From assembly GCF_023016805.1 (NCBI RefSeq), contig NZ_JALKCH010000009.1:62001-126000 (forward strand): DNA of 64,000 nt, written 5' to 3'. Below the pieces are notes generated by a model. The model was not told the DNA's origin. It ran no database searches and worked only from the letters and a program-made list of their open reading frames with translations. Origin of the DNA: Ancylobacter crimeensis. Its GTDB lineage: Bacteria; Pseudomonadota; Alphaproteobacteria; Rhizobiales; Xanthobacteraceae. Made by a program: the position numbers and the translations under genes. Below, piece after piece: positions 1 through 64,000 of this stretch (position 1 is the stretch's first letter; each line of letters opens with the position of its first letter).

Positions 1-1306
1 GCGTCAGCTCGCGGGCGGCGAAGATCATGCGGTAGACGTCGCTGCCGAAGCGGATGGCGAACATACGGAACGACCACTGGTCGCCCCGCGCCACCGCCGT
101 CGCCGCCGGGAAGCCGTTCAGCACCAGGCTTTCGACTGAATTGATCTCGACCCCGTCGATCCAGCCGGACGAAAGATATTGCGCCAGCGACTGGTCGCCG
201 GTCACCCGCACCGCATCGAGCCTCAACGCCTCGCGCCCGTCCGAGGTGGCCCCGAGCACCGCTTGCGGGGTGTTCTCCAGCGTGAAGTTTTCCGGCGCGG
301 TGAAGGTGAAGCCCAGCTTGGGATGGAAGAAGCGGCGGCCGCGGATGAAGCCTTCCTTCGGGTCGTCGCCATAGACCATGCCATTGATGGCGGAGAGATA
401 TTCGTCGCGGTCGCGCTCGCCCTCCTTGTCGGGAGCGGCATATTCGCGGGCATTGGCGATGGCGATGGAGATGCGCTCCGGCGTCGCCGGGTGGCTGGCG
501 AGGAAGTCGGCGGTGGGGTCGTTCGCCGCGCTCTTGGTGGCGTCGCCGGAGCGCAGCGCCGCCTGCCGGCCCATGGCGGTGAGGAAGCGCGAGGCGCCAT
601 AGGGATCGAAGCCGGCGCGGGCGCTGATGCCGACCCCGATGGCGTCGGCCTCCAGTTCCTGCGCGCGGGAGAAGCTCGCCAGCGACTGCCGGCTCTTCTC
701 CAAGGCCAGCGCACCGAGATCGGCGTCGTTCACCACATTGGAGATGACGCGGCTGACGAGGATGGCCTGCTTCATCTGGTCTTCGCGGATCGCGGCATGA
801 TTGGCGATGACGTGCCCCATCTCGTGCGCCAGCACCGAGGCGAGTTCAGCCCGGTCGTCGGCCAGCGCGACGAGGCCGCGCGTCACATAGAGCGAGCCGT
901 TGGGCAGCGCGAAGGCGTTCACGGCGGGCGAGTTCAGCACCGTCACCCGGTAGTTCAGCTCCGGCCGCTCCGAAGCGGCGACGAGCCGGGAGATGGTGTC
1001 CTGGATAAGCGCCTGAAGCTTGGGGTCGTTATAGGCACCGCCATAGCTCTGCACCAGCCGCTCATGCTCCTTGCGCTGGGCCGGCGTCAGCGAATCCTCG
1101 AAGGAGGAGATGCGGCTCGCCGAAGCGGCCGCGGGCGCGTCGGCCTGCGCCTCGAGCTTGGCGCAGCCGGCCAGCAACAGACCGGCCATGGCGAGGCCGG
1201 CGACGCGGGCCACCAGCCCGCGCACGAGCCTGCGTGCGGGCGCAGCGCCGCCGCGAGGCGACAACGCGTCCTGGGTCCTGCCCGGGCTTCTCCCGCCGAG
1301 GCTCAT
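1..1306 (-). CDS. M48 family zinc metalloprotease lipoprotein (3' end beyond window)
   Basis: The frame opens at ATG 1306 and runs off the left edge, so the C-terminus is missing. The N-terminus has a hydrophobic stretch ending in a lipobox-like LLLAGC, so the protein is probably a lipoprotein of the cell envelope. The zinc motif HEMGH (around base 820) sits in an M48 context (LASVLAHEMGHVIANH), followed by a helical part with the downstream glutamate motif ELEADAIGV. After the peptidase domain is a further domain of about 150 residues as in periplasmic quality-control M48 proteases. Its start ATGA overlaps the stop of the nuclease gene upstream by 4 bases, so the two are probably co-transcribed and translationally coupled. 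Family is clear; the substrate is not known. Confidence 0.88.
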   Translation of the reverse strand, partial: MSLGGRSPGRTQDALSPRGGAAPARRLVRGLVARVAGLAMAGLLLAGCAKLEAQADAPAAASASRISSFEDSLTPAQRKEHERLVQSYGGAYNDPKLQALIQDTISRLVAASERPELNYRVTVLNSPAVNAFALPNGSLYVTRGLVALADDRAELASVLAHEMGHVIANHAAIREDQMKQAILVSRVISNVVNDADLGALALEKSRQSLASFSRAQELEADAIGVGISARAGFDPYGASRFLTAMGRQAALRSGDATKSAANDPTADFLASHPATPERISIAIANAREYAAPDKEGERDRDEYLSAINGMVYGDDPKEGFIRGRRFFHPKLGFTFTAPENFTLENTPQAVLGATSDGREALRLDAVRVTGDQSLAQYLSSGWIDGVEINSVESLVLNGFPAATAVARGDQWSFRMFAIRFGSDVYRMIFAARELT

Positions 1307-2262
1307 GGCTCGTCACCTTCCCGAGTCAAAATGCGGCCTGCGCGTCCTTCTCGCGCGGCCGCCGGTTCGACATCGTCCATCTGCTCGGGGGTCCAGGCTT
1401 CGAGAGCCGGCCCACCGCTGGCGAAGATTAGCCCGCGCGCCTCGATCCTGTGCATCACAAGGCGTTGCGAGTCTTTACCGGCCCCGGAAAAGGCCGCGCG
1501 GGAAGCGCGGGGCACCTCCACGGTCACGTCCTTGCGCCATTGCCGGCCGAAATCGAGATAGTCCCGCGCCTGCGTCCGGCCGACCCGCACCACCTCGCCG
1601 GCCAGCACCGCGAAGCGACCCGAGAAACGGGCGAGCGCGGCGGCATCCCGCGCGTCGAGCGGGAAGACCTGCCACACACCGGCCTGCGCAATCCGTCCAC
1701 GCCTCTCGGCTTCCACAAGACGGGTGCGGCAGCCGGCCGGCACGCTGTCCGGCGCCAGCACGGCGAGGCCCTGCTCCAGCAGGCGCACCTGAAGGCCGGC
1801 GGCACCCTCGTCCGGCCCCGTCTGCACCAGCGCGACCAGCCGGCCATAGCGATCGGGCACGTCGAGCACCGTGAGGCTCACCCGGTGCCCGGCGAGGCCA
1901 TCCGCCGGCAGGCCCGGCACGCCGCCCTCATCCTGCGCGACGATGCCGGCGAGCCGGACCAGGCGGCCATCAGCGAGCCGAAGGTCGCTGCCTTCCACGC
2001 GACGGACGATCTGGCCGACGATTGAGCTTTCTTGCGGGCTGCCTTGCGGGCTTTCCTGCGCCGTGCCCGCCATCTCGCCCCCGCACGCCGCCTCGGCCCG
2101 TGCGGGACCCGGCAAGGCGAACAAAAGCAAAGCGACGGCCATGAGGACGCGCCATGCCACACCGGAGGCGAGCACCGAGCGGGCGCGCGGGCGCACATAC
2201 ACCGGGGCAGCCGCCCCGTGCTTTCGCCGTTCACCGACAGCCCTTGAAGCCCGTCCTCTCAT
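1303..2262 (-). CDS. thermonuclease-like (SNase fold) exported protein
   Basis: The central part (roughly residues 65-190) has the staphylococcal nuclease-like pattern: LRLADGRLVRLAGI, then VSLTVLDVPDRYGRLVA and LLEQGLAVLAP. These are the OB-fold strands and helix of the SNase/TNase family. A hydrophobic segment (residues about 40-56, MAVALLLFALPGPARA) ahead of it looks like a signal peptide, so the true start may be the internal ATG at 2142 rather than 2262. The usual catalytic Arg/Glu pair is not obvious, so nuclease activity is uncertain. The gene is followed without a gap by the M48 protease gene (ATGA overlap). Confidence 0.75.
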   Translation of the reverse strand: MRGRASRAVGERRKHGAAAPVYVRPRARSVLASGVAWRVLMAVALLLFALPGPARAEAACGGEMAGTAQESPQGSPQESSIVGQIVRRVEGSDLRLADGRLVRLAGIVAQDEGGVPGLPADGLAGHRVSLTVLDVPDRYGRLVALVQTGPDEGAAGLQVRLLEQGLAVLAPDSVPAGCRTRLVEAERRGRIAQAGVWQVFPLDARDAAALARFSGRFAVLAGEVVRVGRTQARDYLDFGRQWRKDVTVEVPRASRAAFSGAGKDSQRLVMHRIEARGLIFASGGPALEAWTPEQMDDVEPAAAREGRAGRILTREGDEP

Positions 2263-2911
2263 GCCTCGCCGCAGCTTCCCAGCCCGATGAGATCCAGTCT
2301 AGCGCGGATTGTGCCGCTCTGCAGCATTCGCGCAGTGAGGTGGGAGGAGAATTGCAAGGATGAAGAGGCCGCCGTGGGTGAGCCGATGCCCTCTGTCACG
2401 CCGGACGGTCTTTGGTCGCCGGCCGATCGGGGAGCGAAGACACCGAACCGTTCGATCCCGCTGCAGACCGCCGGACGCCGCGCAACCCCGGCTCTCCGGC
2501 GTTTCCGCGACCGGAATGACGCGATGACAGACCGCGCCATGCCGTCCGCCGCGCGGATGCCCGTGACGTCACCCGGCCTGCGCAGGACATCCCTTCATGT
2601 GGAAGGCAAAGCCCGGCCTTCGCCGGACGCGCCCCCCGCGCGGAAGGGGATGCCCGATCCGTTTGCCGCGCATGACCTCGTGCGAAAGCCTGTGCCTCTC
2701 CACCGCCCTCGTGACCACACATGCCCGCCGGGCTCGGGCACGGCCGGGCCGTCCGCCCTTTACACGCAGCGCCAGACGGAGCCGCAAGGGCCGAACGCCA
2801 CCGGCAGCACGTCCTTTCCGCATCGCCGTTCGCCTCGGTCGCAGCGTAGCCGGGCACCCTGTCGCTTTGCGCGCGACAGCATGCTAGAGGGTTCCGGCGC
2901 GCTGCGCCTGC
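2263..2911. other. 650-base stretch without a recognisable gene
   Basis: Several open frames cross this interval on both strands, but none has a family-like composition, a convincing ribosome binding site or a recognisable domain. The interval separates the nuclease gene from tRNA-Arg and probably holds the promoters of both. I see no clear promoter consensus in it. Confidence 0.5.
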
Positions 2912-2988
2912 CTCCCGGTAGCTCAGCAGGATAGAGCACAGGTTTCCTAAACCTGGGGTCAGGGGTTCGAATCCCTTCCGGGAGGCCA
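2912..2988 (+). tRNA. tRNA-Arg (anticodon CCU)
   Basis: A full cloverleaf can be drawn. The 7-pair acceptor stem is ctcccgg/ccgggag. The D arm is gctc...gagc. The anticodon stem caggt/acctg encloses loop ttcctaa, giving anticodon CCT, which reads AGG. The T arm is agggg-ttcgaat-ccctt. The discriminator base is G and CCA is encoded at 2986-2988. The 3' end of this gene was used as an integration site (see the repeat at 3322-3339). Confidence 0.95.
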
Positions 2989-2989
2989 G
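2972..2989 (+). repeat. attL-like copy of the tRNA-Arg 3' end
   Basis: The 18 bases tcccttccgggaggccag cover the end of the T arm, the acceptor strand and CCA of tRNA-Arg. They recur exactly at 3322-3339, 350 bases downstream. A duplicated tRNA 3' end of this kind is the usual mark of a tyrosine-recombinase integration. Confidence 0.75.
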
Positions 2990-3083
2990 CCATACTTTTT
3001 GGCATTGATTCCATTGGATAAAATGCGTGCTTTTCCCAAACTGGTGGGTTAGGTTTGGGAGTTTTTGTTCGCGCCATGTTCGC

Positions 3084-3180
3084 CTAGGCGGTGTAGCGGC
3101 GCACCTCCTTGTCGGTCTTGTGACCAGTCACCGCCTTGATCTGCTGGTTGCTGCATCCGACCTCCGCGCCGCTCCCGATT
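3084..3180 (-). pseudogene. C-terminal remnant of a tyrosine-type integrase
   Basis: Read on the minus strand and ending at a TAG (3084-3086), the bases encode GCSNQQIKAVTGHKTDKEV followed by RRYTA. This is the end of a phage-type tyrosine recombinase: the GHKT motif carries the box II histidine, and the final RRY carries the nucleophilic tyrosine position. Upstream the match fades within about 30 codons and there is no room for the rest of the gene before the second att copy. It is therefore a 5'-truncated fossil, lying between the two tRNA-end repeats with its 3' end towards the tRNA. Confidence 0.7.
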
Positions 3181-3321
3181 GCCGTCGGGGCGGCGCTTGC
3201 GTTTGTAGGGTCCGGCGGGCCGTCTCGGTTAGACGGTTCCGGAAAACTCCCAGTTCCATCAATGGTGCGCCTGGGCCCCGGTTAGGCGGGCTATGTGATT
3301 GATAGGCGCAAATTCCTGTAG

Positions 3322-3339
3322 TCCCTTCCGGGAGGCCAG
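3322..3339 (+). repeat. attR-like copy of the tRNA-Arg 3' end
   Basis: Exact 18-base repeat of the tRNA-Arg 3' end (2972-2989) with no tRNA body attached. Together the two copies bracket a 332-base remnant holding the integrase tail. The rest of 2989-3504 shows no other gene. Confidence 0.75.
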
Positions 3340-3504
3340 TCGCGTTCCGTCCCTCTCGGGCGAAGGTTCCGCGTCGGTCCGCCGGACAACAACTGGAACT
3401 CCTCTAAAAATGGAAGCCGCGCCAGTCGCTTGACCCCTCCGGCGTGCTCATGCATGAACCGCGCTTGCGTGCCCGGCCGGCGCGGGCGCGTGCGGAGACC
3501 GTTC

Positions 3505-4608
3505 ATGAGCCTCACCTCCCGCGGGGATCTTCCGGGCGAACAGCGCACAGGCGAGGCCGATGCCGGGGCCCCGGCCGTGCTCGCCGCGTATGCCGGGCTG
3601 GTCCGGCGGCGGATGCTGCTGGTCGGCGTGCTGGCGGTGCTCACCTTCGCGGCACTGGTGCTCGACATCGCGACCGGCCCGTCGCGGCTCGCCCTTTCCG
3701 ACGTGCTCGCCGTGCTCATCGACCCCCATGCCGGCGATGTGCCCTCGCGCATCATCGTCTGGCAGGTGCGGCTTCCGGCGGCGCTGATGGCGCTGCTGGT
3801 CGGGGCCGCGCTCTCGCTGGCGGGGGCGGAGATGCAAACCATCCTCGACAATCCGCTGGCCAGCCCCTTCACGCTCGGCGTCTCCTCCGCCGCGGCGTTC
3901 GGGGCGGCGCTCGCCATCGTGCTCGGGCTCGGGCTCCCCGGCCTCGCGCCGGACTGGTTCGTGCCGGTCAACGCCTTCCTCTTCGCCTTCGGCTCGGTGC
4001 TGCTGCTGCAGGCGCTGGCGCGGATGCGCGGGACCGGGGTGGAGACGCTGGTGCTGTTCGGCATCGCGCTGGTGTTCACCTTCAACGCGCTCACCGCGCT
4101 CATCCAGTTCGTGGCCAGCCAGGAAGCGTTGCAGCAGCTCGTGTTCTGGAGCATGGGCAGCCTCGCCCGCGCGACCTGGGAGGGGCTCGCCATGCTGGCC
4201 GTCATCCTCGCCGCAACGCTGCCCTTCGCGCTCGGCGCGAGCTGGAAGATGACCGCCCTGCGGCTGGGCGAGGACCGGGCGCGCAGCTTCGGCATCTCGG
4301 TGGCGCGGCTGCGGTTCCTCTCCCTGCTCCGGGTCAGCCTTCTCGCGGGCACCGCCACCGCCTTCGTCGGCACGGTAGGCTTCATCGGGCTGGTGGGCCC
4401 GCATATGGCGCGGCTGCTGGTGGGCGAGGACCATCGCTTCCTGCTGCCGGCCAGCGTGCTGACCGGGGCACTGGTGATGTCGCTCGCCTCGGTGGCGAGC
4501 AAGCTCATCGTGCCGGGCACGCTTCTGCCGGTCGGTCTGGTCACCGCGCTGATCGGGGTTCCGGTGTTCCTCGCCCTCATCCTGCTGCGCCGGGAGCGCG
4601 CGTCATGA
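3505..4608 (+). CDS. FecCD-family iron-siderophore ABC permease
   Basis: The 367-residue inner-membrane permease has about nine to ten hydrophobic segments. It shows the family hallmarks of iron(III)-siderophore/cobalamin permeases: RLPAALMALLVGAALSLAGAEMQ, NPLASPFTLGVSSAAAFGAA, the coupling-loop sequence around LGEDRARSFGIS, and GTVGFIGLVGPHMAR near the C-terminus. I chose ATG 3505 because GGAGACC lies 7-8 bases upstream; an upstream ATG at 3430 would add an unlikely Arg/Cys-rich leader. It overlaps the ATPase gene by 4 bases. No substrate-binding protein or TonB receptor gene is next to it. Confidence 0.9.
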   Translation: MSLTSRGDLPGEQRTGEADAGAPAVLAAYAGLVRRRMLLVGVLAVLTFAALVLDIATGPSRLALSDVLAVLIDPHAGDVPSRIIVWQVRLPAALMALLVGAALSLAGAEMQTILDNPLASPFTLGVSSAAAFGAALAIVLGLGLPGLAPDWFVPVNAFLFAFGSVLLLQALARMRGTGVETLVLFGIALVFTFNALTALIQFVASQEALQQLVFWSMGSLARATWEGLAMLAVILAATLPFALGASWKMTALRLGEDRARSFGISVARLRFLSLLRVSLLAGTATAFVGTVGFIGLVGPHMARLLVGEDHRFLLPASVLTGALVMSLASVASKLIVPGTLLPVGLVTALIGVPVFLALILLRRERAS

Positions 4609-5513
4609 GCGGGGATACGCTGCGGGTCGAGGGCCTGAATGCCGATTACGGCCGGCGCCGGGTGATCGAGGGTCTGGACCTTTCCGACATCGCGCCCGGT
4701 CGCGTCACCGGGCTCATCGGGCCGAATGCGGCGGGCAAGACCACGCTGCTGCGCGCGCTCGCCGGCCTCACCCCGGCCAAGGGACGAATCCGGCTCGGCT
4801 CGACCGAATTGTCGCGGCTCGATCTGGCGGGGCGCGCGCGTTTCGTCACCTACATGCCGCAGGCGCTGCCGCCGCGCTCCGGCCTCACCGTGCTTGAAGC
4901 GAATCTCGCCGCGCTCCACGCCTCGCCGGAAAGCCTCGCCGACGGCGCGCCGCGCGGGGAGGCGGCGCGGCGGCTGGCGCTCGACACGCTGGCGCGGCTC
5001 GGCATCGCCGACCTCGCCCTGCGCGGGCTTTCCGAGCTCTCCGGCGGCCAGCGCCAGCTCGCCAGCCTCGCCCAGTGCCTCGTGCGCGCGCCGCGGGTGC
5101 TGCTGCTCGACGAGCCGACCAGCGCGCTCGACATCCGCCACCAGCACCGGGTGATGCAGCTCGTCAGCGAGATCGCGGCCGAGCGCGGCATGATCGTGCT
5201 GGTGGTGCTGCACGACATCGCGCTGGCCTGCCGCTGGTGCCGGCGGCTGGTGGTGCTGCGCAAGGGCCGCATTGCCGCCGACGGCCCGCCGGAGGTCGCG
5301 ATCACCCCGGAGCTGCTGGCCGACGTCTACGGCGTCGCGGCGCGGGTGGAGCGCTGCTCGCGCGGGCAGGTGCAGGTCATCGTCGACGGCGTGCTGGAGG
5401 CGGAGCCGACCAAGGGCGCGCTGATGGCGGAGCCGGCCGATAGCCGGCTGATGGCGGAGCCGGCCGGCGCAGGCAGGGCCGGGAGCCCTTCCCGCGACGG
5501 GGCGGCGGCGTGA
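4605..5513 (+). CDS. iron-siderophore ABC transporter ATP-binding protein
   Basis: A 302-residue ATPase of the FecE/FepC type. It has Walker A GPNAAGKTT (residues 39-47), signature LSGGQRQ, Walker B LLLDEPTSALD and the switch histidine in LHDIALAC. The start ATG overlaps the permease stop (ATGA). It powers the 3505-4608 permease to import a ferric siderophore or related chelate. The last 40 residues are an extension that carries a 9-residue direct repeat (LMAEPADSR/LMAEPAGAG; 5421-5474), not part of the ATPase fold. Its stop overlaps the GTG of the esterase gene. Confidence 0.92.
   Translation: MSGDTLRVEGLNADYGRRRVIEGLDLSDIAPGRVTGLIGPNAAGKTTLLRALAGLTPAKGRIRLGSTELSRLDLAGRARFVTYMPQALPPRSGLTVLEANLAALHASPESLADGAPRGEAARRLALDTLARLGIADLALRGLSELSGGQRQLASLAQCLVRAPRVLLLDEPTSALDIRHQHRVMQLVSEIAAERGMIVLVVLHDIALACRWCRRLVVLRKGRIAADGPPEVAITPELLADVYGVAARVERCSRGQVQVIVDGVLEAEPTKGALMAEPADSRLMAEPAGAGRAGSPSRDGAAA
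5421..5474 (+). repeat. 27-base in-frame direct repeat in the ATPase tail
   Basis: Two 27-base units starting ctgatggcggagccggccg at 5421 and 5448 sit in frame at the 3' end of the ATPase gene. They encode two nine-residue copies beginning LMAEPA. It looks like a recent slippage duplication in a disordered tail. Confidence 0.7.
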
Positions 5514-6379
5514 GCGGCGGCGGAAGCGGCGCAAGCGAGCCGGCCCCCGTCGTCCTGCCGGGCACGGCGCGGTTCGATCTGACGGGCGCGGAAGGCGGGC
5601 CGGGCTGGCGCATCTTCGTCGCGGTGCCGGACACCCCCCCGCCCGAGGCCGGCTATCCCTCGCTGCTGATGCTCGATGCCAATGCGGGCTTCGCATCCTT
5701 CGCCGAGACCGCGCGCCGCGCCGGGGTGCGCCCGCGCGCGACCGGCATCGGGCCGGTGCTGATCGTCGGCGTCGGTTACCCGACCGAGGCGCCGCACGAC
5801 CGCGAGCGCCGCCGCTTCGATTTCACCGCGGGTCCCGCGCGCGAGGCCGCACCGCCCGGCCGGGAGGTCGGCCCGACCGGAGGCAGCGCGGCCTTCCTCG
5901 CTTTCCTTCTCGACCGGCTGCGGCCGGCGATCGCGGCGCGCTGGCGGCTCGACCCGGCGCGCGCGGCGCTGTTCGGCCATTCGCTGGGCGGGGCCTTCGT
6001 GCTGGAGGCCTTTGCCCGCGCGCCGCGCGCCTTCTCCCACCACATCGCCGTCAGCCCTTCGATCTGGTGGGACGAGCCGCATCTGCTCGCCGGGCTTGCC
6101 GCCCGCGACAGGACGGCGCCGGCCCGCCTCGCTCTGATGATCGGGGAATATGAGGAGGCCCTCGCCCCGTGGCAGCAGGGCCGCGCGGGCAGCGCCGAGA
6201 TCGCGGAGCGGCGCGCCCGCCGCGCCATGGTGACGACGCTCCATCGCTTCGCGCAGGCCGCGCGCCGGGAACTGGGGCCGCAGGCGCGAATCGTGAGCGA
6301 GGTTCTGGCCGGCGAAGATCACGCCTCGGTGCTGGCACCGGCGATGAGCCGGGCGCTGCGGTTCCTGAGCGCGGATTAG
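5510..6379 (+). CDS. alpha/beta-hydrolase, putative siderophore esterase
   Basis: A 289-residue member of the esterase-D-like group that includes ferric-siderophore esterases (IroE/Fes relatives). The nucleophile elbow is FGHSLGG with Ser about 158. It is preceded by SLLMLDANAGFASF and followed by HHIAVSPSIWWDEPHLL, both typical of this group. A late GEDHASVL provides the likely catalytic histidine. Translation starts at GTG 5510, overlapping the ATPase stop by 4 bases. With the permease and ATPase it forms one operon, so it probably releases iron by cleaving an imported ester siderophore in the cytoplasm. No signal peptide is seen. Confidence 0.85.
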   Translation: MSGGGSGASEPAPVVLPGTARFDLTGAEGGPGWRIFVAVPDTPPPEAGYPSLLMLDANAGFASFAETARRAGVRPRATGIGPVLIVGVGYPTEAPHDRERRRFDFTAGPAREAAPPGREVGPTGGSAAFLAFLLDRLRPAIAARWRLDPARAALFGHSLGGAFVLEAFARAPRAFSHHIAVSPSIWWDEPHLLAGLAARDRTAPARLALMIGEYEEALAPWQQGRAGSAEIAERRARRAMVTTLHRFAQAARRELGPQARIVSEVLAGEDHASVLAPAMSRALRFLSAD

Positions 6380-6855
6380 CGACGCGCCGGCAGCATCCGC
6401 TCGATCAGCCGGTCGCGCAGCACGAACTGGTGCCACAGCGCCGCCCCGACATGCACCGCCGCCAGTACGAGGAGGGCATAGCCGATCACTTCATGGGCAA
6501 GGTTCGGCCAGGGCCGCAGCGACTTGCCGAAGGCGGTGATGATGACGATGCCGATGATCGGCTGGATCAGGATGGCGAGGTAAAGCAGGCCGTGCGTCGC
6601 ATGTGCCGCGATCCGCATCGGCTTCGCCATCGGCGGCATGTGCGGCGCGGCGTGGGTGAGCCGCCAGACGATCCGCAGCACGGCGAGCGCGAGGATCGCG
6701 TAGCCGGAATAGAGATGGGTCGTGAACAGCAGGAACCGCCCGGTGCTGCCCCGCTCGAAATTGCCCCAGCTCCACGCCGAGGCGAACTGCACGAGGATGA
6801 GGACCACCACCGCCCAGTGAATGAGACGGGCGACGGTACCGTAGCGGTCGGGCAT
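6376..6855 (-). CDS. cytochrome b561 family protein
   Basis: A 159-residue membrane protein with four hydrophobic helices. It has the di-haem histidine pattern of the bacterial b561 family: LIHWAVVVLILVQF, LFTTHLYSGYAIL, HATHGLLYLAILIQPIIGI and HEVIGYALLVLAAVHVGAALWHQF. It probably moves electrons between quinol and a periplasmic or superoxide acceptor. ATG 6855 is taken as the start because it gives the normal family length. It is convergent with the esterase gene; the two stop codons overlap at 6376-6379. Confidence 0.92.
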   Translation of the reverse strand: MPDRYGTVARLIHWAVVVLILVQFASAWSWGNFERGSTGRFLLFTTHLYSGYAILALAVLRIVWRLTHAAPHMPPMAKPMRIAAHATHGLLYLAILIQPIIGIVIITAFGKSLRPWPNLAHEVIGYALLVLAAVHVGAALWHQFVLRDRLIERMLPARR

Positions 6856-7043
6856 CGGGGGCTCCGGGAAGGGGACGATATACCCCTCTCTAGCCCGCCG
6901 CTTTCCGCTGCGCCATGGGCGCTGTGCGGGATGTGCGCGGCGCGACGGCACGCCGGCATCACGCCTGAGCGAGCGCCGGCCGGCGGAAAACCGCGCGGCG
7001 ATAAGGGGCGGGGCGGGGCGGGGAGCCACCGCGCCACCCCCGC

Positions 7044-7607
7044 TTAAGCAACCATACGGCGCTCGTGGCGGCCTTCCTGCACCTCCTCGATGATCTTGGC
7101 GACGAAGGCCGGCAGGTCCTTCGGGGTGCGGGAGGTGACAATGCCCTTGTCCGTCACCACCTCCTTGTCGGCCCATTTGCCGCCGGCATTCACCACATCG
7201 GTGCGGATCGAGGCCACCGAGGTCACGTTGCGCCCGCGCACCGCATCGACCTCGACCAGCAGCCACGGACCGTGGCAGATGGCGGCGACCACCTTGCCGG
7301 ATTCGACGAAGGCCCGGATCACCTTCAGCGCGGCCGCGTCGGTGCGCAGGGTGTCGGGATTCAGCACGCCGCCCGGCAGCACCAGCGCGTCATAGCCGGC
7401 GGGGTCGAGATCAGGGATGGCGCGGTCGACCTCGACGCTCGCGCCCCAGTCTTTCTGGTCCCAGCCACGGATCGCCTTGCCGTCAGGCGATGCCACATCG
7501 ACGGTGGCGCCGGCCTTGCGCAAGTCGTCGCGCGGAACGGTGAGCTCGCTCTGCTCGAAGCCGTTGGTGGCGAGAATGAGAATGCGCGCCTCGCGGATGT
7601 TCGGCAT
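7044..7607 (-). CDS. PfpI/DJ-1 family protein (type 1 glutamine amidotransferase-like)
   Basis: A 187-residue protein with the class I amidotransferase-like fold. It has the PfpI triad surroundings GFEQSE (Glu18) and AICHGPW (Cys111-His112), and LVLPGGVLNPDTLR. Close relatives are deglycases/proteases of the YhbO-PfpI type induced by general stress. The start ATG 7607 has AGGAGAG about 8 bases upstream. An EcfG-like promoter lies at 7653-7677. It stands alone, between cytochrome b561 and the DUF72 gene, all on the minus strand. Confidence 0.92.
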   Translation of the reverse strand: MPNIREARILILATNGFEQSELTVPRDDLRKAGATVDVASPDGKAIRGWDQKDWGASVEVDRAIPDLDPAGYDALVLPGGVLNPDTLRTDAAALKVIRAFVESGKVVAAICHGPWLLVEVDAVRGRNVTSVASIRTDVVNAGGKWADKEVVTDKGIVTSRTPKDLPAFVAKIIEEVQEGRHERRMVA

Positions 7608-7652
7608 GAATCGTCTCTCCTGATGATGCCCCCGCATCCCGCATGAGAGGCG

Positions 7653-7677
7653 AACATCCCGGCTCCGCACCCGTTCC
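7653..7677 (-). promoter_or_regulatory. EcfG-like stress promoter of the PfpI gene
   Basis: On the minus strand the sequence reads GGAAC-N16-TGTT, one base from the alphaproteobacterial EcfG consensus GGAAC-N16/17-CGTT. The -10 element ends 46 bases before the PfpI start. PfpI genes are frequent members of this regulon. Confidence 0.45.
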
Positions 7678-7791
7678 CGCTTCCGCGATCACGATCCGCG
7701 TGAGGCTTCCCGACCTACCATTCGGAGGTGCCGGAGAACCGGAGGAACGACCGAACCACCGTCACGGGCCGCCTTCATGTTGCCGCGGCCT

Positions 7792-8772
7792 TCATGGTGC
7801 CGCGGCGTGGCTGCCGTCCCCGGGAGCCCGATGGCGGGGGCGCTCGCCCGTGATGTGACCGACCTGTTCCACGACCGCCTCGGGCCGGATGTCCGGCACC
7901 GGCTGTCCGAGCCGGCGCATCAAGCGGCGGGCGTCCTCGGGGGCGTGGAGCTTGTCGGTATTGTCGAAATAGACGAACACCTCGCGCCGCGCCGGCCGCG
8001 CCACATCCTCCGGGGCCGCGAAATCGCCCTCCGCGATCGCCCGCCCCTCGCTCCATGCCGCGATGCGTGCGGCCCAGCCGTCGAGCGCGGCGTCCGAATA
8101 GCGGCTGCGATAGAGCTCGTCGGAACCGTGCAGGCGCACATAGGCGAAGTCGGCGGTGAGATCCATGAGGCGCGGCCATTCCACCGTGTCGGCACAGACC
8201 AGCGCGACGTCATGCTTGCGCAGCAGCGCGACGAAGCGCGGGTCGCGGAAGCTCTCATGGCGCACCTCCATCGCGTGGCGGACGGGGCGATGCTCCCCGA
8301 TCTCGAGCCACGGCGCCTTCAGCCGCTCGTCATGGCGCTTCGCCAGTGCAAGCGCGGCCTCGGTGTCGTGCGGCAGCAAAGCGAGGAAGGGCTCGATCCG
8401 CTCGGCATCGAAGGGAAAGCTCGCCGGAAACTGCCACAGCACCGGGCCGAGCTTCGCCCCCAGCCGAAGAACGCCGGAGCCGAAGAAATTGGCGAGCGGG
8501 GCCAAAGGCTCCTCCAGCCGCTTCACATGGGTGATGAAGCGCGGCGCCTTCACCGCGAAAACGAAGTCCTCCGGCGTCTCCTGCGCCCAGCGGCCATAGG
8601 CCTCCGGCTTCTGCAGGCCGTAGAAGGTGCCGTTGATCTCGATGGAGCGGAACTGCGCGGCGGCAAAGGCGAGTTCGGCGCGCTGCGGAAGGGCGTCGGG
8701 ATAGAAGGCGCCGCGCCACGGCGCGTAGGTCCAGCCCGAAAGACCGATGCGGATATCGGCGCGCCGCTTCAT
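7792..8772 (-). CDS. DUF72 (YecE-like) protein
   Basis: A 326-residue TIM-barrel-like DUF72 protein. The N-terminus has IGLSGWTYAPWRGAFYP, then AAQFRSIEINGTFYGLQKPEAYGRWAQ and VFAVKAPRFITHVKRL. Further on are LWQFPASF, HAMEVRHESF and FAYVRLHGSDELYRSRYSD, and VFVYFDNT near the end. The biochemical role of the family is not established. ATG 8772 has AGGAGGG 6-7 bases upstream. A perfect EcfG-type promoter lies at 8819-8843. It sits downstream of the two GH13 genes on the same strand. Confidence 0.92.
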   Translation of the reverse strand: MKRRADIRIGLSGWTYAPWRGAFYPDALPQRAELAFAAAQFRSIEINGTFYGLQKPEAYGRWAQETPEDFVFAVKAPRFITHVKRLEEPLAPLANFFGSGVLRLGAKLGPVLWQFPASFPFDAERIEPFLALLPHDTEAALALAKRHDERLKAPWLEIGEHRPVRHAMEVRHESFRDPRFVALLRKHDVALVCADTVEWPRLMDLTADFAYVRLHGSDELYRSRYSDAALDGWAARIAAWSEGRAIAEGDFAAPEDVARPARREVFVYFDNTDKLHAPEDARRLMRRLGQPVPDIRPEAVVEQVGHITGERPRHRAPGDGSHAAAP

Positions 8773-8818
8773 GAAGAGCCCTCCTGCCGCACGGGCAGGA
8801 AGCGCCCGCTGGAGGCTC

Positions 8819-8843
8819 AACGCCGGGGCGGCGGGCGCGTTCC
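8819..8843 (-). promoter_or_regulatory. EcfG-type stress promoter of the DUF72 gene
   Basis: The minus strand reads GGAAC-N16-CGTT exactly (GGAAC at 8843-8839, CGTT at 8822-8819), 46 bases before the DUF72 start codon. This is the consensus for the general stress sigma factor EcfG of alphaproteobacteria. Confidence 0.6.
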
Positions 8844-8861
8844 GCGGACGGCCGGATGTGC

Positions 8862-10520
8862 TCAGCCCTCCGCCAGCACCAACCCTTCGTCCGGCCGCAG
8901 GCGGATCGGGCCGGCGGGCTCGGCGCCCTCGCGGTCGAGATGGGTGGAGACGAGGCAGCGCCAGCCGGCGCCCGTGCTGTGTCCGACCGCGCCGTGCCCG
9001 AGTGCGCCATGCCCGAGCGCTCCCTGCCCGAGATCGAGCTCCGCGTCCCGGCTGCCGAGATTGAGCACGACGGTCAGCACCTCCTCCGTGCCCCCCTCCC
9101 CTTTTTCCTGCCGGCGGCGATAGGCGATGAGGTCGCCCGTGGTCGGTATCAGCTCGAATTGGCCGAGCGACAGCGCCTCATGCGCGCGCCTCAGGCCCAG
9201 CAACCGGCGGTGCAGGCTGAACATGGAGCGGGGATCGGCGGTTTCGTCGGCGACGTTGATCTCCCGCTCCGGGCCGATCGGCAGCCAGGGCTCGCCGGTG
9301 GTGAAGCCGGCCTTCGGTGAGGCGTCCCAGCGCATGGGGGTGCGCTCCGGGTCGCGCCCGACGCCGAGGCCCGGCTCGTTGCGCTCCCACGGGTCCTGCG
9401 CCAGCGCCGGCGGCACCGGCACGTCGGGCATGCCCAACTCGTCGCCGTAATAGATGGTCGGCGTGCCGCGCAGGGTCAGCAGCAGCATGGCGGCGACGCG
9501 CGCCTGCGCCGAGCCGATGCGCCCGGCAACGCGGCGCTGGTCGTGATTGCCGAGCACCCAGTTCGGCCAGCCCCCCTCGGGAAGCGCCTGCTCGTAGTCG
9601 TCGATCAGCCGGGCGATGCCGCGCGCGTTCCAGCTCGCGAGGATGAGCTGGAAGTTGAAAGGCAGGTGCACCCCGGCGAGGCGCTCGCCGTAATAGGCGA
9701 CCAGCCGTTCCACCGGCAGGTAGATCTCGCCGATCAGCACGCGGTCGCCGCCATAAGCCGCCAGCGTCTCGCGCATCCGGGTGATGATGCGGAAGATTTC
9801 CGGCTGGTCGGTGGAATGGATCTGCAGGAAGCGGTTGATGTCCGGCTGGCCGTGGCTGAAGCCGGGATTGGGCGGATTGTCGCGGAAGGCGCCGTCCTTG
9901 ATGAGGTGCCAGATGACGTCGACCCGGAACCCGTCCACCCCGCGCTCCAGCCAGAAGCGCAGCGCGGCCATCATGGCGTCGACCACCGCGGGGTTGCGCC
10001 AATTGAGGTCGGGCTGCTCCTTCAGGAAGGCGTGGTAGTAATACTGGCCCGAAGCGGGGTCGAACTGCCACGCGCTGCCGCCGAAATTCGACACCCAGTT
10101 GTTGGGCGGCCCGCCGCCCGGCGCGGGATCGCGCCAGATGTACCAGTCGCGCTTCGCGCTGTCCCGCCCCTGCCGGCTCTCGACGAACCAGGGATGCTGG
10201 TCGGAGGTGTGGTTGGGCACGAAGTCGAGGATGATCCTCAGCCCCAGACGGTGCGCCTCGGCGATGAGGCGGTCGAAGTCCTCCAGCGTGCCGAAGATCG
10301 GATCGACCCCGCAATAATCGGCGACGTCATAGCCGAAATCGGCCATGGGCGAGGGAAAGAAGGGCGAGATCCACGCCGCATCCACGCCCAGCGCGACCAG
10401 ATGGCCGAGCCTTTGCCGGATCCCCTCGAGGTCGCCGATGCCGTCGCCATTGCTGTCGAGGAAGGAGCGCGGATAGATCTGGTAGATCGTCCCGCGTTGC
10501 CACCAGAGCGTCGATTCCAT
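8862..10520 (-). CDS. GH13 alpha-glucosidase
   Basis: A 552-residue glycoside hydrolase family 13 enzyme of the oligo-1,6-glucosidase/alpha-glucosidase type, cytoplasmic (no signal peptide). Region I is LDFVPNHTSDQHPWF. The catalytic nucleophile is Asp201 in DGFRVDVIW, the acid/base Glu265 in LIGEIYLP, and the third carboxylate Asp327 in LGNHDQRR. A C-terminal beta domain follows and contains a pentapeptide tandem repeat (LGQGA-LGHGA-LGHGA-VGH). It starts 15 bases after the stop of the other GH13 gene and is probably co-transcribed with it. Likely role: hydrolysis or transglycosylation of small alpha-glucosides in trehalose/maltose metabolism. Confidence 0.92.
   Translation of the reverse strand: MESTLWWQRGTIYQIYPRSFLDSNGDGIGDLEGIRQRLGHLVALGVDAAWISPFFPSPMADFGYDVADYCGVDPIFGTLEDFDRLIAEAHRLGLRIILDFVPNHTSDQHPWFVESRQGRDSAKRDWYIWRDPAPGGGPPNNWVSNFGGSAWQFDPASGQYYYHAFLKEQPDLNWRNPAVVDAMMAALRFWLERGVDGFRVDVIWHLIKDGAFRDNPPNPGFSHGQPDINRFLQIHSTDQPEIFRIITRMRETLAAYGGDRVLIGEIYLPVERLVAYYGERLAGVHLPFNFQLILASWNARGIARLIDDYEQALPEGGWPNWVLGNHDQRRVAGRIGSAQARVAAMLLLTLRGTPTIYYGDELGMPDVPVPPALAQDPWERNEPGLGVGRDPERTPMRWDASPKAGFTTGEPWLPIGPEREINVADETADPRSMFSLHRRLLGLRRAHEALSLGQFELIPTTGDLIAYRRRQEKGEGGTEEVLTVVLNLGSRDAELDLGQGALGHGALGHGAVGHSTGAGWRCLVSTHLDREGAEPAGPIRLRPDEGLVLAEG
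8983..9032 (-). repeat. 15-base tandem repeat inside the alpha-glucosidase gene
   Basis: Three units of 15 bases (starting 8983, 8998 and 9013 on the plus strand) plus a partial fourth, with mismatches. They encode a Gly-His-rich pentapeptide repeat in the C-terminal beta domain of the GH13 enzyme. It is probably a surface loop expanded by slippage. Confidence 0.6.
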
Positions 10521-10535
10521 GCCGGGCTCTCCCGC

Positions 10536-12203
10536 TCAGTTCTCGCTGCGCTTCACCACATAATCGAGCCCGCCGACGCGGAACCACCGATAGCCGTAGG
10601 GTTCCAGCGTGACATGATGGCGACCGTCCGCCTCCGGCATCGAATGGTCGTCGGAGAGCAGGTTCACCAGCCGGTCGGTGTCGCCCGCCGCCACCTCGCT
10701 GCGGAACCGCACGGTGCGGCCCTCGGGATCGAGATTGTGCAGCACGATCACCTGGTTGTTGCGCCAGGTGTAGCGCAGGCCCAGCACCCGGTGGTCGCGC
10801 AGGTTCATGATCGTGTACTCACCCCAGCCGATCTCCGGCACCTCCTGCCGCATGCGGATGATGCGCTCGGTCCAGTTGAGCAGCGAACCGGGATCGCGGC
10901 GCTGCTCGGCGACGTTCACCTTCAGATAGCCGTAGCCGCCCTCCGGTATCGTCGGCAGGAAGGTGTCGGTGCTGGAGCTGAAGCCGCCCTGCTGCTCGCC
11001 GGACCATTGCATCGCGGTTCGGGCGCAATAGCGCTCCGGCAGCGAAAGGTCGTCGCCCATGCCGATCTCGTCGCCATAGCGCAGGACGGGGGTGCCCGGC
11101 AGCGTGAACATCAGGCTGTAGGCGAGTTCCAGCCGGCGGCGGTCGCCCTTCAGCATGGGGGCGAGGCGGCGGCGGATGCCGCGGTCATAGAGCTGCATCG
11201 AGGGCTCGGGCCCGAAAGCGGCGAACACCTTCTCACGCTCCGCCGCAGGCAGGCGGCCGAGGTCGAGCTCATCATGGTTGCGCAGGAAGATACCCCATTG
11301 CGCGGTCGGGTAGCCGGGCCGGGTTTCCTTCAGCGCCTTCGCCAGCAGCCGGTTGTCGGCGGTCGCCAGCGCATGGAACAGGCCCTGATTGAGCTGGAAG
11401 TTGAACATCATCTGCATGCGGTCGCCATCGGTACCGAAATATTTCATGTCGTCCTTCGGCAGGATGTTGGCCTCGGCAAGGATGATGGCGTCGCCCCGCC
11501 GCCATTGCAGAAACTCGCGGAAGGCGCGCAGCATGTCGAAATTCTCCTTCGGCGCGCCGACCACATGCGGGCCCTTGTCGGCGATCACGAAGGGCACAGC
11601 GTCCATGCGGAAGCCGGAAACGCCGAGCTGGATCCAGAAGCCCATGATCTTCAGGATCTCGGCCTGCACCCGCGGATTGGCGGTGTTGAGGTCGGGCTGG
11701 AAGTCGTAGAAGCGGTGGAAATAATAGGCTCGCGCCTTTTCGTCCCAGGTCCAGGTGGTCTTCTGCACGCCGGGGAACACCATGCCTTCATTGGCATTGG
11801 GCGGCTTCTTCCTCGACCACACATACCAGTCGCGATAGGGCGAATCCGGATCGGCGCGGGCGGACTGGAACCAGGGATGCTGGTCCGAGGTGTGGTTGAC
11901 CACGAGGTCGATCAGGACCCGCATGCCGCGCTGGCGGGCGGCGTGGGTGAACTCCACGAAATCGCCGAGCGTGCCGTAGCGCGGATCGACATTGTAATAG
12001 TCGGCGACGTCGTAGCCGTCGTCCTTCTGCGGCGAGGTCTGGAACGGCATCAGCCAGATCGCGGTGACGCCGAGGCCGTGGAGATAGTCCAGCCGGCGCA
12101 TCAGCCCGCGGAAATCGCCGATGCCGTCGCCGTCGGAATCCATGAAGCTCTCGACCGAGAGGCAATAGACGATGGCGTTCTTGTACCAGAGGTCGGTGAT
12201 CAA
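10536..12203 (-). CDS. GH13 alpha-amylase-family protein, trehalose synthase-like
   Basis: A GH13 enzyme with the start region typical of trehalose synthases and relatives: LWYKNAIVYCLSVESFMDSDGDGIGDFRGL. It has the first conserved region DLVVNHTSDQHPWF, Asp201 in SGFRMDAVPF, Glu244 in ILAEANI and RNHDELDLGRL. I chose TTG 12203 because it gives the usual ~555-residue length and has GGCGGAG upstream; the frame stays open to 12386. The short length means there is no fused maltokinase. It may interconvert maltose and trehalose or act as an amylase; sequence alone cannot decide. It leads a two-gene operon and has an EcfG-type promoter. Confidence 0.88.
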   Translation of the reverse strand: MITDLWYKNAIVYCLSVESFMDSDGDGIGDFRGLMRRLDYLHGLGVTAIWLMPFQTSPQKDDGYDVADYYNVDPRYGTLGDFVEFTHAARQRGMRVLIDLVVNHTSDQHPWFQSARADPDSPYRDWYVWSRKKPPNANEGMVFPGVQKTTWTWDEKARAYYFHRFYDFQPDLNTANPRVQAEILKIMGFWIQLGVSGFRMDAVPFVIADKGPHVVGAPKENFDMLRAFREFLQWRRGDAIILAEANILPKDDMKYFGTDGDRMQMMFNFQLNQGLFHALATADNRLLAKALKETRPGYPTAQWGIFLRNHDELDLGRLPAAEREKVFAAFGPEPSMQLYDRGIRRRLAPMLKGDRRRLELAYSLMFTLPGTPVLRYGDEIGMGDDLSLPERYCARTAMQWSGEQQGGFSSSTDTFLPTIPEGGYGYLKVNVAEQRRDPGSLLNWTERIIRMRQEVPEIGWGEYTIMNLRDHRVLGLRYTWRNNQVIVLHNLDPEGRTVRFRSEVAAGDTDRLVNLLSDDHSMPEADGRHHVTLEPYGYRWFRVGGLDYVVKRSEN

Positions 12204-12303
12204 GGAGCGGACTCCGCCGGCTGGAGGGACAGTGCGCCCGGAGGGATGCCGATGGAGAATCGAAGCCGGCGACCGGGTTGCGGAAACGGGATGGCCTCGC
12301 GAG

Positions 12304-12329
12304 AACGCCGCTCGCGGCGAAGCTGTTCC
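12304..12329 (-). promoter_or_regulatory. EcfG-type stress promoter of the GH13 operon
   Basis: The minus strand reads GGAAC (12329-12325), 17 bases, then CGTT (12307-12304), an exact match to the EcfG consensus. It is about 100 bases upstream of the proposed TTG start of the trehalose synthase-like gene. Trehalose genes are common members of this regulon. The rest of the 12204-12604 gap shows no gene; it must also contain the tamA promoter, which I cannot place. Confidence 0.6.
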
Positions 12330-12604
12330 CCCGAACCAGCTCCCCTCGCCGCGCCGCCGGCGGGATGCCGCGGCGCCCGCACGCAAGGGCGCGCCGACAG
12401 GTGCGGCATGTCATTGAGGGTTGAGGCGGGCGCCGCGGCAGGGTAACGCTAGGGCGCGGGGGCTTTTAGGACTTTGCTCAGGAAACTGGGCTATGTGGTC
12501 AAGGAGAGGTTTACGGCCATTGGGCTGTTCCTCGATCATCCCGGACTGATCCCGGCGGTGCCTCGCGGCTCCGGCGGACCTCGAACGGATTGACGCGGAG
12601 CAAG

Positions 12605-14713
12605 ATGAGACGACGGCCGACGACCCGGATTCAGCGCGAGCGCGACCTCCCCACGGCCGCCGCGCGGTTTCCCTCACGCCTGGCCGCGCAGGGCAGGCTC
12701 CGGGCCGCCCCGGCCGGAGCGCCTGCGCGCGGCCGCACCCGGCTCAGGCTCGCCGCCCTGGCGCTGTGCGGCACCGCGCTCGCCGCGCTCGCTTTTGCCT
12801 CCGGCATCAATCCCACCCCGGCCCGCGCGCAGGAAACCGCGCAGCGGCAGGGCATCCTCGACAGCATCAAGGATCTCTTCAACCCGCAGCGCGTCGCCGA
12901 TCGCGAGGCGCCGGCCAGCGACCCGACGCCCTATGAGGTGAAGATCGAGGTGCCCGGCGCCGGTTACAGCCTGCGGTCCTCCATCGAGGGCATGTCGAAT
13001 CTCGAAGCCCTGAAGCTGCGCCCGCCCTCCGGGGCCGCCGGCCTGGTGCGCCGGGCGCAGGCCGATTTCGACCGCATCACCGTCGCGCTCTATTCTGCGG
13101 GCTATTATGCCGGCACCATCCGCATCCTCGTGGCCGGCAAGCCGCCGGATGCGCCGGACATCTTCACCACCGTGGAAGCGGCGCGCAAACGCGGGCCGGT
13201 TCAGGTCGCGGTCACGGTCAATCCGGGACCGCTGTTCAATTTCGGCACCATCGCCCTGATCGACGCTCGCACCCGCGGCCCGCTGCAGAACGCGCCGTCG
13301 CTCCGCTCGCTGGGGCTGGAGCCCGGCACCCCGGCGCTGGCCGACAATGTGGTGCGGGCCGAGGCGCGCCTCGTCGATGTGTGGCGCGCGCGTTCCTATC
13401 CCTTCGCCAGGATCGTGAACAAGGACGTGGTGGCCGACCACAAGACGCAGAAGCTCAATGTCACGCTCACCCTCGACACCGGCCCCTACGCCACCTTCGG
13501 CACCTTCAGCGTCACCGGCGCGGATTTCCTGCCGCCGCGCTTTATCGAGGACCGGGTCTGGATCGCGCCCGGCACGCCCTATTCGCCCGACCTCCTGAAC
13601 CGGCTGCGCCGCCGGCTGCTGGAGATACCGGCCATCGCCAGCGTGCGCATCCATGAGGGCGACAAGCTCGACGCGCAAGGCCGCCTGCCGGTGACCATCG
13701 AGGTCTCGCCGCGCGAGCCCTATTACGTCGGCTTCTCGGCCACCTATTCGACCACCGAGGGCTCCGCCATCAACGGCTATTGGGGCGCCCGCAATCTGTT
13801 CGGCGGGGCCGAGACGCTGCGGCTCGACGCCTCCGCCTCGTGGTTCGGCACCAAGCCCGAGGCGGTGCCCGACGCCGATCCCTTCGGCTACAAGCTGGCC
13901 GCCACCTTCACCAAGCCGGGCATCATCACCGCGCAGGAGGATCTCGTCGCCGAGGCGGCGGTGCTGCGCGAGGTGACGAACGCCTATGTGCAGGAAGGCG
14001 GCACCCTGCTGGCCGGGATCCGGCACAATTTTTCCGACCGGCTCTCGGTGCAGGTCGGCGTCGACCTCGCCACCGGCACGGTCGAGGACACGCAGGGCAC
14101 CCACGATGCCAGCGTCGTCGGCGTCCCGGTCGAGCTGAAATGGGACACCACGAACGACCTGCTCAACCCGTCCGAAGGCTTCCGCCTCTCCGCCAAGCTC
14201 GAGCCCTTCGCCAAGCTCGGCGACGCCGGGGCCGGGCCGTTCCTGGCCCAGGGCAGCTTCTCGACCTATTACGGGATCGACCAGGACAATCGCTACATCC
14301 TCGCCGGCCGGGTCGCCGGCGGCAGCCTGATGGGCGTCGACGACATCTATGACGTGCCGGCCATGCGGCGCTTCTTCGTCGGCGGCGGCGGCTCGGTGCG
14401 CGGCTATGACTACCAGGCCATCAGCCCGCGCGACGAGAACGACGACATCATCGGCGGCCTGAGCTTCTTCGAAGCCTCCGCGGAGTTGCGCATCCGCGTC
14501 ACCGACACGATCGGCGTGGTGCCCTTCATGGACATGGGCTCGGCCTTCGCCTCGGAGACGCCGGACTTCTCGGGCATCAAATATGCCGCCGGCCTCGGCC
14601 TGCGCTACTTCACGGCGGTCGGCCCGCTTCGCCTCGACGTCGCCTTCCCGCTCAACAAGGAGCCGGGCGATTCCGCCTATGGCGTCTATGTCAGCCTGGG
14701 GCAGTCCTTCTGA
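12605..14713 (+). CDS. tamA: TamA, Omp85-family outer membrane assembly protein
   Basis: A 702-residue outer-membrane protein. After an Arg-rich start and a signal-like hydrophobic segment ending near ARAQE come POTRA-type repeats (for example YEVKIEVPGAG, VNPGPLFNFGTIAL and TLDTGPYATFGTFSVTGADFLPP). A 16-strand Omp85 barrel follows, with the conserved lid motif as GGSVRGYDYQ and a terminal Phe (LGQSF). Its neighbour tamB encodes the inner-membrane partner, so together they form the TAM translocation and assembly module. ATG 12605 has GGAGC just upstream; a TTG at 12590 is an alternative. Confidence 0.92.
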   Translation: MRRRPTTRIQRERDLPTAAARFPSRLAAQGRLRAAPAGAPARGRTRLRLAALALCGTALAALAFASGINPTPARAQETAQRQGILDSIKDLFNPQRVADREAPASDPTPYEVKIEVPGAGYSLRSSIEGMSNLEALKLRPPSGAAGLVRRAQADFDRITVALYSAGYYAGTIRILVAGKPPDAPDIFTTVEAARKRGPVQVAVTVNPGPLFNFGTIALIDARTRGPLQNAPSLRSLGLEPGTPALADNVVRAEARLVDVWRARSYPFARIVNKDVVADHKTQKLNVTLTLDTGPYATFGTFSVTGADFLPPRFIEDRVWIAPGTPYSPDLLNRLRRRLLEIPAIASVRIHEGDKLDAQGRLPVTIEVSPREPYYVGFSATYSTTEGSAINGYWGARNLFGGAETLRLDASASWFGTKPEAVPDADPFGYKLAATFTKPGIITAQEDLVAEAAVLREVTNAYVQEGGTLLAGIRHNFSDRLSVQVGVDLATGTVEDTQGTHDASVVGVPVELKWDTTNDLLNPSEGFRLSAKLEPFAKLGDAGAGPFLAQGSFSTYYGIDQDNRYILAGRVAGGSLMGVDDIYDVPAMRRFFVGGGGSVRGYDYQAISPRDENDDIIGGLSFFEASAELRIRVTDTIGVVPFMDMGSAFASETPDFSGIKYAAGLGLRYFTAVGPLRLDVAFPLNKEPGDSAYGVYVSLGQSF

Positions 14714-14725
14714 CCGGGGCTGCTT

Positions 14726-14776
14726 TCTGATGGGTTTTGCAGTCTGATGGATTTTGCAGTCTGATGGGTTTTGTCC
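14726..14776 (+). repeat. 17-base tandem repeat forming two minicistrons at the tamB start
   Basis: Three copies of a 17-base unit (tctgatggRttttgcag; starts 14726, 14743 and 14760, the last diverging after 14 bases) fill the space between tamA and tamB. Each contains an ATG. The first two open tiny frames MGFAV-stop (14730-14747) and MDFAV-stop (14747-14764), and each TGA overlaps the next ATG as TGATG. The third ATG (14764) is the tamB start. The only purine-rich ribosome-binding-like tract is ahead of the first unit. Confidence 0.75.
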
Positions 14777-17700
14777 TGCGCCTCTTCTCCCGCATCCTCG
14801 TCGGCATCGGCGTGACGCTGCTGGCGCTCGTGCTGTTGGTGGCGGCGCTGTTCGGGCTGATCCAGACCCCGCCCGGCAAGGCGATGCTGGCAAGCGTGGC
14901 GAGTTCCCTCGCGTCGCGGGCCGGGCTCGGAGTGGAGATTTCCGACATTTCCGGCTTCGTGCCGAGCGACATGACGATCGGGCGCATCGCGCTCGCCGAC
15001 AAGGACGGCACCTTCGCCACCGTCGAGCGCGCGCACCTGTCCTGGAGCCCGCTCGCTTTGCTGTCGCAGCGCGTGCAGGTGGAAGACCTTTCGGCCGCCG
15101 CCGTCGCCCTGCTGCGCAAGCCCGAAATGCCGCCGGCCGCGCCGTCGCAGGACACCGGCGGCAGCTCGGGCGGGCTGGTTCTGCCGCCGATCCGGGTCGA
15201 CCGCATCGCCATCGACAGCATCGACCTCGCCGAGCCCGTGCTCGGCCACGCCGCCCGGCTCTCGCTGAACGGCGCCGCCGATCTCGCCTCGGTGGCCGAA
15301 GGCCTCTCCGCGACGCTCGACCTCGAACGCCACGATGCGCCGGGCAGCCTCAGGGGCCGGCTCGGCTACGCGCCCGACACCCGCATCCTCGACCTCGACC
15401 TGACGGCGGAAGAACCCGAAGGCGGCCTCGTCGCCCGCGCCGCGCAGATCGAGGGCCTGCCGGCGATCCGCGCCCATGTGGCCGGCAAGGGTCCGCTCGA
15501 CAACTGGGACGGCAGCATCGACATCGCCGCCGGCGATGTGGCCCGCGTCGAAGGCACCTCCGCCATCCGCACGCTCGCTTCCGATCTCTACCGGGTGACG
15601 CTGAACCTGGAAGCCGACATCGCGAAGGTGCTGCCCCCGACCTTCGCCCCCCTCGCCGCACCGAAGACCCTGATCGCCGGCACCTTCGACATCGACACGC
15701 AAGCGCGCGCCAAGATCGAGACGCTGACCGTCCGTTCCGGGGCGCTGGGCGGGCAGGTAACCGGCGCGCTCGACCTCCAGGCGCTGACCGGCGACCTCGC
15801 CTACAGCCTCACCGCCGGCCCGCCCGCCAGCTTCGGCTCGCTGCTGCCCGTCATCGCCCCGCCGATCGGCTGGGAGAGCCTCGCCATCACCGGCACCGCA
15901 AAGGGGCTGCTGACCCGTCCGGAAGCGGTCGCCCACATCACCGGGCGCTCCCTCACCGGAGCCGGCTATGGCGCCGGCACGCTCGACCTGACGGCCCGCA
16001 CCACCCCCGCCGGCGATGGCAGCCTCGCTGTTGCGGTCGAGGGCAAGGCGGGGGGGTTGTCGGCCTCCGATCCGAAGGTCGCGAGCGCGCTCGGCACCTC
16101 CGGCACCTTCACCGCCGCGGCCAGCGTGCCGGCGAGCGGCAATCCGGTGCTGACTGGACTGACTGTCCACCTCACTGGACTGACTGTCCGCTTCGACGGC
16201 CACGCCGATCCGGCCGCGATCGCCGGCCGCGCGGTGCTGGAGAGACTGGACCTCGCGACCCTCAGCCCTCTCGCCGGCCGCCCCCTTGCTGGCATCGTCG
16301 CAATGAATGCGACGATTGATGCCAGCACGGACTTCAATCGCGCAAAGATTGACCTCACCGGCACGACGACCGACATCAGGACCGGCATCGCCCAGCTCGA
16401 CGGGCTGCTCGCCGGCACCGCCCGTATCGCCGGAGGGGTCGAGCGCGACGGCGAAAATGCCATACGTTTCAATGATTTGAAAGTGACCGCCGATGGCCTC
16501 GACACGACCATGAACGGCCGCCTTTCCCGCGATGGGGCGGATCTCACGGCCCGGCTCGCGCTGAACGACCTCGCGCGTCTTGATCCGCGCGTCTCCGGCG
16601 CCGTCAATGCCGACGCCATTTTCTCCGGCACGCTGGACGATCTCGGCCTGAAGGCCCAGGTCTCGATTCCGTCCGGAACGGCGATGAATCAGAAGATTCA
16701 AGGCCTTAACCTTTCTTTTGACGGCACCGACATTACGAAGCTGCCCGGGGGCAGCTTCCGCCTCGCCGGCCGCATCGCCGACCGCCCCGCCACCGGCAGC
16801 GGCACGCTGACGAGCGAGGAGAACGGCGCCCGGCAGCTCAGCGGTCTCGACATCGCCATCGGCTCGGTGACCGCAAAGGGCGACGTCACCGTCGGCACGG
16901 ATGCCATCGCGGAGGGCCAATTGGCCATCGTCGCGGGCAATCTCGCCGACCTCTCCGCGCTCGCCCTGACCGAGCTTGGCGGAAAGCTGGACGCGAAGCT
17001 GACCTTGAGCCGCGTCAACGGCGTGCAGCGTGCGGCGATAAAAGGCAGCGCTACCAATGTGTTGGCGGCGGGAAACCGCATCGGCACCGCCGCCATCGAC
17101 CTCGCCGTGACGGACCCCGCCGGCACGCTGGTCGCCGATGGCTCGCTCGATCTCGGCACCATCAATGCCGGCGGCGTCACCATTCCCCGGGCGCGGATTA
17201 CGGCCAAAGGCATGGGTGAGGCCTCGCAGATCACGGCCGACGGCACCTTCAACGACATGGACATCGCCGCGAGTGCCCTTGTCGCCAAGAAAGGCGACGA
17301 CATTTCGGTGAGGCTGGACCGCGCGAATGTCAGCCGCGGCAAGACCTCGCTGGCCACGACGGGAACGTCCAACCTGTTGTGGTCAAATGGGAATCTCAGC
17401 ATAGATCGGCTCGCGCTGGCGAGCGGCGGCGGCCGCGCCACCATCGCGGGACGTGCCGGCCAGCAGCTCGACCTGACGGTCGACATCAACGCCCTGCCCG
17501 CCGCTCTCGCCGAACTCGCCAAGCCCGGCCTCGGCCTCACCGGCACCATCAGCGGCAATGCCCGCCTCTCCGGCCCGGCCTCGGCGCCGAACGGGACCTA
17601 CAGCCTTAATATCGCTCGCCTTTCAACGCCTGACCTGCAGCGCGCCGGCACCGGCATTCTCGACATCCGCGCCGATGGCAAGCTTGCCAATGGCCGGATC

Positions 17701-19098
17701 GACACCCGCACCACCATCGGCGGGCGCTTCCTGCAGGGCGTCACCATCACCGGCTCGGCCCCACTCAGCGCCGGCGAACTCGACCTCGCCATCCGCGGAG
17801 TCCTTGATCTTGCAGCGATAAATCCGCTGCTTGCCGCCTCCGCCCAGCAGGTGACGGGCCGCGCCACCGTCGATGCCACCGTGCGCGGCACCGTGGCCGA
17901 GCCGCGCGTCGGCGGCACGCTGCGCATCAGCGGCGGCACGTTCAATGACGGCGTCACCGGCGTCTCGTTGCGCAGTATCGAGGGCCTGATCACCGGCACC
18001 GACCGCTCGCTGACCGTCTCCTCGCTCAATGCCGCCACCACGAATGGCGGCTCGATCTCGGCGAATGGCAGCGTCGCGCTCGATCCCGCCGGCAATTTTC
18101 CCGGCAAGATCAACATCACCGTGCGCAATGCCGGCCTCGTCACCAGCGACCTGATGCGCCTCGTCGCCGAAGGCCAGGTGGCGCTCGAAGGCCCGCTCGC
18201 CCAGGCACCGCGGGTCACCGGCAAGCTGGTGCTGCGCACGCTCGACGTGAACATCGCCGAGCGCCTGCCCGGCGGCGTCAGCACGATGAATGTCCGTCAT
18301 GTGAATGTGCGGCCCGGGCAGGGCTCGGCCTCCCCCGGCACGCGGAAGGCACAGCCGCCGAAAGTCGATCCCGGCACCGGCATTCCGCTGGATCTCACCG
18401 TCTCGGCCCCGAACAGCGTGTTCGTGCGCGGCATGGGCCTCGATGCCCAGCTCGGCGGCGACATCCATCTCACCGGCACCAGCCGGGCGCCGGTCGCACA
18501 GGGCGCCTTCCAGATGCGGCGCGGTTATTTCAACATCCTCGGCAAGCGGCTCACCTTTACACGGGGCGACGTCACCTTCACCGGCAATCTCGATCCCGAG
18601 CTCGATTTCGTGGCGGAAACCACCGCCAACGACATCACCGCGCAGATCCTCGTGACGGGTCCGGCATCGCAGCCCGAAGTGACCTTTACCTCGACCCCGC
18701 AGCTCGCACAGGACGAGGTGCTGGCGCGGCTGATGTTCGGCCGCTCGGCGGGCTCCCTTACGGGAGGGCAGGCCCTGCAAGTGGCTCAGACCATTGCGCA
18801 ATTCTCCGGCGGCGGTTCGGGCACGCTGGATCAGATGCGTCGTGCGCTCGGCGTGGACAGTCTCGATGTCGGCACCAATGCGGCCGGCAATGGCGGCTCG
18901 GTCGGGCTCGGGCGGCGCATCAACGACAATCTCTATCTCGGGGTCCGGCAGGGCACGACACCCGGCTCCGGCCAGGTCACGGTCGACATCGACCTCACCA
19001 AGCGCATCCGCCTGCAGGGCGCCACGGGGTCCAACGGTTCGACCAGCGTCGGCATCGGCGCCCAGTGGGATTATGGGTCCCAGCCACGCAATCCGTGA
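14764..19098 (+). CDS. tamB: TamB, translocation and assembly module inner-membrane subunit
   Basis: A 1444-residue AsmA-like protein. A single N-terminal transmembrane helix (residues about 9-31, ILVGIGVTLLALVLLVAALF) is followed by a long beta-repeat region expected to form a periplasm-spanning groove. The C-terminal DUF490/TamB domain has ARLMFGRSAGSLTGGQALQ, SLDVGTNAAGNGGSVGLGRR and a terminal GIGAQWDYGS. With TamA it helps insert outer-membrane proteins or carry lipids. It directly follows tamA. A 21-base in-frame duplication (16150-16191) doubles LTGLTV. Confidence 0.93.
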   Translation: MGFVLRLFSRILVGIGVTLLALVLLVAALFGLIQTPPGKAMLASVASSLASRAGLGVEISDISGFVPSDMTIGRIALADKDGTFATVERAHLSWSPLALLSQRVQVEDLSAAAVALLRKPEMPPAAPSQDTGGSSGGLVLPPIRVDRIAIDSIDLAEPVLGHAARLSLNGAADLASVAEGLSATLDLERHDAPGSLRGRLGYAPDTRILDLDLTAEEPEGGLVARAAQIEGLPAIRAHVAGKGPLDNWDGSIDIAAGDVARVEGTSAIRTLASDLYRVTLNLEADIAKVLPPTFAPLAAPKTLIAGTFDIDTQARAKIETLTVRSGALGGQVTGALDLQALTGDLAYSLTAGPPASFGSLLPVIAPPIGWESLAITGTAKGLLTRPEAVAHITGRSLTGAGYGAGTLDLTARTTPAGDGSLAVAVEGKAGGLSASDPKVASALGTSGTFTAAASVPASGNPVLTGLTVHLTGLTVRFDGHADPAAIAGRAVLERLDLATLSPLAGRPLAGIVAMNATIDASTDFNRAKIDLTGTTTDIRTGIAQLDGLLAGTARIAGGVERDGENAIRFNDLKVTADGLDTTMNGRLSRDGADLTARLALNDLARLDPRVSGAVNADAIFSGTLDDLGLKAQVSIPSGTAMNQKIQGLNLSFDGTDITKLPGGSFRLAGRIADRPATGSGTLTSEENGARQLSGLDIAIGSVTAKGDVTVGTDAIAEGQLAIVAGNLADLSALALTELGGKLDAKLTLSRVNGVQRAAIKGSATNVLAAGNRIGTAAIDLAVTDPAGTLVADGSLDLGTINAGGVTIPRARITAKGMGEASQITADGTFNDMDIAASALVAKKGDDISVRLDRANVSRGKTSLATTGTSNLLWSNGNLSIDRLALASGGGRATIAGRAGQQLDLTVDINALPAALAELAKPGLGLTGTISGNARLSGPASAPNGTYSLNIARLSTPDLQRAGTGILDIRADGKLANGRIDTRTTIGGRFLQGVTITGSAPLSAGELDLAIRGVLDLAAINPLLAASAQQVTGRATVDATVRGTVAEPRVGGTLRISGGTFNDGVTGVSLRSIEGLITGTDRSLTVSSLNAATTNGGSISANGSVALDPAGNFPGKINITVRNAGLVTSDLMRLVAEGQVALEGPLAQAPRVTGKLVLRTLDVNIAERLPGGVSTMNVRHVNVRPGQGSASPGTRKAQPPKVDPGTGIPLDLTVSAPNSVFVRGMGLDAQLGGDIHLTGTSRAPVAQGAFQMRRGYFNILGKRLTFTRGDVTFTGNLDPELDFVAETTANDITAQILVTGPASQPEVTFTSTPQLAQDEVLARLMFGRSAGSLTGGQALQVAQTIAQFSGGGSGTLDQMRRALGVDSLDVGTNAAGNGGSVGLGRRINDNLYLGVRQGTTPGSGQVTVDIDLTKRIRLQGATGSNGSTSVGIGAQWDYGSQPRNP
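16150..16191 (+). repeat. 21-base in-frame duplication in tamB
   Basis: Two adjacent 21-base units sharing actggactgactgtcc encode LTGLTVH and LTGLTVR. It adds one beta-strand period to TamB and looks recent, as the two copies differ at only a few positions. Confidence 0.65.
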
Positions 19099-19104
19099 CC
19101 GCGG

Positions 19105-19872
19105 TCAGGCTCGCAGGCGCCGACCGGTGCGGAAGATGAAGACGATCGCGCCGAGGCAGGCGCATATGAGGGCGAGCGCCATGAAGACGCTGACCCCGAT
19201 GTGCACACTCGCCGTGCCGAAGAAGGTCCAGCGGAAGCCTTCGATCAGGTAGACGATGGGATTGAGCATCGTCACCGCGCGCCAGACCGGCGGCAGCGCC
19301 GCAACCGAATAGAATGTGCCGCCGAGAAAGGTGAGCGGCGTCAGCACCAGCGCCGGCACGATCTGCAGCCGTTCGAAGCCGTCCGCCCATAGCCCCAGAA
19401 GAAAGCCGAGCAGGCAGAAGCCGAGTGCCACCAGCACGAGAAAAGCCAGCATCGCCAGCGGATGAGCGATCGAGAAGGTCACGAAGAGCCGTGCCGTGCC
19501 GAGGATGATGAGGCCCAGCAGCACCGATTTCGTGACCGCGGCGCCAACATAACCGAGCAACACCTCGCCGACCGAGATCGGGGCGGAGAGCAGCTCGTAG
19601 ATCGTTCCGGTGAAGCGCGGCAGATAGATGCCGAAGGAGGCGTTGGACACGCTTTCCGTGAGCACCGCAAGCAGGATGAGACCCGGCACCACGAAGGCGG
19701 CATAGGGCACGCCGTCGATCGCCGCCATTTGCGGGCCTATGGCCGTGCCGAACACGATGACATAGAGCGAGGTCGAGATGACCGGCGAGGCGATGCTCTG
19801 GAACAGGGTGCGCCAGGTGCGGTGCAGTTCGAACAGATAGATGGCGCGGATGGCGGGGACATTGAACGTCAC
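19105..19872 (-). CDS. ABC-2 type transporter permease
   Basis: A 255-residue membrane subunit with about six hydrophobic segments, of the YadH/NodJ-like ABC-2 group. Markers are [67 protein letters not shown] and [17 protein letters not shown] 19872 is the start because it overlaps the ATPase stop (GTGA) and gives the usual length. It is convergent with tamB, ending 6 bases from it. It exports an unknown substrate with the ATPase encoded upstream. Confidence 0.9.
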
Positions 19873-20834
19873 GACCGGACCTCGTGCCGGGGGTGCTCCC
19901 GATGGGAGACGAGATCGACAAAGATGTCCTCCAGCGACGACCGGCTGGTGGCCACGGAGCTGATGGCAAGCCCAGCCGCACCGAGGCGTCGGAACAGCTC
20001 GGCGGGCTCCAGCCCGGCTCCCCCTGCCCCGCTTTGGACGAGGGTGAGCGTCAGGCCATCCTGCGAGAGGGCGACATCTTCGCCGACCAGTTCCGCCGGC
20101 AGGGTGTCCAGCGGTTCGGCAAGCCCGATGGACAGGCGTGTCTGGCCATAGCGGCGCATCAGGTCGGTCTTCTCCTCGACCAGTACGATCGTTCCCCGGT
20201 CGATGATGCCGACGCGATCGGCCATTTCCTCGGCCTCCTCGATGTAATGGGTGGTCAGTATGATGGTGACTCCCTCCTCGCGCAGCCGGCGAACCATGGC
20301 CCACATGTCGCGGCGCAGTTCGACGTCGACGCCGGCGGTCGGCTCGTCGAGGAACAGCACCACCGGCTCATGCGCCAGGGCCTTGGCGATGAGGACGCGC
20401 CGCTTCATGCCGCCGGACAGGCTGGAGATGACGGCATCCCGCTTCTCCCACAGCGAAAGGCCGCGCAGGATGCGCTCGACAAGCGCCCTGTCCCGGCGTT
20501 TGCCGAACAGCCCGCGGCTGAAGGAGACGGTGGCATGCACGGTCTCGAACATGTCGGTCGCCAGTTCCTGCGGCACCAGCCCGATGCGGGCGCGCGCCGC
20601 GCGGAAGTCGCGCACGGCGTCATGGCCATCCACCAGGATGGTGCCGGCCGTCGGCTGCACGAGCCCGCAGACGGCACCGATCAGCGTGGTCTTTCCCGCG
20701 CCGTTCGGCCCCAGCAGCGCGAAGATCTCGCCGCGCCGGATCTCGAGATCGACGTTTTCCAGAGCGCGCTGGCCGGTTGCATAGGTTTTTGAAAGGCCCC
20801 GGATCGAGAGCACCGGATCGGATGAAGCTGCCAT
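19869..20834 (-). CDS. ABC exporter ATP-binding protein
   Basis: A 321-residue ATPase with Walker [10 protein letters not shown] (residues 42-50), signature LSGGMKRR, Walker [14 protein letters not shown] and switch histidine [16 protein letters not shown]-terminal extension of about 80 residues includes a coupling motif [12 protein letters not shown] typical of YadG-like exporters. It is co-transcribed with the permease gene (4-base overlap). ATG 20834 is preceded by a purine-rich tract on the minus strand. Confidence 0.92.
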
Positions 20835-21003
20835 GCGCACGCCCGGCTGAAGGAAGAAGACGCCACCTTTTAAACGAGGAACGCTGACATCTGAACGTCT
20901 AACGCGACAGACCGGATGTCGTTGCGCGGCGGCGGTGCGTTCTGCCGCCGTCCTGTGCGATCGGTGCATTCCACCCACGCGCAAATCGGTCTAGGCATGG
21001 ATC

Positions 21004-22071
21004 ATGGAATTCGCATCCGACAACACCTCCGGCGTTCACCCCCGCATCCTCGACGCGATCGGCGCCTGCAATGACGGCACCGTCGCCTCCTATGGAGCGG
21101 ACCCCTTCAGTGCGAGCGCGGCGGCACGGCTGGCCGAGCTGTTCGAGACCGAGGTGCAGGTCCGCCTCGTGGCGACCGGCACCGCCGCCAATGCGTTGGC
21201 ACTGTCCGCCCTCGTCCCGCCCTATGGCACCGTTTTTTGCCATGGCGACGCGCACATCAATACGGACGAATGCGGCGCTCCGGAGCTGTTCACCGGCGGT
21301 GCCAAGCTGACGCCGGTTGCGGGCCGGGCGGCGAAGATCACGCCGGAGGCGCTGGAGGCGGCACACGCCACCTTCATCCGTGGCTTTCACCAGCAATTGC
21401 CCGCAGCGGTGGCCATCACGCAGGCGACGGAATTCGGCACGCTCTACACCGCCGAGCAGATCGCGGCGATCGGCGCGTGGTGCCGCGGCAAGGGGCTGCG
21501 CCTGCACATGGACGGGGCGCGCTTTGCAAATGCGGTGGCCGCACTCGGCGCCAGCCCGGCGGAGCTGACCTGGAAGGCGGGTGTGGACGTGTTGTCCTTC
21601 GGCGCCACAAAGAACGGCGCCATGGGTGTCGAGGCGGTGGTCTTCTTCGACCCGAAGCCCGCCGAACGGTTCGCTTTTCTCGTCAAGCGCGCCGGCCACG
21701 TGATCTCGAAGGGGCGTTATCTCGGCGCCCAGATGGTCGCCTATCTGGAGGGCGGCCTGTGGCTTGAAACGGCGCGCCACGCCAATTCCATGGCGACACG
21801 GCTCGCCGGCCGGCTCGGTGCGATCCCCGCCATCCGGCTCGCCGCACCGGTCGAGGCCAATGCGGTGTTCGCCGTGATGCCGCGATCCCTGCATGAAGCC
21901 CTGCTCGCCGCAGGCGCCCATTATTACGACTGGCCCGGCGACGGCCCCGGCCTCGCGGTCATAGGATCGGGCGACGTGCTGGTGCGCTTCGTCTGCTCCT
22001 TCCTGACCCGGCCGGACGAGATCGACCGGATCGCCACCCTTGCCGAACGCCTCTCGGAGGATCCCTCATGA
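21004..22071 (+). CDS. ltaE: low-specificity L-threonine aldolase
   Basis: A 355-residue PLP enzyme of the threonine aldolase/beta-eliminating lyase family, which splits L-threonine or L-allo-threonine to glycine and acetaldehyde. It starts FASDNTSGVHPRILDAI and has YGADPF, TGTAANALAL (phosphate binding), HMDGARFANA (Asp170) and the Schiff-base lysine in FGATKNGAMG (Lys203). Its stop overlaps the start of the carboxypeptidase gene by 4 bases. It is divergent from the ABC exporter, with a 170-base spacer. Confidence 0.92.
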   Translation: MEFASDNTSGVHPRILDAIGACNDGTVASYGADPFSASAAARLAELFETEVQVRLVATGTAANALALSALVPPYGTVFCHGDAHINTDECGAPELFTGGAKLTPVAGRAAKITPEALEAAHATFIRGFHQQLPAAVAITQATEFGTLYTAEQIAAIGAWCRGKGLRLHMDGARFANAVAALGASPAELTWKAGVDVLSFGATKNGAMGVEAVVFFDPKPAERFAFLVKRAGHVISKGRYLGAQMVAYLEGGLWLETARHANSMATRLAGRLGAIPAIRLAAPVEANAVFAVMPRSLHEALLAAGAHYYDWPGDGPGLAVIGSGDVLVRFVCSFLTRPDEIDRIATLAERLSEDPS

Positions 22072-23564
22072 GCGCCTACGCCTCGCTCGCCGGTCATTTC
22101 GGCCGCATCGCAGCCATGTCCAACGCCATCGGCATCCTGCAATGGGACAGCGACGTGATGATGCCGAGGGGTGCAGCGGGCACGCGGGCGGAGAGCCTGG
22201 CGCTGCTGCGGGTGCTATCCCATGAGATGGCGGTCGACGCACGCATCGGCGACTGGCTGGCGGATGCCGATGCGGATACCGGACTGGGCGACTGGGAGCG
22301 TGCCAATCTCGCCGAGATCCGGCGGGTTTGGACCGTGCAGACGGCATTGCCGGCCGATCTCGTGGAAGCCTCCAGCAAGGCTATCTCGCTGTGCGAGATG
22401 ACATGGCGACAGGCGCGCGCCGATGCCGATTTCGCGGCCCTGTTGCCTTCCCTCACCGAAGTGCTGCGCCTGCAGCGCGAGGCCGGGATCGCCAAGGGCG
22501 AGAAGCTCGGGCTCTCGCCCTATGATGCGCTGCTCAATGATTACGAACCGGGCGGCCGGGCGGCCGCGATCGATGAACTGTTCGACGATCTCGCAGCCTT
22601 CCTGCCGGGTTTCACCGAGCAGGCGCTGGCGGCGCAGGCGCACCGGCCGGAACCCGCCGCGATCGAGGGCCCGTTTCCCGTCGAGGCGCAGCGCGCCCTC
22701 GGCCTGAAGGTGATGGCCGCGCTGGGCTATGATTTCGAGCGCGGGCGACTCGATGTCTCGACCCATCCCTTCTGCGGCGGCGCCGACAATGATGTGCGCC
22801 TCACCACCCGCTACGACGCCGCCGACTTCAGCAAGGCGCTGATGGGCGTCATCCACGAGACCGGCCATGCGCTCTATGAGCAGGGCCGGCCAGCGGACCA
22901 TATGAACCAGCCGGTCGGGCAAGCGCGCGGCATGAGCATCCATGAAAGCCAGTCATTGCTCATGGAGATGCAGGCCTGCCGCACCCGCGAGTTCCTTGCC
23001 TTCGCCGCGCCGCTGATGCGCGAGGCCTTCGGCGCGTCCGGGCCGGGCTGGGAGGCGGAGGCGCTCTGGCGGCGTTACACCCGGGTCGAGCGCGGTTTCA
23101 TCCGGGTGGATGCCGACGAGGTGACCTATCCGGCCCACGTCATCCTGCGCTACCGGCTGGAGAAGGCCCTGATCGCCGACGAGATGCCGCTCGCCGAACT
23201 GCCGGCAGCGTGGGACGAGGGATTGCAGGCGCTGCTCGGCGTCACCCCGCCGAACGACCGTCTCGGTTGCCTGCAGGACATTCACTGGCCCTCGGGCGGC
23301 TGGGGTTATTTCCCCACCTACACGCTCGGCGCCATGACCGCGGCCCAGCTCTTCGACGCCGCGTGCCGGGCAGAGCCGGATGCACTGCCGGGTATCGGGC
23401 GGGGCGATTTCATGCCTCTGCTCGGCTGGCTGCGCACCCACATCCACGCGCTCGGATCGCGCTATTCGACGGACGAACTGCTGACCCGCGCCACGGGACG
23501 ACCGCTCGACGCCGCCGTCTTCAAGGCCCATCTGGCGCGGCGCTATCTCGACGCGGCGGACTGA
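22068..23564 (+). CDS. M32 family metallocarboxypeptidase (carboxypeptidase Taq-like)
   Basis: A 498-residue cytoplasmic zinc carboxypeptidase. It has the M32 signature VIHETGHALYEQ with zinc ligands His263 and His267, and the third ligand in GMSIHESQSLL. Also present are DVRLTTRY, RADADEVTYPAHVILRY as RVDADEVTYPAHVILRY, and the C-terminal QDIHWPSGGWGYFPTYTLG. The full expected length is present. It is translationally coupled to ltaE, so the pair may serve amino-acid recycling. Confidence 0.95.
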   Translation: MSAYASLAGHFGRIAAMSNAIGILQWDSDVMMPRGAAGTRAESLALLRVLSHEMAVDARIGDWLADADADTGLGDWERANLAEIRRVWTVQTALPADLVEASSKAISLCEMTWRQARADADFAALLPSLTEVLRLQREAGIAKGEKLGLSPYDALLNDYEPGGRAAAIDELFDDLAAFLPGFTEQALAAQAHRPEPAAIEGPFPVEAQRALGLKVMAALGYDFERGRLDVSTHPFCGGADNDVRLTTRYDAADFSKALMGVIHETGHALYEQGRPADHMNQPVGQARGMSIHESQSLLMEMQACRTREFLAFAAPLMREAFGASGPGWEAEALWRRYTRVERGFIRVDADEVTYPAHVILRYRLEKALIADEMPLAELPAAWDEGLQALLGVTPPNDRLGCLQDIHWPSGGWGYFPTYTLGAMTAAQLFDAACRAEPDALPGIGRGDFMPLLGWLRTHIHALGSRYSTDELLTRATGRPLDAAVFKAHLARRYLDAAD

Positions 23565-23584
23565 CCGCCGCGCCGAGGCCCCGC

Positions 23585-25987
23585 TTAGCCCTTCCAGGCC
23601 CAGTCCCGCACCTCCGGCAGGTCGACGCCATGGGCGCGGATATAGAGGTTGTGCTCCACCAGCTTGTCGCGGATCGCCTGCCGCGCATAGGCGCCGACGC
23701 TGGCGAGCTTCGGCACCCGGTCGACGACATCGGCCACCAGATGGAAGCGATCCAGCCGGTTGCGCACCACCATGTCGAAGGGCGTGGTGGTCGAGCCTTC
23801 CTCGATGTAACCGCGCACATGCATGTTGGCATGGTTGGTGCGGCGATAGGCGAGGCGATGAATGAGCCACGGATAGCCGTGATAGGCGAAGATCACCGGC
23901 TTGTCGGTGGTGAACAACGCATCGAATGCGGCGTCCGAGAGGCCGTGGGGATGCTCGCTCTTGGGCTGCAGCGTCATCAGGTCGACGACATTGATGACCC
24001 TCACCTTCAACTCCGGAAAATACTCGCGGAGCAGGCCTGCAGCGGCGATGGTCTCCAGCGTCGGAACATCGCCGGCACAGGCGAGGACGACGTCCGGCTC
24101 GGCGCCGCGATCATTCGAGGCCCACTCCCAGATGCCGATGCCGCCGGCGCAGTGCTTGATCGCCGCATCCATGTCGAGCCATTGCGGTGAAGGCTGCTTG
24201 CCGGCGACGATGACGTTCACCCGGTTCCAGCTTCGCAGGCAGTGATCGGTCACGCACAGCAGGGTATTGGCATCCGGCGGCAGGTAGACCCGCACGATCT
24301 CCGCCTTCTTGTTCACCACATGGTCGATGAAGCCGGGATCCTGGTGGCTGAAACCATTATGGTCCTGCCGCCAGACATGGGAGGTGAGCAGGTAGTTCAG
24401 CGAGGCGATGGGCAGCCGCCATGGTACCTCCTGTGAGGATTTCAGCCATTTGGCGTGCTGGTTGAACATCGAATCGACGATGTGAATGAACGCCTCGTAG
24501 CAGGAGAACAACGCGTGGCGACCCGTGAGGAGATAGCCCTCGCACCAGCCCTGGCACAAATGCTCGCTCAATATCTCCATCACCCGGCCATCCGGCGAAA
24601 GGTGATCGTCATAAGGCAGCGTCGCCGCATCCCAAGCCCGGCCCGTCACCTCGAAAAGCGCCTGCAGGCGGTTGGAGGCGGTCTCGTCCGGCCCGAACAC
24701 GCGGAAATTGCGCGCCTCGCTATTGGCCGACATGACGTCGCGCAGGAACTGCCCCATCACTCGCGTCGCCTCGGCCTCAACGCCGCCGGGATGCGGCACT
24801 TCCACCGCGAGCGTCGTGAAGTCGGGCATGCGCAGAGGCTTGCGCAATGCGCCGCCATTGGCATGCGGGTTGGCACTCATGCGCGCCTGTCCGCTCGGGG
24901 CCATGGCGGCGATGTCGGGATGCAGGGCGCCGGCATGGTCGAACAGCTCTTCCGGCCGATAGCTCAGCAGCCACTCCTCCAGCAGCTTGAGATGGCCAGG
25001 ATGGGACATGTCGCCGAACGGCACCTGATGCGAACGCCAGAAACCTTCGGTCTTGAGCCCGTCCACCGTCTTCGGCCCGGTCCAGCCCTTGGGGCTGCGC
25101 AGGATGATCATCGGCCAGCGGGGACGCGGAGCACCCCCATCCTCACGCGCGATGCGACGAATATCGGCGATGCGGGCGAAGGCAATGTCGAGCGCCTCCG
25201 CCATCCTGCCGTGCATCTCCATCGGATCCTCGCCCTCGACGAAGATCGGGTCGTGTCCATAGCCGATGAAAAGCGCCTCAAGCTCCTCCGGATCGATCCG
25301 GGCGAGCACCGTGGGATTTGCGATCTTGTAGCCGTTGAGGTGCAGGATCGGCAGCACCGTGCCGTCGGTAACGGGATTGAGAAACTTGTTGGCGTGCCAG
25401 CTCGTCGCGAGCGGCCCGGTCTCGGCCTCGCCGTCGCCGACCACGCAGGCCGCGATCAGATCCGGATTGTCGAGGACCGCACCATAGGCATGGGCGAGCG
25501 AATAGCCTAGTTCGCCGCCTTCATGGATCGACCCGGGCGTTTCCGGCGCTGCGTGGCTCGGAATGCCGCCCGGGAAGGAGAACTGCCGGAACAGCCGGCG
25601 CAGACCTTCCTCGTCTTGCGACACCTGCGGATAGAGTTCGCTATAGGTGCCTTCGAGATAGGTGGATGCCACTACGCCCGGCGCGCCATGGCCCGGCCCC
25701 GCGATGAACAGCACGCTGCAGTCCTCGCGCCGGATGATGCGGTTGAGATGGACGTAGATGAAGTTCAACCCCGGCGTGGTGCCCCAATGGCCGAGCAGCC
25801 GGGGCTTCACGTCGTCCATCGTCAGCGGCGTGCGCAGCAGAGGGTTGGCCAGCAGATAGATCTGGCCGACCGAGAGATAATTCGCAGCCCGCCACCACGC
25901 ATGCATCAGGTCCCGCTCGGCCGTGTCCAGTGGACGGACGGCCTCGCTCGAGCTTGTGATTGGGGCGGCGTTGCGGACTTCCGTCAT
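23585..25987 (-). CDS. xfp: xylulose-5-phosphate/fructose-6-phosphate phosphoketolase
   Basis: An 800-residue thiamine-diphosphate enzyme that cleaves xylulose-5-P or fructose-6-P with phosphate to acetyl-phosphate plus a sugar phosphate. It has the family blocks [71 protein letters not shown] and the ThDP motif [22 protein letters not shown] 25987 is the start (GAGGAGGAAG upstream); the frame is open further, but the extra residues do not resemble the family. Neither acetate kinase nor phosphotransacetylase is next to it. Confidence 0.95.
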
Positions 25988-26235
25988 CTCGGTCTTCCTC
26001 CTCGGCTCGGCAGGGAACGATGGACACGCACGACGGCGCAGCGATGCCTGATGCCATCTCGCGCGGAACGCGACGACATGGTGACGACATGCGCCGCCTG
26101 ATGCACGCCGTTTTCGCGCAGTGGGATGCACGGCGCGCGCAGAACATCACCCATACTCACCCTCACTTTGCCGCACCAACGCATGGCCACGATCATTGTG
26201 CCGCGACGAGATGAGCCATCGCGTCGCGCTCCATC
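25988..26235. other. spacer upstream of phosphoketolase
   Basis: This spacer between the divergent phosphoketolase and small-peptide genes carries the phosphoketolase ribosome binding site near 25990-26005 and presumably its promoter. No further gene is seen in it. Confidence 0.4.
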
Positions 26236-26249
26236 TTGATCGGGATCAA
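26236..26249 (+). promoter_or_regulatory. FNR/FixK box
   Basis: The sequence ttgatcgggatcaa is a perfect match to the FNR/FixK dyad TTGAT-N4-ATCAA, extended to 16 symmetric bases by flanking c and g. Its centre is 60 bases before the ATG of the 31-residue peptide. A class II site (-41.5) would place transcription start near 26284. It may also affect the divergent phosphoketolase gene 250 bases away. Confidence 0.7.
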
Positions 26250-26302
26250 GGCACTGTCGTCCGGAACGTCGTCTCTTACGGGCATCGGTTCAGGAGGTTG
26301 TC

Positions 26303-26398
26303 ATGCCCGTCGAAACGTTCGTCACCCTGTCCGGCGTCATGCTCGCATTCGTCGCGTTTGCTGTGACGCTCGCCTACGTCAATCATCGCTCGGCCTGA
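26303..26398 (+). CDS. 31-residue single-span membrane peptide
   Basis: A short frame, MPVETFVTLSGVMLAFVAFA followed by VTLAYVNHRSA, with an excellent ribosome binding site (caggagg, 7 bases before ATG). Residues 7-25 are a hydrophobic helix, and the polar end is HRSA. It lies behind a perfect FNR/FixK box and ahead of a strong terminator, so it looks like a real single-gene unit induced under low oxygen. The function is unknown; small oxidase-associated subunits (CydX or CcoQ-like) are an analogy only, since no oxidase gene is near. Confidence 0.65.
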   Translation: MPVETFVTLSGVMLAFVAFAVTLAYVNHRSA

Positions 26399-26557
26399 TA
26401 CAGCTCGCGGCCTTCGATACGGCTGAGCCGGGCGAGCGCCAGCCGATGGATATGCCTTTCCGATGCCGCTCCAGCGTTCCAGTCGGCTCGCAGCCGGCAT
26501 TCCGACGAAACGTCCCCCTGTCTGCCGGCGAGAGGAAGCCGGCGGTCAGGAACATCG

Positions 26558-26597
26558 GGCCGGCCGTTCACCTTGTCGAGCGGCCGGCCTTCTTTTT
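26558..26597 (+). terminator. rho-independent terminator of the small-peptide gene
   Basis: A perfect 9-base stem ggccggccg/cggccggcc with a 14-base loop, followed by ttcttttt. It points along the plus strand, 160 bases past the 31-residue peptide gene, and lies in the convergent space before the permease gene 26620-27510. No other gene is seen in 26399-26557. Confidence 0.7.
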
Positions 26598-26619
26598 GAT
26601 CGGTGATCCGCCCTACGGC

Positions 26620-27510
26620 CTATTCGGCCGCGGCCGGCTCCGGCGTGCCGGAAAACTCCGCCTCCTCCGCCTTGGCGGCCACCTGCTGCCGGCGGCGGAT
26701 GCGTCCGTCTTCACGGCGCTTCATCACCTCATAGACCAGAGCACCGGCAACCGTGACCGCGACGATGAAGACCGCGAGCGCGCTGATCGCCGGTGTCGTG
26801 CCCTGCCGAACGCGGCCCGCGAGGACGGTCGTGAGCGTCTTGTCGGCGAGGATCGAGAACGTCGTGGTGTTGTAGTTCTCGAAGGAGGACAGGAACGCGA
26901 GCACCGCCGCCGAGAACAGCGCCGGCTTCAGGAACGGCAGGAGGACATGCAGGAAGACCTGCGGATAGGAGGCGCCGAGATCAAGCGCCGCCTCCTCCTG
27001 CGAGCGGTCGAAGCGCTGCAGCCGGGCGAGGATAATCAGCATGCAGTAGGCCGAGATGAAGCTCGCCTGGCCGAGAACGGTCATGACGATACCGTCATAC
27101 ATGAACTTCATGCCGGTCAGCGTCGTGAACTCGCGCCAGAACACTACGGTCGAAATGCCGATGATGACACCCGGCGTCAGTACGGGCGAGACGACGACGA
27201 GGTAGTAGGTCGCGCGCGCCCGCACCGGGATCTGGGTCATGACGATGGCGCCGGCCAGCCCGATCGGAACCGACACCAGTACGACGAGCACGCCGATCCA
27301 GAGGCTGGTTCGCAGCCCGTACATCATGTCCCCGTCCGACAGCAGCTTGCCGAACCAGTCCAGCGTGAAGCCTTCGAACGGCCAGACCTGCGGATAATCC
27401 GGCGTGTTGAAGGCGGAAACCGCCATGACCGCCAGCGGACCGAGCAGGTAGAGGAAGAACAGCCCGAGATAGACCGCGAAGGAGAACCGCTGGACGATAC
27501 CCTCCCTCAT
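26620..27510 (-). CDS. ABC importer permease, PotC-like
   Basis: A 296-residue inner-membrane permease of the spermidine/putrescine type, with six predicted helices. The EAA-like coupling loop is EEAALDLGASYPQVFLHVLLPFLKPA. An N-terminal helix leads into the NTPDYPQVWPFEGFTLDWF periplasmic loop typical of PotC proteins. It overlaps the PotB-like gene by 4 bases and is the last gene of the D-A-B-C operon. The Ala/Glu-rich C-terminal tail is an extension of the usual family length. Confidence 0.9.
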   Translation of the reverse strand: MREGIVQRFSFAVYLGLFFLYLLGPLAVMAVSAFNTPDYPQVWPFEGFTLDWFGKLLSDGDMMYGLRTSLWIGVLVVLVSVPIGLAGAIVMTQIPVRARATYYLVVVSPVLTPGVIIGISTVVFWREFTTLTGMKFMYDGIVMTVLGQASFISAYCMLIILARLQRFDRSQEEAALDLGASYPQVFLHVLLPFLKPALFSAAVLAFLSSFENYNTTTFSILADKTLTTVLAGRVRQGTTPAISALAVFIVAVTVAGALVYEVMKRREDGRIRRRQQVAAKAEEAEFSGTPEPAAAE

Positions 27511-28517
27511 CGCGCGATCTCCCCGAGGCTGAGGCGGAACATGCGCAGCACCGCCAGCACGAAGACGATACAGGCGAAGAGCAGGATCAGCGCATAGGCC
27601 GCCCCCTGCGGCCAGTTGAAGGCCTGGTAGAAGCGGTCATAGACGATGGGGGTGAACCACAGCGTACGCGGCCCTCCCAGCACCAGCGGGGCCGCGAGCG
27701 CGCCGGCGCTGAGCATGAAGACCAGCGTGCAGCCCGAGGCGATGCCCGGCTTGGCATGGGGCATCACCACGAAGGCATGGATGTGCCACCAGGGCGCACC
27801 GAGATCCCGCGCGGCCTCGATCTGATTCCTGTCGAGGCTTTCGATCGCATTGTAGAGCGGGAAGATCATCATCAACAGGTAGGCATAGCTGAGGCCCATA
27901 TAGAGGCCGACATCGTTGCCGAGAAAGTCGATCGGCGCGTCCAGCAGTCCCCCGCCCATGAGCAGCTTGTTCACGACGCCGCCCGAAGACAGCAGCACCC
28001 GGAAAGCGAAGGCGCGCAGGATCTCGTTGACCCAGTAGGGAATGATGAGCAGCAGAAGCAGCACCCGCAGCCGCGCCACCGGAGCCGATTGCGCCATGTG
28101 GAAGGCGAGCGGGTAGCAGATCGCAAGGTTGAGCAGGGTGATGAGGATGCTCACGCCGATGGAGAGGAAGAAGGCCTTGATGTGCAGCCAGTTCCAGTTG
28201 GCGGTCGATGTGGTCGAGCCGAACAGGAAGTAGCGGTAATTCTCCAGCGTGAAGATATCCTTCGGACCGCCCATCTGCGAGGGCGGCAGCTTCGGCCGGA
28301 AGGACAGGTCCACCATCGCGAGCTGGGGCAGCACGATGATGAAGAACGCCCAGAAGCCCACGGCCACTGCGAGATAGAGGCCCACGGCGACGCCGTTGCG
28401 CTGAAAGAAGCCGGGTCCCGCTATGGCGCCCTTGCGTCGCTCCAGTCGGCTCAGCAGGATGAGGATGAGGGCCGCCAGCAGCGGCAGGGCGACAACGAGG
28501 GTGAGTCCGCCGCTCAT
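27507..28517 (-). CDS. ABC importer permease, PotB-like
   Basis: A 336-residue permease with hydrophobic helices. Its coupling loop is IEAARDLGAPWWHIHAFVVMPHAKPGI, and its long first periplasmic loop is LENYRYFLFGSTTSTANWNW, as in PotB/YdcU permeases. It pairs with the PotC-like protein to make the transport channel. Both ends overlap neighbours as ATGA (28514-28517 and 27507-27510), so it is translationally coupled. Confidence 0.9.
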   Translation of the reverse strand: MSGGLTLVVALPLLAALILILLSRLERRKGAIAGPGFFQRNGVAVGLYLAVAVGFWAFFIIVLPQLAMVDLSFRPKLPPSQMGGPKDIFTLENYRYFLFGSTTSTANWNWLHIKAFFLSIGVSILITLLNLAICYPLAFHMAQSAPVARLRVLLLLLIIPYWVNEILRAFAFRVLLSSGGVVNKLLMGGGLLDAPIDFLGNDVGLYMGLSYAYLLMMIFPLYNAIESLDRNQIEAARDLGAPWWHIHAFVVMPHAKPGIASGCTLVFMLSAGALAAPLVLGGPRTLWFTPIVYDRFYQAFNWPQGAAYALILLFACIVFVLAVLRMFRLSLGEIAR

Positions 28518-29590
28518 GAGCGCTCCGGGCGCGCGAGGAGCAGCCCGTCCTGCGGTTCGAACCCCACCTTCAGCATGTCGCCCGGCTGCGGCAGGATGCC
28601 GGCCGCGCCGCCGCCCAATGACAGGGTGATCTTCTGCCCGGTGCGAACCCGCATGGTCACATGGGTGATGCTGCCCTCATAGGTGACGTCCAGTGCCTCG
28701 CCCTCGAAACCGGACGGAGGATCCCCGCCGAGCTTCAGAGCCTCGGGCCGCACGAATATGAGCGCCTCGTCGCCGGCGGGCAGGCCCACGGGATTGCGCC
28801 CCGTCAGCGGCCCGATCGGCGTATCGAGCGTCGCCGTGCCGTTCGCGGCCTGCGTGATACGCCCGCGAATGGCATTGTTCTCGCCGACGAAGGACGCCAC
28901 GAAGGGCGTGCGCGGTTCGGCATAGACCGAGCGGCCATTGCCGACCTGCTCGATCACGCCGGCATTCATCACCGCGATGCGATCCGACATGGTCAGGGCC
29001 TCGCCCTGGTCATGCGTGATATAGATGAAGGTGATGCCGACCCGCTTCTGGATGGCCCGCAGCTCGGCCCGCATGTGCTGGCGCAGCTTCAGGTCGAGCG
29101 CGGAGAGCGGCTCGTCGAGCAGCAGTACCGAGGGTTCGACCGCAAGCGCGCGGGCTATGGCGACACGCTGCCTCTGTCCGCCGGACAGCTCGGACACCAG
29201 CTTGTGGCCGTGCTCGGGCAAGGCGATCTGGATGAGAAGGTTCTTGACCTTCTCATCGCGCTCGTGCCGCGGCACGCCGCGCACCCTGAGACCGTAGCCG
29301 ATGTTCTCGGCCACCGTCATCATGGGGAACAGAGCGAGGTTCTGGAAGATCAGTGCGGTCGGACGCTTGTTCGGGCCGATTCCCTTCATGTCCCGCCCGC
29401 CAATGCGCACCGTGCCCCGGGTAGGTTCGATGAAGGCGGAGATGGTCCGCAGGAGTGTGGTCTTGCCGCAACCGGAAGGGCCGAGGAAGCTGAAGAACTC
29501 CCCAGGCTCGATGGTCAGGTTGGCATCACGCACCGCGACGAAATCACCGAACGTGACATTCACGCCTTCGAGCTCGACGGCTGCCGCCAT
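28514..29590 (-). CDS. ABC importer ATP-binding protein, PotA-like
   Basis: A 358-residue ATPase with Walker A GPSGCGKTT (residues 37-45), signature LSGGQRQRVAIARAL, Walker B VLLLDEPLSALD and switch His in ITHDQGEALTMSDR. The C-terminal TOBE domain (about residues 270-355) is as in PotA/UgpC. ATG 29590 has GGAGATC upstream. Substrate specificity, probably a polyamine or related amine, is judged from the whole operon rather than this subunit. Confidence 0.92.
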   Translation of the reverse strand: MAAAVELEGVNVTFGDFVAVRDANLTIEPGEFFSFLGPSGCGKTTLLRTISAFIEPTRGTVRIGGRDMKGIGPNKRPTALIFQNLALFPMMTVAENIGYGLRVRGVPRHERDEKVKNLLIQIALPEHGHKLVSELSGGQRQRVAIARALAVEPSVLLLDEPLSALDLKLRQHMRAELRAIQKRVGITFIYITHDQGEALTMSDRIAVMNAGVIEQVGNGRSVYAEPRTPFVASFVGENNAIRGRITQAANGTATLDTPIGPLTGRNPVGLPAGDEALIFVRPEALKLGGDPPSGFEGEALDVTYEGSITHVTMRVRTGQKITLSLGGGAAGILPQPGDMLKVGFEPQDGLLLARPERS

Positions 29591-29623
29591 GGGATCTCCG
29601 GTTCATCTCTGTGCAGGATGGAG

Positions 29624-29646
29624 GTGCCGCCGCGTCGCGGCGGCAC
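29624..29646 (-). other. perfect hairpin between the binding-protein and ATPase genes
   Basis: gtgccgccgc-gtc-gcggcggcac forms a perfect 10-base stem with a 3-base loop in the 98-base spacer after the binding-protein gene. There is no T-run on the minus strand, so it is more likely a 3'-end stabiliser or partial block than a full terminator. Such elements keep periplasmic binding proteins more abundant than the membrane subunits. Confidence 0.55.
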
Positions 29647-29688
29647 CGGAAGGCGGATCACGCAGCTACCGCACAGGCGGCTGCCGCC

Positions 29689-30861
29689 TCACGCCGCCTT
29701 GAACTTCTCGGCGTACTGGGTACGCAGTTCGGCGTACCAGGACGGCTCCGGCGGCCGGCTCCACAGCTTGGACAGGGCGTCTTCGGGGTACGCCTCGGCG
29801 AAGTTCTTCTTGGCGACGTCGGAGAGGAACGCGTCGGCGCCCTTCACCACAGGATTGTAACCCGAGCCATCGGCAACCAAGGCGGAGACCTCCGGCGAGT
29901 GGATGTAGTTCAGCCACTCATAGGCCTGGTCGATATTCGCCGCGCCCTTCGACATCGCCCAGCCGTCGATCCAGGTGATCGCACCTTCCTGCGGTGCCAT
30001 GAAGGTGACGGGCTTGCCCTGCTTCTTCAGCGAGAGAGGCGGCCCGTCCCAGGTCTGGCCGATGGCGCAACCATTCTCCATGAAGCCGGACTTGGTGTTG
30101 TCGGCAGAGTCCCAGAACTGCTTCACCTGGGCCTTGTTGGCGATCGCATAGGCGAGGATGACGTCGTAGATCTTCTTCATCGTGTCCTCGTCCTTGAATG
30201 CATCGAGCATCCGGTTCGAGGGCAGCTTGCCGGTGTGGTCCATCCACAGGCCGATGCCGAGCAGCAGCGAATGCGGGCGCCCCTGCATCTTGCCCTTGAA
30301 CGGTTCGCTCCAGAGCGTGCCGTAGCTGAGGTCCTTATAGGCAAGCGTCGCCTGGTCGGTGCGCCAGGAGATGGCCTCCGAGCCCCAGCAATGCGGCACA
30401 TGGTAGAGCTTGCCATCCCAGGTCCACACGCTGGTGGAGCCCTCCAGCATCGCGGGGAGCAGATTGTCCAGCTTCAGCCTGGAGGTATCGAGGGGCTGGA
30501 GGACATCCAGTTCCTTGAATTGCGGGGCACGGTCGCGGGTCGGCTCGCACAGATCGAAGCCCTCGCCACCGGTCGCCTGCAGCTTGTTGATCTGCTCCTC
30601 ATTCTGCGAAAACGGCGTGGTCTTCACCTTGATCCCGGTCTTCTTCTCGAAATTCGGGATGACCGGATTGGGCAGCTCATCGTCCCAGTTCAGCAGGCTG
30701 AGCTCGCCCGAGGAAGAGAATGCGTCGCGCACGATCCAGGGCCCGGTCGCGGCGACCGTGCCGGCGGCAAGCGCACCCTTGAACAGCGTACGGCGGGTGA
30801 AGGCTCGGGCGGCGAGAAGGGTCTCGACGGTCGAGTTCGGGGCATCAGGCTTCTTCGTCAC
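29689..30861 (-). CDS. periplasmic polyamine-type substrate-binding protein, Tat-exported
   Basis: A 390-residue extracellular solute-binding protein of the PotD/PotF family. It begins with a twin-arginine signal (RRTLFKGALAAGTVAATG; Arg23-Arg24), unusual for PotD, which normally uses Sec. The mature part starts LSLLNWDDELPNPVIPNFEKKTGIKV and contains YHVPHCWGSEAISWRTDQ. GTG 30861 is the chosen start, with GAGGAGC 8 bases upstream. First gene of the importer operon. The Pot name is by family only; spermidine, putrescine and other amines are all possible. Confidence 0.88.
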   Translation of the reverse strand: MTKKPDAPNSTVETLLAARAFTRRTLFKGALAAGTVAATGPWIVRDAFSSSGELSLLNWDDELPNPVIPNFEKKTGIKVKTTPFSQNEEQINKLQATGGEGFDLCEPTRDRAPQFKELDVLQPLDTSRLKLDNLLPAMLEGSTSVWTWDGKLYHVPHCWGSEAISWRTDQATLAYKDLSYGTLWSEPFKGKMQGRPHSLLLGIGLWMDHTGKLPSNRMLDAFKDEDTMKKIYDVILAYAIANKAQVKQFWDSADNTKSGFMENGCAIGQTWDGPPLSLKKQGKPVTFMAPQEGAITWIDGWAMSKGAANIDQAYEWLNYIHSPEVSALVADGSGYNPVVKGADAFLSDVAKKNFAEAYPEDALSKLWSRPPEPSWYAELRTQYAEKFKAA

Positions 30862-31136
30862 GACACGGCTCCTCGGATGGCCCGCACCGGCGGGATCGAG
30901 GTTGTCGAGCACGAAGCATGCCACCGCCGCCAAAACGGCCCGGCACGGGAGCGGTGGAAAGCAGCGTGGCCCGGCGCGTCCGGTTCGACCACTCACGACG
31001 TAACGGCACGCAGGACGCGGAGCCCCACGGCCGCTGCCGTTTTCATCAGGTGCGGCCTCTCGCGCCCAAGATTCGGGCGCGTTTTCCGTTCGGTCTGCGT
31101 GGCACACGAAACCTCGGGCGTTTCGCTCCGTCGCTA

Positions 31137-32300
31137 TCAGCTCCGCGCGACCACCAGATCGTCGCGGTGCACCATGGCAGCGCGCCCCTCGAAGCCGGTG
31201 ATGGTTGCAATTTCGTCCGAGGAGCGTCCGCGCAGGCGTTCGGCATAGTCATGATCATAGGCGACGAGGCCGCGCCCTACCTCGCCTCCGTCCGGGCCGC
31301 GCAGAATCACCGCGTCGCCACGCTGGAAATGCCCCTCGACGCGCGTGACTCCCGCCGGCAGAAGCGAGCTGCCGCGCCTGAGCGCCGCGACCGCGCCGGC
31401 GTCGAGATGCAGCGTGCCGTGGGGCTCCAGCGCGCCGGCGATCCAGCGCTTGCGCGAGGCAATGGGATTGGCCGGCGCGAGAAACCAGGTGCAGCGTGCG
31501 TCCTGCTCGATGGCGCGGATCGGGTTCTTCACCTTGCCCGAGGCGATCACCATGTGGGCGCCCGCCGTGGTGGCGATCTTTCCGGCCTCGATCTTGGTCT
31601 TCATGCCCCCACGTGAAAGCTCGGTGCCGGCCCCTCCGGCCATCGCCTCGATCTCGGCCGTGATGCGCGGCACGATCGGGATGAGAGCAGCATTGGGGTC
31701 GTCATTGGGCGGGGCGGTATAAAGGCCATCAATGTCGGAGAGCAGCACGAGGAGATCAGCACTCGCCATGCCGGCCACGCGCGCCGCGAGGCGGTCATTG
31801 TCGCCGTAGCGGATTTCGGCGGTCGCGACGGTGTCGTTCTCGTTGATGACGGGCACCGCCTTCAGCTCAAGCAGCTTGCCGATGGTGGAGCGGGCGTTGA
31901 GATAGCGACGGCGTTCCTCGGTATCGCCCAGCGTCACCAGGATCTGGCCGGCGGTCAGTCCTTCATGGGCCAGCGCCTCCGACCACGCCCGCGCCAGCGC
32001 GATCTGCCCCACGGCGGCGGCGGCCTGGCTTTCTTCCAGCTTGAGCGGACGACGGGGCAGTTTCAGCACGTTCCGGCCAAGCGCGATCGCGCCCGAGGAG
32101 ACCACCAGAACCTCCTTGCCCTCGCGATGCAGCGCGCCGATGTCCTCCGCCAGCGCGGCAAGCCACGCGTGTCGAAGGCGGCCGCGTGCGGAATCCACCA
32201 GCAACGCCGACCCAACCTTCACCACGATCCGGCGGAAGGCGGAGATGTGCGGGGAGGCATCGGGGGTGGACAGGGGGGAAGCAGACGGGAAGGCGGACAT
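31137..32300 (-). CDS. proB: glutamate 5-kinase
   Basis: A 387-residue enzyme for the first step of proline synthesis (glutamate to gamma-glutamyl phosphate). The amino-acid kinase domain has [54 protein letters not shown] and [10 protein letters not shown]. The C-terminal PUA domain (about residues 290-387) includes [16 protein letters not shown] 32300 gives the family length. It lies downstream of obgE on the same strand, the common alphaproteobacterial order (obgE-proB), here without proA in view. Confidence 0.95.
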
Positions 32301-32467
32301 GGCGATCGTCTCGGGCGGAGGCATTACAGCGTGGCGGCTTCATACGCCAAGGCGAGCCTGCCGTCTCCACCACTGCATCGTCGGGACATGAGGTGCTGCA
32401 TCGGTCGCACCCGCTGTGAGCGGCATCTGAGATCAGCGGGTCAGCCCGGCGTGACGGAGAAGCGCTG

Positions 32468-33553
<1,086 letters not shown>

Positions 33554-33569
33554 CTAGCAGAAGCGGCGC

Positions 33570-34220
33570 TCAATGCCGCGTGTCGATCTCGTAACGGATC
33601 GGGCGGGCGCTCGCGCTCCAGGCCCGGATCGACGCCCAGATACGCCGGTCGAGCCGGAACCGATCCACCGGAACCGAGGCGCCGATGGAACGGACGCGGG
33701 ACAGTCCCGCGCCGGTCCACTGGAAGCCGCACTTCTCGATCACCCTCCGCGATGCCGGATTGACGACTCGCGCCGACGCCACCAACGCCTCCAGCCCCAG
33801 GTCGCCGAAGGCATAGTCGATGAGGGCACGCACCGCCTCGGTCGCGATACCGCGATCCCAATAGGGCTCGCCGAGCCAGTAGCCGATCTCCGGCGCCATG
33901 TCCTCGCGCCGGATGAAACCGCACATGCCGACCGGGATCGGCGGCCCGATCGGGTTGCTGCCATCGGTCTTGAGGAAGATGGCGAAGGTCACGCAGTCGC
34001 GGCCCTGCGGCAGGTTCGCGATAAAGGCCGCGGCATCCGCCATGCCATAGGGATGGGGAATATTGGCCGTCATCTCGGCAACCTTGCGGTTGTCCGCCAG
34101 CTCGGCGATCCAGGCCATGTCCTCGATGCGCGGGGCGCGGAGCACGAGCCGGGGCGTTTCGAGGACGGGGATACAGCTCTCTGCGAGGACCGACCCGGGG
34201 GTCGCTTCGACGATGGTCAT
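33570..34220 (-). CDS. GNAT family N-acetyltransferase (RimJ/RimL-like)
   Basis: A 216-residue acetyltransferase with the RimJ/RimL-type pattern: ETPRLVLRAPRIEDM at the start, GMCGFIRREDMAPEIGYWL, then the acetyl-CoA motif WDRGIATEAVRALIDYAF and VNPASRRVIEKCGFQ. It may modify a protein N-terminus or a small molecule; the target is unknown. ATG 34220 has CAGGAGC 7 bases upstream. It sits between rpmA and obgE, a position often filled by a GNAT gene in related bacteria. Confidence 0.9.
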   Translation of the reverse strand: MTIVEATPGSVLAESCIPVLETPRLVLRAPRIEDMAWIAELADNRKVAEMTANIPHPYGMADAAAFIANLPQGRDCVTFAIFLKTDGSNPIGPPIPVGMCGFIRREDMAPEIGYWLGEPYWDRGIATEAVRALIDYAFGDLGLEALVASARVVNPASRRVIEKCGFQWTGAGLSRVRSIGASVPVDRFRLDRRIWASIRAWSASARPIRYEIDTRH

Positions 34221-34263
34221 GGCGGGCTCCTGTTGCCTGGGATCAGGGTGCTTGGAACGAAGA

Positions 34264-34290
34264 CGGGGAGGCGATCGCCTCGCCTCCCCG
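34264..34290 (-). terminator. probable terminator of rplU-rpmA
   Basis: A perfect 11-base stem cggggaggcga/tcgcctccccg with a 5-base loop lies between rpmA and the GNAT gene. It is followed on the minus strand by TCTTCGTT, a weak T tract. A second hairpin (ccaccggt/accggtgg, 34325-34348) stands between it and rpmA. Confidence 0.5.
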
Positions 34291-34368
34291 GAGCTCACAT
34301 GCACCTGGATTCAGGACCAGGGCTCCACCGGTTTGACGAGACCGGTGGGACCCTTGGATCTCACCGTC

Positions 34369-34638
34369 TTATTCAGCGGCCTCAGCGGCCGGAACTACGA
34401 ACACATAGGTGCGGTCGTTGGATTTGTTGCGGAATTCGACACGGCCTTCGGAAAGGGCGAAAAGGGTATGGTCTTTGCCCATGCCCACATTGGTACCGGC
34501 GTGCCAGCGCGTACCGCGCTGACGCACGATAATGTTGCCGGCGATCACAGCTTCGCCGCCGAACTTCTTCACGCCAAGACGACGACCGGCCGAGTCGCGA
34601 CCGTTGCGGGAGGAACCGCCTGCTTTCTTATGAGCCAT
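34369..34638 (-). CDS. rpmA: 50S ribosomal protein L27
   Basis: The 89-residue sequence starts [20 protein letters not shown] and contains LGVKKFGGE and RGTRWHAG. It is full length with no extended N-terminal cleavage sequence. It is the second gene after rplU, in the conserved rplU-rpmA pair. Confidence 0.98.
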
Positions 34639-34668
34639 TGTGCTCTCCTATTTCTTCGCGTGGCGGTC

Positions 34669-34977
34669 TCAGGCGCCGGTGATCGAGGTGATGCGGACCA
34701 CGGTGAAGTCCTGCCGGTGACCGATCTTGCGGCGGGAATTCTGCCGCCGGCGCTTCTTGAAGGCAATGATCTTGCCGCCACGGGTGTGTTCGACGACCTC
34801 GGCGGAGACAGTGGCACCCTCGACCAGTGGAGCGCCGACCTTCGGGGCATCGCCGCCGAGCATCAGCACAGGGAAGGAGACCGTCTCACCCGCCGCGGCT
34901 TCGATCTTGCCGAGCGTGATGACTTCATCGGCGGCGACGCGATACTGCTTGCCGCCAGACTTTATGACCGCGAACAT
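34669..34977 (-). CDS. rplU: 50S ribosomal protein L21
   Basis: The 102-residue sequence begins MFAVIKSGGKQYRVAADEVI and ends KIGHRQDFTVVRITSI-TGA. It carries the RNA-binding block IIAFKKRRRQNSRRKIGHRQ. It has a strong promoter at 35094-35121 and a leader of about 110 bases that could hold an L21-type autoregulatory structure. Confidence 0.98.
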   Translation of the reverse strand: MFAVIKSGGKQYRVAADEVITLGKIEAAAGETVSFPVLMLGGDAPKVGAPLVEGATVSAEVVEHTRGGKIIAFKKRRRQNSRRKIGHRQDFTVVRITSITGA

Positions 34978-35093
34978 GTTCTGTCCTTTCGTTCGAGCCC
35001 GGCCTCTTCCGCATGCAGGAGACCTGCTGCGGCACGGACCGGCTTCTTTCGGTCGGTGGAAATATACGCGGGACCTTTCCCACGCAGGCTGCC

Positions 35094-35121
35094 CTTATAG
35101 CGAGGGAGCCCCGCCTGTCAA
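35094..35121 (-). promoter_or_regulatory. sigma70-type promoter of rplU
   Basis: The minus strand has TTGACA (35121-35116), a 16-base spacer and TATAAG (35099-35094), a near-consensus housekeeping promoter. Transcription would start near 35087, leaving a leader of about 110 bases before rplU. Confidence 0.7.
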
Positions 35122-35163
35122 CGAAAAGCCCGCCGGATCCTGCTCATATCGGTCGACGAACAT

Positions 35164-35188
35164 GAAACCCTGCTGCCCTTTGCGCGTT
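35164..35188 (+). promoter_or_regulatory. possible EcfG-like promoter of the CsbD gene
   Basis: GAAAC-N16-CGTT, one base from the EcfG consensus (GGAAC-N16/17-CGTT), ends 37 bases ahead of the CsbD-like start. CsbD-like genes are common stress-regulon members, which supports it. Confidence 0.35.
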
Positions 35189-35225
35189 CTACCCGGCGAA
35201 ACTCAAGCGCAGGAGCATCAGAGAG

Positions 35226-35549
35226 ATGGACAGGAACCGCATCACGGGCGCCGCGCGCCAGACCGTCGGCCGGCTGAAGGACGCGGCGGGCTATGTCACC
35301 AATGACAGCACGCTGCGCGCCGAGGGTCTCTATGACGAAGCCGTCGGCTATGGCACCCGGGTACTTGGCCAGGCCCGCGACCATGCGGCCGATCTCGCGG
35401 ACGACGCCTATGAGACCGGCCGGCAGCTCTACGGTCAGGGTATTCGCCAGTTGCAGCGCGGCGCCAAGGACCATCCGCTGGCGCTTGTCGTGGCGGCCGG
35501 CATCGCCGGCGCGGCCATCGCGTGGATGCTGTCCCAGCCCCGGCGCTGA
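35226..35549 (+). CDS. CsbD-like stress-response protein
   Basis: A 107-residue protein. The N-terminal half has the CsbD pattern MDRNRITGAARQTVGRLKDA followed by AGYVTNDSTLRAEG, and a hydrophobic C-terminal segment (about residues 82-100, LALVVAAGIAGAAIAWML) could anchor it in the membrane. The middle is alpha-helical and polar. Function of the family is not established, though members are stress-induced. It is followed by a strong terminator at 35590-35620. Confidence 0.8.
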   Translation: MDRNRITGAARQTVGRLKDAAGYVTNDSTLRAEGLYDEAVGYGTRVLGQARDHAADLADDAYETGRQLYGQGIRQLQRGAKDHPLALVVAAGIAGAAIAWMLSQPRR

Positions 35550-35589
35550 TAACGGTAGCGAGACGTCATATCTGACGGGCTCATGGGAT

Positions 35590-35620
35590 GCGGGCGTCTT
35601 CCGGCGCCCGCATCTTTTTT
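35590..35620 (+). terminator. rho-independent terminator after the CsbD gene
   Basis: A perfect 7-base stem gcgggcg/cgcccgc with an 8-base loop, followed by atctttttt. It lies 41 bases after the CsbD-like gene. Confidence 0.8.
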
Positions 35621-35740
35621 GCCGATCGGCGTTCTGGAAGATTGCCGGTGGATGCACGCCGATCGGGTCTTGTGCTCATCCCCCGCCTCGGCTATTGAGC
35701 GCCCCACTCCAAGGCGCGGCCCTGCCGCGACCTCGCGCGC

Positions 35741-35830
35741 GGAGGGGTGCCGGAGTGGTCGATCGGGACGGTCTCGAAAACCGTTGTGCGTGCAAGCGTA
35801 CCGTGGGTTCGAATCCCACCCCCTCCGCCA
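35741..35830 (+). tRNA. tRNA-Ser (anticodon CGA)
   Basis: A class II tRNA of 90 bases including CCA. The acceptor stem is ggagggg/cccctcc. The anticodon stem acggt/accgt encloses ctcgaaa, giving anticodon CGA for codon UCG. A long variable arm (ttgtgcgtgcaagcgta) and the T arm gtggg-ttcgaat-cccac follow. The large-protein cluster starts 98 bases beyond its 3' end. I found no second copy of its 3' end within the window. Confidence 0.95.
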
Positions 35831-35928
35831 ATCAATCAAGATATTGATATTATTGATCTTTGACTTCCGAACGGTACGTCGCAGCGGAAATCCGGAGCGA
35901 CGGCGTGGGTGCCGCGTGAAGGTTCGCT

Positions 35929-37683
35929 TCACGAGGGAGCAGGATCCAGCTGATCGAAACGCAAGCCGCCAGATCCTTCACCTTTGCCGATCTGACGGCG
36001 ATAGGCGGTCCACAACCAGGTTCCACCGTCGATCCACCGTGCCATGCGGCGATTGCGGGTCAGGCGCAGGCCTTCGCGCGGAATCTCCTCGTCGAACAGG
36101 AGCAGATCCGCGACCCCAGCCAAAATGTCGCCTTGCGCCGGATGCGAGATCTGGCTTCCGTCAGGCTCCAGGATCGCACCGCGTCGCAGGCGCTGAATCA
36201 TCTTGCCGTCGGCTCCGATCCGTTGGACGGGCAGCAAGGGAATCCAGTTTTCCGGCACGGTGGATGCCAGGCGATAGCGCAGCCCGCCGGTCGGGAGATC
36301 GGATGATGTGTCGGAGAGGTCCCCGGGACGGTGCATCGCCTGCTCCATGGGACTTTCGATGGACCGCTCCATGGCCCAGGCCATGTTGGCCATCTCGTCG
36401 CGCGCAAAGAAGACATCTTCCAGCATGGGCCCGTCGAGCAACCGGCCCGCTGTTGAAGGCAGGAAGAACAGGTTGCCATGCGGCAGCGGCGCAGGCTCCT
36501 CGCCGGGATAGCGGATGTGGTCGAGGCTCCACATCGACCACCCCGGTGCGGCAAGGCCGCTATCGCCGATCGGGCGGATCATCGTTCGCACGCCGAAGCT
36601 GTCTGTGATCACCAGGCTGTCAATGCGCGTCACGGACCCGATCGGCAGAGTGAGAGGCACGACGAACCAGTCATTGCCGAAGCTGCTCGCGTATTCGATC
36701 GCCATCAGTTGGGCGAGGTCGGTCGGTCCGACGGGCATCAGGCCATAGGCGAGCCCGGCTTCTTCCATCTCCCAGTAGCGAGGCGCGGGCGCGCCGCGAA
36801 ACGTCACCGGCGCGGGGACGGCCGTGTGTGTCTTTGCGACGAAACGGCGGTCCGGAAGCGAGCCGAGATTCACTTCGGCATTCAAATCGAAGCTGCACCA
36901 GTCGACCCGACCGTCGTCGATGCCCGATGCGGTGAGATTGATCTCGTCCATCGGATCGGCGGAGATACGGGCGGTCAGGGTCAGCGCATATTCCAGCCGG
37001 TCGGCGACCCATGTGTCCGCCGGATTGGCTGGCTGGGAACAGAAACCGTCATACCAGACGAGCCAGCCTGTCGCCGCCGTGATGACCTTGGCCCGATCAC
37101 CCGGCTCGATGCCCAGGGCGGCATCGGCGACGACCTGCTCGATCCCCGCACGGAAGGCGGCGGCCAGACGCCGCCCATCGGGTACCCGGCCTGCCATGAG
37201 CGCAATAAAGCGACGCGTCGGCTCATCCGATGCCACGCCGGTGGGTAGCTGAAGTGCGAAATGGGCGGTGACGATGTCGCGATAATCCCTGGATGTCGCC
37301 TGCGCGGCCAGCATGCGCAGGAAGTGTTGGCCCGCATCCGCCGAGAACGGCAGGAGGCGCAGGTCATCTGCAGCTTCAGCTCGCATCGGCCGGCGTTCGA
37401 TCAGGGCCTCGAGCGGTTGCGCCAACGGATCGAAGGCTGCCGCGGTAGCCTGCGTGTCGGCCGGCAGCGGGCCCGGCCATTGCCGGGTCAACGTCGCCGT
37501 CGTGGCGTCCATCGTGGCCAGAACCGGCGTGCCGCTGTCCTCGGCCTGGAACTCGCCCATCTGCCACTGCCGCGAGAGCAGCCACAGCGGATCAAGCAGC
37601 CGCGCCTTGAGACTGTTCGTCATCTGCGGATCACGGGCCTGCGGTTCGAGCCGGACCCAGCTTGTGATGGACGGATCGCTCAT
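35929..37683 (-). CDS. conserved protein of unknown function, last gene of giant-protein operon (584 aa)
   Basis: I do not recognise a characterised family. The N-terminus is WVRLEPQARDPQMTNSLKAR, then a Trp-rich block LLDPLWLLSRQWQMGEFQAE. The middle has DWFVVPLTLPIGSVTRIDSL and near the end TRNRRMARWIDGGTWLWTAY. There is no signal peptide or transmembrane segment. ATG 37683 overlaps the stop of the 1495-residue gene as ATGA; the longer open frame upstream does not look coding. Its place in the operon suggests it works with the other three proteins. Confidence 0.75.
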   Translation of the reverse strand: MSDPSITSWVRLEPQARDPQMTNSLKARLLDPLWLLSRQWQMGEFQAEDSGTPVLATMDATTATLTRQWPGPLPADTQATAAAFDPLAQPLEALIERRPMRAEAADDLRLLPFSADAGQHFLRMLAAQATSRDYRDIVTAHFALQLPTGVASDEPTRRFIALMAGRVPDGRRLAAAFRAGIEQVVADAALGIEPGDRAKVITAATGWLVWYDGFCSQPANPADTWVADRLEYALTLTARISADPMDEINLTASGIDDGRVDWCSFDLNAEVNLGSLPDRRFVAKTHTAVPAPVTFRGAPAPRYWEMEEAGLAYGLMPVGPTDLAQLMAIEYASSFGNDWFVVPLTLPIGSVTRIDSLVITDSFGVRTMIRPIGDSGLAAPGWSMWSLDHIRYPGEEPAPLPHGNLFFLPSTAGRLLDGPMLEDVFFARDEMANMAWAMERSIESPMEQAMHRPGDLSDTSSDLPTGGLRYRLASTVPENWIPLLPVQRIGADGKMIQRLRRGAILEPDGSQISHPAQGDILAGVADLLLFDEEIPREGLRLTRNRRMARWIDGGTWLWTAYRRQIGKGEGSGGLRFDQLDPAPS

Positions 37684-40600
37684 CGTGTCAGCGGCCCCAG
37701 ATCTGACGACGCTACGTCGTCTGCGACGTTGAAGGCGAGGTAGGCGGCGGGAAGATAGTGGGCGGCATCCCCAAGCGTGTTCGGATCCACCACCCGCAGC
37801 TTGGCCAGATCCAGCGTCTCGGCCAGCACCCGGTAGAGCGTGCCGACGGTCCAGTCCTGATCGGGCTGCGGCGGCACGGCGAGCAGGATGGCCTGGGGCG
37901 CCATCGCGTCGGGCGGATTGAACTGGAAGGTGAGTGCCGTGGTTTCCTCGATGGAAGGCACGACCTCCGTCCATTCGTCGATCCACAGCCCGCAGAGCGG
38001 AGCAGTTGCGTCGAGAATGCCGTCCGTGGTCTGCAACACCAGCGACAGCGCACCGAAAGCGAGCGGCTCACCAGGGAGCATCGGCAATCCGACCCAGCGC
38101 CGGCCGACGGAGAACGGCAATTGCGCCACGTGCAGGTTCAACCTTTCGCCGGTGTCCAGCGCCTCGGCGCCGCGCAGGCAAGCGCCGAGGCGGGAGAGCG
38201 GCTCGCGCACGCGCGACGCGCGCAACAGCCAGCCCTCCGCCGCCGCCGGCACACCCCGCAACAGCGCCGGAGCGTCGGCCAGCGCCGCGGCGAGTTCAGC
38301 CGCACCGGCCGCATCGCAGGTGAAGCTGGCAAGGCCCGGAAAGCCGCTGCCGAACACGGCGGTCAGGCGCTCGCGCAATTGCCGGGCCCTCGCGCGATCA
38401 TCACTTGCCGCCGGCATCTTTCGCAGATCCGCACCGCGATCGAGACGGGCCTGCACCGCTTTGGCCAGTGCCCGAGCCTGCGCAGCGAGCGCCGCGCGGG
38501 TCGAGCTATCGTCGCCGCTCGCCGAGGCCGGAACGGCGGGGCCGATGCCGAACCCCGCGCATTTCAGGATCAACTCCCGCAAGGCGTCCGAAGAAAGCCC
38601 GTCCTGAGGCTCCGACCCGATCGCGGCCAAGGCCGCCTCTGCCGCGACGATGCGCCGTTCGAGGTCGACGAGATCCGCGCCGGTCGCCGGAGCATGCTGG
38701 GGAGGCGCGATGTCTTCGGGCTCGGCAGCGCGTGCCCCGGAAAGGAGCCGCTGCGCCGTGCACGCCTGTTCCAGAATGTCGAACAGGGTCCGTTCGCCCG
38801 TTGCCAGATCGGCTGGCCGGTCATGATTGAGACCGAGTGTTCCGCCCGCCCCTATCATACGGCGCGCCGCATAAAGCACCCGCTGCTCCAGCTCGCTCGG
38901 GCCGGTCGAGCGCGCGGCGGGATCGGTCGCCACACTGCAGACAACATCCAGCGGGGAAAGGCCGAGATCGCTGAACGGCAGGGTCCGTATCGTGCTCGCG
39001 CCGGTGGCATCGGTCACCGTGATGGAACAGCGGATGTTGCGGGGATCGCCAAGCAGCCGCGATGTCCATGCATTCAGCATCGGGTCTGCGCTGGCCCGCG
39101 CCGAACTGGCAGCCGAGGGCCAGCCGGCCGCCGGCTGGACGGAACCCGACATCAGGACCAGCACGCGATGGGTGAGTGCGGTTCCGCTGCGAGGCATGTG
39201 AGCGACCTCCAGTTCGGGAGGCGCCCCGTCCCCCTGGGCAATGGCTGCCAGACTGCTCGCCAGTCGGGTCGGATTGCCGCGTGCCATCTGATAGGCGGCT
39301 TCAGCAACGAGGCCGTCGCTCAGCCCATCGATCATGTCGGCGAGCTGGTCGAGTTCACGCGCGGCCTTGTCGATATCCGCACCCGCGGCCTGCAGCTTTG
39401 CACGCACCGAGGCGTTCTGATCTCGCCACAGAGCCTGGAGGGCCAACCCGTCAACAACGTTGTTGGCAGCGATGGCCTCCAGCGGCTTGTCGGCGGGCGT
39501 CAGCCGCCCGGCCGTGAGCGGGGCAAGCTCGCGCAATGGTGCGATACAGGCGTCGAGACCCAGCTCGTGCAGGCCACGCTCGACCCGATAGCCGAGAAGC
39601 GCGCCGAGTGGCTGGCCCTGTCGCATGCCGGCCAGCAGTTGCTCGGCGTCGCGAACACGACGTGAACTCAGCCGGATCGCAAAGGGACTGTCGGGACCGG
39701 GAGAACCGTCCGCACCGAGATGAGCGTTCCGCAACAGAGCTGCGGCGCTGGCGTGGGTCAGAGACGGCGCATGGATGAAGCCGCTATCGTCCGGAGCCAT
39801 AAAGACGGGATCGGTCATGCCGGGCGGTGGCTGCGGAACCGGCTGGAGCGCCGGCGCGGGATGAACGTTCTCAATCCAGCCATAAGCACCCACATAGATA
39901 CCCTCGGGCGCAGCGGCGCGCATGGCCCGCAGACGCTGGGTGGCGAAACTCGTGATCCAGGCATCGAGGCGGTTCGCCGCGAGATCCAGCCCGCCCAAAA
40001 GCAGAAGTTGCAATCGCTCCACATCGAGGGTCTGGAGCTGGGCAAGCGCGCCGCGATATTCCCCGAGGCTCGCCAATGCCTCGTTGTCGAAGCTGGTCTG
40101 CGCTTCCAGGAAGGCGCCGATGGTTTGCGGCGCCGTTGCCGACGGGATCATGCCCAGTTGGCGGCGGAAGCTGGGTGTCGGCTCGGCACCGGTCACGAGG
40201 TCGATCAATTCGGCGTCCCGCAACAGCGCACCCAGATCCGCGCCAGGGGCGCTCGCCGCCAGCCGGGCGGCCGCCTGCGCTGTCTCGCGTAGCAGCCCGT
40301 GTCGCAGAACCGTCTGCAGAAGAGTGCCCTGAGGCGTCGTTGCCGCGGGATCCGGGCGCTGGCCGATGACCGCGTCGAGAGTCGGTGCGGCCAGGAGCGC
40401 AGTGATGTAGTTGGGCGTGAGCGGGACATCGGCGGCGATCGGACCATCCTGCACGAGCGGCGCGTTGACCGGCCAGGTGAGTTCGGCATAGGCGACATGA
40501 CCGAGGCGCGCCTGGTCCGGCAGGCCGAGCCGACCGGGCAAGGCCCCCGTGATCTCGTCCTGTGCCTGGATGAATCCGGCAGCCTGCAGATCCTCGCCGA

Positions 40601-42167
40601 GGAATGCGCGCAGGTGCTGGAGATAGTGGCGTCCCAGCAGGGCACGTGTTCGCACCCCCGCGGACACGCCGTCCATCTGCATCATGTCGGCGAGATCGGC
40701 GTCCGGATCCGGGGGCGAGGTACGGGCACCGAGCCGCGGCACCTGCCCCAGCTGCGGCCGCCAGACCCGGTCGCGCAGCTTCACCAGAAGGTCGCGAAGC
40801 TGCAGGTTCCGCGCAAAGGCCGCGGTCTCATCCGCCTTTGCCTGCAACAGATCGAGCGAGGTGACGGGCAACAATCCATAGGGTTGACGCCCTGCGCGCA
40901 GCGGGGCCAGCGGCCCGAACGCACGCACGTGATCGATGAAGTACCGCCGCACCCAATCGACCGTGTCCGGCGTCAGGCCCGTGCCCTCGAACCCGATCAT
41001 ATTGTCGAGGAAATAACCCCAGGTCGTCGGCCACAGCGCGGCGCCGAGATTGCGATTGTCCGCCTCATGACATTCGTCGGCCTGACCGAGATAGCCGAGC
41101 GTGGGAGCGACGCGGCCTGCCGGCAAACCCAATGCGAGACCGAGCTGTCGCGCGTTCGTGTCCTTGCCCAGCATCGACGGATCGGGAGCGATCTCCCGCA
41201 TGAAACTGCGTTCCTGGCCGGGATCGGATGCGGCATAGGCAGTACGGCCGTCGGCGGTGTTGTTGGTGACTGCACCGAGGCGCAGGAATTCCAGACCATC
41301 GGTGTAATGATGTGCGTCGAGAAGGTCGGCCAGCATGACCGAGCTCGCCGCCGCATCCGCCTCGGCCGTGCCGAACACCATGAGGCTGTCGAACCCATCC
41401 GCGCCGATCGTCGCGGGCAAGGCGACGCGGACGCCCATGCCCTTGGCCTCGGCCGTCTCGAAATCCACCATCCAGCGCATGCCCTCATCGACCGGAGCCT
41501 GCTGACCGTCGGCCGGAACCGCTCCCTTCGGATCCGGTCCGACCGCCAAGGGAGACGGGATGGGGCTTCCCTGCGCGGCAAGCACCGGGATGCCTCCGGC
41601 CTGCAGCACAACGATCCATCGCGCGGGCAGCAGACGAGCAGCCGGGGCACTCCTCCAGGCGGAAGTCTGCTCAGATGGCTCGGTCATCACATCCGGGAAG
41701 GCCGGGGGGGCCTCGAATGGGTGATCGGGAGCCATCGGCGCGGACGGCCGGTCGCCCGGATTGGTCGGCCGCAATGCGCGCACGATAAAGGCCGCCCGCG
41801 CCGGCCCGTATTGTTGGGCCAACTGCCGCCACGCGGCTTTGCGCGTCGGCAGATCGTTGCCGGCCCGCCAATCGGCTTCCCAGTAGTGGATGCCCCACTC
41901 CCGCTCGGCGGCCAGCAGCTTCGGCTCGTAGCTGTCGAGATGGATCTTGTCCGGATAAATGCGCACCCGCAGCTCGCGCGACCCGTCAGCCAGGGTGAAG
42001 AACCGCGTCTCGAGCCGGACCGGCAGGAGTGCAAGCGGCCGGTCGGACGCGCAGAGCTTCTGGCTGAGGTCCGGCGATGGAGGAGCATTTGGGGACGACG
42101 AGGCCGCTCCGGGGTCGAAAATCCTCGTTGGCAGGTCCGTGGTGGTGCGGAAGGGCGGGCGGCTCAT
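37680..42167 (-). CDS. giant protein of unknown function (1495 aa)
   Basis: No characterised family is recognised. Near the N-terminus is LALLPVRLETRFFTLADGSR followed by LRVRIYPDKIHLDSYEPKLL, and a conserved-looking block GRQPYGLLPVTSLDLL occurs around residue 430. The rest is a mix of Ala-rich helices and beta segments. No signal peptide and no membrane helices are visible, so a large soluble or assembled protein is likely. ATG 42167 is chosen because it forms an ATGA overlap with the upstream stop; the open frame runs to 42734, but that part is a shadow of the neighbour. Confidence 0.75.
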   Translation of the reverse strand: MSRPPFRTTTDLPTRIFDPGAASSSPNAPPSPDLSQKLCASDRPLALLPVRLETRFFTLADGSRELRVRIYPDKIHLDSYEPKLLAAEREWGIHYWEADWRAGNDLPTRKAAWRQLAQQYGPARAAFIVRALRPTNPGDRPSAPMAPDHPFEAPPAFPDVMTEPSEQTSAWRSAPAARLLPARWIVVLQAGGIPVLAAQGSPIPSPLAVGPDPKGAVPADGQQAPVDEGMRWMVDFETAEAKGMGVRVALPATIGADGFDSLMVFGTAEADAAASSVMLADLLDAHHYTDGLEFLRLGAVTNNTADGRTAYAASDPGQERSFMREIAPDPSMLGKDTNARQLGLALGLPAGRVAPTLGYLGQADECHEADNRNLGAALWPTTWGYFLDNMIGFEGTGLTPDTVDWVRRYFIDHVRAFGPLAPLRAGRQPYGLLPVTSLDLLQAKADETAAFARNLQLRDLLVKLRDRVWRPQLGQVPRLGARTSPPDPDADLADMMQMDGVSAGVRTRALLGRHYLQHLRAFLGEDLQAAGFIQAQDEITGALPGRLGLPDQARLGHVAYAELTWPVNAPLVQDGPIAADVPLTPNYITALLAAPTLDAVIGQRPDPAATTPQGTLLQTVLRHGLLRETAQAAARLAASAPGADLGALLRDAELIDLVTGAEPTPSFRRQLGMIPSATAPQTIGAFLEAQTSFDNEALASLGEYRGALAQLQTLDVERLQLLLLGGLDLAANRLDAWITSFATQRLRAMRAAAPEGIYVGAYGWIENVHPAPALQPVPQPPPGMTDPVFMAPDDSGFIHAPSLTHASAAALLRNAHLGADGSPGPDSPFAIRLSSRRVRDAEQLLAGMRQGQPLGALLGYRVERGLHELGLDACIAPLRELAPLTAGRLTPADKPLEAIAANNVVDGLALQALWRDQNASVRAKLQAAGADIDKAARELDQLADMIDGLSDGLVAEAAYQMARGNPTRLASSLAAIAQGDGAPPELEVAHMPRSGTALTHRVLVLMSGSVQPAAGWPSAASSARASADPMLNAWTSRLLGDPRNIRCSITVTDATGASTIRTLPFSDLGLSPLDVVCSVATDPAARSTGPSELEQRVLYAARRMIGAGGTLGLNHDRPADLATGERTLFDILEQACTAQRLLSGARAAEPEDIAPPQHAPATGADLVDLERRIVAAEAALAAIGSEPQDGLSSDALRELILKCAGFGIGPAVPASASGDDSSTRAALAAQARALAKAVQARLDRGADLRKMPAASDDRARARQLRERLTAVFGSGFPGLASFTCDAAGAAELAAALADAPALLRGVPAAAEGWLLRASRVREPLSRLGACLRGAEALDTGERLNLHVAQLPFSVGRRWVGLPMLPGEPLAFGALSLVLQTTDGILDATAPLCGLWIDEWTEVVPSIEETTALTFQFNPPDAMAPQAILLAVPPQPDQDWTVGTLYRVLAETLDLAKLRVVDPNTLGDAAHYLPAAYLAFNVADDVASSDLGPLTR

Positions 42168-45001
42168 AGCGGTGGCCTCGCCGGTGGCGTCAGGCGCGAG
42201 CCATGGATGGCGACGCGCGCGGGAAGCCGGCGGGTGATTCCGGCCATATGTGCCCCGTTCCGGCCCCAGCTCAGGCCGCGCAACGCGGTTCCGTCCGGTG
42301 CATTCCCAAGAGCCGAGATTCGTCCCGCAGGAGCCCCGGCATCGAGACCGAACCGTGGCTCGGTGGGATGCTCCTGGATGATGACGTAGCAACCCTCGGA
42401 GCCGTCGGCGCCGGTAACCGCCGCCGCCGGCAGATTGAAGCCGAAAAAGGCCACGTCCGGCAGCATCGAGCCGGTGAAGATCGGATAGATTTCGTCGGCG
42501 GGCGCTTCGCTGATCTCGCGGCCACGCGCCGTGCGTATCGCGCGGGCCGCGTAAATGACGGCGTTGGGATATCGCTGCAGGAGCGCGCTTCTGACCAGCA
42601 TGACGAACCGGTCCGCATCGGTGGCCGGCACGGCTGGCGAGTGGCCCAAAGCATTGTCGCCCCATGTGATGAGCGGAGCGATGTCGGCGTGGCCCGGACC
42701 GGCGCCGCGCACGTCCCAGAATTGATCGAAGCACGTCGCGCGTTGGTCCGTAGGAAAGCCGCGCCAGAGCAGTTCGCCGTTCATCTCCCCGTTCAACCCG
42801 ACCATGTAGGCCTCGACGAAGGGCCGGTTGGTCTTGAGGCCGAGCACCGTATCCGGCGGAACGGCATCGAGCCCCGGGAGCAACAGGTCCTGCGACAAGT
42901 CGCGCAGCGGCTCGTACATGGGCTGGGGAAAGCGCGGCGCAGCCATCACAATGTCGAGTCCCACATGCATGCTCGCCGGAGTGTCAGCAGGCGTGGTGGC
43001 GGCGGGGCCGGAGGCGATCACGGCCTTCGCCAGAGCCGTGAGGGTGACACGCGGGTCAAGGTGACCAAGCACCGCCGCCCGGACGCCGTCGACGTCCAAT
43101 GGCGCCGGAGGCCCGACCATGATCGCCATCCGGCCCGGGTTCAGGCGCGTCAGATGGGCGACGGCGGCCTGACGAAACGCCTTGGCACTCTCGCTGTCGG
43201 CGAATGGTGGCTGGTGGGGAAGCCGCGGCGGCGGAGCCACCACCCGCACCGGTTGCCCCTCCGCGACAACGGCGAACAATGGCCTTGGCGCTGTCGCCGC
43301 GACGAGGTCGGCGGTCACCTCGGCATAGCCGCGGATGCCGGGCGATCCGCCGATCCGGGCGAGAACCGCCCGGATGGTCGCAGGCCCCGTCGCGGGCGGC
43401 GGCGGCAGAACGACCAGCCCGTGGTTAAGGATGCTGATCCAGTTGCCCCCGGCCACGCGGGCGACCGCCTCCGAAGCCACCCGACGGGTCATCGGCCCGC
43501 GCCCCCGGCCAATCCGTCGCATGGCGACGCTCACGGCCGCAAAGGGCGCCGCCGATCGCGTCATCTGGGCGATGAGGGTACGCGGCTGCGGATCGGTGCC
43601 GAGAGGGGCGCGGATCCGTCCGAACACCGGTGCTGCAAAGCGCAACACGGCGTCCATCTGCAAGGGCTTCAGATGGCGGGCGTGGACGTTCGACCCGACC
43701 GCAAGGCTGAGCTGCAGCAGCCGCAGGCGCTGGTTCGCCGCGCGCAGGTCGGCCGCCTGCTGCCAGGCTGACGCCATGAGGGCTTCCTGATGCTCCTGCA
43801 CCACGCGCACCCCGAGCGCCGCGATACTACGCCAGCGTGGGTCGAGATTCAGCGTATCGAACCAGACGCTCGCACTCGGTGTCGCGATCGTGCGGGCCGC
43901 GTACCAGCGGCCATAGAGCGGCGGTGCCAGCAACGGATCGGCAGCCGGATCGGCGGCCTCCAGCCGGCCGGGCGCATTGACGATCGTCGCGAGCGCCGTC
44001 TGGAAGGGTGGGGCAATATCGGGTGGCAAGGGAGGCGGGGCGTCTGGAGCATCCACCGGCTGCAGGGCCCCCGGTACGTCCACCAGGACTGACATCGGAA
44101 AACCGGCGGGCAGGGCAAATCCGGGATGGGCGATCTCCACGGCCCGCATGCCAAGCCCATCAGGCGGCAACCGAGGGATCAGGCGCCTGGCCAGGGCTTC
44201 GAAGTCTCCTTCCGCGCCAGTACGGAAACTCCATGAGTGGTAAACCGGCAGCACGACGTCCGTCGGCGGTTGAGGAGTGAGCGACCACGCCGGGGCAAGA
44301 CTTCCATTCGCGGCCGTCAGATCGGAGCTGGTCACGGGCAGGCCGAGGCCGGCCTTGCGACCGACCTCGAAGGTGGGAACGACACAGGCGAAATAGTCCG
44401 TGTTGGCCTGCAACCGGCGCGAGCAGAGCAGTCGGGAGAGCGAGAGTTCCGAACCGCCATTCAGGGCCCCGCTGACCGCCTCTCGCGTGCTCGCGCCCGT
44501 CGCTGCTTGAGCATGCGCCCAGGCCCAGGCATCCGCGAGATCCGGCAGTTCATCCGCGGGAGAAGCCGTTCCGCCGATGTGCAATTCGGGCAACGGCCCG
44601 GTGCCCGGAGGTGTCAGGCTCACGCCGTCGCGGCGCATCACTACGACGAGACAGAGCCACGGCCGCAACCGCGAGCGATCGCCTGGCTTCAGGGGCGTGA
44701 ACAGCCAGGGAAAATCCGGACGGTCGAATTCGACGCTGGCGAAGTGGTTGGGTTCGAAATCCGTGCTGTAGGGTCGCGGCTCCATCCGGATCACCTGATG
44801 GACGTCGATGCCCGTTACATCAGCCGGCCCTCTCAGTTGCGAAACCACTGTCAAAGGCGGTTCGGCGTTGAGGGTGAGGGTGAATTCCACACTCGCCATA
44901 CCGGCCTGAGCGGCACCGAGATTATCTGCAGTGGAAAGGCCGGCTGCTACGCCCTGTCGTACCCAAGGAAGGAAGCTGAGGTTGGCTTGCGTGTCCGGCA
45001 C
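42164..45001 (-). CDS. large protein of unknown function (945 aa)
   Basis: No characterised family is recognised. Features seen are a helical stretch around residues 400-440 (RVVQEHQEALMASAWQQAAD then LRAANQRLRLLQ) and a block near residue 800, FVMLVRSALLQRYPNAVIYA. Pro/Ala-rich linkers separate the blocks. There is no signal peptide. Translation starts at GTG 45001 with an unusually strong GAGGAGAGGAGG site upstream, 15 bases after the stop of the 1183-residue gene. It overlaps the 1495-residue gene by 4 bases. Confidence 0.75.
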   Translation of the reverse strand: MPDTQANLSFLPWVRQGVAAGLSTADNLGAAQAGMASVEFTLTLNAEPPLTVVSQLRGPADVTGIDVHQVIRMEPRPYSTDFEPNHFASVEFDRPDFPWLFTPLKPGDRSRLRPWLCLVVVMRRDGVSLTPPGTGPLPELHIGGTASPADELPDLADAWAWAHAQAATGASTREAVSGALNGGSELSLSRLLCSRRLQANTDYFACVVPTFEVGRKAGLGLPVTSSDLTAANGSLAPAWSLTPQPPTDVVLPVYHSWSFRTGAEGDFEALARRLIPRLPPDGLGMRAVEIAHPGFALPAGFPMSVLVDVPGALQPVDAPDAPPPLPPDIAPPFQTALATIVNAPGRLEAADPAADPLLAPPLYGRWYAARTIATPSASVWFDTLNLDPRWRSIAALGVRVVQEHQEALMASAWQQAADLRAANQRLRLLQLSLAVGSNVHARHLKPLQMDAVLRFAAPVFGRIRAPLGTDPQPRTLIAQMTRSAAPFAAVSVAMRRIGRGRGPMTRRVASEAVARVAGGNWISILNHGLVVLPPPPATGPATIRAVLARIGGSPGIRGYAEVTADLVAATAPRPLFAVVAEGQPVRVVAPPPRLPHQPPFADSESAKAFRQAAVAHLTRLNPGRMAIMVGPPAPLDVDGVRAAVLGHLDPRVTLTALAKAVIASGPAATTPADTPASMHVGLDIVMAAPRFPQPMYEPLRDLSQDLLLPGLDAVPPDTVLGLKTNRPFVEAYMVGLNGEMNGELLWRGFPTDQRATCFDQFWDVRGAGPGHADIAPLITWGDNALGHSPAVPATDADRFVMLVRSALLQRYPNAVIYAARAIRTARGREISEAPADEIYPIFTGSMLPDVAFFGFNLPAAAVTGADGSEGCYVIIQEHPTEPRFGLDAGAPAGRISALGNAPDGTALRGLSWGRNGAHMAGITRRLPARVAIHGSRLTPPARPPL

Positions 45002-45016
45002 GTCGCCCTCCTCTCC

Positions 45017-48000
45017 TCAGGCCGCCAGCTCGTAGTCGGGCGTCAGCTGCCACATCGCGCGCCCGACATTGAGTTTCGCGACCTCGCCGCGCAATTCGGT
45101 CCACGTCCGATCCGGGGCGACGGGATGCGCCTCGCCGTCGGCAAGAGGAACCACCGTCCAGTGCACCAACAGCACCGTTACGGCCGGCCCAGCGCCTTCA
45201 TTAGCGAAGCGTGCCCGTCCGGTACGGCGCGGTGCGGCTCGACCGGCCGCACCGCTCATGGCCAGGCTCGCCAGCCGATCCGGACTCAGCGCATACGGAA
45301 GACGGTCGGGCAGGGGCGGGGCGGCCTCATCGTCAAATGTGACGGTGTCGTAGGTCAGCGGTCCGCCGACGATCTCGTTGGCATCGAAGGTGACAGCGTC
45401 ACCGAATACAACGCCCGCCTGCATCATCTCGTAGGAAGGCGCGGCGAGCTTCTCGTCATCGCTCATGGCAAAGAACTGCGCCGGCGAGAACTGGTCCATG
45501 ACAGGTTGCAGATCCTGAGGATCGCCATTGATGGCCCCGGCGAGCTGGAAGTTCCGTGCGCCTGCGACCGGCACCCCGCCGAACAGATCGATGTCGCGTC
45601 CGGCATTCAGCGGGACCGTCAGCTGGCGCATGACCAGCCGGCCGCCCGGATCAAGCGTCAGTCCGTCGGCGGACGCCTTCCGTAGCGCCACGCCATGAGC
45701 CCCCTGACCGCCTTCGGTGGCCCAGCTTTCGGCCGCGACCAACACCCGCTTGAGCTCGGAGATGACGTCGATGGCCGCGGAAAGCAATGGCAGATCGCCG
45801 GCGACGAGCGTCTGGTCGATGCGAATGGTGAAGTCGCACCAGAAGATCTCGAACGAGGCCTTGCCGCTCATCAGCAGCGGCAGCGGACCCTCCAGCGTGC
45901 CGTCGACCGAGAGCTTGAAGAGGTTGGTAGAGCCATGCTTCAGCTGCACCGAGGCGTGGAAGTCGGCGATGAAGTGGATGGGAACCAGCTGGATCAGCAC
46001 GTCGAAACCCACATCGCCTTCGATGCTGAAGCCATACGCCGCCGCATAAAGCGAGGCACACGCGCCGAACTGCACCGTATTGGCGGTGACCGCGAAATAG
46101 GCCTCGCAGGTCAGCCGCGGATTGTCTCCCGAACTGAGGGCGATGGTGATCCTCGGCAGGTCCGGCAGTCCTTCCGGCGGCGCGAAACGCTGGTTGAGGC
46201 CACCGATCGCCATCACGAAACTGGACCCGGGGCCGGCTTTCAGCCGAGCGCGCAACGCCATGCTGCCGGTGAGGGGGAACCGGTGGGCGAGACGGGAATC
46301 CACCAGCACGGCGTCAATGGAGACCGTGCCCTCGTCGAAGTCGAGCACCCCTACAGCATCGAGATTCAGTCGCACCAGATCATTGTCGGCCTCGGGCAGC
46401 AGGCAGCTGATGCGACCGAGCGCCAGAAGGCGGGTGCGCGCACCCACCTCCAGGACGAGCGCGAGACTGGCCGTCACGAGGGTCGGCGTCGGCCAGCCAA
46501 TCTGCACCAGCAGCCCAAGAAGATAGTGGCCGCGCTGGAACGGGAAGGCTGCCGACAGCGCCGCCACCACGGCGGGGCCATTCGCCGCCGGATCACGAGG
46601 GAACAGCAGCGCCGCCAGCGTGTCGGCCGCCAGACCCTGACGGATCGCTGCCTCGTCGAAGGTACGGTGCACACCAAGCATGCCCCCCACGCCCGTGAGC
46701 TTGAAACCCATCCCAAGCTGGACCGGAGTGAACCCCTCGACGGTAACGAAGACGAGGAGCGAGAATCCGGGGGCGCCATCGGGTGCGGATGTGGTGATGA
46801 GGCCGAACGCCTTCAGCGTCAGCCGGCCCTGCAGGGAGAGCCGCAGGTCGCCGAAATAAAGCGATTGCGCCTCGTCGTGGAACAGGAAGCCGCCGCCGGT
46901 CACGAGACCCGCCGCATCGATGTCGAGCCCTACGCCGGCGGGCGCACGCAGGCCCGGCCTTTCGATGTGCAGCACGCCCAGATTCTTCGAGCGAGCGGGA
47001 TCCTTGAGCGACCACAGCACATCGACAGCGACGCCGGGGCCGGCGATAGCTGCGGTCACCGGGCCGAGCTTCACGCTCAGATTGACGCCGAGGCCAAAGG
47101 TGAGGCCCGAACCCGTTGCGGTGTCGGCGCTGCGGAAGTCGCGGGTGATCGACTGGATCAGCAGCGGACCGATGGACCTGCCCACCGGCACCACGCCCGA
47201 CGGCGGCGTTCCCTGCACACTGACGCCGATGTCGAGACCACCATCGCTCCAGAAGGTGAGCGCGAGGTCACACTCGACCTGCGCGCCACCCTGCGGCAGG
47301 ACTTCGCCGAGGAAACCGTCGCTCTCGCCCGAGAGCACGAGACGGGCATGTTCCGCCTTGGCGGTGAAGCCGATGCGCTGCTGCGTCGGCGAAAGGGCAA
47401 AGTCGAACTGAACCCGCAGATCGCCCACCTCGATGCGACTACCGCCGGATTCGCCGAGCTGAAATGCCGGCTCGGCGCCACGGGCTCTCGCGGCCCCGAT
47501 ATGGCCCGTCGCACCTGCACCTGCAGCGGCAGGGTCCAGCAGTTGGAGGCCGTCGGGCCCCACCACGAACACCGGCAGGTCGCCGGTCGTCGCAGCCTCC
47601 AGGTTCCAGCCGCCACGCGTCTCATTCCAGGCGAAGGCACCGGCGGCGCCGAAGATAAGGCCCGCGATCCCGCCCTCATGCTCCGTTGCCGATGCCACGA
47701 TGCTGAAGCCGATCCGGCCGATGCCGTCCGCTCCGGGGAGCATCAGGATCAGTCGAGGAAGGTTGCGGCGCAGGAACACGGCGGGATCGTCGAGCGGCGC
47801 AGGCTGCACGTCGTCGGGACCCTCGACGTCGGCGTGATCCTGGGTGTCGATATCTTCGGGTGGCGTCGCACCGGGCGATGGCGGATCGAGTGCGCGCAGA
47901 TCCTGCCGAACCCGGAGACCGATCACGTCCGCCACGTGAACGAGGAGAGGAAACAAAAGCGCTGCGGAACGGTGGGCATCGGCGGCCTGCGCCATGCCGT

Positions 48001-48568
48001 TCGGGAAATAGACCTCGCCCAACGTCGCCCACGGGTGTGACATGAGCCCGTCCAGACGCTCGAAATGGAACGTGTCGTCGGCCCAGGGCGTGCGTGTGAC
48101 CTGTCCGCCCGCCAACTCGAGCGCGGATGGTGCGGTGATTTCCAGAACCTCGATGAGCGTCAGCAGTGCTGCGATACGATGCAGGCGCGGGGCTCGCCGC
48201 CGCAGATAGACACTCACGAGGCGGTTGGCGATTTCCAGCCCGAGACTCTCGGCCTGTGCTGCCAGCGTCGGATCGGTGATCGCACGCTCTGCCGCCTGAA
48301 AGCCCGCAATGGCCTGCTCGGCGACGGCAAGTGCCTTTACCGCGCCGTCCCACGTATCGAGGGTAGCGGGATCAAGGCCCTGTAGCTGTGTGATCGCGCT
48401 CGCCACCTGAGCAAGCGCTGCCTGAAGACCCCCATCCGTGGCGAGCGCGGGCATATGTCCGAGGGCGCGCAACATCCTGGCGTAGGATGCCGTGTCACCG
48501 ACCGCGGCGAGAGGCGCCAGAAACTCTACCAACTCGTCGCGGAGCACGCTTGCCAGCGTCCCAGCCAT
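45017..48568 (-). CDS. large beta-rich protein resembling DUF6603 proteins (1183 aa)
   Basis: First gene of the minus-strand operon. About 170 N-terminal residues are helical. The rest is rich in beta strands with many Gly turns, and the block GFKLTGVGGMLGVHRTFDEA near residue 620 resembles DUF6603-type proteins. That match is from memory of the family pattern and should be tested. LSLQGRLTLKAFGLITT and YGFSIEGDVGFDVLIQLVPI are similar long amphipathic strands. No signal peptide is seen. ATG 48568 is the start; an upstream ATG at 48634 lies in AT-rich DNA and is less likely. Confidence 0.75.
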   Translation of the reverse strand: MAGTLASVLRDELVEFLAPLAAVGDTASYARMLRALGHMPALATDGGLQAALAQVASAITQLQGLDPATLDTWDGAVKALAVAEQAIAGFQAAERAITDPTLAAQAESLGLEIANRLVSVYLRRRAPRLHRIAALLTLIEVLEITAPSALELAGGQVTRTPWADDTFHFERLDGLMSHPWATLGEVYFPNGMAQAADAHRSAALLFPLLVHVADVIGLRVRQDLRALDPPSPGATPPEDIDTQDHADVEGPDDVQPAPLDDPAVFLRRNLPRLILMLPGADGIGRIGFSIVASATEHEGGIAGLIFGAAGAFAWNETRGGWNLEAATTGDLPVFVVGPDGLQLLDPAAAGAGATGHIGAARARGAEPAFQLGESGGSRIEVGDLRVQFDFALSPTQQRIGFTAKAEHARLVLSGESDGFLGEVLPQGGAQVECDLALTFWSDGGLDIGVSVQGTPPSGVVPVGRSIGPLLIQSITRDFRSADTATGSGLTFGLGVNLSVKLGPVTAAIAGPGVAVDVLWSLKDPARSKNLGVLHIERPGLRAPAGVGLDIDAAGLVTGGGFLFHDEAQSLYFGDLRLSLQGRLTLKAFGLITTSAPDGAPGFSLLVFVTVEGFTPVQLGMGFKLTGVGGMLGVHRTFDEAAIRQGLAADTLAALLFPRDPAANGPAVVAALSAAFPFQRGHYLLGLLVQIGWPTPTLVTASLALVLEVGARTRLLALGRISCLLPEADNDLVRLNLDAVGVLDFDEGTVSIDAVLVDSRLAHRFPLTGSMALRARLKAGPGSSFVMAIGGLNQRFAPPEGLPDLPRITIALSSGDNPRLTCEAYFAVTANTVQFGACASLYAAAYGFSIEGDVGFDVLIQLVPIHFIADFHASVQLKHGSTNLFKLSVDGTLEGPLPLLMSGKASFEIFWCDFTIRIDQTLVAGDLPLLSAAIDVISELKRVLVAAESWATEGGQGAHGVALRKASADGLTLDPGGRLVMRQLTVPLNAGRDIDLFGGVPVAGARNFQLAGAINGDPQDLQPVMDQFSPAQFFAMSDDEKLAAPSYEMMQAGVVFGDAVTFDANEIVGGPLTYDTVTFDDEAAPPLPDRLPYALSPDRLASLAMSGAAGRAAPRRTGRARFANEGAGPAVTVLLVHWTVVPLADGEAHPVAPDRTWTELRGEVAKLNVGRAMWQLTPDYELAA

Positions 48569-48918
48569 GACGGATCCCCAGCGAAATGGGAGAATATATG
48601 CATCGATCCAATGTAATTTAGACGAATAATTCAATATATCATATTAGTATATAGGCGACACATCATATATATTTCAGTTATAGATATTATTTTTATTTCA
48701 TCTTTTCAAGATATACGACAATCACAAATGCCATCATATTTCAATATTTTGTTTCGAAGTATATTTTCTGATGGCAGAGAAGACGGCACGGATTCCATTA
48801 ATAAGCTTACGATAGGTAAATTGCAAATATTGTCTCCGTGGATTTTTTACCACATACTGATCCGATAAAGAAGTCGCCATATCGTTTTCTGGGGCAGTGC
48901 CAATATAGGGCAGGTTCC
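48569..48918. promoter_or_regulatory. AT-rich divergent promoter region of the giant-protein cluster
   Basis: Bases 48601-48840 are about 30% GC by count (71 of 240), and 48661-48720 only 20%, while the genes on both sides are well above 60%. The interval lies between the divergent starts at 48568 and 48919 and holds no convincing gene. Runs such as tatattattttttatttc-like tracts with many TpA steps are the kind bound by xenogeneic silencers (MucR/Ros or H-NS-like), which is an inference here. Confidence 0.65.
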
Positions 48919-51324
48919 ATGACCCAAATCGCGATTGTCGTAAGGCCCCTGAAAAATCGTCTCGATTCGACTTACTGGGACGACATGACCAGTGCCCGGC
49001 TGCCGTTGCGGCGGATCACGAGTTCGGCCGGTTATGCCAACCGCTTCCCTGGGATCAGCGAGGTTTTCTCCATCGTCGTTCACGAGACGGATGGTTGGCC
49101 CTCGCGCAACAAGGCGGAATCCTGGGTCACCGCCTATTCGGGTCCTAGCACGGTGGGACCGCAGGTCGCGATCTGGGGGGACGGGACGATAACGCCGCTC
49201 GTCAATTATCCCGACATGACCGGCCATGCGACGTTCGTGAACCAGTGGGCGCTGGGCGTGGAGACCGGTCACCGCGACGACCGGACCGGATACACCCTTC
49301 CCAATCCTCCCCGCTCCTTCGCCTGGGAACAGCTCTCGACCGACGCCAACGATCTGACGGGACGCAAATATTTCGTCCTCCGACAGGTCGCCGACATACC
49401 CAGCGAGATCATCGCGGCCTGGTTCCCGACCGCAACCTACAACGGTCCAAAGCGTGATGCCGCGGTGCCCGCCGGAATGTTGTTCAACGAATTGCAATAC
49501 CGATCCTGGGCGCTGCTGGCCCGCTACATGGCGGAAGCCTTCTTGGTGCCGCGCAATATCCCGCTGCTGCCCCATGTCCAGCGCTCCGCCACGATAAACG
49601 ATGCGGCCACCTTCCGCCGCATCGTGATGGCCGACGAAAACGTCGATGCCATCAAGGACACGCTGGTCCGCGAACTTCTGACCATTCCGGGCGGGGCGCA
49701 CACTTTCTTGGCCACCGATTTCACGGCCGGCCAAGAGGCCAGCTTCGATGCGAATTATCTGCTCGCCGCCGTTCCCGCCAATTCAGACGTGCCGGGATGG
49801 GGGTTCACGCACAACGCGATGATGATGGGCACCCACCCGGGCGGCGCCAACACGCCGAAGCTGCAGGAGCGCTGCGTCGCCCTCAACAAGGCATGGCTGT
49901 GGTTCTTCAAGGTCTATCGCGGATTTCACGGTCACGGCTTCAGCGGCAACATCCATCAGGGATTCACTCGTTTTGATACCGCGAGCAGTTCCTTCACGAG
50001 CACGACACTCCATGACCACGATTGCCCCGGCCCGCTGTTCGACTGGCACCGCTTTGCGCGGGAGATGTGGGACTGGTGGTGGTGGCCGTTCGACTTCGAC
50101 ACCGGGCATGCCCACACCAATGCTCCCATCCGCGATTATCGTGCTGCGAGCGGAACGACGCCACTGCGCGAATATTTCTTTCACGAGACCGCGGCCAATG
50201 TGAACGCCCGGATCGCAACAGCCGGCGGCATTCACGGCGCCGCCTCCTCGCCAACGACCTACCAGCTCGACGCCGACTCGCCCGTCTATGCGCTCGCCAA
50301 CGGCGAGATCGTCGCAGCACGGTTTCCCCGCACACCCGCCAATGCCGTGGATATGGGTTTCGTGCTGGTACGCCACGACGTCTACCACACGCCCGATGTC
50401 AGTGGCCTCGCCAATCTGCTCGCTCCCCTGCTCGGGACCACGCCCCCGGCGGCAACGCCCCAGCCGGGTGGCCGCATCGACTACGACGTCGAGCCGACCA
50501 CGGTCTATTCGCTGGTCATGCACCTGCTGCGTCCAGCCGACCTGACCTTCACGGATATCTCCGACGCCAATCCCGAATGGCTGAACCGGCTGATCATCCG
50601 CCGCAAGGAGTGCGACCTCGCTTTTCCCCCGGCGACCGGCGCCATGAATGCCACTCTGGCGGGAATGCCCGCCGCCGAATTCAGCCGGCCTCCCGGCGGC
50701 CTTGCGCGCCCTACCCTCACCGAGTCCTATCAGCTCGACCAGATCTCGCTGAGCGCTTTCCTGAATGCACTGGAGCAGGGCGACCTGGCGATTTCGCAAA
50801 GTCGCCAAGCCTATGAGGCGGCAAGCCAGATGCCGATCCAGATGATCCTCGGCGACTATCTCGGCAAGGCGGGCGTGATCCGCCGCGACGGTGCCGGAAT
50901 ATTGACGCATGGCATGCGGGTCGAGGTGTTCTCCCCCGCGCTCGCTTCTGTCGACTTCCAGGCGATCACCGATCAGACCGGTTGGAACGTTGTCGGCTCG
51001 CCGGCGCGGCCAGCCCTGCTCTATCAGAGCGAATGGGCACGCACGCCGGATGCAACAACCTCGGCCACACTTCAGCAGATCGGTGTCGACCCGGCGCTGG
51101 TGCCCTGGTGGTCGACCGTCGCGCAGTCTCAAGCCTGGGACGTCTCCATGCCTGCAGCCGACCGTCTGCCCTTGAACGGGCAAGTCTATCACTATTCTCC
51201 AGCAACCTTCATGGCCTGGATCAACGATCTTACCTGGGCCAGCGAATGGCCGAAATACAAGGTGATGGACGCATCGGGCAATCCGGTCGCCCGACCGGCC
51301 GCGCCGCGCAGCCGGTGGGGTTAG
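48919..51324 (+). CDS. 801-residue protein with amidase-like and M23-like domains
   Basis: The first ~380 residues match the N-acetylmuramoyl-L-alanine amidase (amidase_2) pattern: VVHETDGWP (His55), VAIWGDGTITPLVNYPDMTG with His103, WALGVETGH (Glu115), and the final zinc block LHDHDCPGPLFDWHRF near residues 364-379. About 200 residues are inserted before that last block. Around residues 435-540, GGIHGAA, SPVYALANGEIVAARFP, GFVLVRHD and VYSLVMHLL resemble M23 (LytM) strands, but the HLHFE motif is missing. No signal peptide is visible. GTG 48838 upstream is possible; ATG 48919 is preferred. It is divergent from the giant-protein operon. Confidence 0.8.
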   Translation: MTQIAIVVRPLKNRLDSTYWDDMTSARLPLRRITSSAGYANRFPGISEVFSIVVHETDGWPSRNKAESWVTAYSGPSTVGPQVAIWGDGTITPLVNYPDMTGHATFVNQWALGVETGHRDDRTGYTLPNPPRSFAWEQLSTDANDLTGRKYFVLRQVADIPSEIIAAWFPTATYNGPKRDAAVPAGMLFNELQYRSWALLARYMAEAFLVPRNIPLLPHVQRSATINDAATFRRIVMADENVDAIKDTLVRELLTIPGGAHTFLATDFTAGQEASFDANYLLAAVPANSDVPGWGFTHNAMMMGTHPGGANTPKLQERCVALNKAWLWFFKVYRGFHGHGFSGNIHQGFTRFDTASSSFTSTTLHDHDCPGPLFDWHRFAREMWDWWWWPFDFDTGHAHTNAPIRDYRAASGTTPLREYFFHETAANVNARIATAGGIHGAASSPTTYQLDADSPVYALANGEIVAARFPRTPANAVDMGFVLVRHDVYHTPDVSGLANLLAPLLGTTPPAATPQPGGRIDYDVEPTTVYSLVMHLLRPADLTFTDISDANPEWLNRLIIRRKECDLAFPPATGAMNATLAGMPAAEFSRPPGGLARPTLTESYQLDQISLSAFLNALEQGDLAISQSRQAYEAASQMPIQMILGDYLGKAGVIRRDGAGILTHGMRVEVFSPALASVDFQAITDQTGWNVVGSPARPALLYQSEWARTPDATTSATLQQIGVDPALVPWWSTVAQSQAWDVSMPAADRLPLNGQVYHYSPATFMAWINDLTWASEWPKYKVMDASGNPVARPAAPRSRWG

Positions 51325-51542
51325 AACGCAGGCCCAGCGCGACGAGAATGAGCCGCGAGCGACAACGAGCGGAGCGAAACGGATCGCCTTGGCAGTTACT
51401 TCACCTCAGCGCATGTCGGGAAAGGGTGCTGCGGCCCGCTCGTCAGCCAACATTGCGTCAGCGTGAGATTAAAGTCTTCCCCGCCCCACGGCTGCCATTG
51501 ATCCCGAACGGCTCGCACGCAACGCAGCAGAACCCCAGCCTT

Positions 51543-52280
51543 TCACAACGCCGAGCCCCCGTTTACGCCGAGGATCTGTCCGGTAACGTAGCTCGCATCG
51601 CCGGACAGGAGATAAACGATGGCGGCGGCGATCTCCGATGGCTCTGCCTCGCGTCGGAGGGGAATGGCGTCGAGCCAGCCCTGCCGGATCTGGGCCGGCA
51701 CAGCTTCCACCATAGGTGTCGAGGTGGCACCGGGCGCCACCGCGTTGCACCTGATGTTGTGACGTGCATGCTCCACGGCAACCGTACGCGTCAACCCGAC
51801 CAGCCCGGCCTTCGCCGAAGCATAATTGGCTTGTCCGAACGCACCCCAGCGCGATTCCGACGACAGATTCACGATCGAACCACCGGTCGCCGTCATGGCC
51901 GGAATGACGTTCTGGCAACCAAGCCACGCGCTCTTGAGATTGACATCGATCACGAGGTCCCAATCCTCGTCGGTCATCTTCAAGAGAGAGCGATCGCGTG
52001 TAACTCCCGCATTATTGACGAGACCGTCGATCCGTCCGAAGCGACCAAGCACTGTTCCAACGCCGGCCATCCATTCGTCGCGGCTGGAAACGTCGAGCGT
52101 CACGCCAATCGCCCGGCCACCGGCCGCCGACAGCTCGTCGGCAAGCGCTTCGATGCCCACGCGGTTGCGGTCGGCAAGAGCGACGATGGCACCCTCTTCA
52201 TTCAGCCGTCGGGCGGTCGCTTCACCGATGCCCTGCGCAGCTCCGGTGACGATGAATACCCGATCCGTCAGGCCACGCAT
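51543..52280 (-). CDS. SDR family oxidoreductase (FabG-like)
   Basis: A 245-residue NAD(P)-dependent dehydrogenase with the cofactor motif TGAAQGIG near residue 13, NNAG, the catalytic Ser in NLSSESRW and Tyr-Lys in YASAKAGL, and the end GQILGVNGGSAL. It probably reduces or oxidises a 3-hydroxyacyl-CoA intermediate. ATG 52280 overlaps the MaoC stop (TGATG), with GGAGG upstream; GTG 52283 is an alternative. It is the last gene of the catabolic operon. The 218 bases between it and the amidase gene show nothing. Confidence 0.92.
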   Translation of the reverse strand: MRGLTDRVFIVTGAAQGIGEATARRLNEEGAIVALADRNRVGIEALADELSAAGGRAIGVTLDVSSRDEWMAGVGTVLGRFGRIDGLVNNAGVTRDRSLLKMTDEDWDLVIDVNLKSAWLGCQNVIPAMTATGGSIVNLSSESRWGAFGQANYASAKAGLVGLTRTVAVEHARHNIRCNAVAPGATSTPMVEAVPAQIRQGWLDAIPLRREAEPSEIAAAIVYLLSGDASYVTGQILGVNGGSAL

Positions 52281-52723
52281 CACGGTTTTCCTCCGATCAG
52301 ATATTTATTGTAGCCGGACTGCACTATTTTACCGTTCTGATTGAGTATCGCGACCTCCACCTCAACAATACCACGAGACGAATCCTTGCGGCTGGCAGTC
52401 TTGGCGGTGATTCTGTAGGTCTGGCAGAGACGATCCCCCACAAGGACAGGCAACAGCATCCGGCGCTGCGTTTCGACGAAGGCCAGGATCTTCCAGCTCA
52501 TCATCTCCTTGCATGCCAATCCCTCGCCGATAGCGTGAACAAGCAGGCCATGCGCGATGCGTCCGGGATAATGGGTGTTGGCGCGCACCCACTGCTCGTC
52601 CATGTGAAGCGGGTTGAAGTCTCCACTCAGTCCAGCAAACCCGACAATGTCGGCCTCTGTGATGGTGCGGCCGGCCGAGACATATTCCGCCCCGACCACG
52701 ATATCGTCGAACGTCACTTGCAT
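52280..52723 (-). CDS. MaoC family dehydratase (hydratase)
   Basis: A 147-residue hot-dog fold protein with the (R)-hydratase-type motif DFNPLHMDEQWVR, preceded by ITEADIVGFAGLSG and followed by RIAHGLLVHAIGEGL. It likely adds water to, or removes it from, a 2-enoyl-CoA thioester. It lies one base after the DUF35 gene; DUF35 proteins are often partners of MaoC-like hydratases or thiolase-like proteins. Confidence 0.9.
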   Translation of the reverse strand: MQVTFDDIVVGAEYVSAGRTITEADIVGFAGLSGDFNPLHMDEQWVRANTHYPGRIAHGLLVHAIGEGLACKEMMSWKILAFVETQRRMLLPVLVGDRLCQTYRITAKTASRKDSSRGIVEVEVAILNQNGKIVQSGYNKYLIGGKP

Positions 52724-52724
52724 T

Positions 52725-53135
52725 TCACGCCCCGGTGAAGCACGGCATCGTCAGTCCCGCATGGATCTCCCGGAACACAACTCTCAAGAGCATGTCGCAA
52801 CGCAACTGTTCGAGCGGTACGTCGACAATCCAGCTGGTCAGTCGCGCGCCCTCCTCGAGATCGACCATCGCGATCACGAAGGGTTCCAAGCCGGCAAATT
52901 GTGGGTGCAGCGAGCGCTGCACCACCGTGAAGGAATAAAGGGTCGCGCGGCCGGAAGCCTGAACCCATTCCGGCTCGCGCTCGGGCGCGCCGGCGATGCG
53001 AGCACGCGGATACATCTGAACCTTGCCCGTCGTCGGATCACGCTGAATCAGCAGGCGCTCCTGTTCTGCGGCCTCGAACCATGGGGTCGTCAGTGCATCC
53101 TTCACCGGAAGAATCGCGTTCATTTCGATCATCAT
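52725..53135 (-). CDS. DUF35-type OB-fold protein lacking the zinc ribbon cysteines
   Basis: A 136-residue acyl-CoA-associated OB-fold protein. The OB part is normal (SGRATLYSFTVVQRSLHPQF, PFVIAMVDLEEGARLTSWIV). In the N-terminal rubredoxin-like ribbon, however, the expected four cysteines are absent: LLIQRDPTTGKVQMYPRARI and AGAPERE have none. Partner of the thiolase-like protein upstream, with which it overlaps by 4 bases (ATGA at 53135). ATGs at 53132 and 53123 are alternatives. DUF35 proteins form complexes with thiolase-like proteins and help in acyl-CoA chemistry. Confidence 0.88.
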   Translation of the reverse strand: MMIEMNAILPVKDALTTPWFEAAEQERLLIQRDPTTGKVQMYPRARIAGAPEREPEWVQASGRATLYSFTVVQRSLHPQFAGLEPFVIAMVDLEEGARLTSWIVDVPLEQLRCDMLLRVVFREIHAGLTMPCFTGA

Positions 53136-54313
53136 GCCTCTCCGAGGATGAGGGTGGCCGTGGCCGACAGCCAGCCTCCCGTCCCGTTCACCAGACAAAG
53201 TTCCGGAGAAGCAAGCTGGAAGCCCGGGCTTTCGCCGCGTAGCTGACGCACCCCCTCGATTACGGCATACATGCCGCGTCGGCCGGAATGATTGGAGGAC
53301 AGCCCGCCGCCATCAGTGTTGATCGGCAGGCGTCCGTCCGGGCCGATGCCACCGCTGGCGATGAAGGCTCCAACCTCGCCGCGCGGTACGAAACCCAGCG
53401 CCTCGAGGGTCAGGGCCACGGTTATGGTGAAACTGTCGTAAATCTGCGCGACGCGAATATCCTGAGGGCCGAGCCCGGCGCTTGCGAAGGCGCGTCTGCC
53501 GGAATGCGCCGCCGCAGTCGTGGTCATGTCGACCATCTGGTTCATCTGCATCTGGCCGGCCGCTTCGCCGAAACCGAGCACCGCGGGGCCGGAACGCCGG
53601 GTGTCCCGCGCCCGCTCACGCGAAGTCACCACGATTGCGCCACCGGAATCACTGACCACGCAGCAGTCGAGGCGGTGCAGCGGGGAGGAGATCATTGGCG
53701 AGGCGAGGACAGCGTCCACGGTGAGTGGATCCCGATACATGGCGTGCGGATTGCGGCCGGCATAAGTGCGGGCCTGCACAGCGATCTGCGCCAGTTCCTC
53801 CGGTTTCAGGCCGAAATCGTGCATGTACCGCGTCGCCGCCAACGCATAGGCGGAGATGGTCGACATGCCATAGGGCACTTCAAACTGGCCCGGACCGGTG
53901 GGGCCGGTGTTGAAGTCCGGAGCCGGCAACGGCCAGGATCGACCGGAAGAGGCATAGCTGATGACCACGACTTCACAGAGGCCTGCCGCGATGGCGGCCA
54001 TGGCGTGGCCGACGTGACTAAGCGTCGAAGCACCGCCGATGTCAGTGCTGTCGATCCAGCCGGGCCGCAGTCCAACATACTCGGCAACCTCAAGGGCGTT
54101 CATCTGCCAGCCGGCCTCAGACGGGAACGAGGCCGCTGTGGCGAAACCGTCGACATCGGCGACGGTCAACCCGGCATCCGACAAGGCCTCGGCAATGACC
54201 TCGGCATGGATTTGGTACGGGTGAATGCCGGGCGCCTTGCGACGCGGCGACTCGAAGGCGCCAACGATGCAGGCCGACCCGCGGGGGAAGCGGTGGGTGG
54301 ACGTCATGATCAT
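53132..54313 (-). CDS. thiolase-like lipid-transfer family protein (probable aldol lyase/thiolase)
   Basis: A 393-residue protein of the thiolase fold, SCP-x/Ltp2-like group. Characteristic pieces are IVGAFESPRRKAPGI, DIGGASTLSHVGHAMAAIAA, MYRDPLTVDAVLASPMISSP, NTDGGGLSSNHSGRRG and LVNGTGG near the C-terminus. The position that holds the nucleophilic Cys in true thiolases lies in GGAS-TLS and shows no Cys. This fits non-thiolytic relatives such as Ltp2 aldolases that act with DUF35 partners. The function is inferred from family and the adjacent DUF35 gene. ATG 54313 overlaps the permease stop. Confidence 0.85.
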   Translation of the reverse strand: MIMTSTHRFPRGSACIVGAFESPRRKAPGIHPYQIHAEVIAEALSDAGLTVADVDGFATAASFPSEAGWQMNALEVAEYVGLRPGWIDSTDIGGASTLSHVGHAMAAIAAGLCEVVVISYASSGRSWPLPAPDFNTGPTGPGQFEVPYGMSTISAYALAATRYMHDFGLKPEELAQIAVQARTYAGRNPHAMYRDPLTVDAVLASPMISSPLHRLDCCVVSDSGGAIVVTSRERARDTRRSGPAVLGFGEAAGQMQMNQMVDMTTTAAAHSGRRAFASAGLGPQDIRVAQIYDSFTITVALTLEALGFVPRGEVGAFIASGGIGPDGRLPINTDGGGLSSNHSGRRGMYAVIEGVRQLRGESPGFQLASPELCLVNGTGGWLSATATLILGEA

Positions 54314-56037
54314 CCCGTCTTCTGTTTACGGCGCCCAGCAAGCGCGCGCGCGGCGATGACGGCCGAGCCGAGTAGAACCGGCACCGTCACTATGGTGGCC
54401 ACTGCCGAAACCGCGGGGGTGATGCCGCTGCGCAACATCCCGTAGATGGCAACCGGAAGGGTCTTGTCGAACTGCGTTTGGAACAATGCGAGGACCGCCT
54501 CGTCCCACGAGGTCACGAATGAGATGAGCATGGCGCCCACCAGCGCCGGCACCATGCTGGGCAGCACGACGGTGCGAAAGGTGCGCGCGCCGCTTGCGCC
54601 CATGGTCCAGGCCGCCTGCTCGGTCGATATGTCTATGGCGTTGAGTGCGTTTGCCATCACCAGGAAGGTGAGTGGCAGGCACAGGGCGGCATGGGCGATG
54701 GCAAGCCCGATATCAGTGCCGAGCAGTCCGAGCCGGCCCTGCACGTCATAGATGCCGATGCCCAGCAGGATGACAGGCACCACCAGAGGAGTGATCGAGA
54801 GCACCTGGATGATCAGCTTTGGCAAAGGCAAATACGTGCGCGTCGCGATACGGGCCAGCGAGATACCGCACACGGTGGCGACGATGGCCGTGGCAATGCC
54901 GACGCGTACGCTCTTCCAGAACGCACTGATCCACAATTCGGACGTGAATACCTCGACATACCATTTCAGGCTGAACCCGACCGGAGGAAAGCGAATCTGC
55001 GTGGTTTCGGTGAAGGAGGTAGGGACCACCACAAGCAGCGGCAGCAGAAGCAGCAGAATGGAGAAGGCCAGGATGAGAGCGCAGCAGACTGTCGCAGGGG
55101 TTATGGTCACGGGCTCGCGCGCGGCCGTCCCGCGTGTGCCCTGCTGCGGGGGTGCGAGCAGGCCTTTGCCATCGATCTTCAGCGCAACGAGATAACCAAG
55201 CACCGATACGGCGAGCAGGACTACGCCCATCGCGGCAGCCTTACCCCACTGGAAAGCCAGCACCTGCTGCTGGATGAAGACCGGGATGGTGAGGTCGTGA
55301 GGACCACCGAGAATGACCGGGGTGAGGAAGAAGCTCAGGCCAAGCACAAACACAAGCACGCTGCCACCAAGCAAGGCCGGGCGCACCTGTGGGAAATAGA
55401 TGTCGACGAAGACCATCCGCTCGGAGGCACCCATGGTGCGCGCCGCGGTCAGGAGGGACATGTCGATGGAGATCATCGACGACACGAGGATGAGGATGAG
55501 ATAGGGGAGCAGATACGCCACCATCCCGACCACGGTCGCAAAGGTATTGTAAAGCAGGGGCAGCGGCTCGAAGCCCAACGCGCTCAGCGCCGAGTTGATG
55601 ATGCCCTGCTGGCCAAGAATGGTTGTGAAGGCGAACAGGCGGATGATGATGGATACCCAGAAGGGCGCCAGAATCACCACCATGACCAGCGAGGACAACG
55701 TCTTGCTCAGACGGGAAATCAGATAGGCGGACGGGAAAGCCAGCATCACCGTCGCAATGGTGGCCATCGCAGACAGCATCAGACTATGCAGCACCACCTG
55801 GCGCAGCAGATCATCATGCAGGATTGCCTGATAGTGCCCCCAATAGAGCTGATCAGGGATCGCCACACGTCCCTTTTCGTTGAGGCTCCGCAGCACGATG
55901 TTCCAGAGCGGCCAGCCCACGCACAGAACGAGAACGACGGTCGCCGGCAGAAGAAGCGCAAGATAGGTCAGCACCCTGCCCGCGGCCGCCCAGACGGCGA
56001 TTTGCCTGGAACTGCCTATGGTGCCAGCTCTGTTCAT
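54310..56037 (-). CDS. ABC importer permease with two fused transmembrane domains
   Basis: A 575-residue inner-membrane protein in which two permease domains are fused head to tail, as in ThiP/FbpB-type importers. Each half has an EAA-like loop: RTMGASERMVFVDIYFPQVR in the first and WTMGASGARTFRTVVLPSMV in the second. About twelve hydrophobic segments are expected. The ATPase and binding-protein genes of the system are at 61173 and 60951. ATG 56037 overlaps the stop of the carboxyltransferase gene by 4 bases, and its own stop overlaps the thiolase start. Confidence 0.9.
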   Translation of the reverse strand: MNRAGTIGSSRQIAVWAAAGRVLTYLALLLPATVVLVLCVGWPLWNIVLRSLNEKGRVAIPDQLYWGHYQAILHDDLLRQVVLHSLMLSAMATIATVMLAFPSAYLISRLSKTLSSLVMVVILAPFWVSIIIRLFAFTTILGQQGIINSALSALGFEPLPLLYNTFATVVGMVAYLLPYLILILVSSMISIDMSLLTAARTMGASERMVFVDIYFPQVRPALLGGSVLVFVLGLSFFLTPVILGGPHDLTIPVFIQQQVLAFQWGKAAAMGVVLLAVSVLGYLVALKIDGKGLLAPPQQGTRGTAAREPVTITPATVCCALILAFSILLLLLPLLVVVPTSFTETTQIRFPPVGFSLKWYVEVFTSELWISAFWKSVRVGIATAIVATVCGISLARIATRTYLPLPKLIIQVLSITPLVVPVILLGIGIYDVQGRLGLLGTDIGLAIAHAALCLPLTFLVMANALNAIDISTEQAAWTMGASGARTFRTVVLPSMVPALVGAMLISFVTSWDEAVLALFQTQFDKTLPVAIYGMLRSGITPAVSAVATIVTVPVLLGSAVIAARALAGRRKQKTG

Positions 56038-57575
56038 GCCGCAGGACCGGACAGCGGACGCCGATAGAAAAGTCGGATCAGCCGGGCGAGATAGCGGCGG
56101 CTGTCACGGGGGTCGACCATCTCCTCGACCGCGAAATTCTCCACGGCCCGCCAGATCGAGGTCTGCGCCTCGAAGCGCTTGGTGAGCGCCTCCTTCAGTG
56201 CAGCCCGCTCCTCGGGTGCCACTGCTTCGAGTTCGCGGCGAAACGCGGCCTCGACGCCCCCCTCGATCGGCATGTCACCCCACGCCGCGCTCGGCCAGAT
56301 CAACCGCAGGCTCATGGGGTCGGTGCTGCCGGTGGCGACTCCGCCGAGGCCGTAGGACCGACGCACCTGCACGGTGTAGACGGGCACTTTCGCCTTCTGG
56401 ATCGCCCGCAGCGCCTGGGCACCGAACTTCAGTACGCCCGCCTCCTCCGCTTTTGGCCCAACGAGGAAGCCGGGCACATCTACCAGGTAAACGATCGGAA
56501 TGTGGAAGCGATCGCAGAGTTCGACGAACTGTGTCTGCTTGAGCGACGATGGCACATCGAGTGAGCCGGCGAGGAAGCGGTTGTCGGACGCCAGCATCCC
56601 GACGACATGCCCCTCGATGCGGGCCAGACCGGTGCGCACCGAGCGCCCGAAGTCCGGTGCGATCTCGAAGAAGCTGTCCTGATCGACCATGCAGCGGATC
56701 AAGGCATGGACGTCATAGGTGCGCCGCGGGCTTGGTGGGACGATGCCGAGAATATCGGCCTGATCGTTGGCGATCCACTCGGCGCGGACCGCTGGCCGGG
56801 CGCCGACATGATCCGGCAGATAAGCGAGCATGGTACGGATTGACGCCAGAGCCTCGTCCTCGTTTGCGGCCTGATTGTTGATCAGACCGGAGGCGCGCAC
56901 CTGCACATCGACTCCACCAAGGGCGAATTTGTCGATCTCCAGCCCCAGTGCCTGCTTGACCACGGGCGGGCCGCCAGCGAACAGGCAGCCATTGTCCTTC
57001 GTCATCACCGAGAAATGCGCGACGTGGGCGCGGGCCGCCGAGCTCCCCGCCGTCGGCCCGAGCACGGCGGTGAGTACCGGCACCCGCTCCATGAGATCGA
57101 ACACCGGAAAGGTAGGGTTCGCGGACTGAAGCTCAGGATAGCCGATGGCATCCTGCAACAGCACCGATCCACCCACGCCATTTATCAACAATACCAGCGG
57201 GATGCGGTAGCCATAGGCGAATTCCTCGATGAATCCGCCCCAGCCTCCCTTGTAGCGGGCAAGGTGCACGCCGGTACCGCCGCCCTCGACGCAGAAATCC
57301 TCAGCGCCGATCGCCACCGGTCGACCACCGATCTCCGCAAGTCCGCAAACGAAAGTCGAGGCGAGCAGCGAGCCATCCTCGGTCGGGGTCGTCACGAAAG
57401 TGCCGATCTCGAGGAAACTGCCGTCGTCGACCAGCTTGTGAATACGCTCGCGCGCCGTCGAACGATTATAGCGATGCTCGCGAGCGATGCGCTGCGGACC
57501 GCCTGAAGCAAAAGCAACGTCGCGCCGCCTCTCGAGTTCTTCGAGCAGTGGCGTCCATTCGGGATGGGGTGTCAT
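56034..57575 (-). CDS. acyl-CoA carboxylase carboxyltransferase subunit
   Basis: A 513-residue biotin-dependent carboxyltransferase (beta subunit of the propionyl/methylcrotonyl/geranyl-CoA carboxylase type). It has the RSTARERIHKLVDDGSFLEI opening, IGAEDFCVEGGGTG, LINGVGGSVLLQDAIGYP, DVPGFLVGPKAEEAG and SYGLGGVATGSTDP. ATG 57575 gives the normal length. Together with the biotin-carrying alpha subunit at 62292 it would carboxylate an acyl-CoA. The substrate cannot be read from the sequence. Confidence 0.92.
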   Translation of the reverse strand: MTPHPEWTPLLEELERRRDVAFASGGPQRIAREHRYNRSTARERIHKLVDDGSFLEIGTFVTTPTEDGSLLASTFVCGLAEIGGRPVAIGAEDFCVEGGGTGVHLARYKGGWGGFIEEFAYGYRIPLVLLINGVGGSVLLQDAIGYPELQSANPTFPVFDLMERVPVLTAVLGPTAGSSAARAHVAHFSVMTKDNGCLFAGGPPVVKQALGLEIDKFALGGVDVQVRASGLINNQAANEDEALASIRTMLAYLPDHVGARPAVRAEWIANDQADILGIVPPSPRRTYDVHALIRCMVDQDSFFEIAPDFGRSVRTGLARIEGHVVGMLASDNRFLAGSLDVPSSLKQTQFVELCDRFHIPIVYLVDVPGFLVGPKAEEAGVLKFGAQALRAIQKAKVPVYTVQVRRSYGLGGVATGSTDPMSLRLIWPSAAWGDMPIEGGVEAAFRRELEAVAPEERAALKEALTKRFEAQTSIWRAVENFAVEEMVDPRDSRRYLARLIRLFYRRPLSGPAA

Positions 57576-57585
57576 GGGAAACCTC

Positions 57586-59163
57586 TCACGCCGCCGTGCT
57601 TTCAAGACCAAGGAGGTCGATGCACTGGCTCGCCAGTTCCTTCTTGTCGATCTTCGTGCCGTTGCGGACCGGAAAACTCTTCAGGAACACCATGTGGCGG
57701 GGCTTCTTGTAGGAGGCGAGCCGCGACAGCACGAAATGCATGATCTCTTCCTGCGTTGCCGGAAGCTCCTCGCGAAGGATGACGGCGGCGCAAACCGTCT
57801 CGCCGAATTCGGGATCGGGAACACCGACGACGGCGATCTCCAGGACAGACGGGTGCTGGCGCATGACGTTCTCGATCTCGGCCGGGTAGATGTTCTGCCC
57901 TTTCGAAATGATCAGGTCCTTGCTGCGGCCCACAATGTAGAACCAGCCATCATCGTCCATCCGGCCAAGATCCCCGATCTTGAACCAACCCTGGGAAATG
58001 GTTTCGGCGTCGAGCTGCGGTGCATTCCAGTAATGGCTGATCACGGACGGACCCGCCATCCAGATCTCGCCGACCTCACCGGGCGGGACTTCGCGGCCAT
58101 CGGTGCCAAGGACGCGAACCGCCTGGCCCGGCAAGCAACGTCCGACCGAGCCGGGATGCTTTTCAATATCCTCGCCGCGGATAAGCACGGGCACGCCGGT
58201 CTCGGTGGAACCGTAGGAAATCAGCAGCTCGACATGCGGCCAGCGTCGACGAACCTCGCTCATCAGCGCCGGAGGACAATTCTCTCCGCCGGTGTACCAG
58301 AGCTTCAATGTATCGAGCGGCAACCGGTTGGCCTCGTCTGCCTGGATGAGCGGACGGAACATGGATGGAAACATCAGCGCGTGAGTCACGCCCCACGCCT
58401 TGATGAAGCCGGCCAACCGCTCCGGGCTCCAGCTGCGGCTGGGCAATATCGCGACGGTGCCACCGACAAGCAGCGTCGGGATCGAACTCTCATTCATCGC
58501 GGCCGTATTGTACATTGGCGCGTTCAGCAGCATGACCGACGATGAATCGAGATTGCGGAACTGCGCGATCTGTTGCCAAGCGCACCACATGACCGCGAGC
58601 GAACGCATGGCAACGCCCTTAGGCCTGCCTGTCGTGCCGGACGTATAGAGGATCATCTGAATGTCGTTAGCGACCGGTTCGGCAAGCCGCGCCCCATGCG
58701 TGCAGAGGGCGTCATAGGCCTCACCTTCGGCTGTGGCCTCCAGCGTGACGATCCTGGGCACCGCGTCAGCCAGCGCCAGTGCGTCGTCGAGCGTCCGACC
58801 GAGTTCCGGCTCGGTGAACACGATCTTCGGCGTGCAGTCGCCGAGAATCGAGGCGATCTCGCTCGCTGTCAGCCGAAAGCTCACGGGCACAAAGGTGAGG
58901 CCGGCATAAGCGCAGGCACAATAAAGTTCGAGGATCTCGCCGCGATTATAAAGGAGGCTCGCCACCCGATCGCCCGTGGCCAGCCCATGCTGGCGCAAGG
59001 CACCGGCAAGGCGCAGAGCGCGGTCCCGCAACGTGCCATACGTCCGCGAGCCATGCTCCCACACGATGGCGAGCTTGTCGTTCTGATGAAACGCCTGCGG
59101 TCCGTAGTCGCCAAGGATGGACGAGACCGTCCAGCCCGGAGCGGGCGGGGCGAGATCTGGCAT
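57586..59163 (-). CDS. acyl-CoA synthetase (AMP-forming)
   Basis: A 525-residue ANL-superfamily ligase that activates a carboxylic acid to acyl-CoA. It has the AMP-binding loop MILYTSGTTGRPKGV, ISYGSTETGVPV, YIVGRSKDLIISKGQNIYPAEIE, and the catalytic lysine region NGTKIDKKEL at the C-terminus. ATG 59163 has GAGAG upstream. It probably makes the CoA ester that enters the carboxylase and hydratase steps. It precedes the carboxyltransferase gene by 10 bases. Confidence 0.92.
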   Translation of the reverse strand: MPDLAPPAPGWTVSSILGDYGPQAFHQNDKLAIVWEHGSRTYGTLRDRALRLAGALRQHGLATGDRVASLLYNRGEILELYCACAYAGLTFVPVSFRLTASEIASILGDCTPKIVFTEPELGRTLDDALALADAVPRIVTLEATAEGEAYDALCTHGARLAEPVANDIQMILYTSGTTGRPKGVAMRSLAVMWCAWQQIAQFRNLDSSSVMLLNAPMYNTAAMNESSIPTLLVGGTVAILPSRSWSPERLAGFIKAWGVTHALMFPSMFRPLIQADEANRLPLDTLKLWYTGGENCPPALMSEVRRRWPHVELLISYGSTETGVPVLIRGEDIEKHPGSVGRCLPGQAVRVLGTDGREVPPGEVGEIWMAGPSVISHYWNAPQLDAETISQGWFKIGDLGRMDDDGWFYIVGRSKDLIISKGQNIYPAEIENVMRQHPSVLEIAVVGVPDPEFGETVCAAVILREELPATQEEIMHFVLSRLASYKKPRHMVFLKSFPVRNGTKIDKKELASQCIDLLGLESTAA

Positions 59164-59194
59164 GGGAACTCTCTTCAAAACGGCGTGTCGGCGG

Positions 59195-59842
59195 TCAGGC
59201 GACCACCTGATGGACAGGATCGGAAATGGCATCATCGCGCGCGGCCTCGGAAGGCAGCGCCAGACGTCGGACCCAGAAGCGGATCGGCGAAAATTCTTGA
59301 AGCCGCGCCAAGGCTGACGGGTCGAGCATGGCGTGGGTCGCCAACCCCTCCACGAGCCCGATCAGATCGGCCGAGATCGAGCGGGCGTCGAGATGGGGCT
59401 GGAGATCCCCCTTTTCCTGCGCCTGCCGAATGGCGCGAGCCACTGACCTGCGCCATCCGACAAGGTAACTCTCGATTTCCAGCCGGAGCTGCTCATCGCA
59501 CATGGCCTCGGCGTAGAAGAAGAAGAAGATCCGGCACATCGCGAGGCGCCGCCGGTCGAGCGGCATAGCACCTTCCAGTATCGATTCGAGCGCCTGAAGT
59601 CCTTCGAGCGTGGAGAGCATACGCGTATTGTGTTCCGAGTGTATTTCGGCCGCACGCCTCAGACCACCAAGAAGAAGATCCTTCCTGTTTTTGAAGAAAT
59701 GCCCGATCACACCCGTGGACCAGCCCGACCGCTCGGCGACACCGCGGATGGTTGCCGAAGCAACCCCTACCTCCGCAGTGACATCCAGCAACGCATCGCA
59801 AATCTGACGACGTCTTTCATCATGATCCACGATACGCGGCAT
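59195..59842 (-). CDS. TetR/AcrR family transcriptional regulator
   Basis: A 215-residue regulator. The N-terminal helix-turn-helix (ERRRQICDALLDVTAEVGVA, TIRGVAERSGWSTGVIGHFF) is followed by a helical ligand-binding domain with a run of Phe (RIFFFFYAEAM). It lies within the catabolic operon, between the binding-protein and ligase genes, so it probably controls the cluster in response to an acyl-CoA or the transported acid. I did not find a clear palindromic operator in 60952-61172. Confidence 0.9.
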   Translation of the reverse strand: MPRIVDHDERRRQICDALLDVTAEVGVASATIRGVAERSGWSTGVIGHFFKNRKDLLLGGLRRAAEIHSEHNTRMLSTLEGLQALESILEGAMPLDRRRLAMCRIFFFFYAEAMCDEQLRLEIESYLVGWRRSVARAIRQAQEKGDLQPHLDARSISADLIGLVEGLATHAMLDPSALARLQEFSPIRFWVRRLALPSEAARDDAISDPVHQVVA

Positions 59843-59856
59843 GATTGGCTCCTTCC

Positions 59857-60951
59857 TCAGTTCAAGGCAACCCACCGATTGAAGCGATCAATTACGTCGG
59901 AGATGTGCTTGGTATAATAATCGGCATCTTCCTGAATCGCATCGGCAGCATTGTCGCCTGCTACGATCCACGGCCCGAGCCCCTCACCATAGTCGGACAG
60001 TTTCAGTGCCTTGATATCAGTGGCATAGGTAATGGCGCGAACGAGCTTCTTTTGCCCTTCAAGATCGCCGATATTGTAAGCGATCAGGGCCTGCCCGGCA
60101 GCCGCGTTCGGAGCGCCCTTCGGCACGGCATAAACCGCCTGTGCGTAGAGCGAATCCTTCCAGTTGATAGCCAATGGCGCCTTGTCGTTTTTCACTGCGC
60201 TGTAGACGCGACCGCTCCAGGCGATGCCCATCGAACATTCGCCGCTCGAAATCAGACGGATCGCATCATCCCCATTGGACCACCAGATGACATCCGACTT
60301 TATGCTGTCGAGCTTCTTGAAGGCGCGGTCCAAATCGAGGGGATAGAGCTTGTTTCGATCCGCCCCATCGGCGATAAGCGCAGATTCCAGCACGCCGCCA
60401 TATTGTGGATATTTGAAAAGGCAGCGCTTTCCCGGAAATTTCTTCAAATCGTAAAGGTCTCGTACCGTCTTTGGTGCGCCTTCACCACTAAATTTTTCCG
60501 TATTATAGGTAAAAACGATTCCGTAGCGCATGACATCGACGCCATAATCGTCATACGCACCATTTCCGAGATCGGAGACCTTAACAATGCTCGGGTCAAG
60601 CTTCTCAAGATAACCGGCTTCGCGAGCACGGACGAAATCGCTCTTGGTTGCGAATTCCACGAAACTCCATGGAATCGGGGCGCCGCTATCCATGGCCGCG
60701 AAGAACTTTGTGAGATCAGGACTGAAGTCGGTACGAAGCGTCACACCGGTTTCCGCCGAGAACCCCTTGAAGATCGCTTCATCGCGAGCCCGGGTGGTGG
60801 CTCCCCCCGATCCATCGTACCAGACGACTTCGCCTTTGGCCTTGGCCTTTACATCCGGGGGAAGGACATCGGCTATCGCGAGCGGAGCGAAAACAAAGTG
60901 GGAGCAGAGGGTAACGGCAAACGCAAGGACGGACTTGGATGCGCGCTGCAT
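59857..60951 (-). CDS. periplasmic solute-binding protein of the split ABC importer
   Basis: A 364-residue extracellular binding protein with a Sec signal peptide (MQRASKSVLAFAVTLCSHFV ... ADV, cleavage about residue 28). Its mature part (EVVWYDGSGGATTRARDEAI, MRYGIVFTYNTEKF, MGIAWSGRVYSAV) is of the PotD/FbpA-like periplasmic type 2 group. Start ATG 60951 has GGAGACT 9 bases before it; an ATG at 60990 adds a leader without signal features. The gene is visibly less GC-rich than its neighbours. It is first in the operon whose permease lies at 54310-56037. Confidence 0.88.
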   Translation of the reverse strand: MQRASKSVLAFAVTLCSHFVFAPLAIADVLPPDVKAKAKGEVVWYDGSGGATTRARDEAIFKGFSAETGVTLRTDFSPDLTKFFAAMDSGAPIPWSFVEFATKSDFVRAREAGYLEKLDPSIVKVSDLGNGAYDDYGVDVMRYGIVFTYNTEKFSGEGAPKTVRDLYDLKKFPGKRCLFKYPQYGGVLESALIADGADRNKLYPLDLDRAFKKLDSIKSDVIWWSNGDDAIRLISSGECSMGIAWSGRVYSAVKNDKAPLAINWKDSLYAQAVYAVPKGAPNAAAGQALIAYNIGDLEGQKKLVRAITYATDIKALKLSDYGEGLGPWIVAGDNAADAIQEDADYYTKHISDVIDRFNRWVALN

Positions 60952-61172
60952 ATCGAAGTCTCCGAAGTTCCCGATCGGGAGGCCCATCATCGTTATAAGA
61001 CAAGCGTAACGAAAAAAAATGAAATCGCAATCGGCGCGAGTATTTTTTATGACGCCTGTCTTGCAAAAAAGCTGATGCCACGCTTAGGATGCCTTGCCAT
61101 CGGGCAAAGCTCCTGGGCGGCCGAGGTGCGGCCACGCTCGGCAGGCATCACCTTCTTCAAGGGATTGAGGAT
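60952..61172. promoter_or_regulatory. divergent promoter region of the catabolic cluster
   Basis: The 221-base spacer separates the minus-strand operon (binding protein onward) from the plus-strand ATPase and carboxylase genes. It has A-runs near 61010 and 61043 and is less GC-rich than the genes. TetR binding here would control both units; I see no convincing dyad. Confidence 0.45.
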
Positions 61173-62273
61173 TTGAGCTCCGGTGACATCCAGTCGAACG
61201 GCATCGCAATTCAGGGGTTGGGCCTGACCTTTCCCAATGGCTGGGTCGGCCTGAAACCAAGCGACCTTCACATAGCCGGCGGCAGCTTCTGCACGCTCCT
61301 CGGACCGTCCGGTTCCGGCAAGACGACTTTGCTGCGCACGATTGCGGGCCTGATCACCCCGACCTCGGGACGCGTGTTTATCGGGACGAGAGACGTGACG
61401 CGCGTATCGGTCCAAGAGCGCAATATCGGCTTCGTCTTCCAGAGCTACGCTCTGTTTCCTACGATGAGCGTAGCGGAAAACATCGAATATCCGCTCCGTG
61501 TCCACAAGTGGTCCGCAACCGACCGAACCGCGCGCGTTAAGGAAATCCTCGATCTCATCGAGCTTCCGGCCTTCGCGGGGCGCGCGGTCGGCGAACTGAG
61601 CGGCGGGCAGCAGCAGCGTGTCGCCATTGGTCGCGCCATCGCTTATCGGCCCTCACTGCTGCTGCTCGATGAGCCAATGGGTGCGCTCGACAGGCGCCTG
61701 CGCCAGCAACTCGGCGCCGACCTGCGCGACATACAACAGCGCACCGGCATCACCGCCGTATATGTGACGCATGATCAGGAGGAAGCCTTCATTCTGTCCG
61801 ATCGCATCGCGATCATGAACCATGGAGAGATCCTCCAATATGCGACGCCGGACGAACTCTATTTCCACCCAACCTCGCGTTTCGTCGCCGAATTCCTGGG
61901 TGAAGCCAATCTTATCGATGTAGTGGAACTTCGCTCGTGCGAAAAGGGCGCGTTGGTAGCGATCACCTCCTATGGAGCGGTGCCCCTCCCGGCCGGCATG
62001 ACCGTTCCTGGCGGATCGGGCGAGCGAGTATTGATCGTGCGCCCGGAGGACGTCGAACTTGTTACCGCGCCGGATCGTTCGGACATCCCGACCCCCGGCA
62101 TACCGGTGACGATCGACAATGTGCGGTTTCTGGGCAGTCGCTCGCTGGTGACGGTGAGCACGGCGGATGGAAAACGTCTGAGAGTTGAGTGCAGCAAATG
62201 GCGCCCGCCTAACGCTGACACCACAGCCTACCTCACCTGGCAACCTTCAGCCGTCGCATTGGCCGATCGCTGA
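61173..62273 (+). CDS. ABC importer ATP-binding protein
   Basis: A 366-residue ATPase with Walker A GPSGSGKTT (residues 44-52), signature LSGGQQQRVAIGRAI, Walker B LLLLDEPMGALDRR and switch His VTHDQEEAFILSDR. A TOBE domain follows from about residue 280 (VLIVRPEDVELV). It probably energises the fused permease and binding protein of the same cluster, transcribed from the other strand. TTG 61173 with GAGG just upstream is the likely start; an ATG at 61089 would add an unlikely leader. Confidence 0.88.
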   Translation: MSSGDIQSNGIAIQGLGLTFPNGWVGLKPSDLHIAGGSFCTLLGPSGSGKTTLLRTIAGLITPTSGRVFIGTRDVTRVSVQERNIGFVFQSYALFPTMSVAENIEYPLRVHKWSATDRTARVKEILDLIELPAFAGRAVGELSGGQQQRVAIGRAIAYRPSLLLLDEPMGALDRRLRQQLGADLRDIQQRTGITAVYVTHDQEEAFILSDRIAIMNHGEILQYATPDELYFHPTSRFVAEFLGEANLIDVVELRSCEKGALVAITSYGAVPLPAGMTVPGGSGERVLIVRPEDVELVTAPDRSDIPTPGIPVTIDNVRFLGSRSLVTVSTADGKRLRVECSKWRPPNADTTAYLTWQPSAVALADR

Positions 62274-62291
62274 ACGGAACGGAATTGGCTC

Positions 62292-63959
62292 ATGAAGAAG
62301 GTTTTGATCGCCAATCGTGGCGAGATCGCCGTCCGGATCATTCGCGCCTGCCGCGACGCCGGCCTATCGCCCATCGCCATCGCCTCGGATGCCGATAGGA
62401 CCGCCCTGCATGCAAGATTGGCCGATGAGGTGCACCGCCTGAAGGGCACCTCTCCGATCGAGACCTATCTGAATCAGGCCGCAATCCTCGATATCGCGCG
62501 CCAGGCCGGCGCGGACGCGGTGCACCCCGGCTATGGCCTGTTGTCGGAGAACGAGAGCTTCGCTGCCGCCGTCACCGCCTCCGATCTCATCTGGATAGGC
62601 CCTTCGGCCGATGCAATCGCCCGGCTTGGCGACAAGGTGGCGGCACGCGCCATTGCACGACGCGTCGGCGCTCCGCTGCTTCCTTCGCTCGATGATGGCG
62701 CGCTCACCCTGGATACAGCACGCCAATTCATCGCCGCGCACGGACTACCCGTTATCGTCAAGGCGCAGAACGGCGGCGGCGGGCGCGGGATGCGGATCGT
62801 TCGGCACGAAAGCGAGTTGCCTTCCCAGCTCGCCGCAGCCGAGCGCGAGGCCCAGATCGCCTTCGGGCGACCGGAATGCTTCATTGAACGTTATCTGGAG
62901 AATGCCCGCCACATCGAAACCCAGTGTCTGGCCGACCGGCACGGCCATGTCCTCATCGTCTCGACCCGCGACTGCACGCTGCAGCGCCGGCAGCAGAAGA
63001 TCATCGAAGAAGCGCCTGCCCCCTTCCTGACCACCATTCACAACGAGCGACTGGCGGCGGCGTCGACAGCCATTCTGCAGGACGTCGGCTATTGCGGCGC
63101 GGCAACCTGCGAGTTCCTGCTCACGGCAGAGGGCGATATCTTCTTCCTTGAGGTGAATACCCGCATCCAGGTCGAGCATCCTGTTACCGAGGAGATCGCT
63201 GGTTTCGATCTCATCCGCGAAATGTTCCGCATAGCGATGGGCGAGCATCTACCGTCGACGGCTCCGAGGCTGCGCGGCCACGCCGTCGAGTTTCGCATCA
63301 ACGCCGAAGACCCCTATTCGGACTTCAGGCCAAGACCCGGCCGGATCTCGAGGCTTGCCCTGCCTGGGGGTCCCGGCGTGCGCTTGGATTTCGGCTATGA
63401 AGCCGGCGATACCGTGCCGCCTTATTACGACTCCCTGATCGGCAAAATCATCGTCCATGGCCGCGATCGAATTGAAGCGCTGACGCGAGCGCGACGCGCG
63501 CTCGGCGAATTCCAGATCGAAGGCGTTGCAACGCTGGCGCCATTGCACCGGGCGATCCTGTCCCAAAAAGAGTTTGCGTCGGGCGACGCCGCAGGTTTTG
63601 CCGTCCATACACGATGGATCGATGAGCACATCGACGCGCTCAGCGATGCCGCCGCTGCGATGGATCGCAGCCGAGGCCGGATCGCCACCCTTCCCGGCAC
63701 ATCCGACGCGGAGATGAGCAGCGCATTTGATGATCCGCCAGCCTATCGTATCGGTATCAAGGCCCCGCTTGCCGGCACCGTTCTGGAACTCTGCGTGTGC
63801 GAGGGCCAGAACATCGCGCCGGGCGACCTCGTCGCTGTCATGGAATCGATGAAGATGGAGCAGTCCATCCTCGCCGAAACGGCGGGGGTCGTTGCCCGGA
63901 TCAATGTGGCGCCGGGCGCATTCATCGACGCCGATGCCGATTTGGTCGGGCTCGACTGA
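62292..63959 (+). CDS. acyl-CoA carboxylase biotin carboxylase/biotin carrier subunit
   Basis: A 555-residue alpha subunit. The biotin carboxylase N-domain has KVLIANRGEIAVRIIRACRD, the ATP-grasp part KAQNGGGGRGMRIV, then the core RRQQKIIEEAPA, LEVNTRIQVEHPVTEEIAG and the C-domain HAVEFRINAEDP. The biotin-accepting lysine is Lys521 in AVMESMKMEQSI near the C-terminus. At 555 residues it is shorter than the usual ~650-690, so the inter-domain (BT) segment is reduced. It supplies the carboxylated biotin to the subunit at 56034-57575. Confidence 0.93.
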   Translation: MKKVLIANRGEIAVRIIRACRDAGLSPIAIASDADRTALHARLADEVHRLKGTSPIETYLNQAAILDIARQAGADAVHPGYGLLSENESFAAAVTASDLIWIGPSADAIARLGDKVAARAIARRVGAPLLPSLDDGALTLDTARQFIAAHGLPVIVKAQNGGGGRGMRIVRHESELPSQLAAAEREAQIAFGRPECFIERYLENARHIETQCLADRHGHVLIVSTRDCTLQRRQQKIIEEAPAPFLTTIHNERLAAASTAILQDVGYCGAATCEFLLTAEGDIFFLEVNTRIQVEHPVTEEIAGFDLIREMFRIAMGEHLPSTAPRLRGHAVEFRINAEDPYSDFRPRPGRISRLALPGGPGVRLDFGYEAGDTVPPYYDSLIGKIIVHGRDRIEALTRARRALGEFQIEGVATLAPLHRAILSQKEFASGDAAGFAVHTRWIDEHIDALSDAAAAMDRSRGRIATLPGTSDAEMSSAFDDPPAYRIGIKAPLAGTVLELCVCEGQNIAPGDLVAVMESMKMEQSILAETAGVVARINVAPGAFIDADADLVGLD

Positions 63960-63960
63960 C

Positions 63961-64000
63961 ATGCCGTGCGCGACGTTCGAAGGTCTTTGTGAAGACGACC
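63961..64000 (+). CDS. possible start of the next gene (cut by the window edge)
   Basis: An ATG one base after the carboxylase stop opens a frame that stays open to the window edge (13 codons). There is no strong ribosome binding site beyond the end of the preceding gene. The product cannot be identified from so few codons. Confidence 0.25.
   Translation, partial: MPCATFEGLCEDD

What the first reader, a model, noticed from the sequence alone, without database searches (positions are those of the whole stretch)
35929..51324. Five-gene cluster of giant proteins of unknown function with a two-domain cell-wall hydrolase-like partner
Four translationally coupled minus-strand genes encode 1183-, 945-, 1495- and 584-residue proteins with no recognisable enzyme motif, signal peptide or membrane helix. 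Divergent from them is a protein with amidase zinc motifs and M23-like strands. Three of the gene pairs overlap by ATGA or are 15 bases apart, implying fixed stoichiometry, as in a large assembly. The first gene resembles DUF6603-type proteins. No tail, sheath, AAA+ or secretion gene is present, so it does not match known injection systems. The set could build a structure on or in the cell that needs peptidoglycan opening, or act against other cells. I have no direct evidence for either.
Basis: partly seen in the sequence, partly recalled or inferred. Interest (0 to 1): 0.85.

Follow-up and report, generated by a model that had tools for sequence, protein, structure and literature searches.

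The report
Four-gene platform with swappable enzymes
Four very large proteins of unknown function are encoded as one unit in many bacteria and some archaea, usually beside one interchangeable gene that is mostly an enzyme, which suggests an undescribed protein machine that carries different enzymes.

Summary
The cluster is real and conserved, but its core is four genes, not five. A (DUF6603, 1183 aa), B (945), C (1495) and D (584) stand in the same order on one strand in 63 of 86 related loci; 21 of the other 23 are cut by the end of the fetched DNA. Hosts span several bacterial phyla and haloarchaea. B, C and D match no Pfam, NCBIfam, PHROGs or PADLOC model and no solved structure by profile. 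The four co-vary tightly (Mantel r 0.86-0.96); almost none has a signal-like start.

The main new finding is a slot beside A. In 55 of 86 loci a same-strand gene ends within 210 bp of A. Where identified it is mostly an enzyme: PhoD-like most often, otherwise subtilase, M64, M14, tyrosinase, PLD and others. In the window's clade of eight it is PhoD (5), M64, a beta-lactamase-like protein, or the divergent amidase-like E. E has no relatives in what was searched.

Best reading: a multiprotein platform with an exchangeable enzyme, probably acting outside the producing cell. The mechanism is inferred.

The parts
45017..48568 (-). Gene A, 1183 aa: helical N-terminal part (about 1-225), then 35-40 mostly long amphipathic beta strands (287-922)
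   Evidence: Pfam DUF6603 E 2.8e-116; AlphaFold2 model pLDDT 77.9; relatives in 81 of 87 loci
45455..47182 (-). DUF6603 domain of A (residues 463-1038)
42164..45001 (-). Gene B, 945 aa, no known family; AlphaFold2 model without a match at E up to 0.001 in PDB or the viral library
   Evidence: relatives in 87 of 87 loci, but 80 of these were chosen by B
37680..42167 (-). Gene C, 1495 aa, no known family
   Evidence: relatives in 77 of 87 loci
35929..37683 (-). Gene D, 584 aa, no known family; conserved N-terminal motif DPLWLLARQWQ.GEF.GED
   Evidence: relatives in 71 of 87 loci (six of these, L003-L008, were chosen by D)
48569..48918 (.). Intergenic stretch between A and E, 35% G+C, the most AT-rich 350-bp stretch of the 66% G+C window; probable divergent control region
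   Evidence: no sigma-70-type site found
48919..51324 (+). Gene E, 801 aa (828 aa from GTG 48838), amidase-like; candidate occupant of the enzyme slot, turned round
   Evidence: Amidase_2 below cut-off; no relatives in plasmids, phages, 288 other genomes of the class or the loci
49069..49308 (+). Amidase_2-like stretch of E
   Evidence: E 0.017; E 0.0013 as a fragment
35741..35830 (+). tRNA-Ser (CGA) beside D; possible island boundary
   Evidence: flank comparison

Best explanation
A, B, C and D are made together as subunits of one large complex (a platform). The platform carries one enzyme encoded next to A, normally just upstream in the same operon, and that enzyme has been replaced repeatedly in evolution. 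A is the likeliest contact for the enzyme. Proteins without export signals but with enzymes of secreted type beside them, and adhesion-type domains inserted in some, suggest that the complex acts outside the producing cell, on other cells or polymers, after lysis or export by an unknown route. In this genome the enzyme may be E, an amidase-like protein that would act on peptidoglycan. Shown: the four-gene unit, co-variation, different enzymes beside close relatives of the same platform, near-absence of signal-like starts in A-D. Inferred: physical complex, cargo loading, place of action, release, E as cargo.
For: Order A-B-C-D on one strand in 63 of 86 loci, on mixed strands in none; 21 of the 23 others are cut by the end of the fetched DNA, L005 has the same order with B and C each split, L068 holds fragments of A, B, D. 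A-B overlap by exactly 4 bp in 34 of 80 pairs. Mantel r 0.855-0.957 among A-D in 59 sets, window included. Of 13 plasmid records with B, 13 also have A and D. In Nitrospira 23 of 29 genomes have both DUF6603 and D, 4 neither, 1 each alone (Fisher p 0.001). Slot proteins over Pfam cut-offs: PhoD (E up to 0.01 in 30 of 32 scanned), S8, M64, M14, tyrosinase, PLD, Het-C, DUF2515. 54 of 77 tree rows could be labelled by slot content: 14 labels, 3 of them unidentified proteins, 16 changes (13 is the least possible with 14 labels). Links of enzyme to A: alpha/beta-hydrolase fused to A in L059; PhoD distances follow A best (r 0.80) and D least (0.65) in 23 loci; in seven Nitrospira loci a second A stands before the slot gene. 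Inserts: of 13 long B, C or D proteins picked for length, FG-GAP in 3 and LTD, PA14, Big_6, F5/8 type C in 1 each; H_lectin in a gene just after D in L031, S74 below cut-off in L018. Signal-like starts in 2 of 79 A, 0 of 80 B, 0 of 73 C, 0 of 64 D.
Against: No experiment or predicted complex shows that the proteins bind each other or the enzyme; linkage and common descent alone raise the co-variation. No shared docking domain was found among enzyme classes by profile comparison, apart from an 82-column match between the S8 group and L079. Some slots hold proteins with no recognised family (L052/L058, L056, L057, L060). Of 70 upstream genes 7 have a signal-like start by the same rule. Of 86 loci, 9 have an opposite-strand gene and 6 a more distant same-strand one upstream of A (two of the six do have an adjoining ORF that the gene caller missed). 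Hydrophobic 19-residue stretches occur in 14 of 79 A, 4 of 80 B and 2 of 73 C, so membrane contact is not excluded. None of 43 D proteins scanned has any Pfam insert. Catalase and tyrosinase are not obvious weapons. Only 218 bp separate E from the next gene, without room for an immunity gene there. E is on the opposite strand and has no known relatives, so its link to A-D rests on position alone.
Confidence: 0.5

Rival explanations
1. An extracellular or cell-surface scaffold that holds degradative enzymes for nutrition or matrix remodelling, not a weapon and not an injector.
For: PhoD-like phosphatases dominate the slot; secreted-type enzymes such as subtilase, tyrosinase and M14; adhesion-type insert domains in a few members; present in 24 of 29 Nitrospira genomes.
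Against: Almost no signal-like starts in A-D; no cohesin, dockerin or S-layer module in the window proteins.
Confidence: 0.22
2. An intracellular defence system: A-D sense infection and the variable enzyme is the effector.
For: Effector exchange is typical of modular defence systems (established knowledge); PLD, protease and hydrolase effectors fit; patchy distribution outside Nitrospira; NB-ARC, AbiEi/AbiEii and CHAT genes near some copies.
Against: No PADLOC match for the window proteins; no sensor or NTPase domain found in them; extracellular-type inserts in some relatives; catalase, tyrosinase, M64 and an amidase are poor intracellular effectors; present in 24 of 29 Nitrospira genomes.
Confidence: 0.12
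3. A highly diverged member of a known injection machine (contractile injection system, type VI system or Tc toxin).
For: Few signal-like starts, enzyme beside the platform, an S74 tail-spike chaperone match below cut-off in one downstream gene.
Against: No Pfam or PHROGs match for B, C, D and none to solved structures by profile; B model has no PDB or viral match at E up to 0.001; no sheath, tube or ATPase gene recurs among the neighbours sampled; no relative of B in viral contigs or of A in phages.
Confidence: 0.07
4. About E only: E and A-D have nothing to do with each other; E is a stray endolysin-like gene that landed beside the operon on the same island.
For: E is divergent, without known relatives, and found in 1 of 87 loci; the right flank has no substantial match in three relatives.
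Against: E fills the position where 55 of 86 loci carry the slot gene, and no other gene stands beside A here.
Confidence: 0.45

Closest known systems
DUF6603 (Pfam PF20248)
   Same: A is a clear member (E 2.8e-116)
   Different: The family has no known function; no Pfam model matches B, C or D of the window
Type II DUF6603 clusters (seen here in 8 Pseudomonadota genomes)
   Same: DUF6603 protein followed by a gene whose N-half is related to B (hhalign 96.3%, E 1.5e-9)
   Different: DUF6603 open frames of about 1,560 to 3,520 aa; B apparently split in two (second half by eye only); a different large third protein; no D in these genomes, no C or D in the stretches read
Extracellular contractile injection systems
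   Same: Large multi-protein operon, few signal-like starts, exchangeable enzyme beside it
   Different: No sheath, tube, baseplate or AAA+ gene was seen; no PHROGs match
Polymorphic toxin systems
   Same: One conserved carrier with many exchangeable, mostly enzymatic parts
   Different: The carrier is four separate proteins, the enzyme a separate gene; no immunity gene recognised
Outer-membrane beta-barrels and ApoB-100 beta belt
   Same: A's meander of amphipathic strands matches these locally (13 PDB hits at E up to 0.001, all outer-membrane barrel proteins; ApoB at E 0.003)
   Different: TM-scores 0.03-0.29, so not the same fold; A has no signal-like start and occurs in hosts without an outer membrane

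Membership tests
DUF6603 (PF20248) | Profile match over the curated cut-off | tested here: met
   389.5 bits against a cut-off of 27
Contractile injection system (eCIS, type VI) | Sheath, inner tube, baseplate, AAA+ ATPase genes | tested here: not met
   No such gene among the five window proteins nor seen among the neighbours of the loci that were scanned; neighbours were scanned by sample, not all
Tc toxin complex | TcA/TcB/TcC domains (SpvB, RHS, neuraminidase-like, TcB-binding) | tested here: not met
   Pfam hmmscan of A-E
Anti-phage defence system | Match to a PADLOC-DB model | tested here: not met
   No match up to E 1 for A-E
Anti-phage defence system | Protection against phage | not testable with these tools
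   needs a plaque assay
Phage or phage-derived particle | Relatives in phages or viral contigs | tested here: not met
   B: none in viral contigs; A and E: none in phages; C and D not searched there
Polymorphic toxin system | Conserved carrier with exchangeable enzymatic part | tested here: met
   met by gene order only, that A-D carry the enzyme is not shown
Polymorphic toxin system | Adjacent immunity gene | tested here: inconclusive
   218 bp between E and the next gene; not examined systematically elsewhere
N-acetylmuramoyl-L-alanine amidase (Amidase_2), for E | Profile match over the curated cut-off | tested here: not met
   19.5 bits at best against a cut-off of 26
Peptidase M23, for E | Profile match | tested here: not met
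   No match for whole E or its parts

The most novel reading that the evidence does not exclude
A-D form a previously undescribed extracellular nanomachine, shared by bacteria and archaea, in which the DUF6603 protein is a giant amphipathic beta structure that binds one exchangeable enzyme and places it on or through the envelope of other cells, without a contractile tail.
Probability: 0.25. Interest if true: 0.95.

Novelty: categorically new. Interest (0 to 1): 0.8.

Why it matters
A four-protein system of about 4,200 residues in all, found in several bacterial phyla and in haloarchaea and in 24 of 29 Nitrospira genomes searched, has no assigned function. The changing enzyme beside it gives a direct handle: one can ask whether different enzymes are carried by the same platform. 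If so, it would be a new way for prokaryotes to carry and deliver enzymes.

Tried and rejected
Relatives among solved structures: none for B, C or D at E below 0.09 nor for E below 0.3; A's N-terminal part matched mainly designed helical bundles and coiled coils, best E 0.00086. NCBIfam, PHROGs, PADLOC: nothing up to E 1. D in 43 relatives against Pfam: 0 families. Shared docking domain among enzyme classes: nothing significant except the S8 group against L079. Type II third gene against C or D: not significant; type II small gene against the C-half of B: similar by eye only. Known-system readings (contractile, Tc, defence, phage) rejected as memberships. Papers: seven searches of the open-access library, search listings only, no paper opened. 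None holds DUF6603 or PF20248; no listed title or abstract start describes the cluster (10 of 35 listed, 8 of 9). Subscription papers are not covered.

Limits: only the best 80 of 160 related stretches were kept. That set was gathered with B, so loci without B cannot appear in it. The gene caller was my own script and missed the upstream ORFs of L038 and L040. Only one or a few members of each enzyme class except PhoD were scanned against Pfam; the rest follow by blastp clusters. The tree is a quick LG+G4 tree with long branches flagged; slot labels were set by hand and no shuffle control was run on them. The signal test is a simple hydrophobicity rule with one positive control. E was not searched in genome or viral contigs.
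Full report
What is there. On the minus strand, A (45017-48568), B (42164-45001), C (37680-42167) and D (35929-37683) follow each other with gaps of +15, -4 and -4 bp. E (48919-51324, +) is divergent across 350 bp of 35% G+C, the most AT-rich such stretch of the 66% G+C window. A tRNA-Ser gene lies at 35741-35830 beside D. The left flank up to about 35129 matches the same-genus genome G077 at 78%, while the right flank 51340-57611 has only short weak matches in G077, G035 and G143. This fits an island beside the tRNA, though I identified no integrase, and one search gave only weak repeats.

Families. A carries DUF6603 (E 2.8e-116). B, C and D match nothing in Pfam, NCBIfam, PHROGs or PADLOC up to E 1, nor any PDB sequence by profile at E below 0.09. 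E matches Amidase_2 below the cut-off.

Distribution. tblastn of plasmids found B in 13, D in 15 and A in 15 records, from Streptomyces, Nocardia, haloarchaea, Gemmatirosa, Rhizobium, Paraburkholderia and (A only) Embleya; all 13 with B also have A and D. The two A-only records are the Embleya ones, which also hit the type II third gene. Of the two D-only records, Streptomyces anthocyanicus has D without A-C among its annotated neighbours (that gene table is incomplete); the other is a fragment covering 19% of D. A scan of genome contigs with a B alignment found 160 relatives, the best 80 kept: Pseudomonadota, Nitrospirota, Actinomycetota, Acidobacteriota, Chloroflexota, Bacillota, Planctomycetota, Gemmatimonadota, Goldiibacteriota and haloarchaea, by record titles (several are metagenome bins). 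Viral contigs gave no relative of B, phages none of A or E. In the window's order B was found in 1 of 199 genomes, its own, and D in 1 of 398 of the phylum, its own. In Nitrospira DUF6603 was found in 24 of 29 and D in 24 of 29, both in 23; several DUF6603 matches there are partial, some at contig ends.

Synteny and constraint. A-B-C-D in that order on one strand in 63 of 86 loci (L003-L088). Of the other 23, 21 are cut by contig or locus ends, L005 has the same order with B and C each in two frames, and L068 has only fragments of A, B and D. C and D are fused in L015. dN/dS is 0.08-0.30 in 20 gene comparisons of five close pairs; Mantel r among A-D is 0.855-0.957 in 59 sets, 0 of 999 permutations as high. 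Linkage and common descent contribute to this.

The slot. Of 86 loci, 55 have a same-strand gene ending within 210 bp of A, 6 a more distant one, 9 an opposite-strand one, 9 are too short, 6 lack A, and in 1 (L059) the neighbour is fused to A. Two of the 'distant' ones, L038 and L040, do have an adjoining ORF that my caller missed. Identities: Pfam PhoD at E up to 0.01 in 30 of 32 scanned of a 35-member cluster, 7 of the 32 with PG_binding_1, with the stretches GDQIYADD, FDDHEVTDDWN and SGDVH in the consensus (that these are active-site motifs is recalled). Others over their cut-offs: subtilase (L045), M64 (L030, L042, L038), tyrosinase (L025), DUF2515 (L019), M14 (L076), PLD (L037), Het-C (L031). 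Below cut-off: beta-lactamase-like (L016), trypsin-like (L079). Unidentified: L052/L058, L056, L057, L060. DUF2515 and Het-C are not known enzymes. Enzymes can also follow D: subtilase in Nocardia (L115) and catalase in L041, each overlapping D by 4 bp.

Exchange. On a quick tree of 77 B rows, window_B lies in a group of eight with SH-aLRT 100. Slot contents there: PhoD in L009, L010, L011, L012, L014; beta-lactamase-like in L016; M64 in L038; amidase-like E, turned round, in the window. L012 and L016 are two copies on one contig of Rhizobacter sp. OV335 with different slot proteins. The 54 labelled rows of 77 need 16 changes for 14 labels, three of them unidentified proteins. Thirteen is the least that 14 labels can need, so the argument rests on the number of unrelated classes and on close relatives that differ, not on excess changes.

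Structure. A: pLDDT 77.9, pTM 0.60; after a helical N-terminal part, strands of strongly alternating hydrophobicity (2.98 against a shuffled mean of 1.28, sd 0.16, for 35 strands; alternation is also expected of ordinary beta sheets). Thirteen PDB matches at E up to 0.001, all outer-membrane barrel proteins, and ApoB-100 at E 0.003, but with TM-scores under 0.3. B: pLDDT 83.3, pTM 0.70, no PDB or viral match at E up to 0.001. C and D were not modelled.

A second architecture. The 8 other genomes with DUF6603 (of 398 in the phylum), including the same-genus G077, lack D, and the 19-kb stretches read show no C or D. They have a DUF6603 open frame of about 1,560 to 3,520 aa, then a gene related to the N-half of B: B profile hits in 5 of 8, E 1e-9 to 3e-4, the other three joined by similarity to these, profile comparison 96.3%. 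A small gene follows that resembles the C-half of B by eye only, then a large gene unrelated to C or D by profile. So DUF6603 and a B-like partner recur together in two settings.

How it might work. The four proteins are fixed partners; the enzyme is not. Signal-like starts were found in 2 of 79 A and in no B, C or D, against 7 of 70 upstream genes. Yet enzymes of secreted type fill the slot, and of 13 long B, C or D proteins picked for length, FG-GAP was found in 3 and PA14, F5/8 type C, Ig or lamin-tail domains in 1 each. This points to action outside the cell after lysis or export by an unknown route. A is the favoured contact of the enzyme because of adjacency, one fusion (L059) and the gradient of co-variation. 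These last steps are inference.

Noticed in passing
L098-L105, L108-L110: Second ('type II') DUF6603 architecture with a B-like partner that seems split and a different large third protein; also in a genome of the window's own genus.
   Followed up: partly
L039, L040, L042, L045, L046, L051, L065: Nitrospira copies have a second DUF6603 gene before the slot gene and an extra gene of about 270-310 aa (weak coiled-coil-like matches in L042) between B and C.
   Followed up: partly
L059:1869-10001: DUF6603 protein fused to an alpha/beta-hydrolase (2710 aa).
   Followed up: partly
L018:9287-10264; L031:16318-17685: Genes just after D carry an S74 tail-spike chaperone match (below cut-off) and an H-type lectin domain.
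   Followed up: no
L061, L062, L063, L006: Streptomyces copies have a gene after D that overlaps it by 4 bp; a WD40 repeat protein in L061 (Pfam) and L006 (annotated).
   Followed up: no
L068: Degraded copy in Streptomyces nymphaeiformis with only fragments of A, B and D.
   Followed up: no
window 51543-64000: Beside the cluster lie genes that look by eye like an ABC transporter with acyl-CoA carboxylase, acyl-CoA synthetase and biotin carboxylase; the part tested (51340-57611) has no substantial match in three relatives.
   Followed up: no
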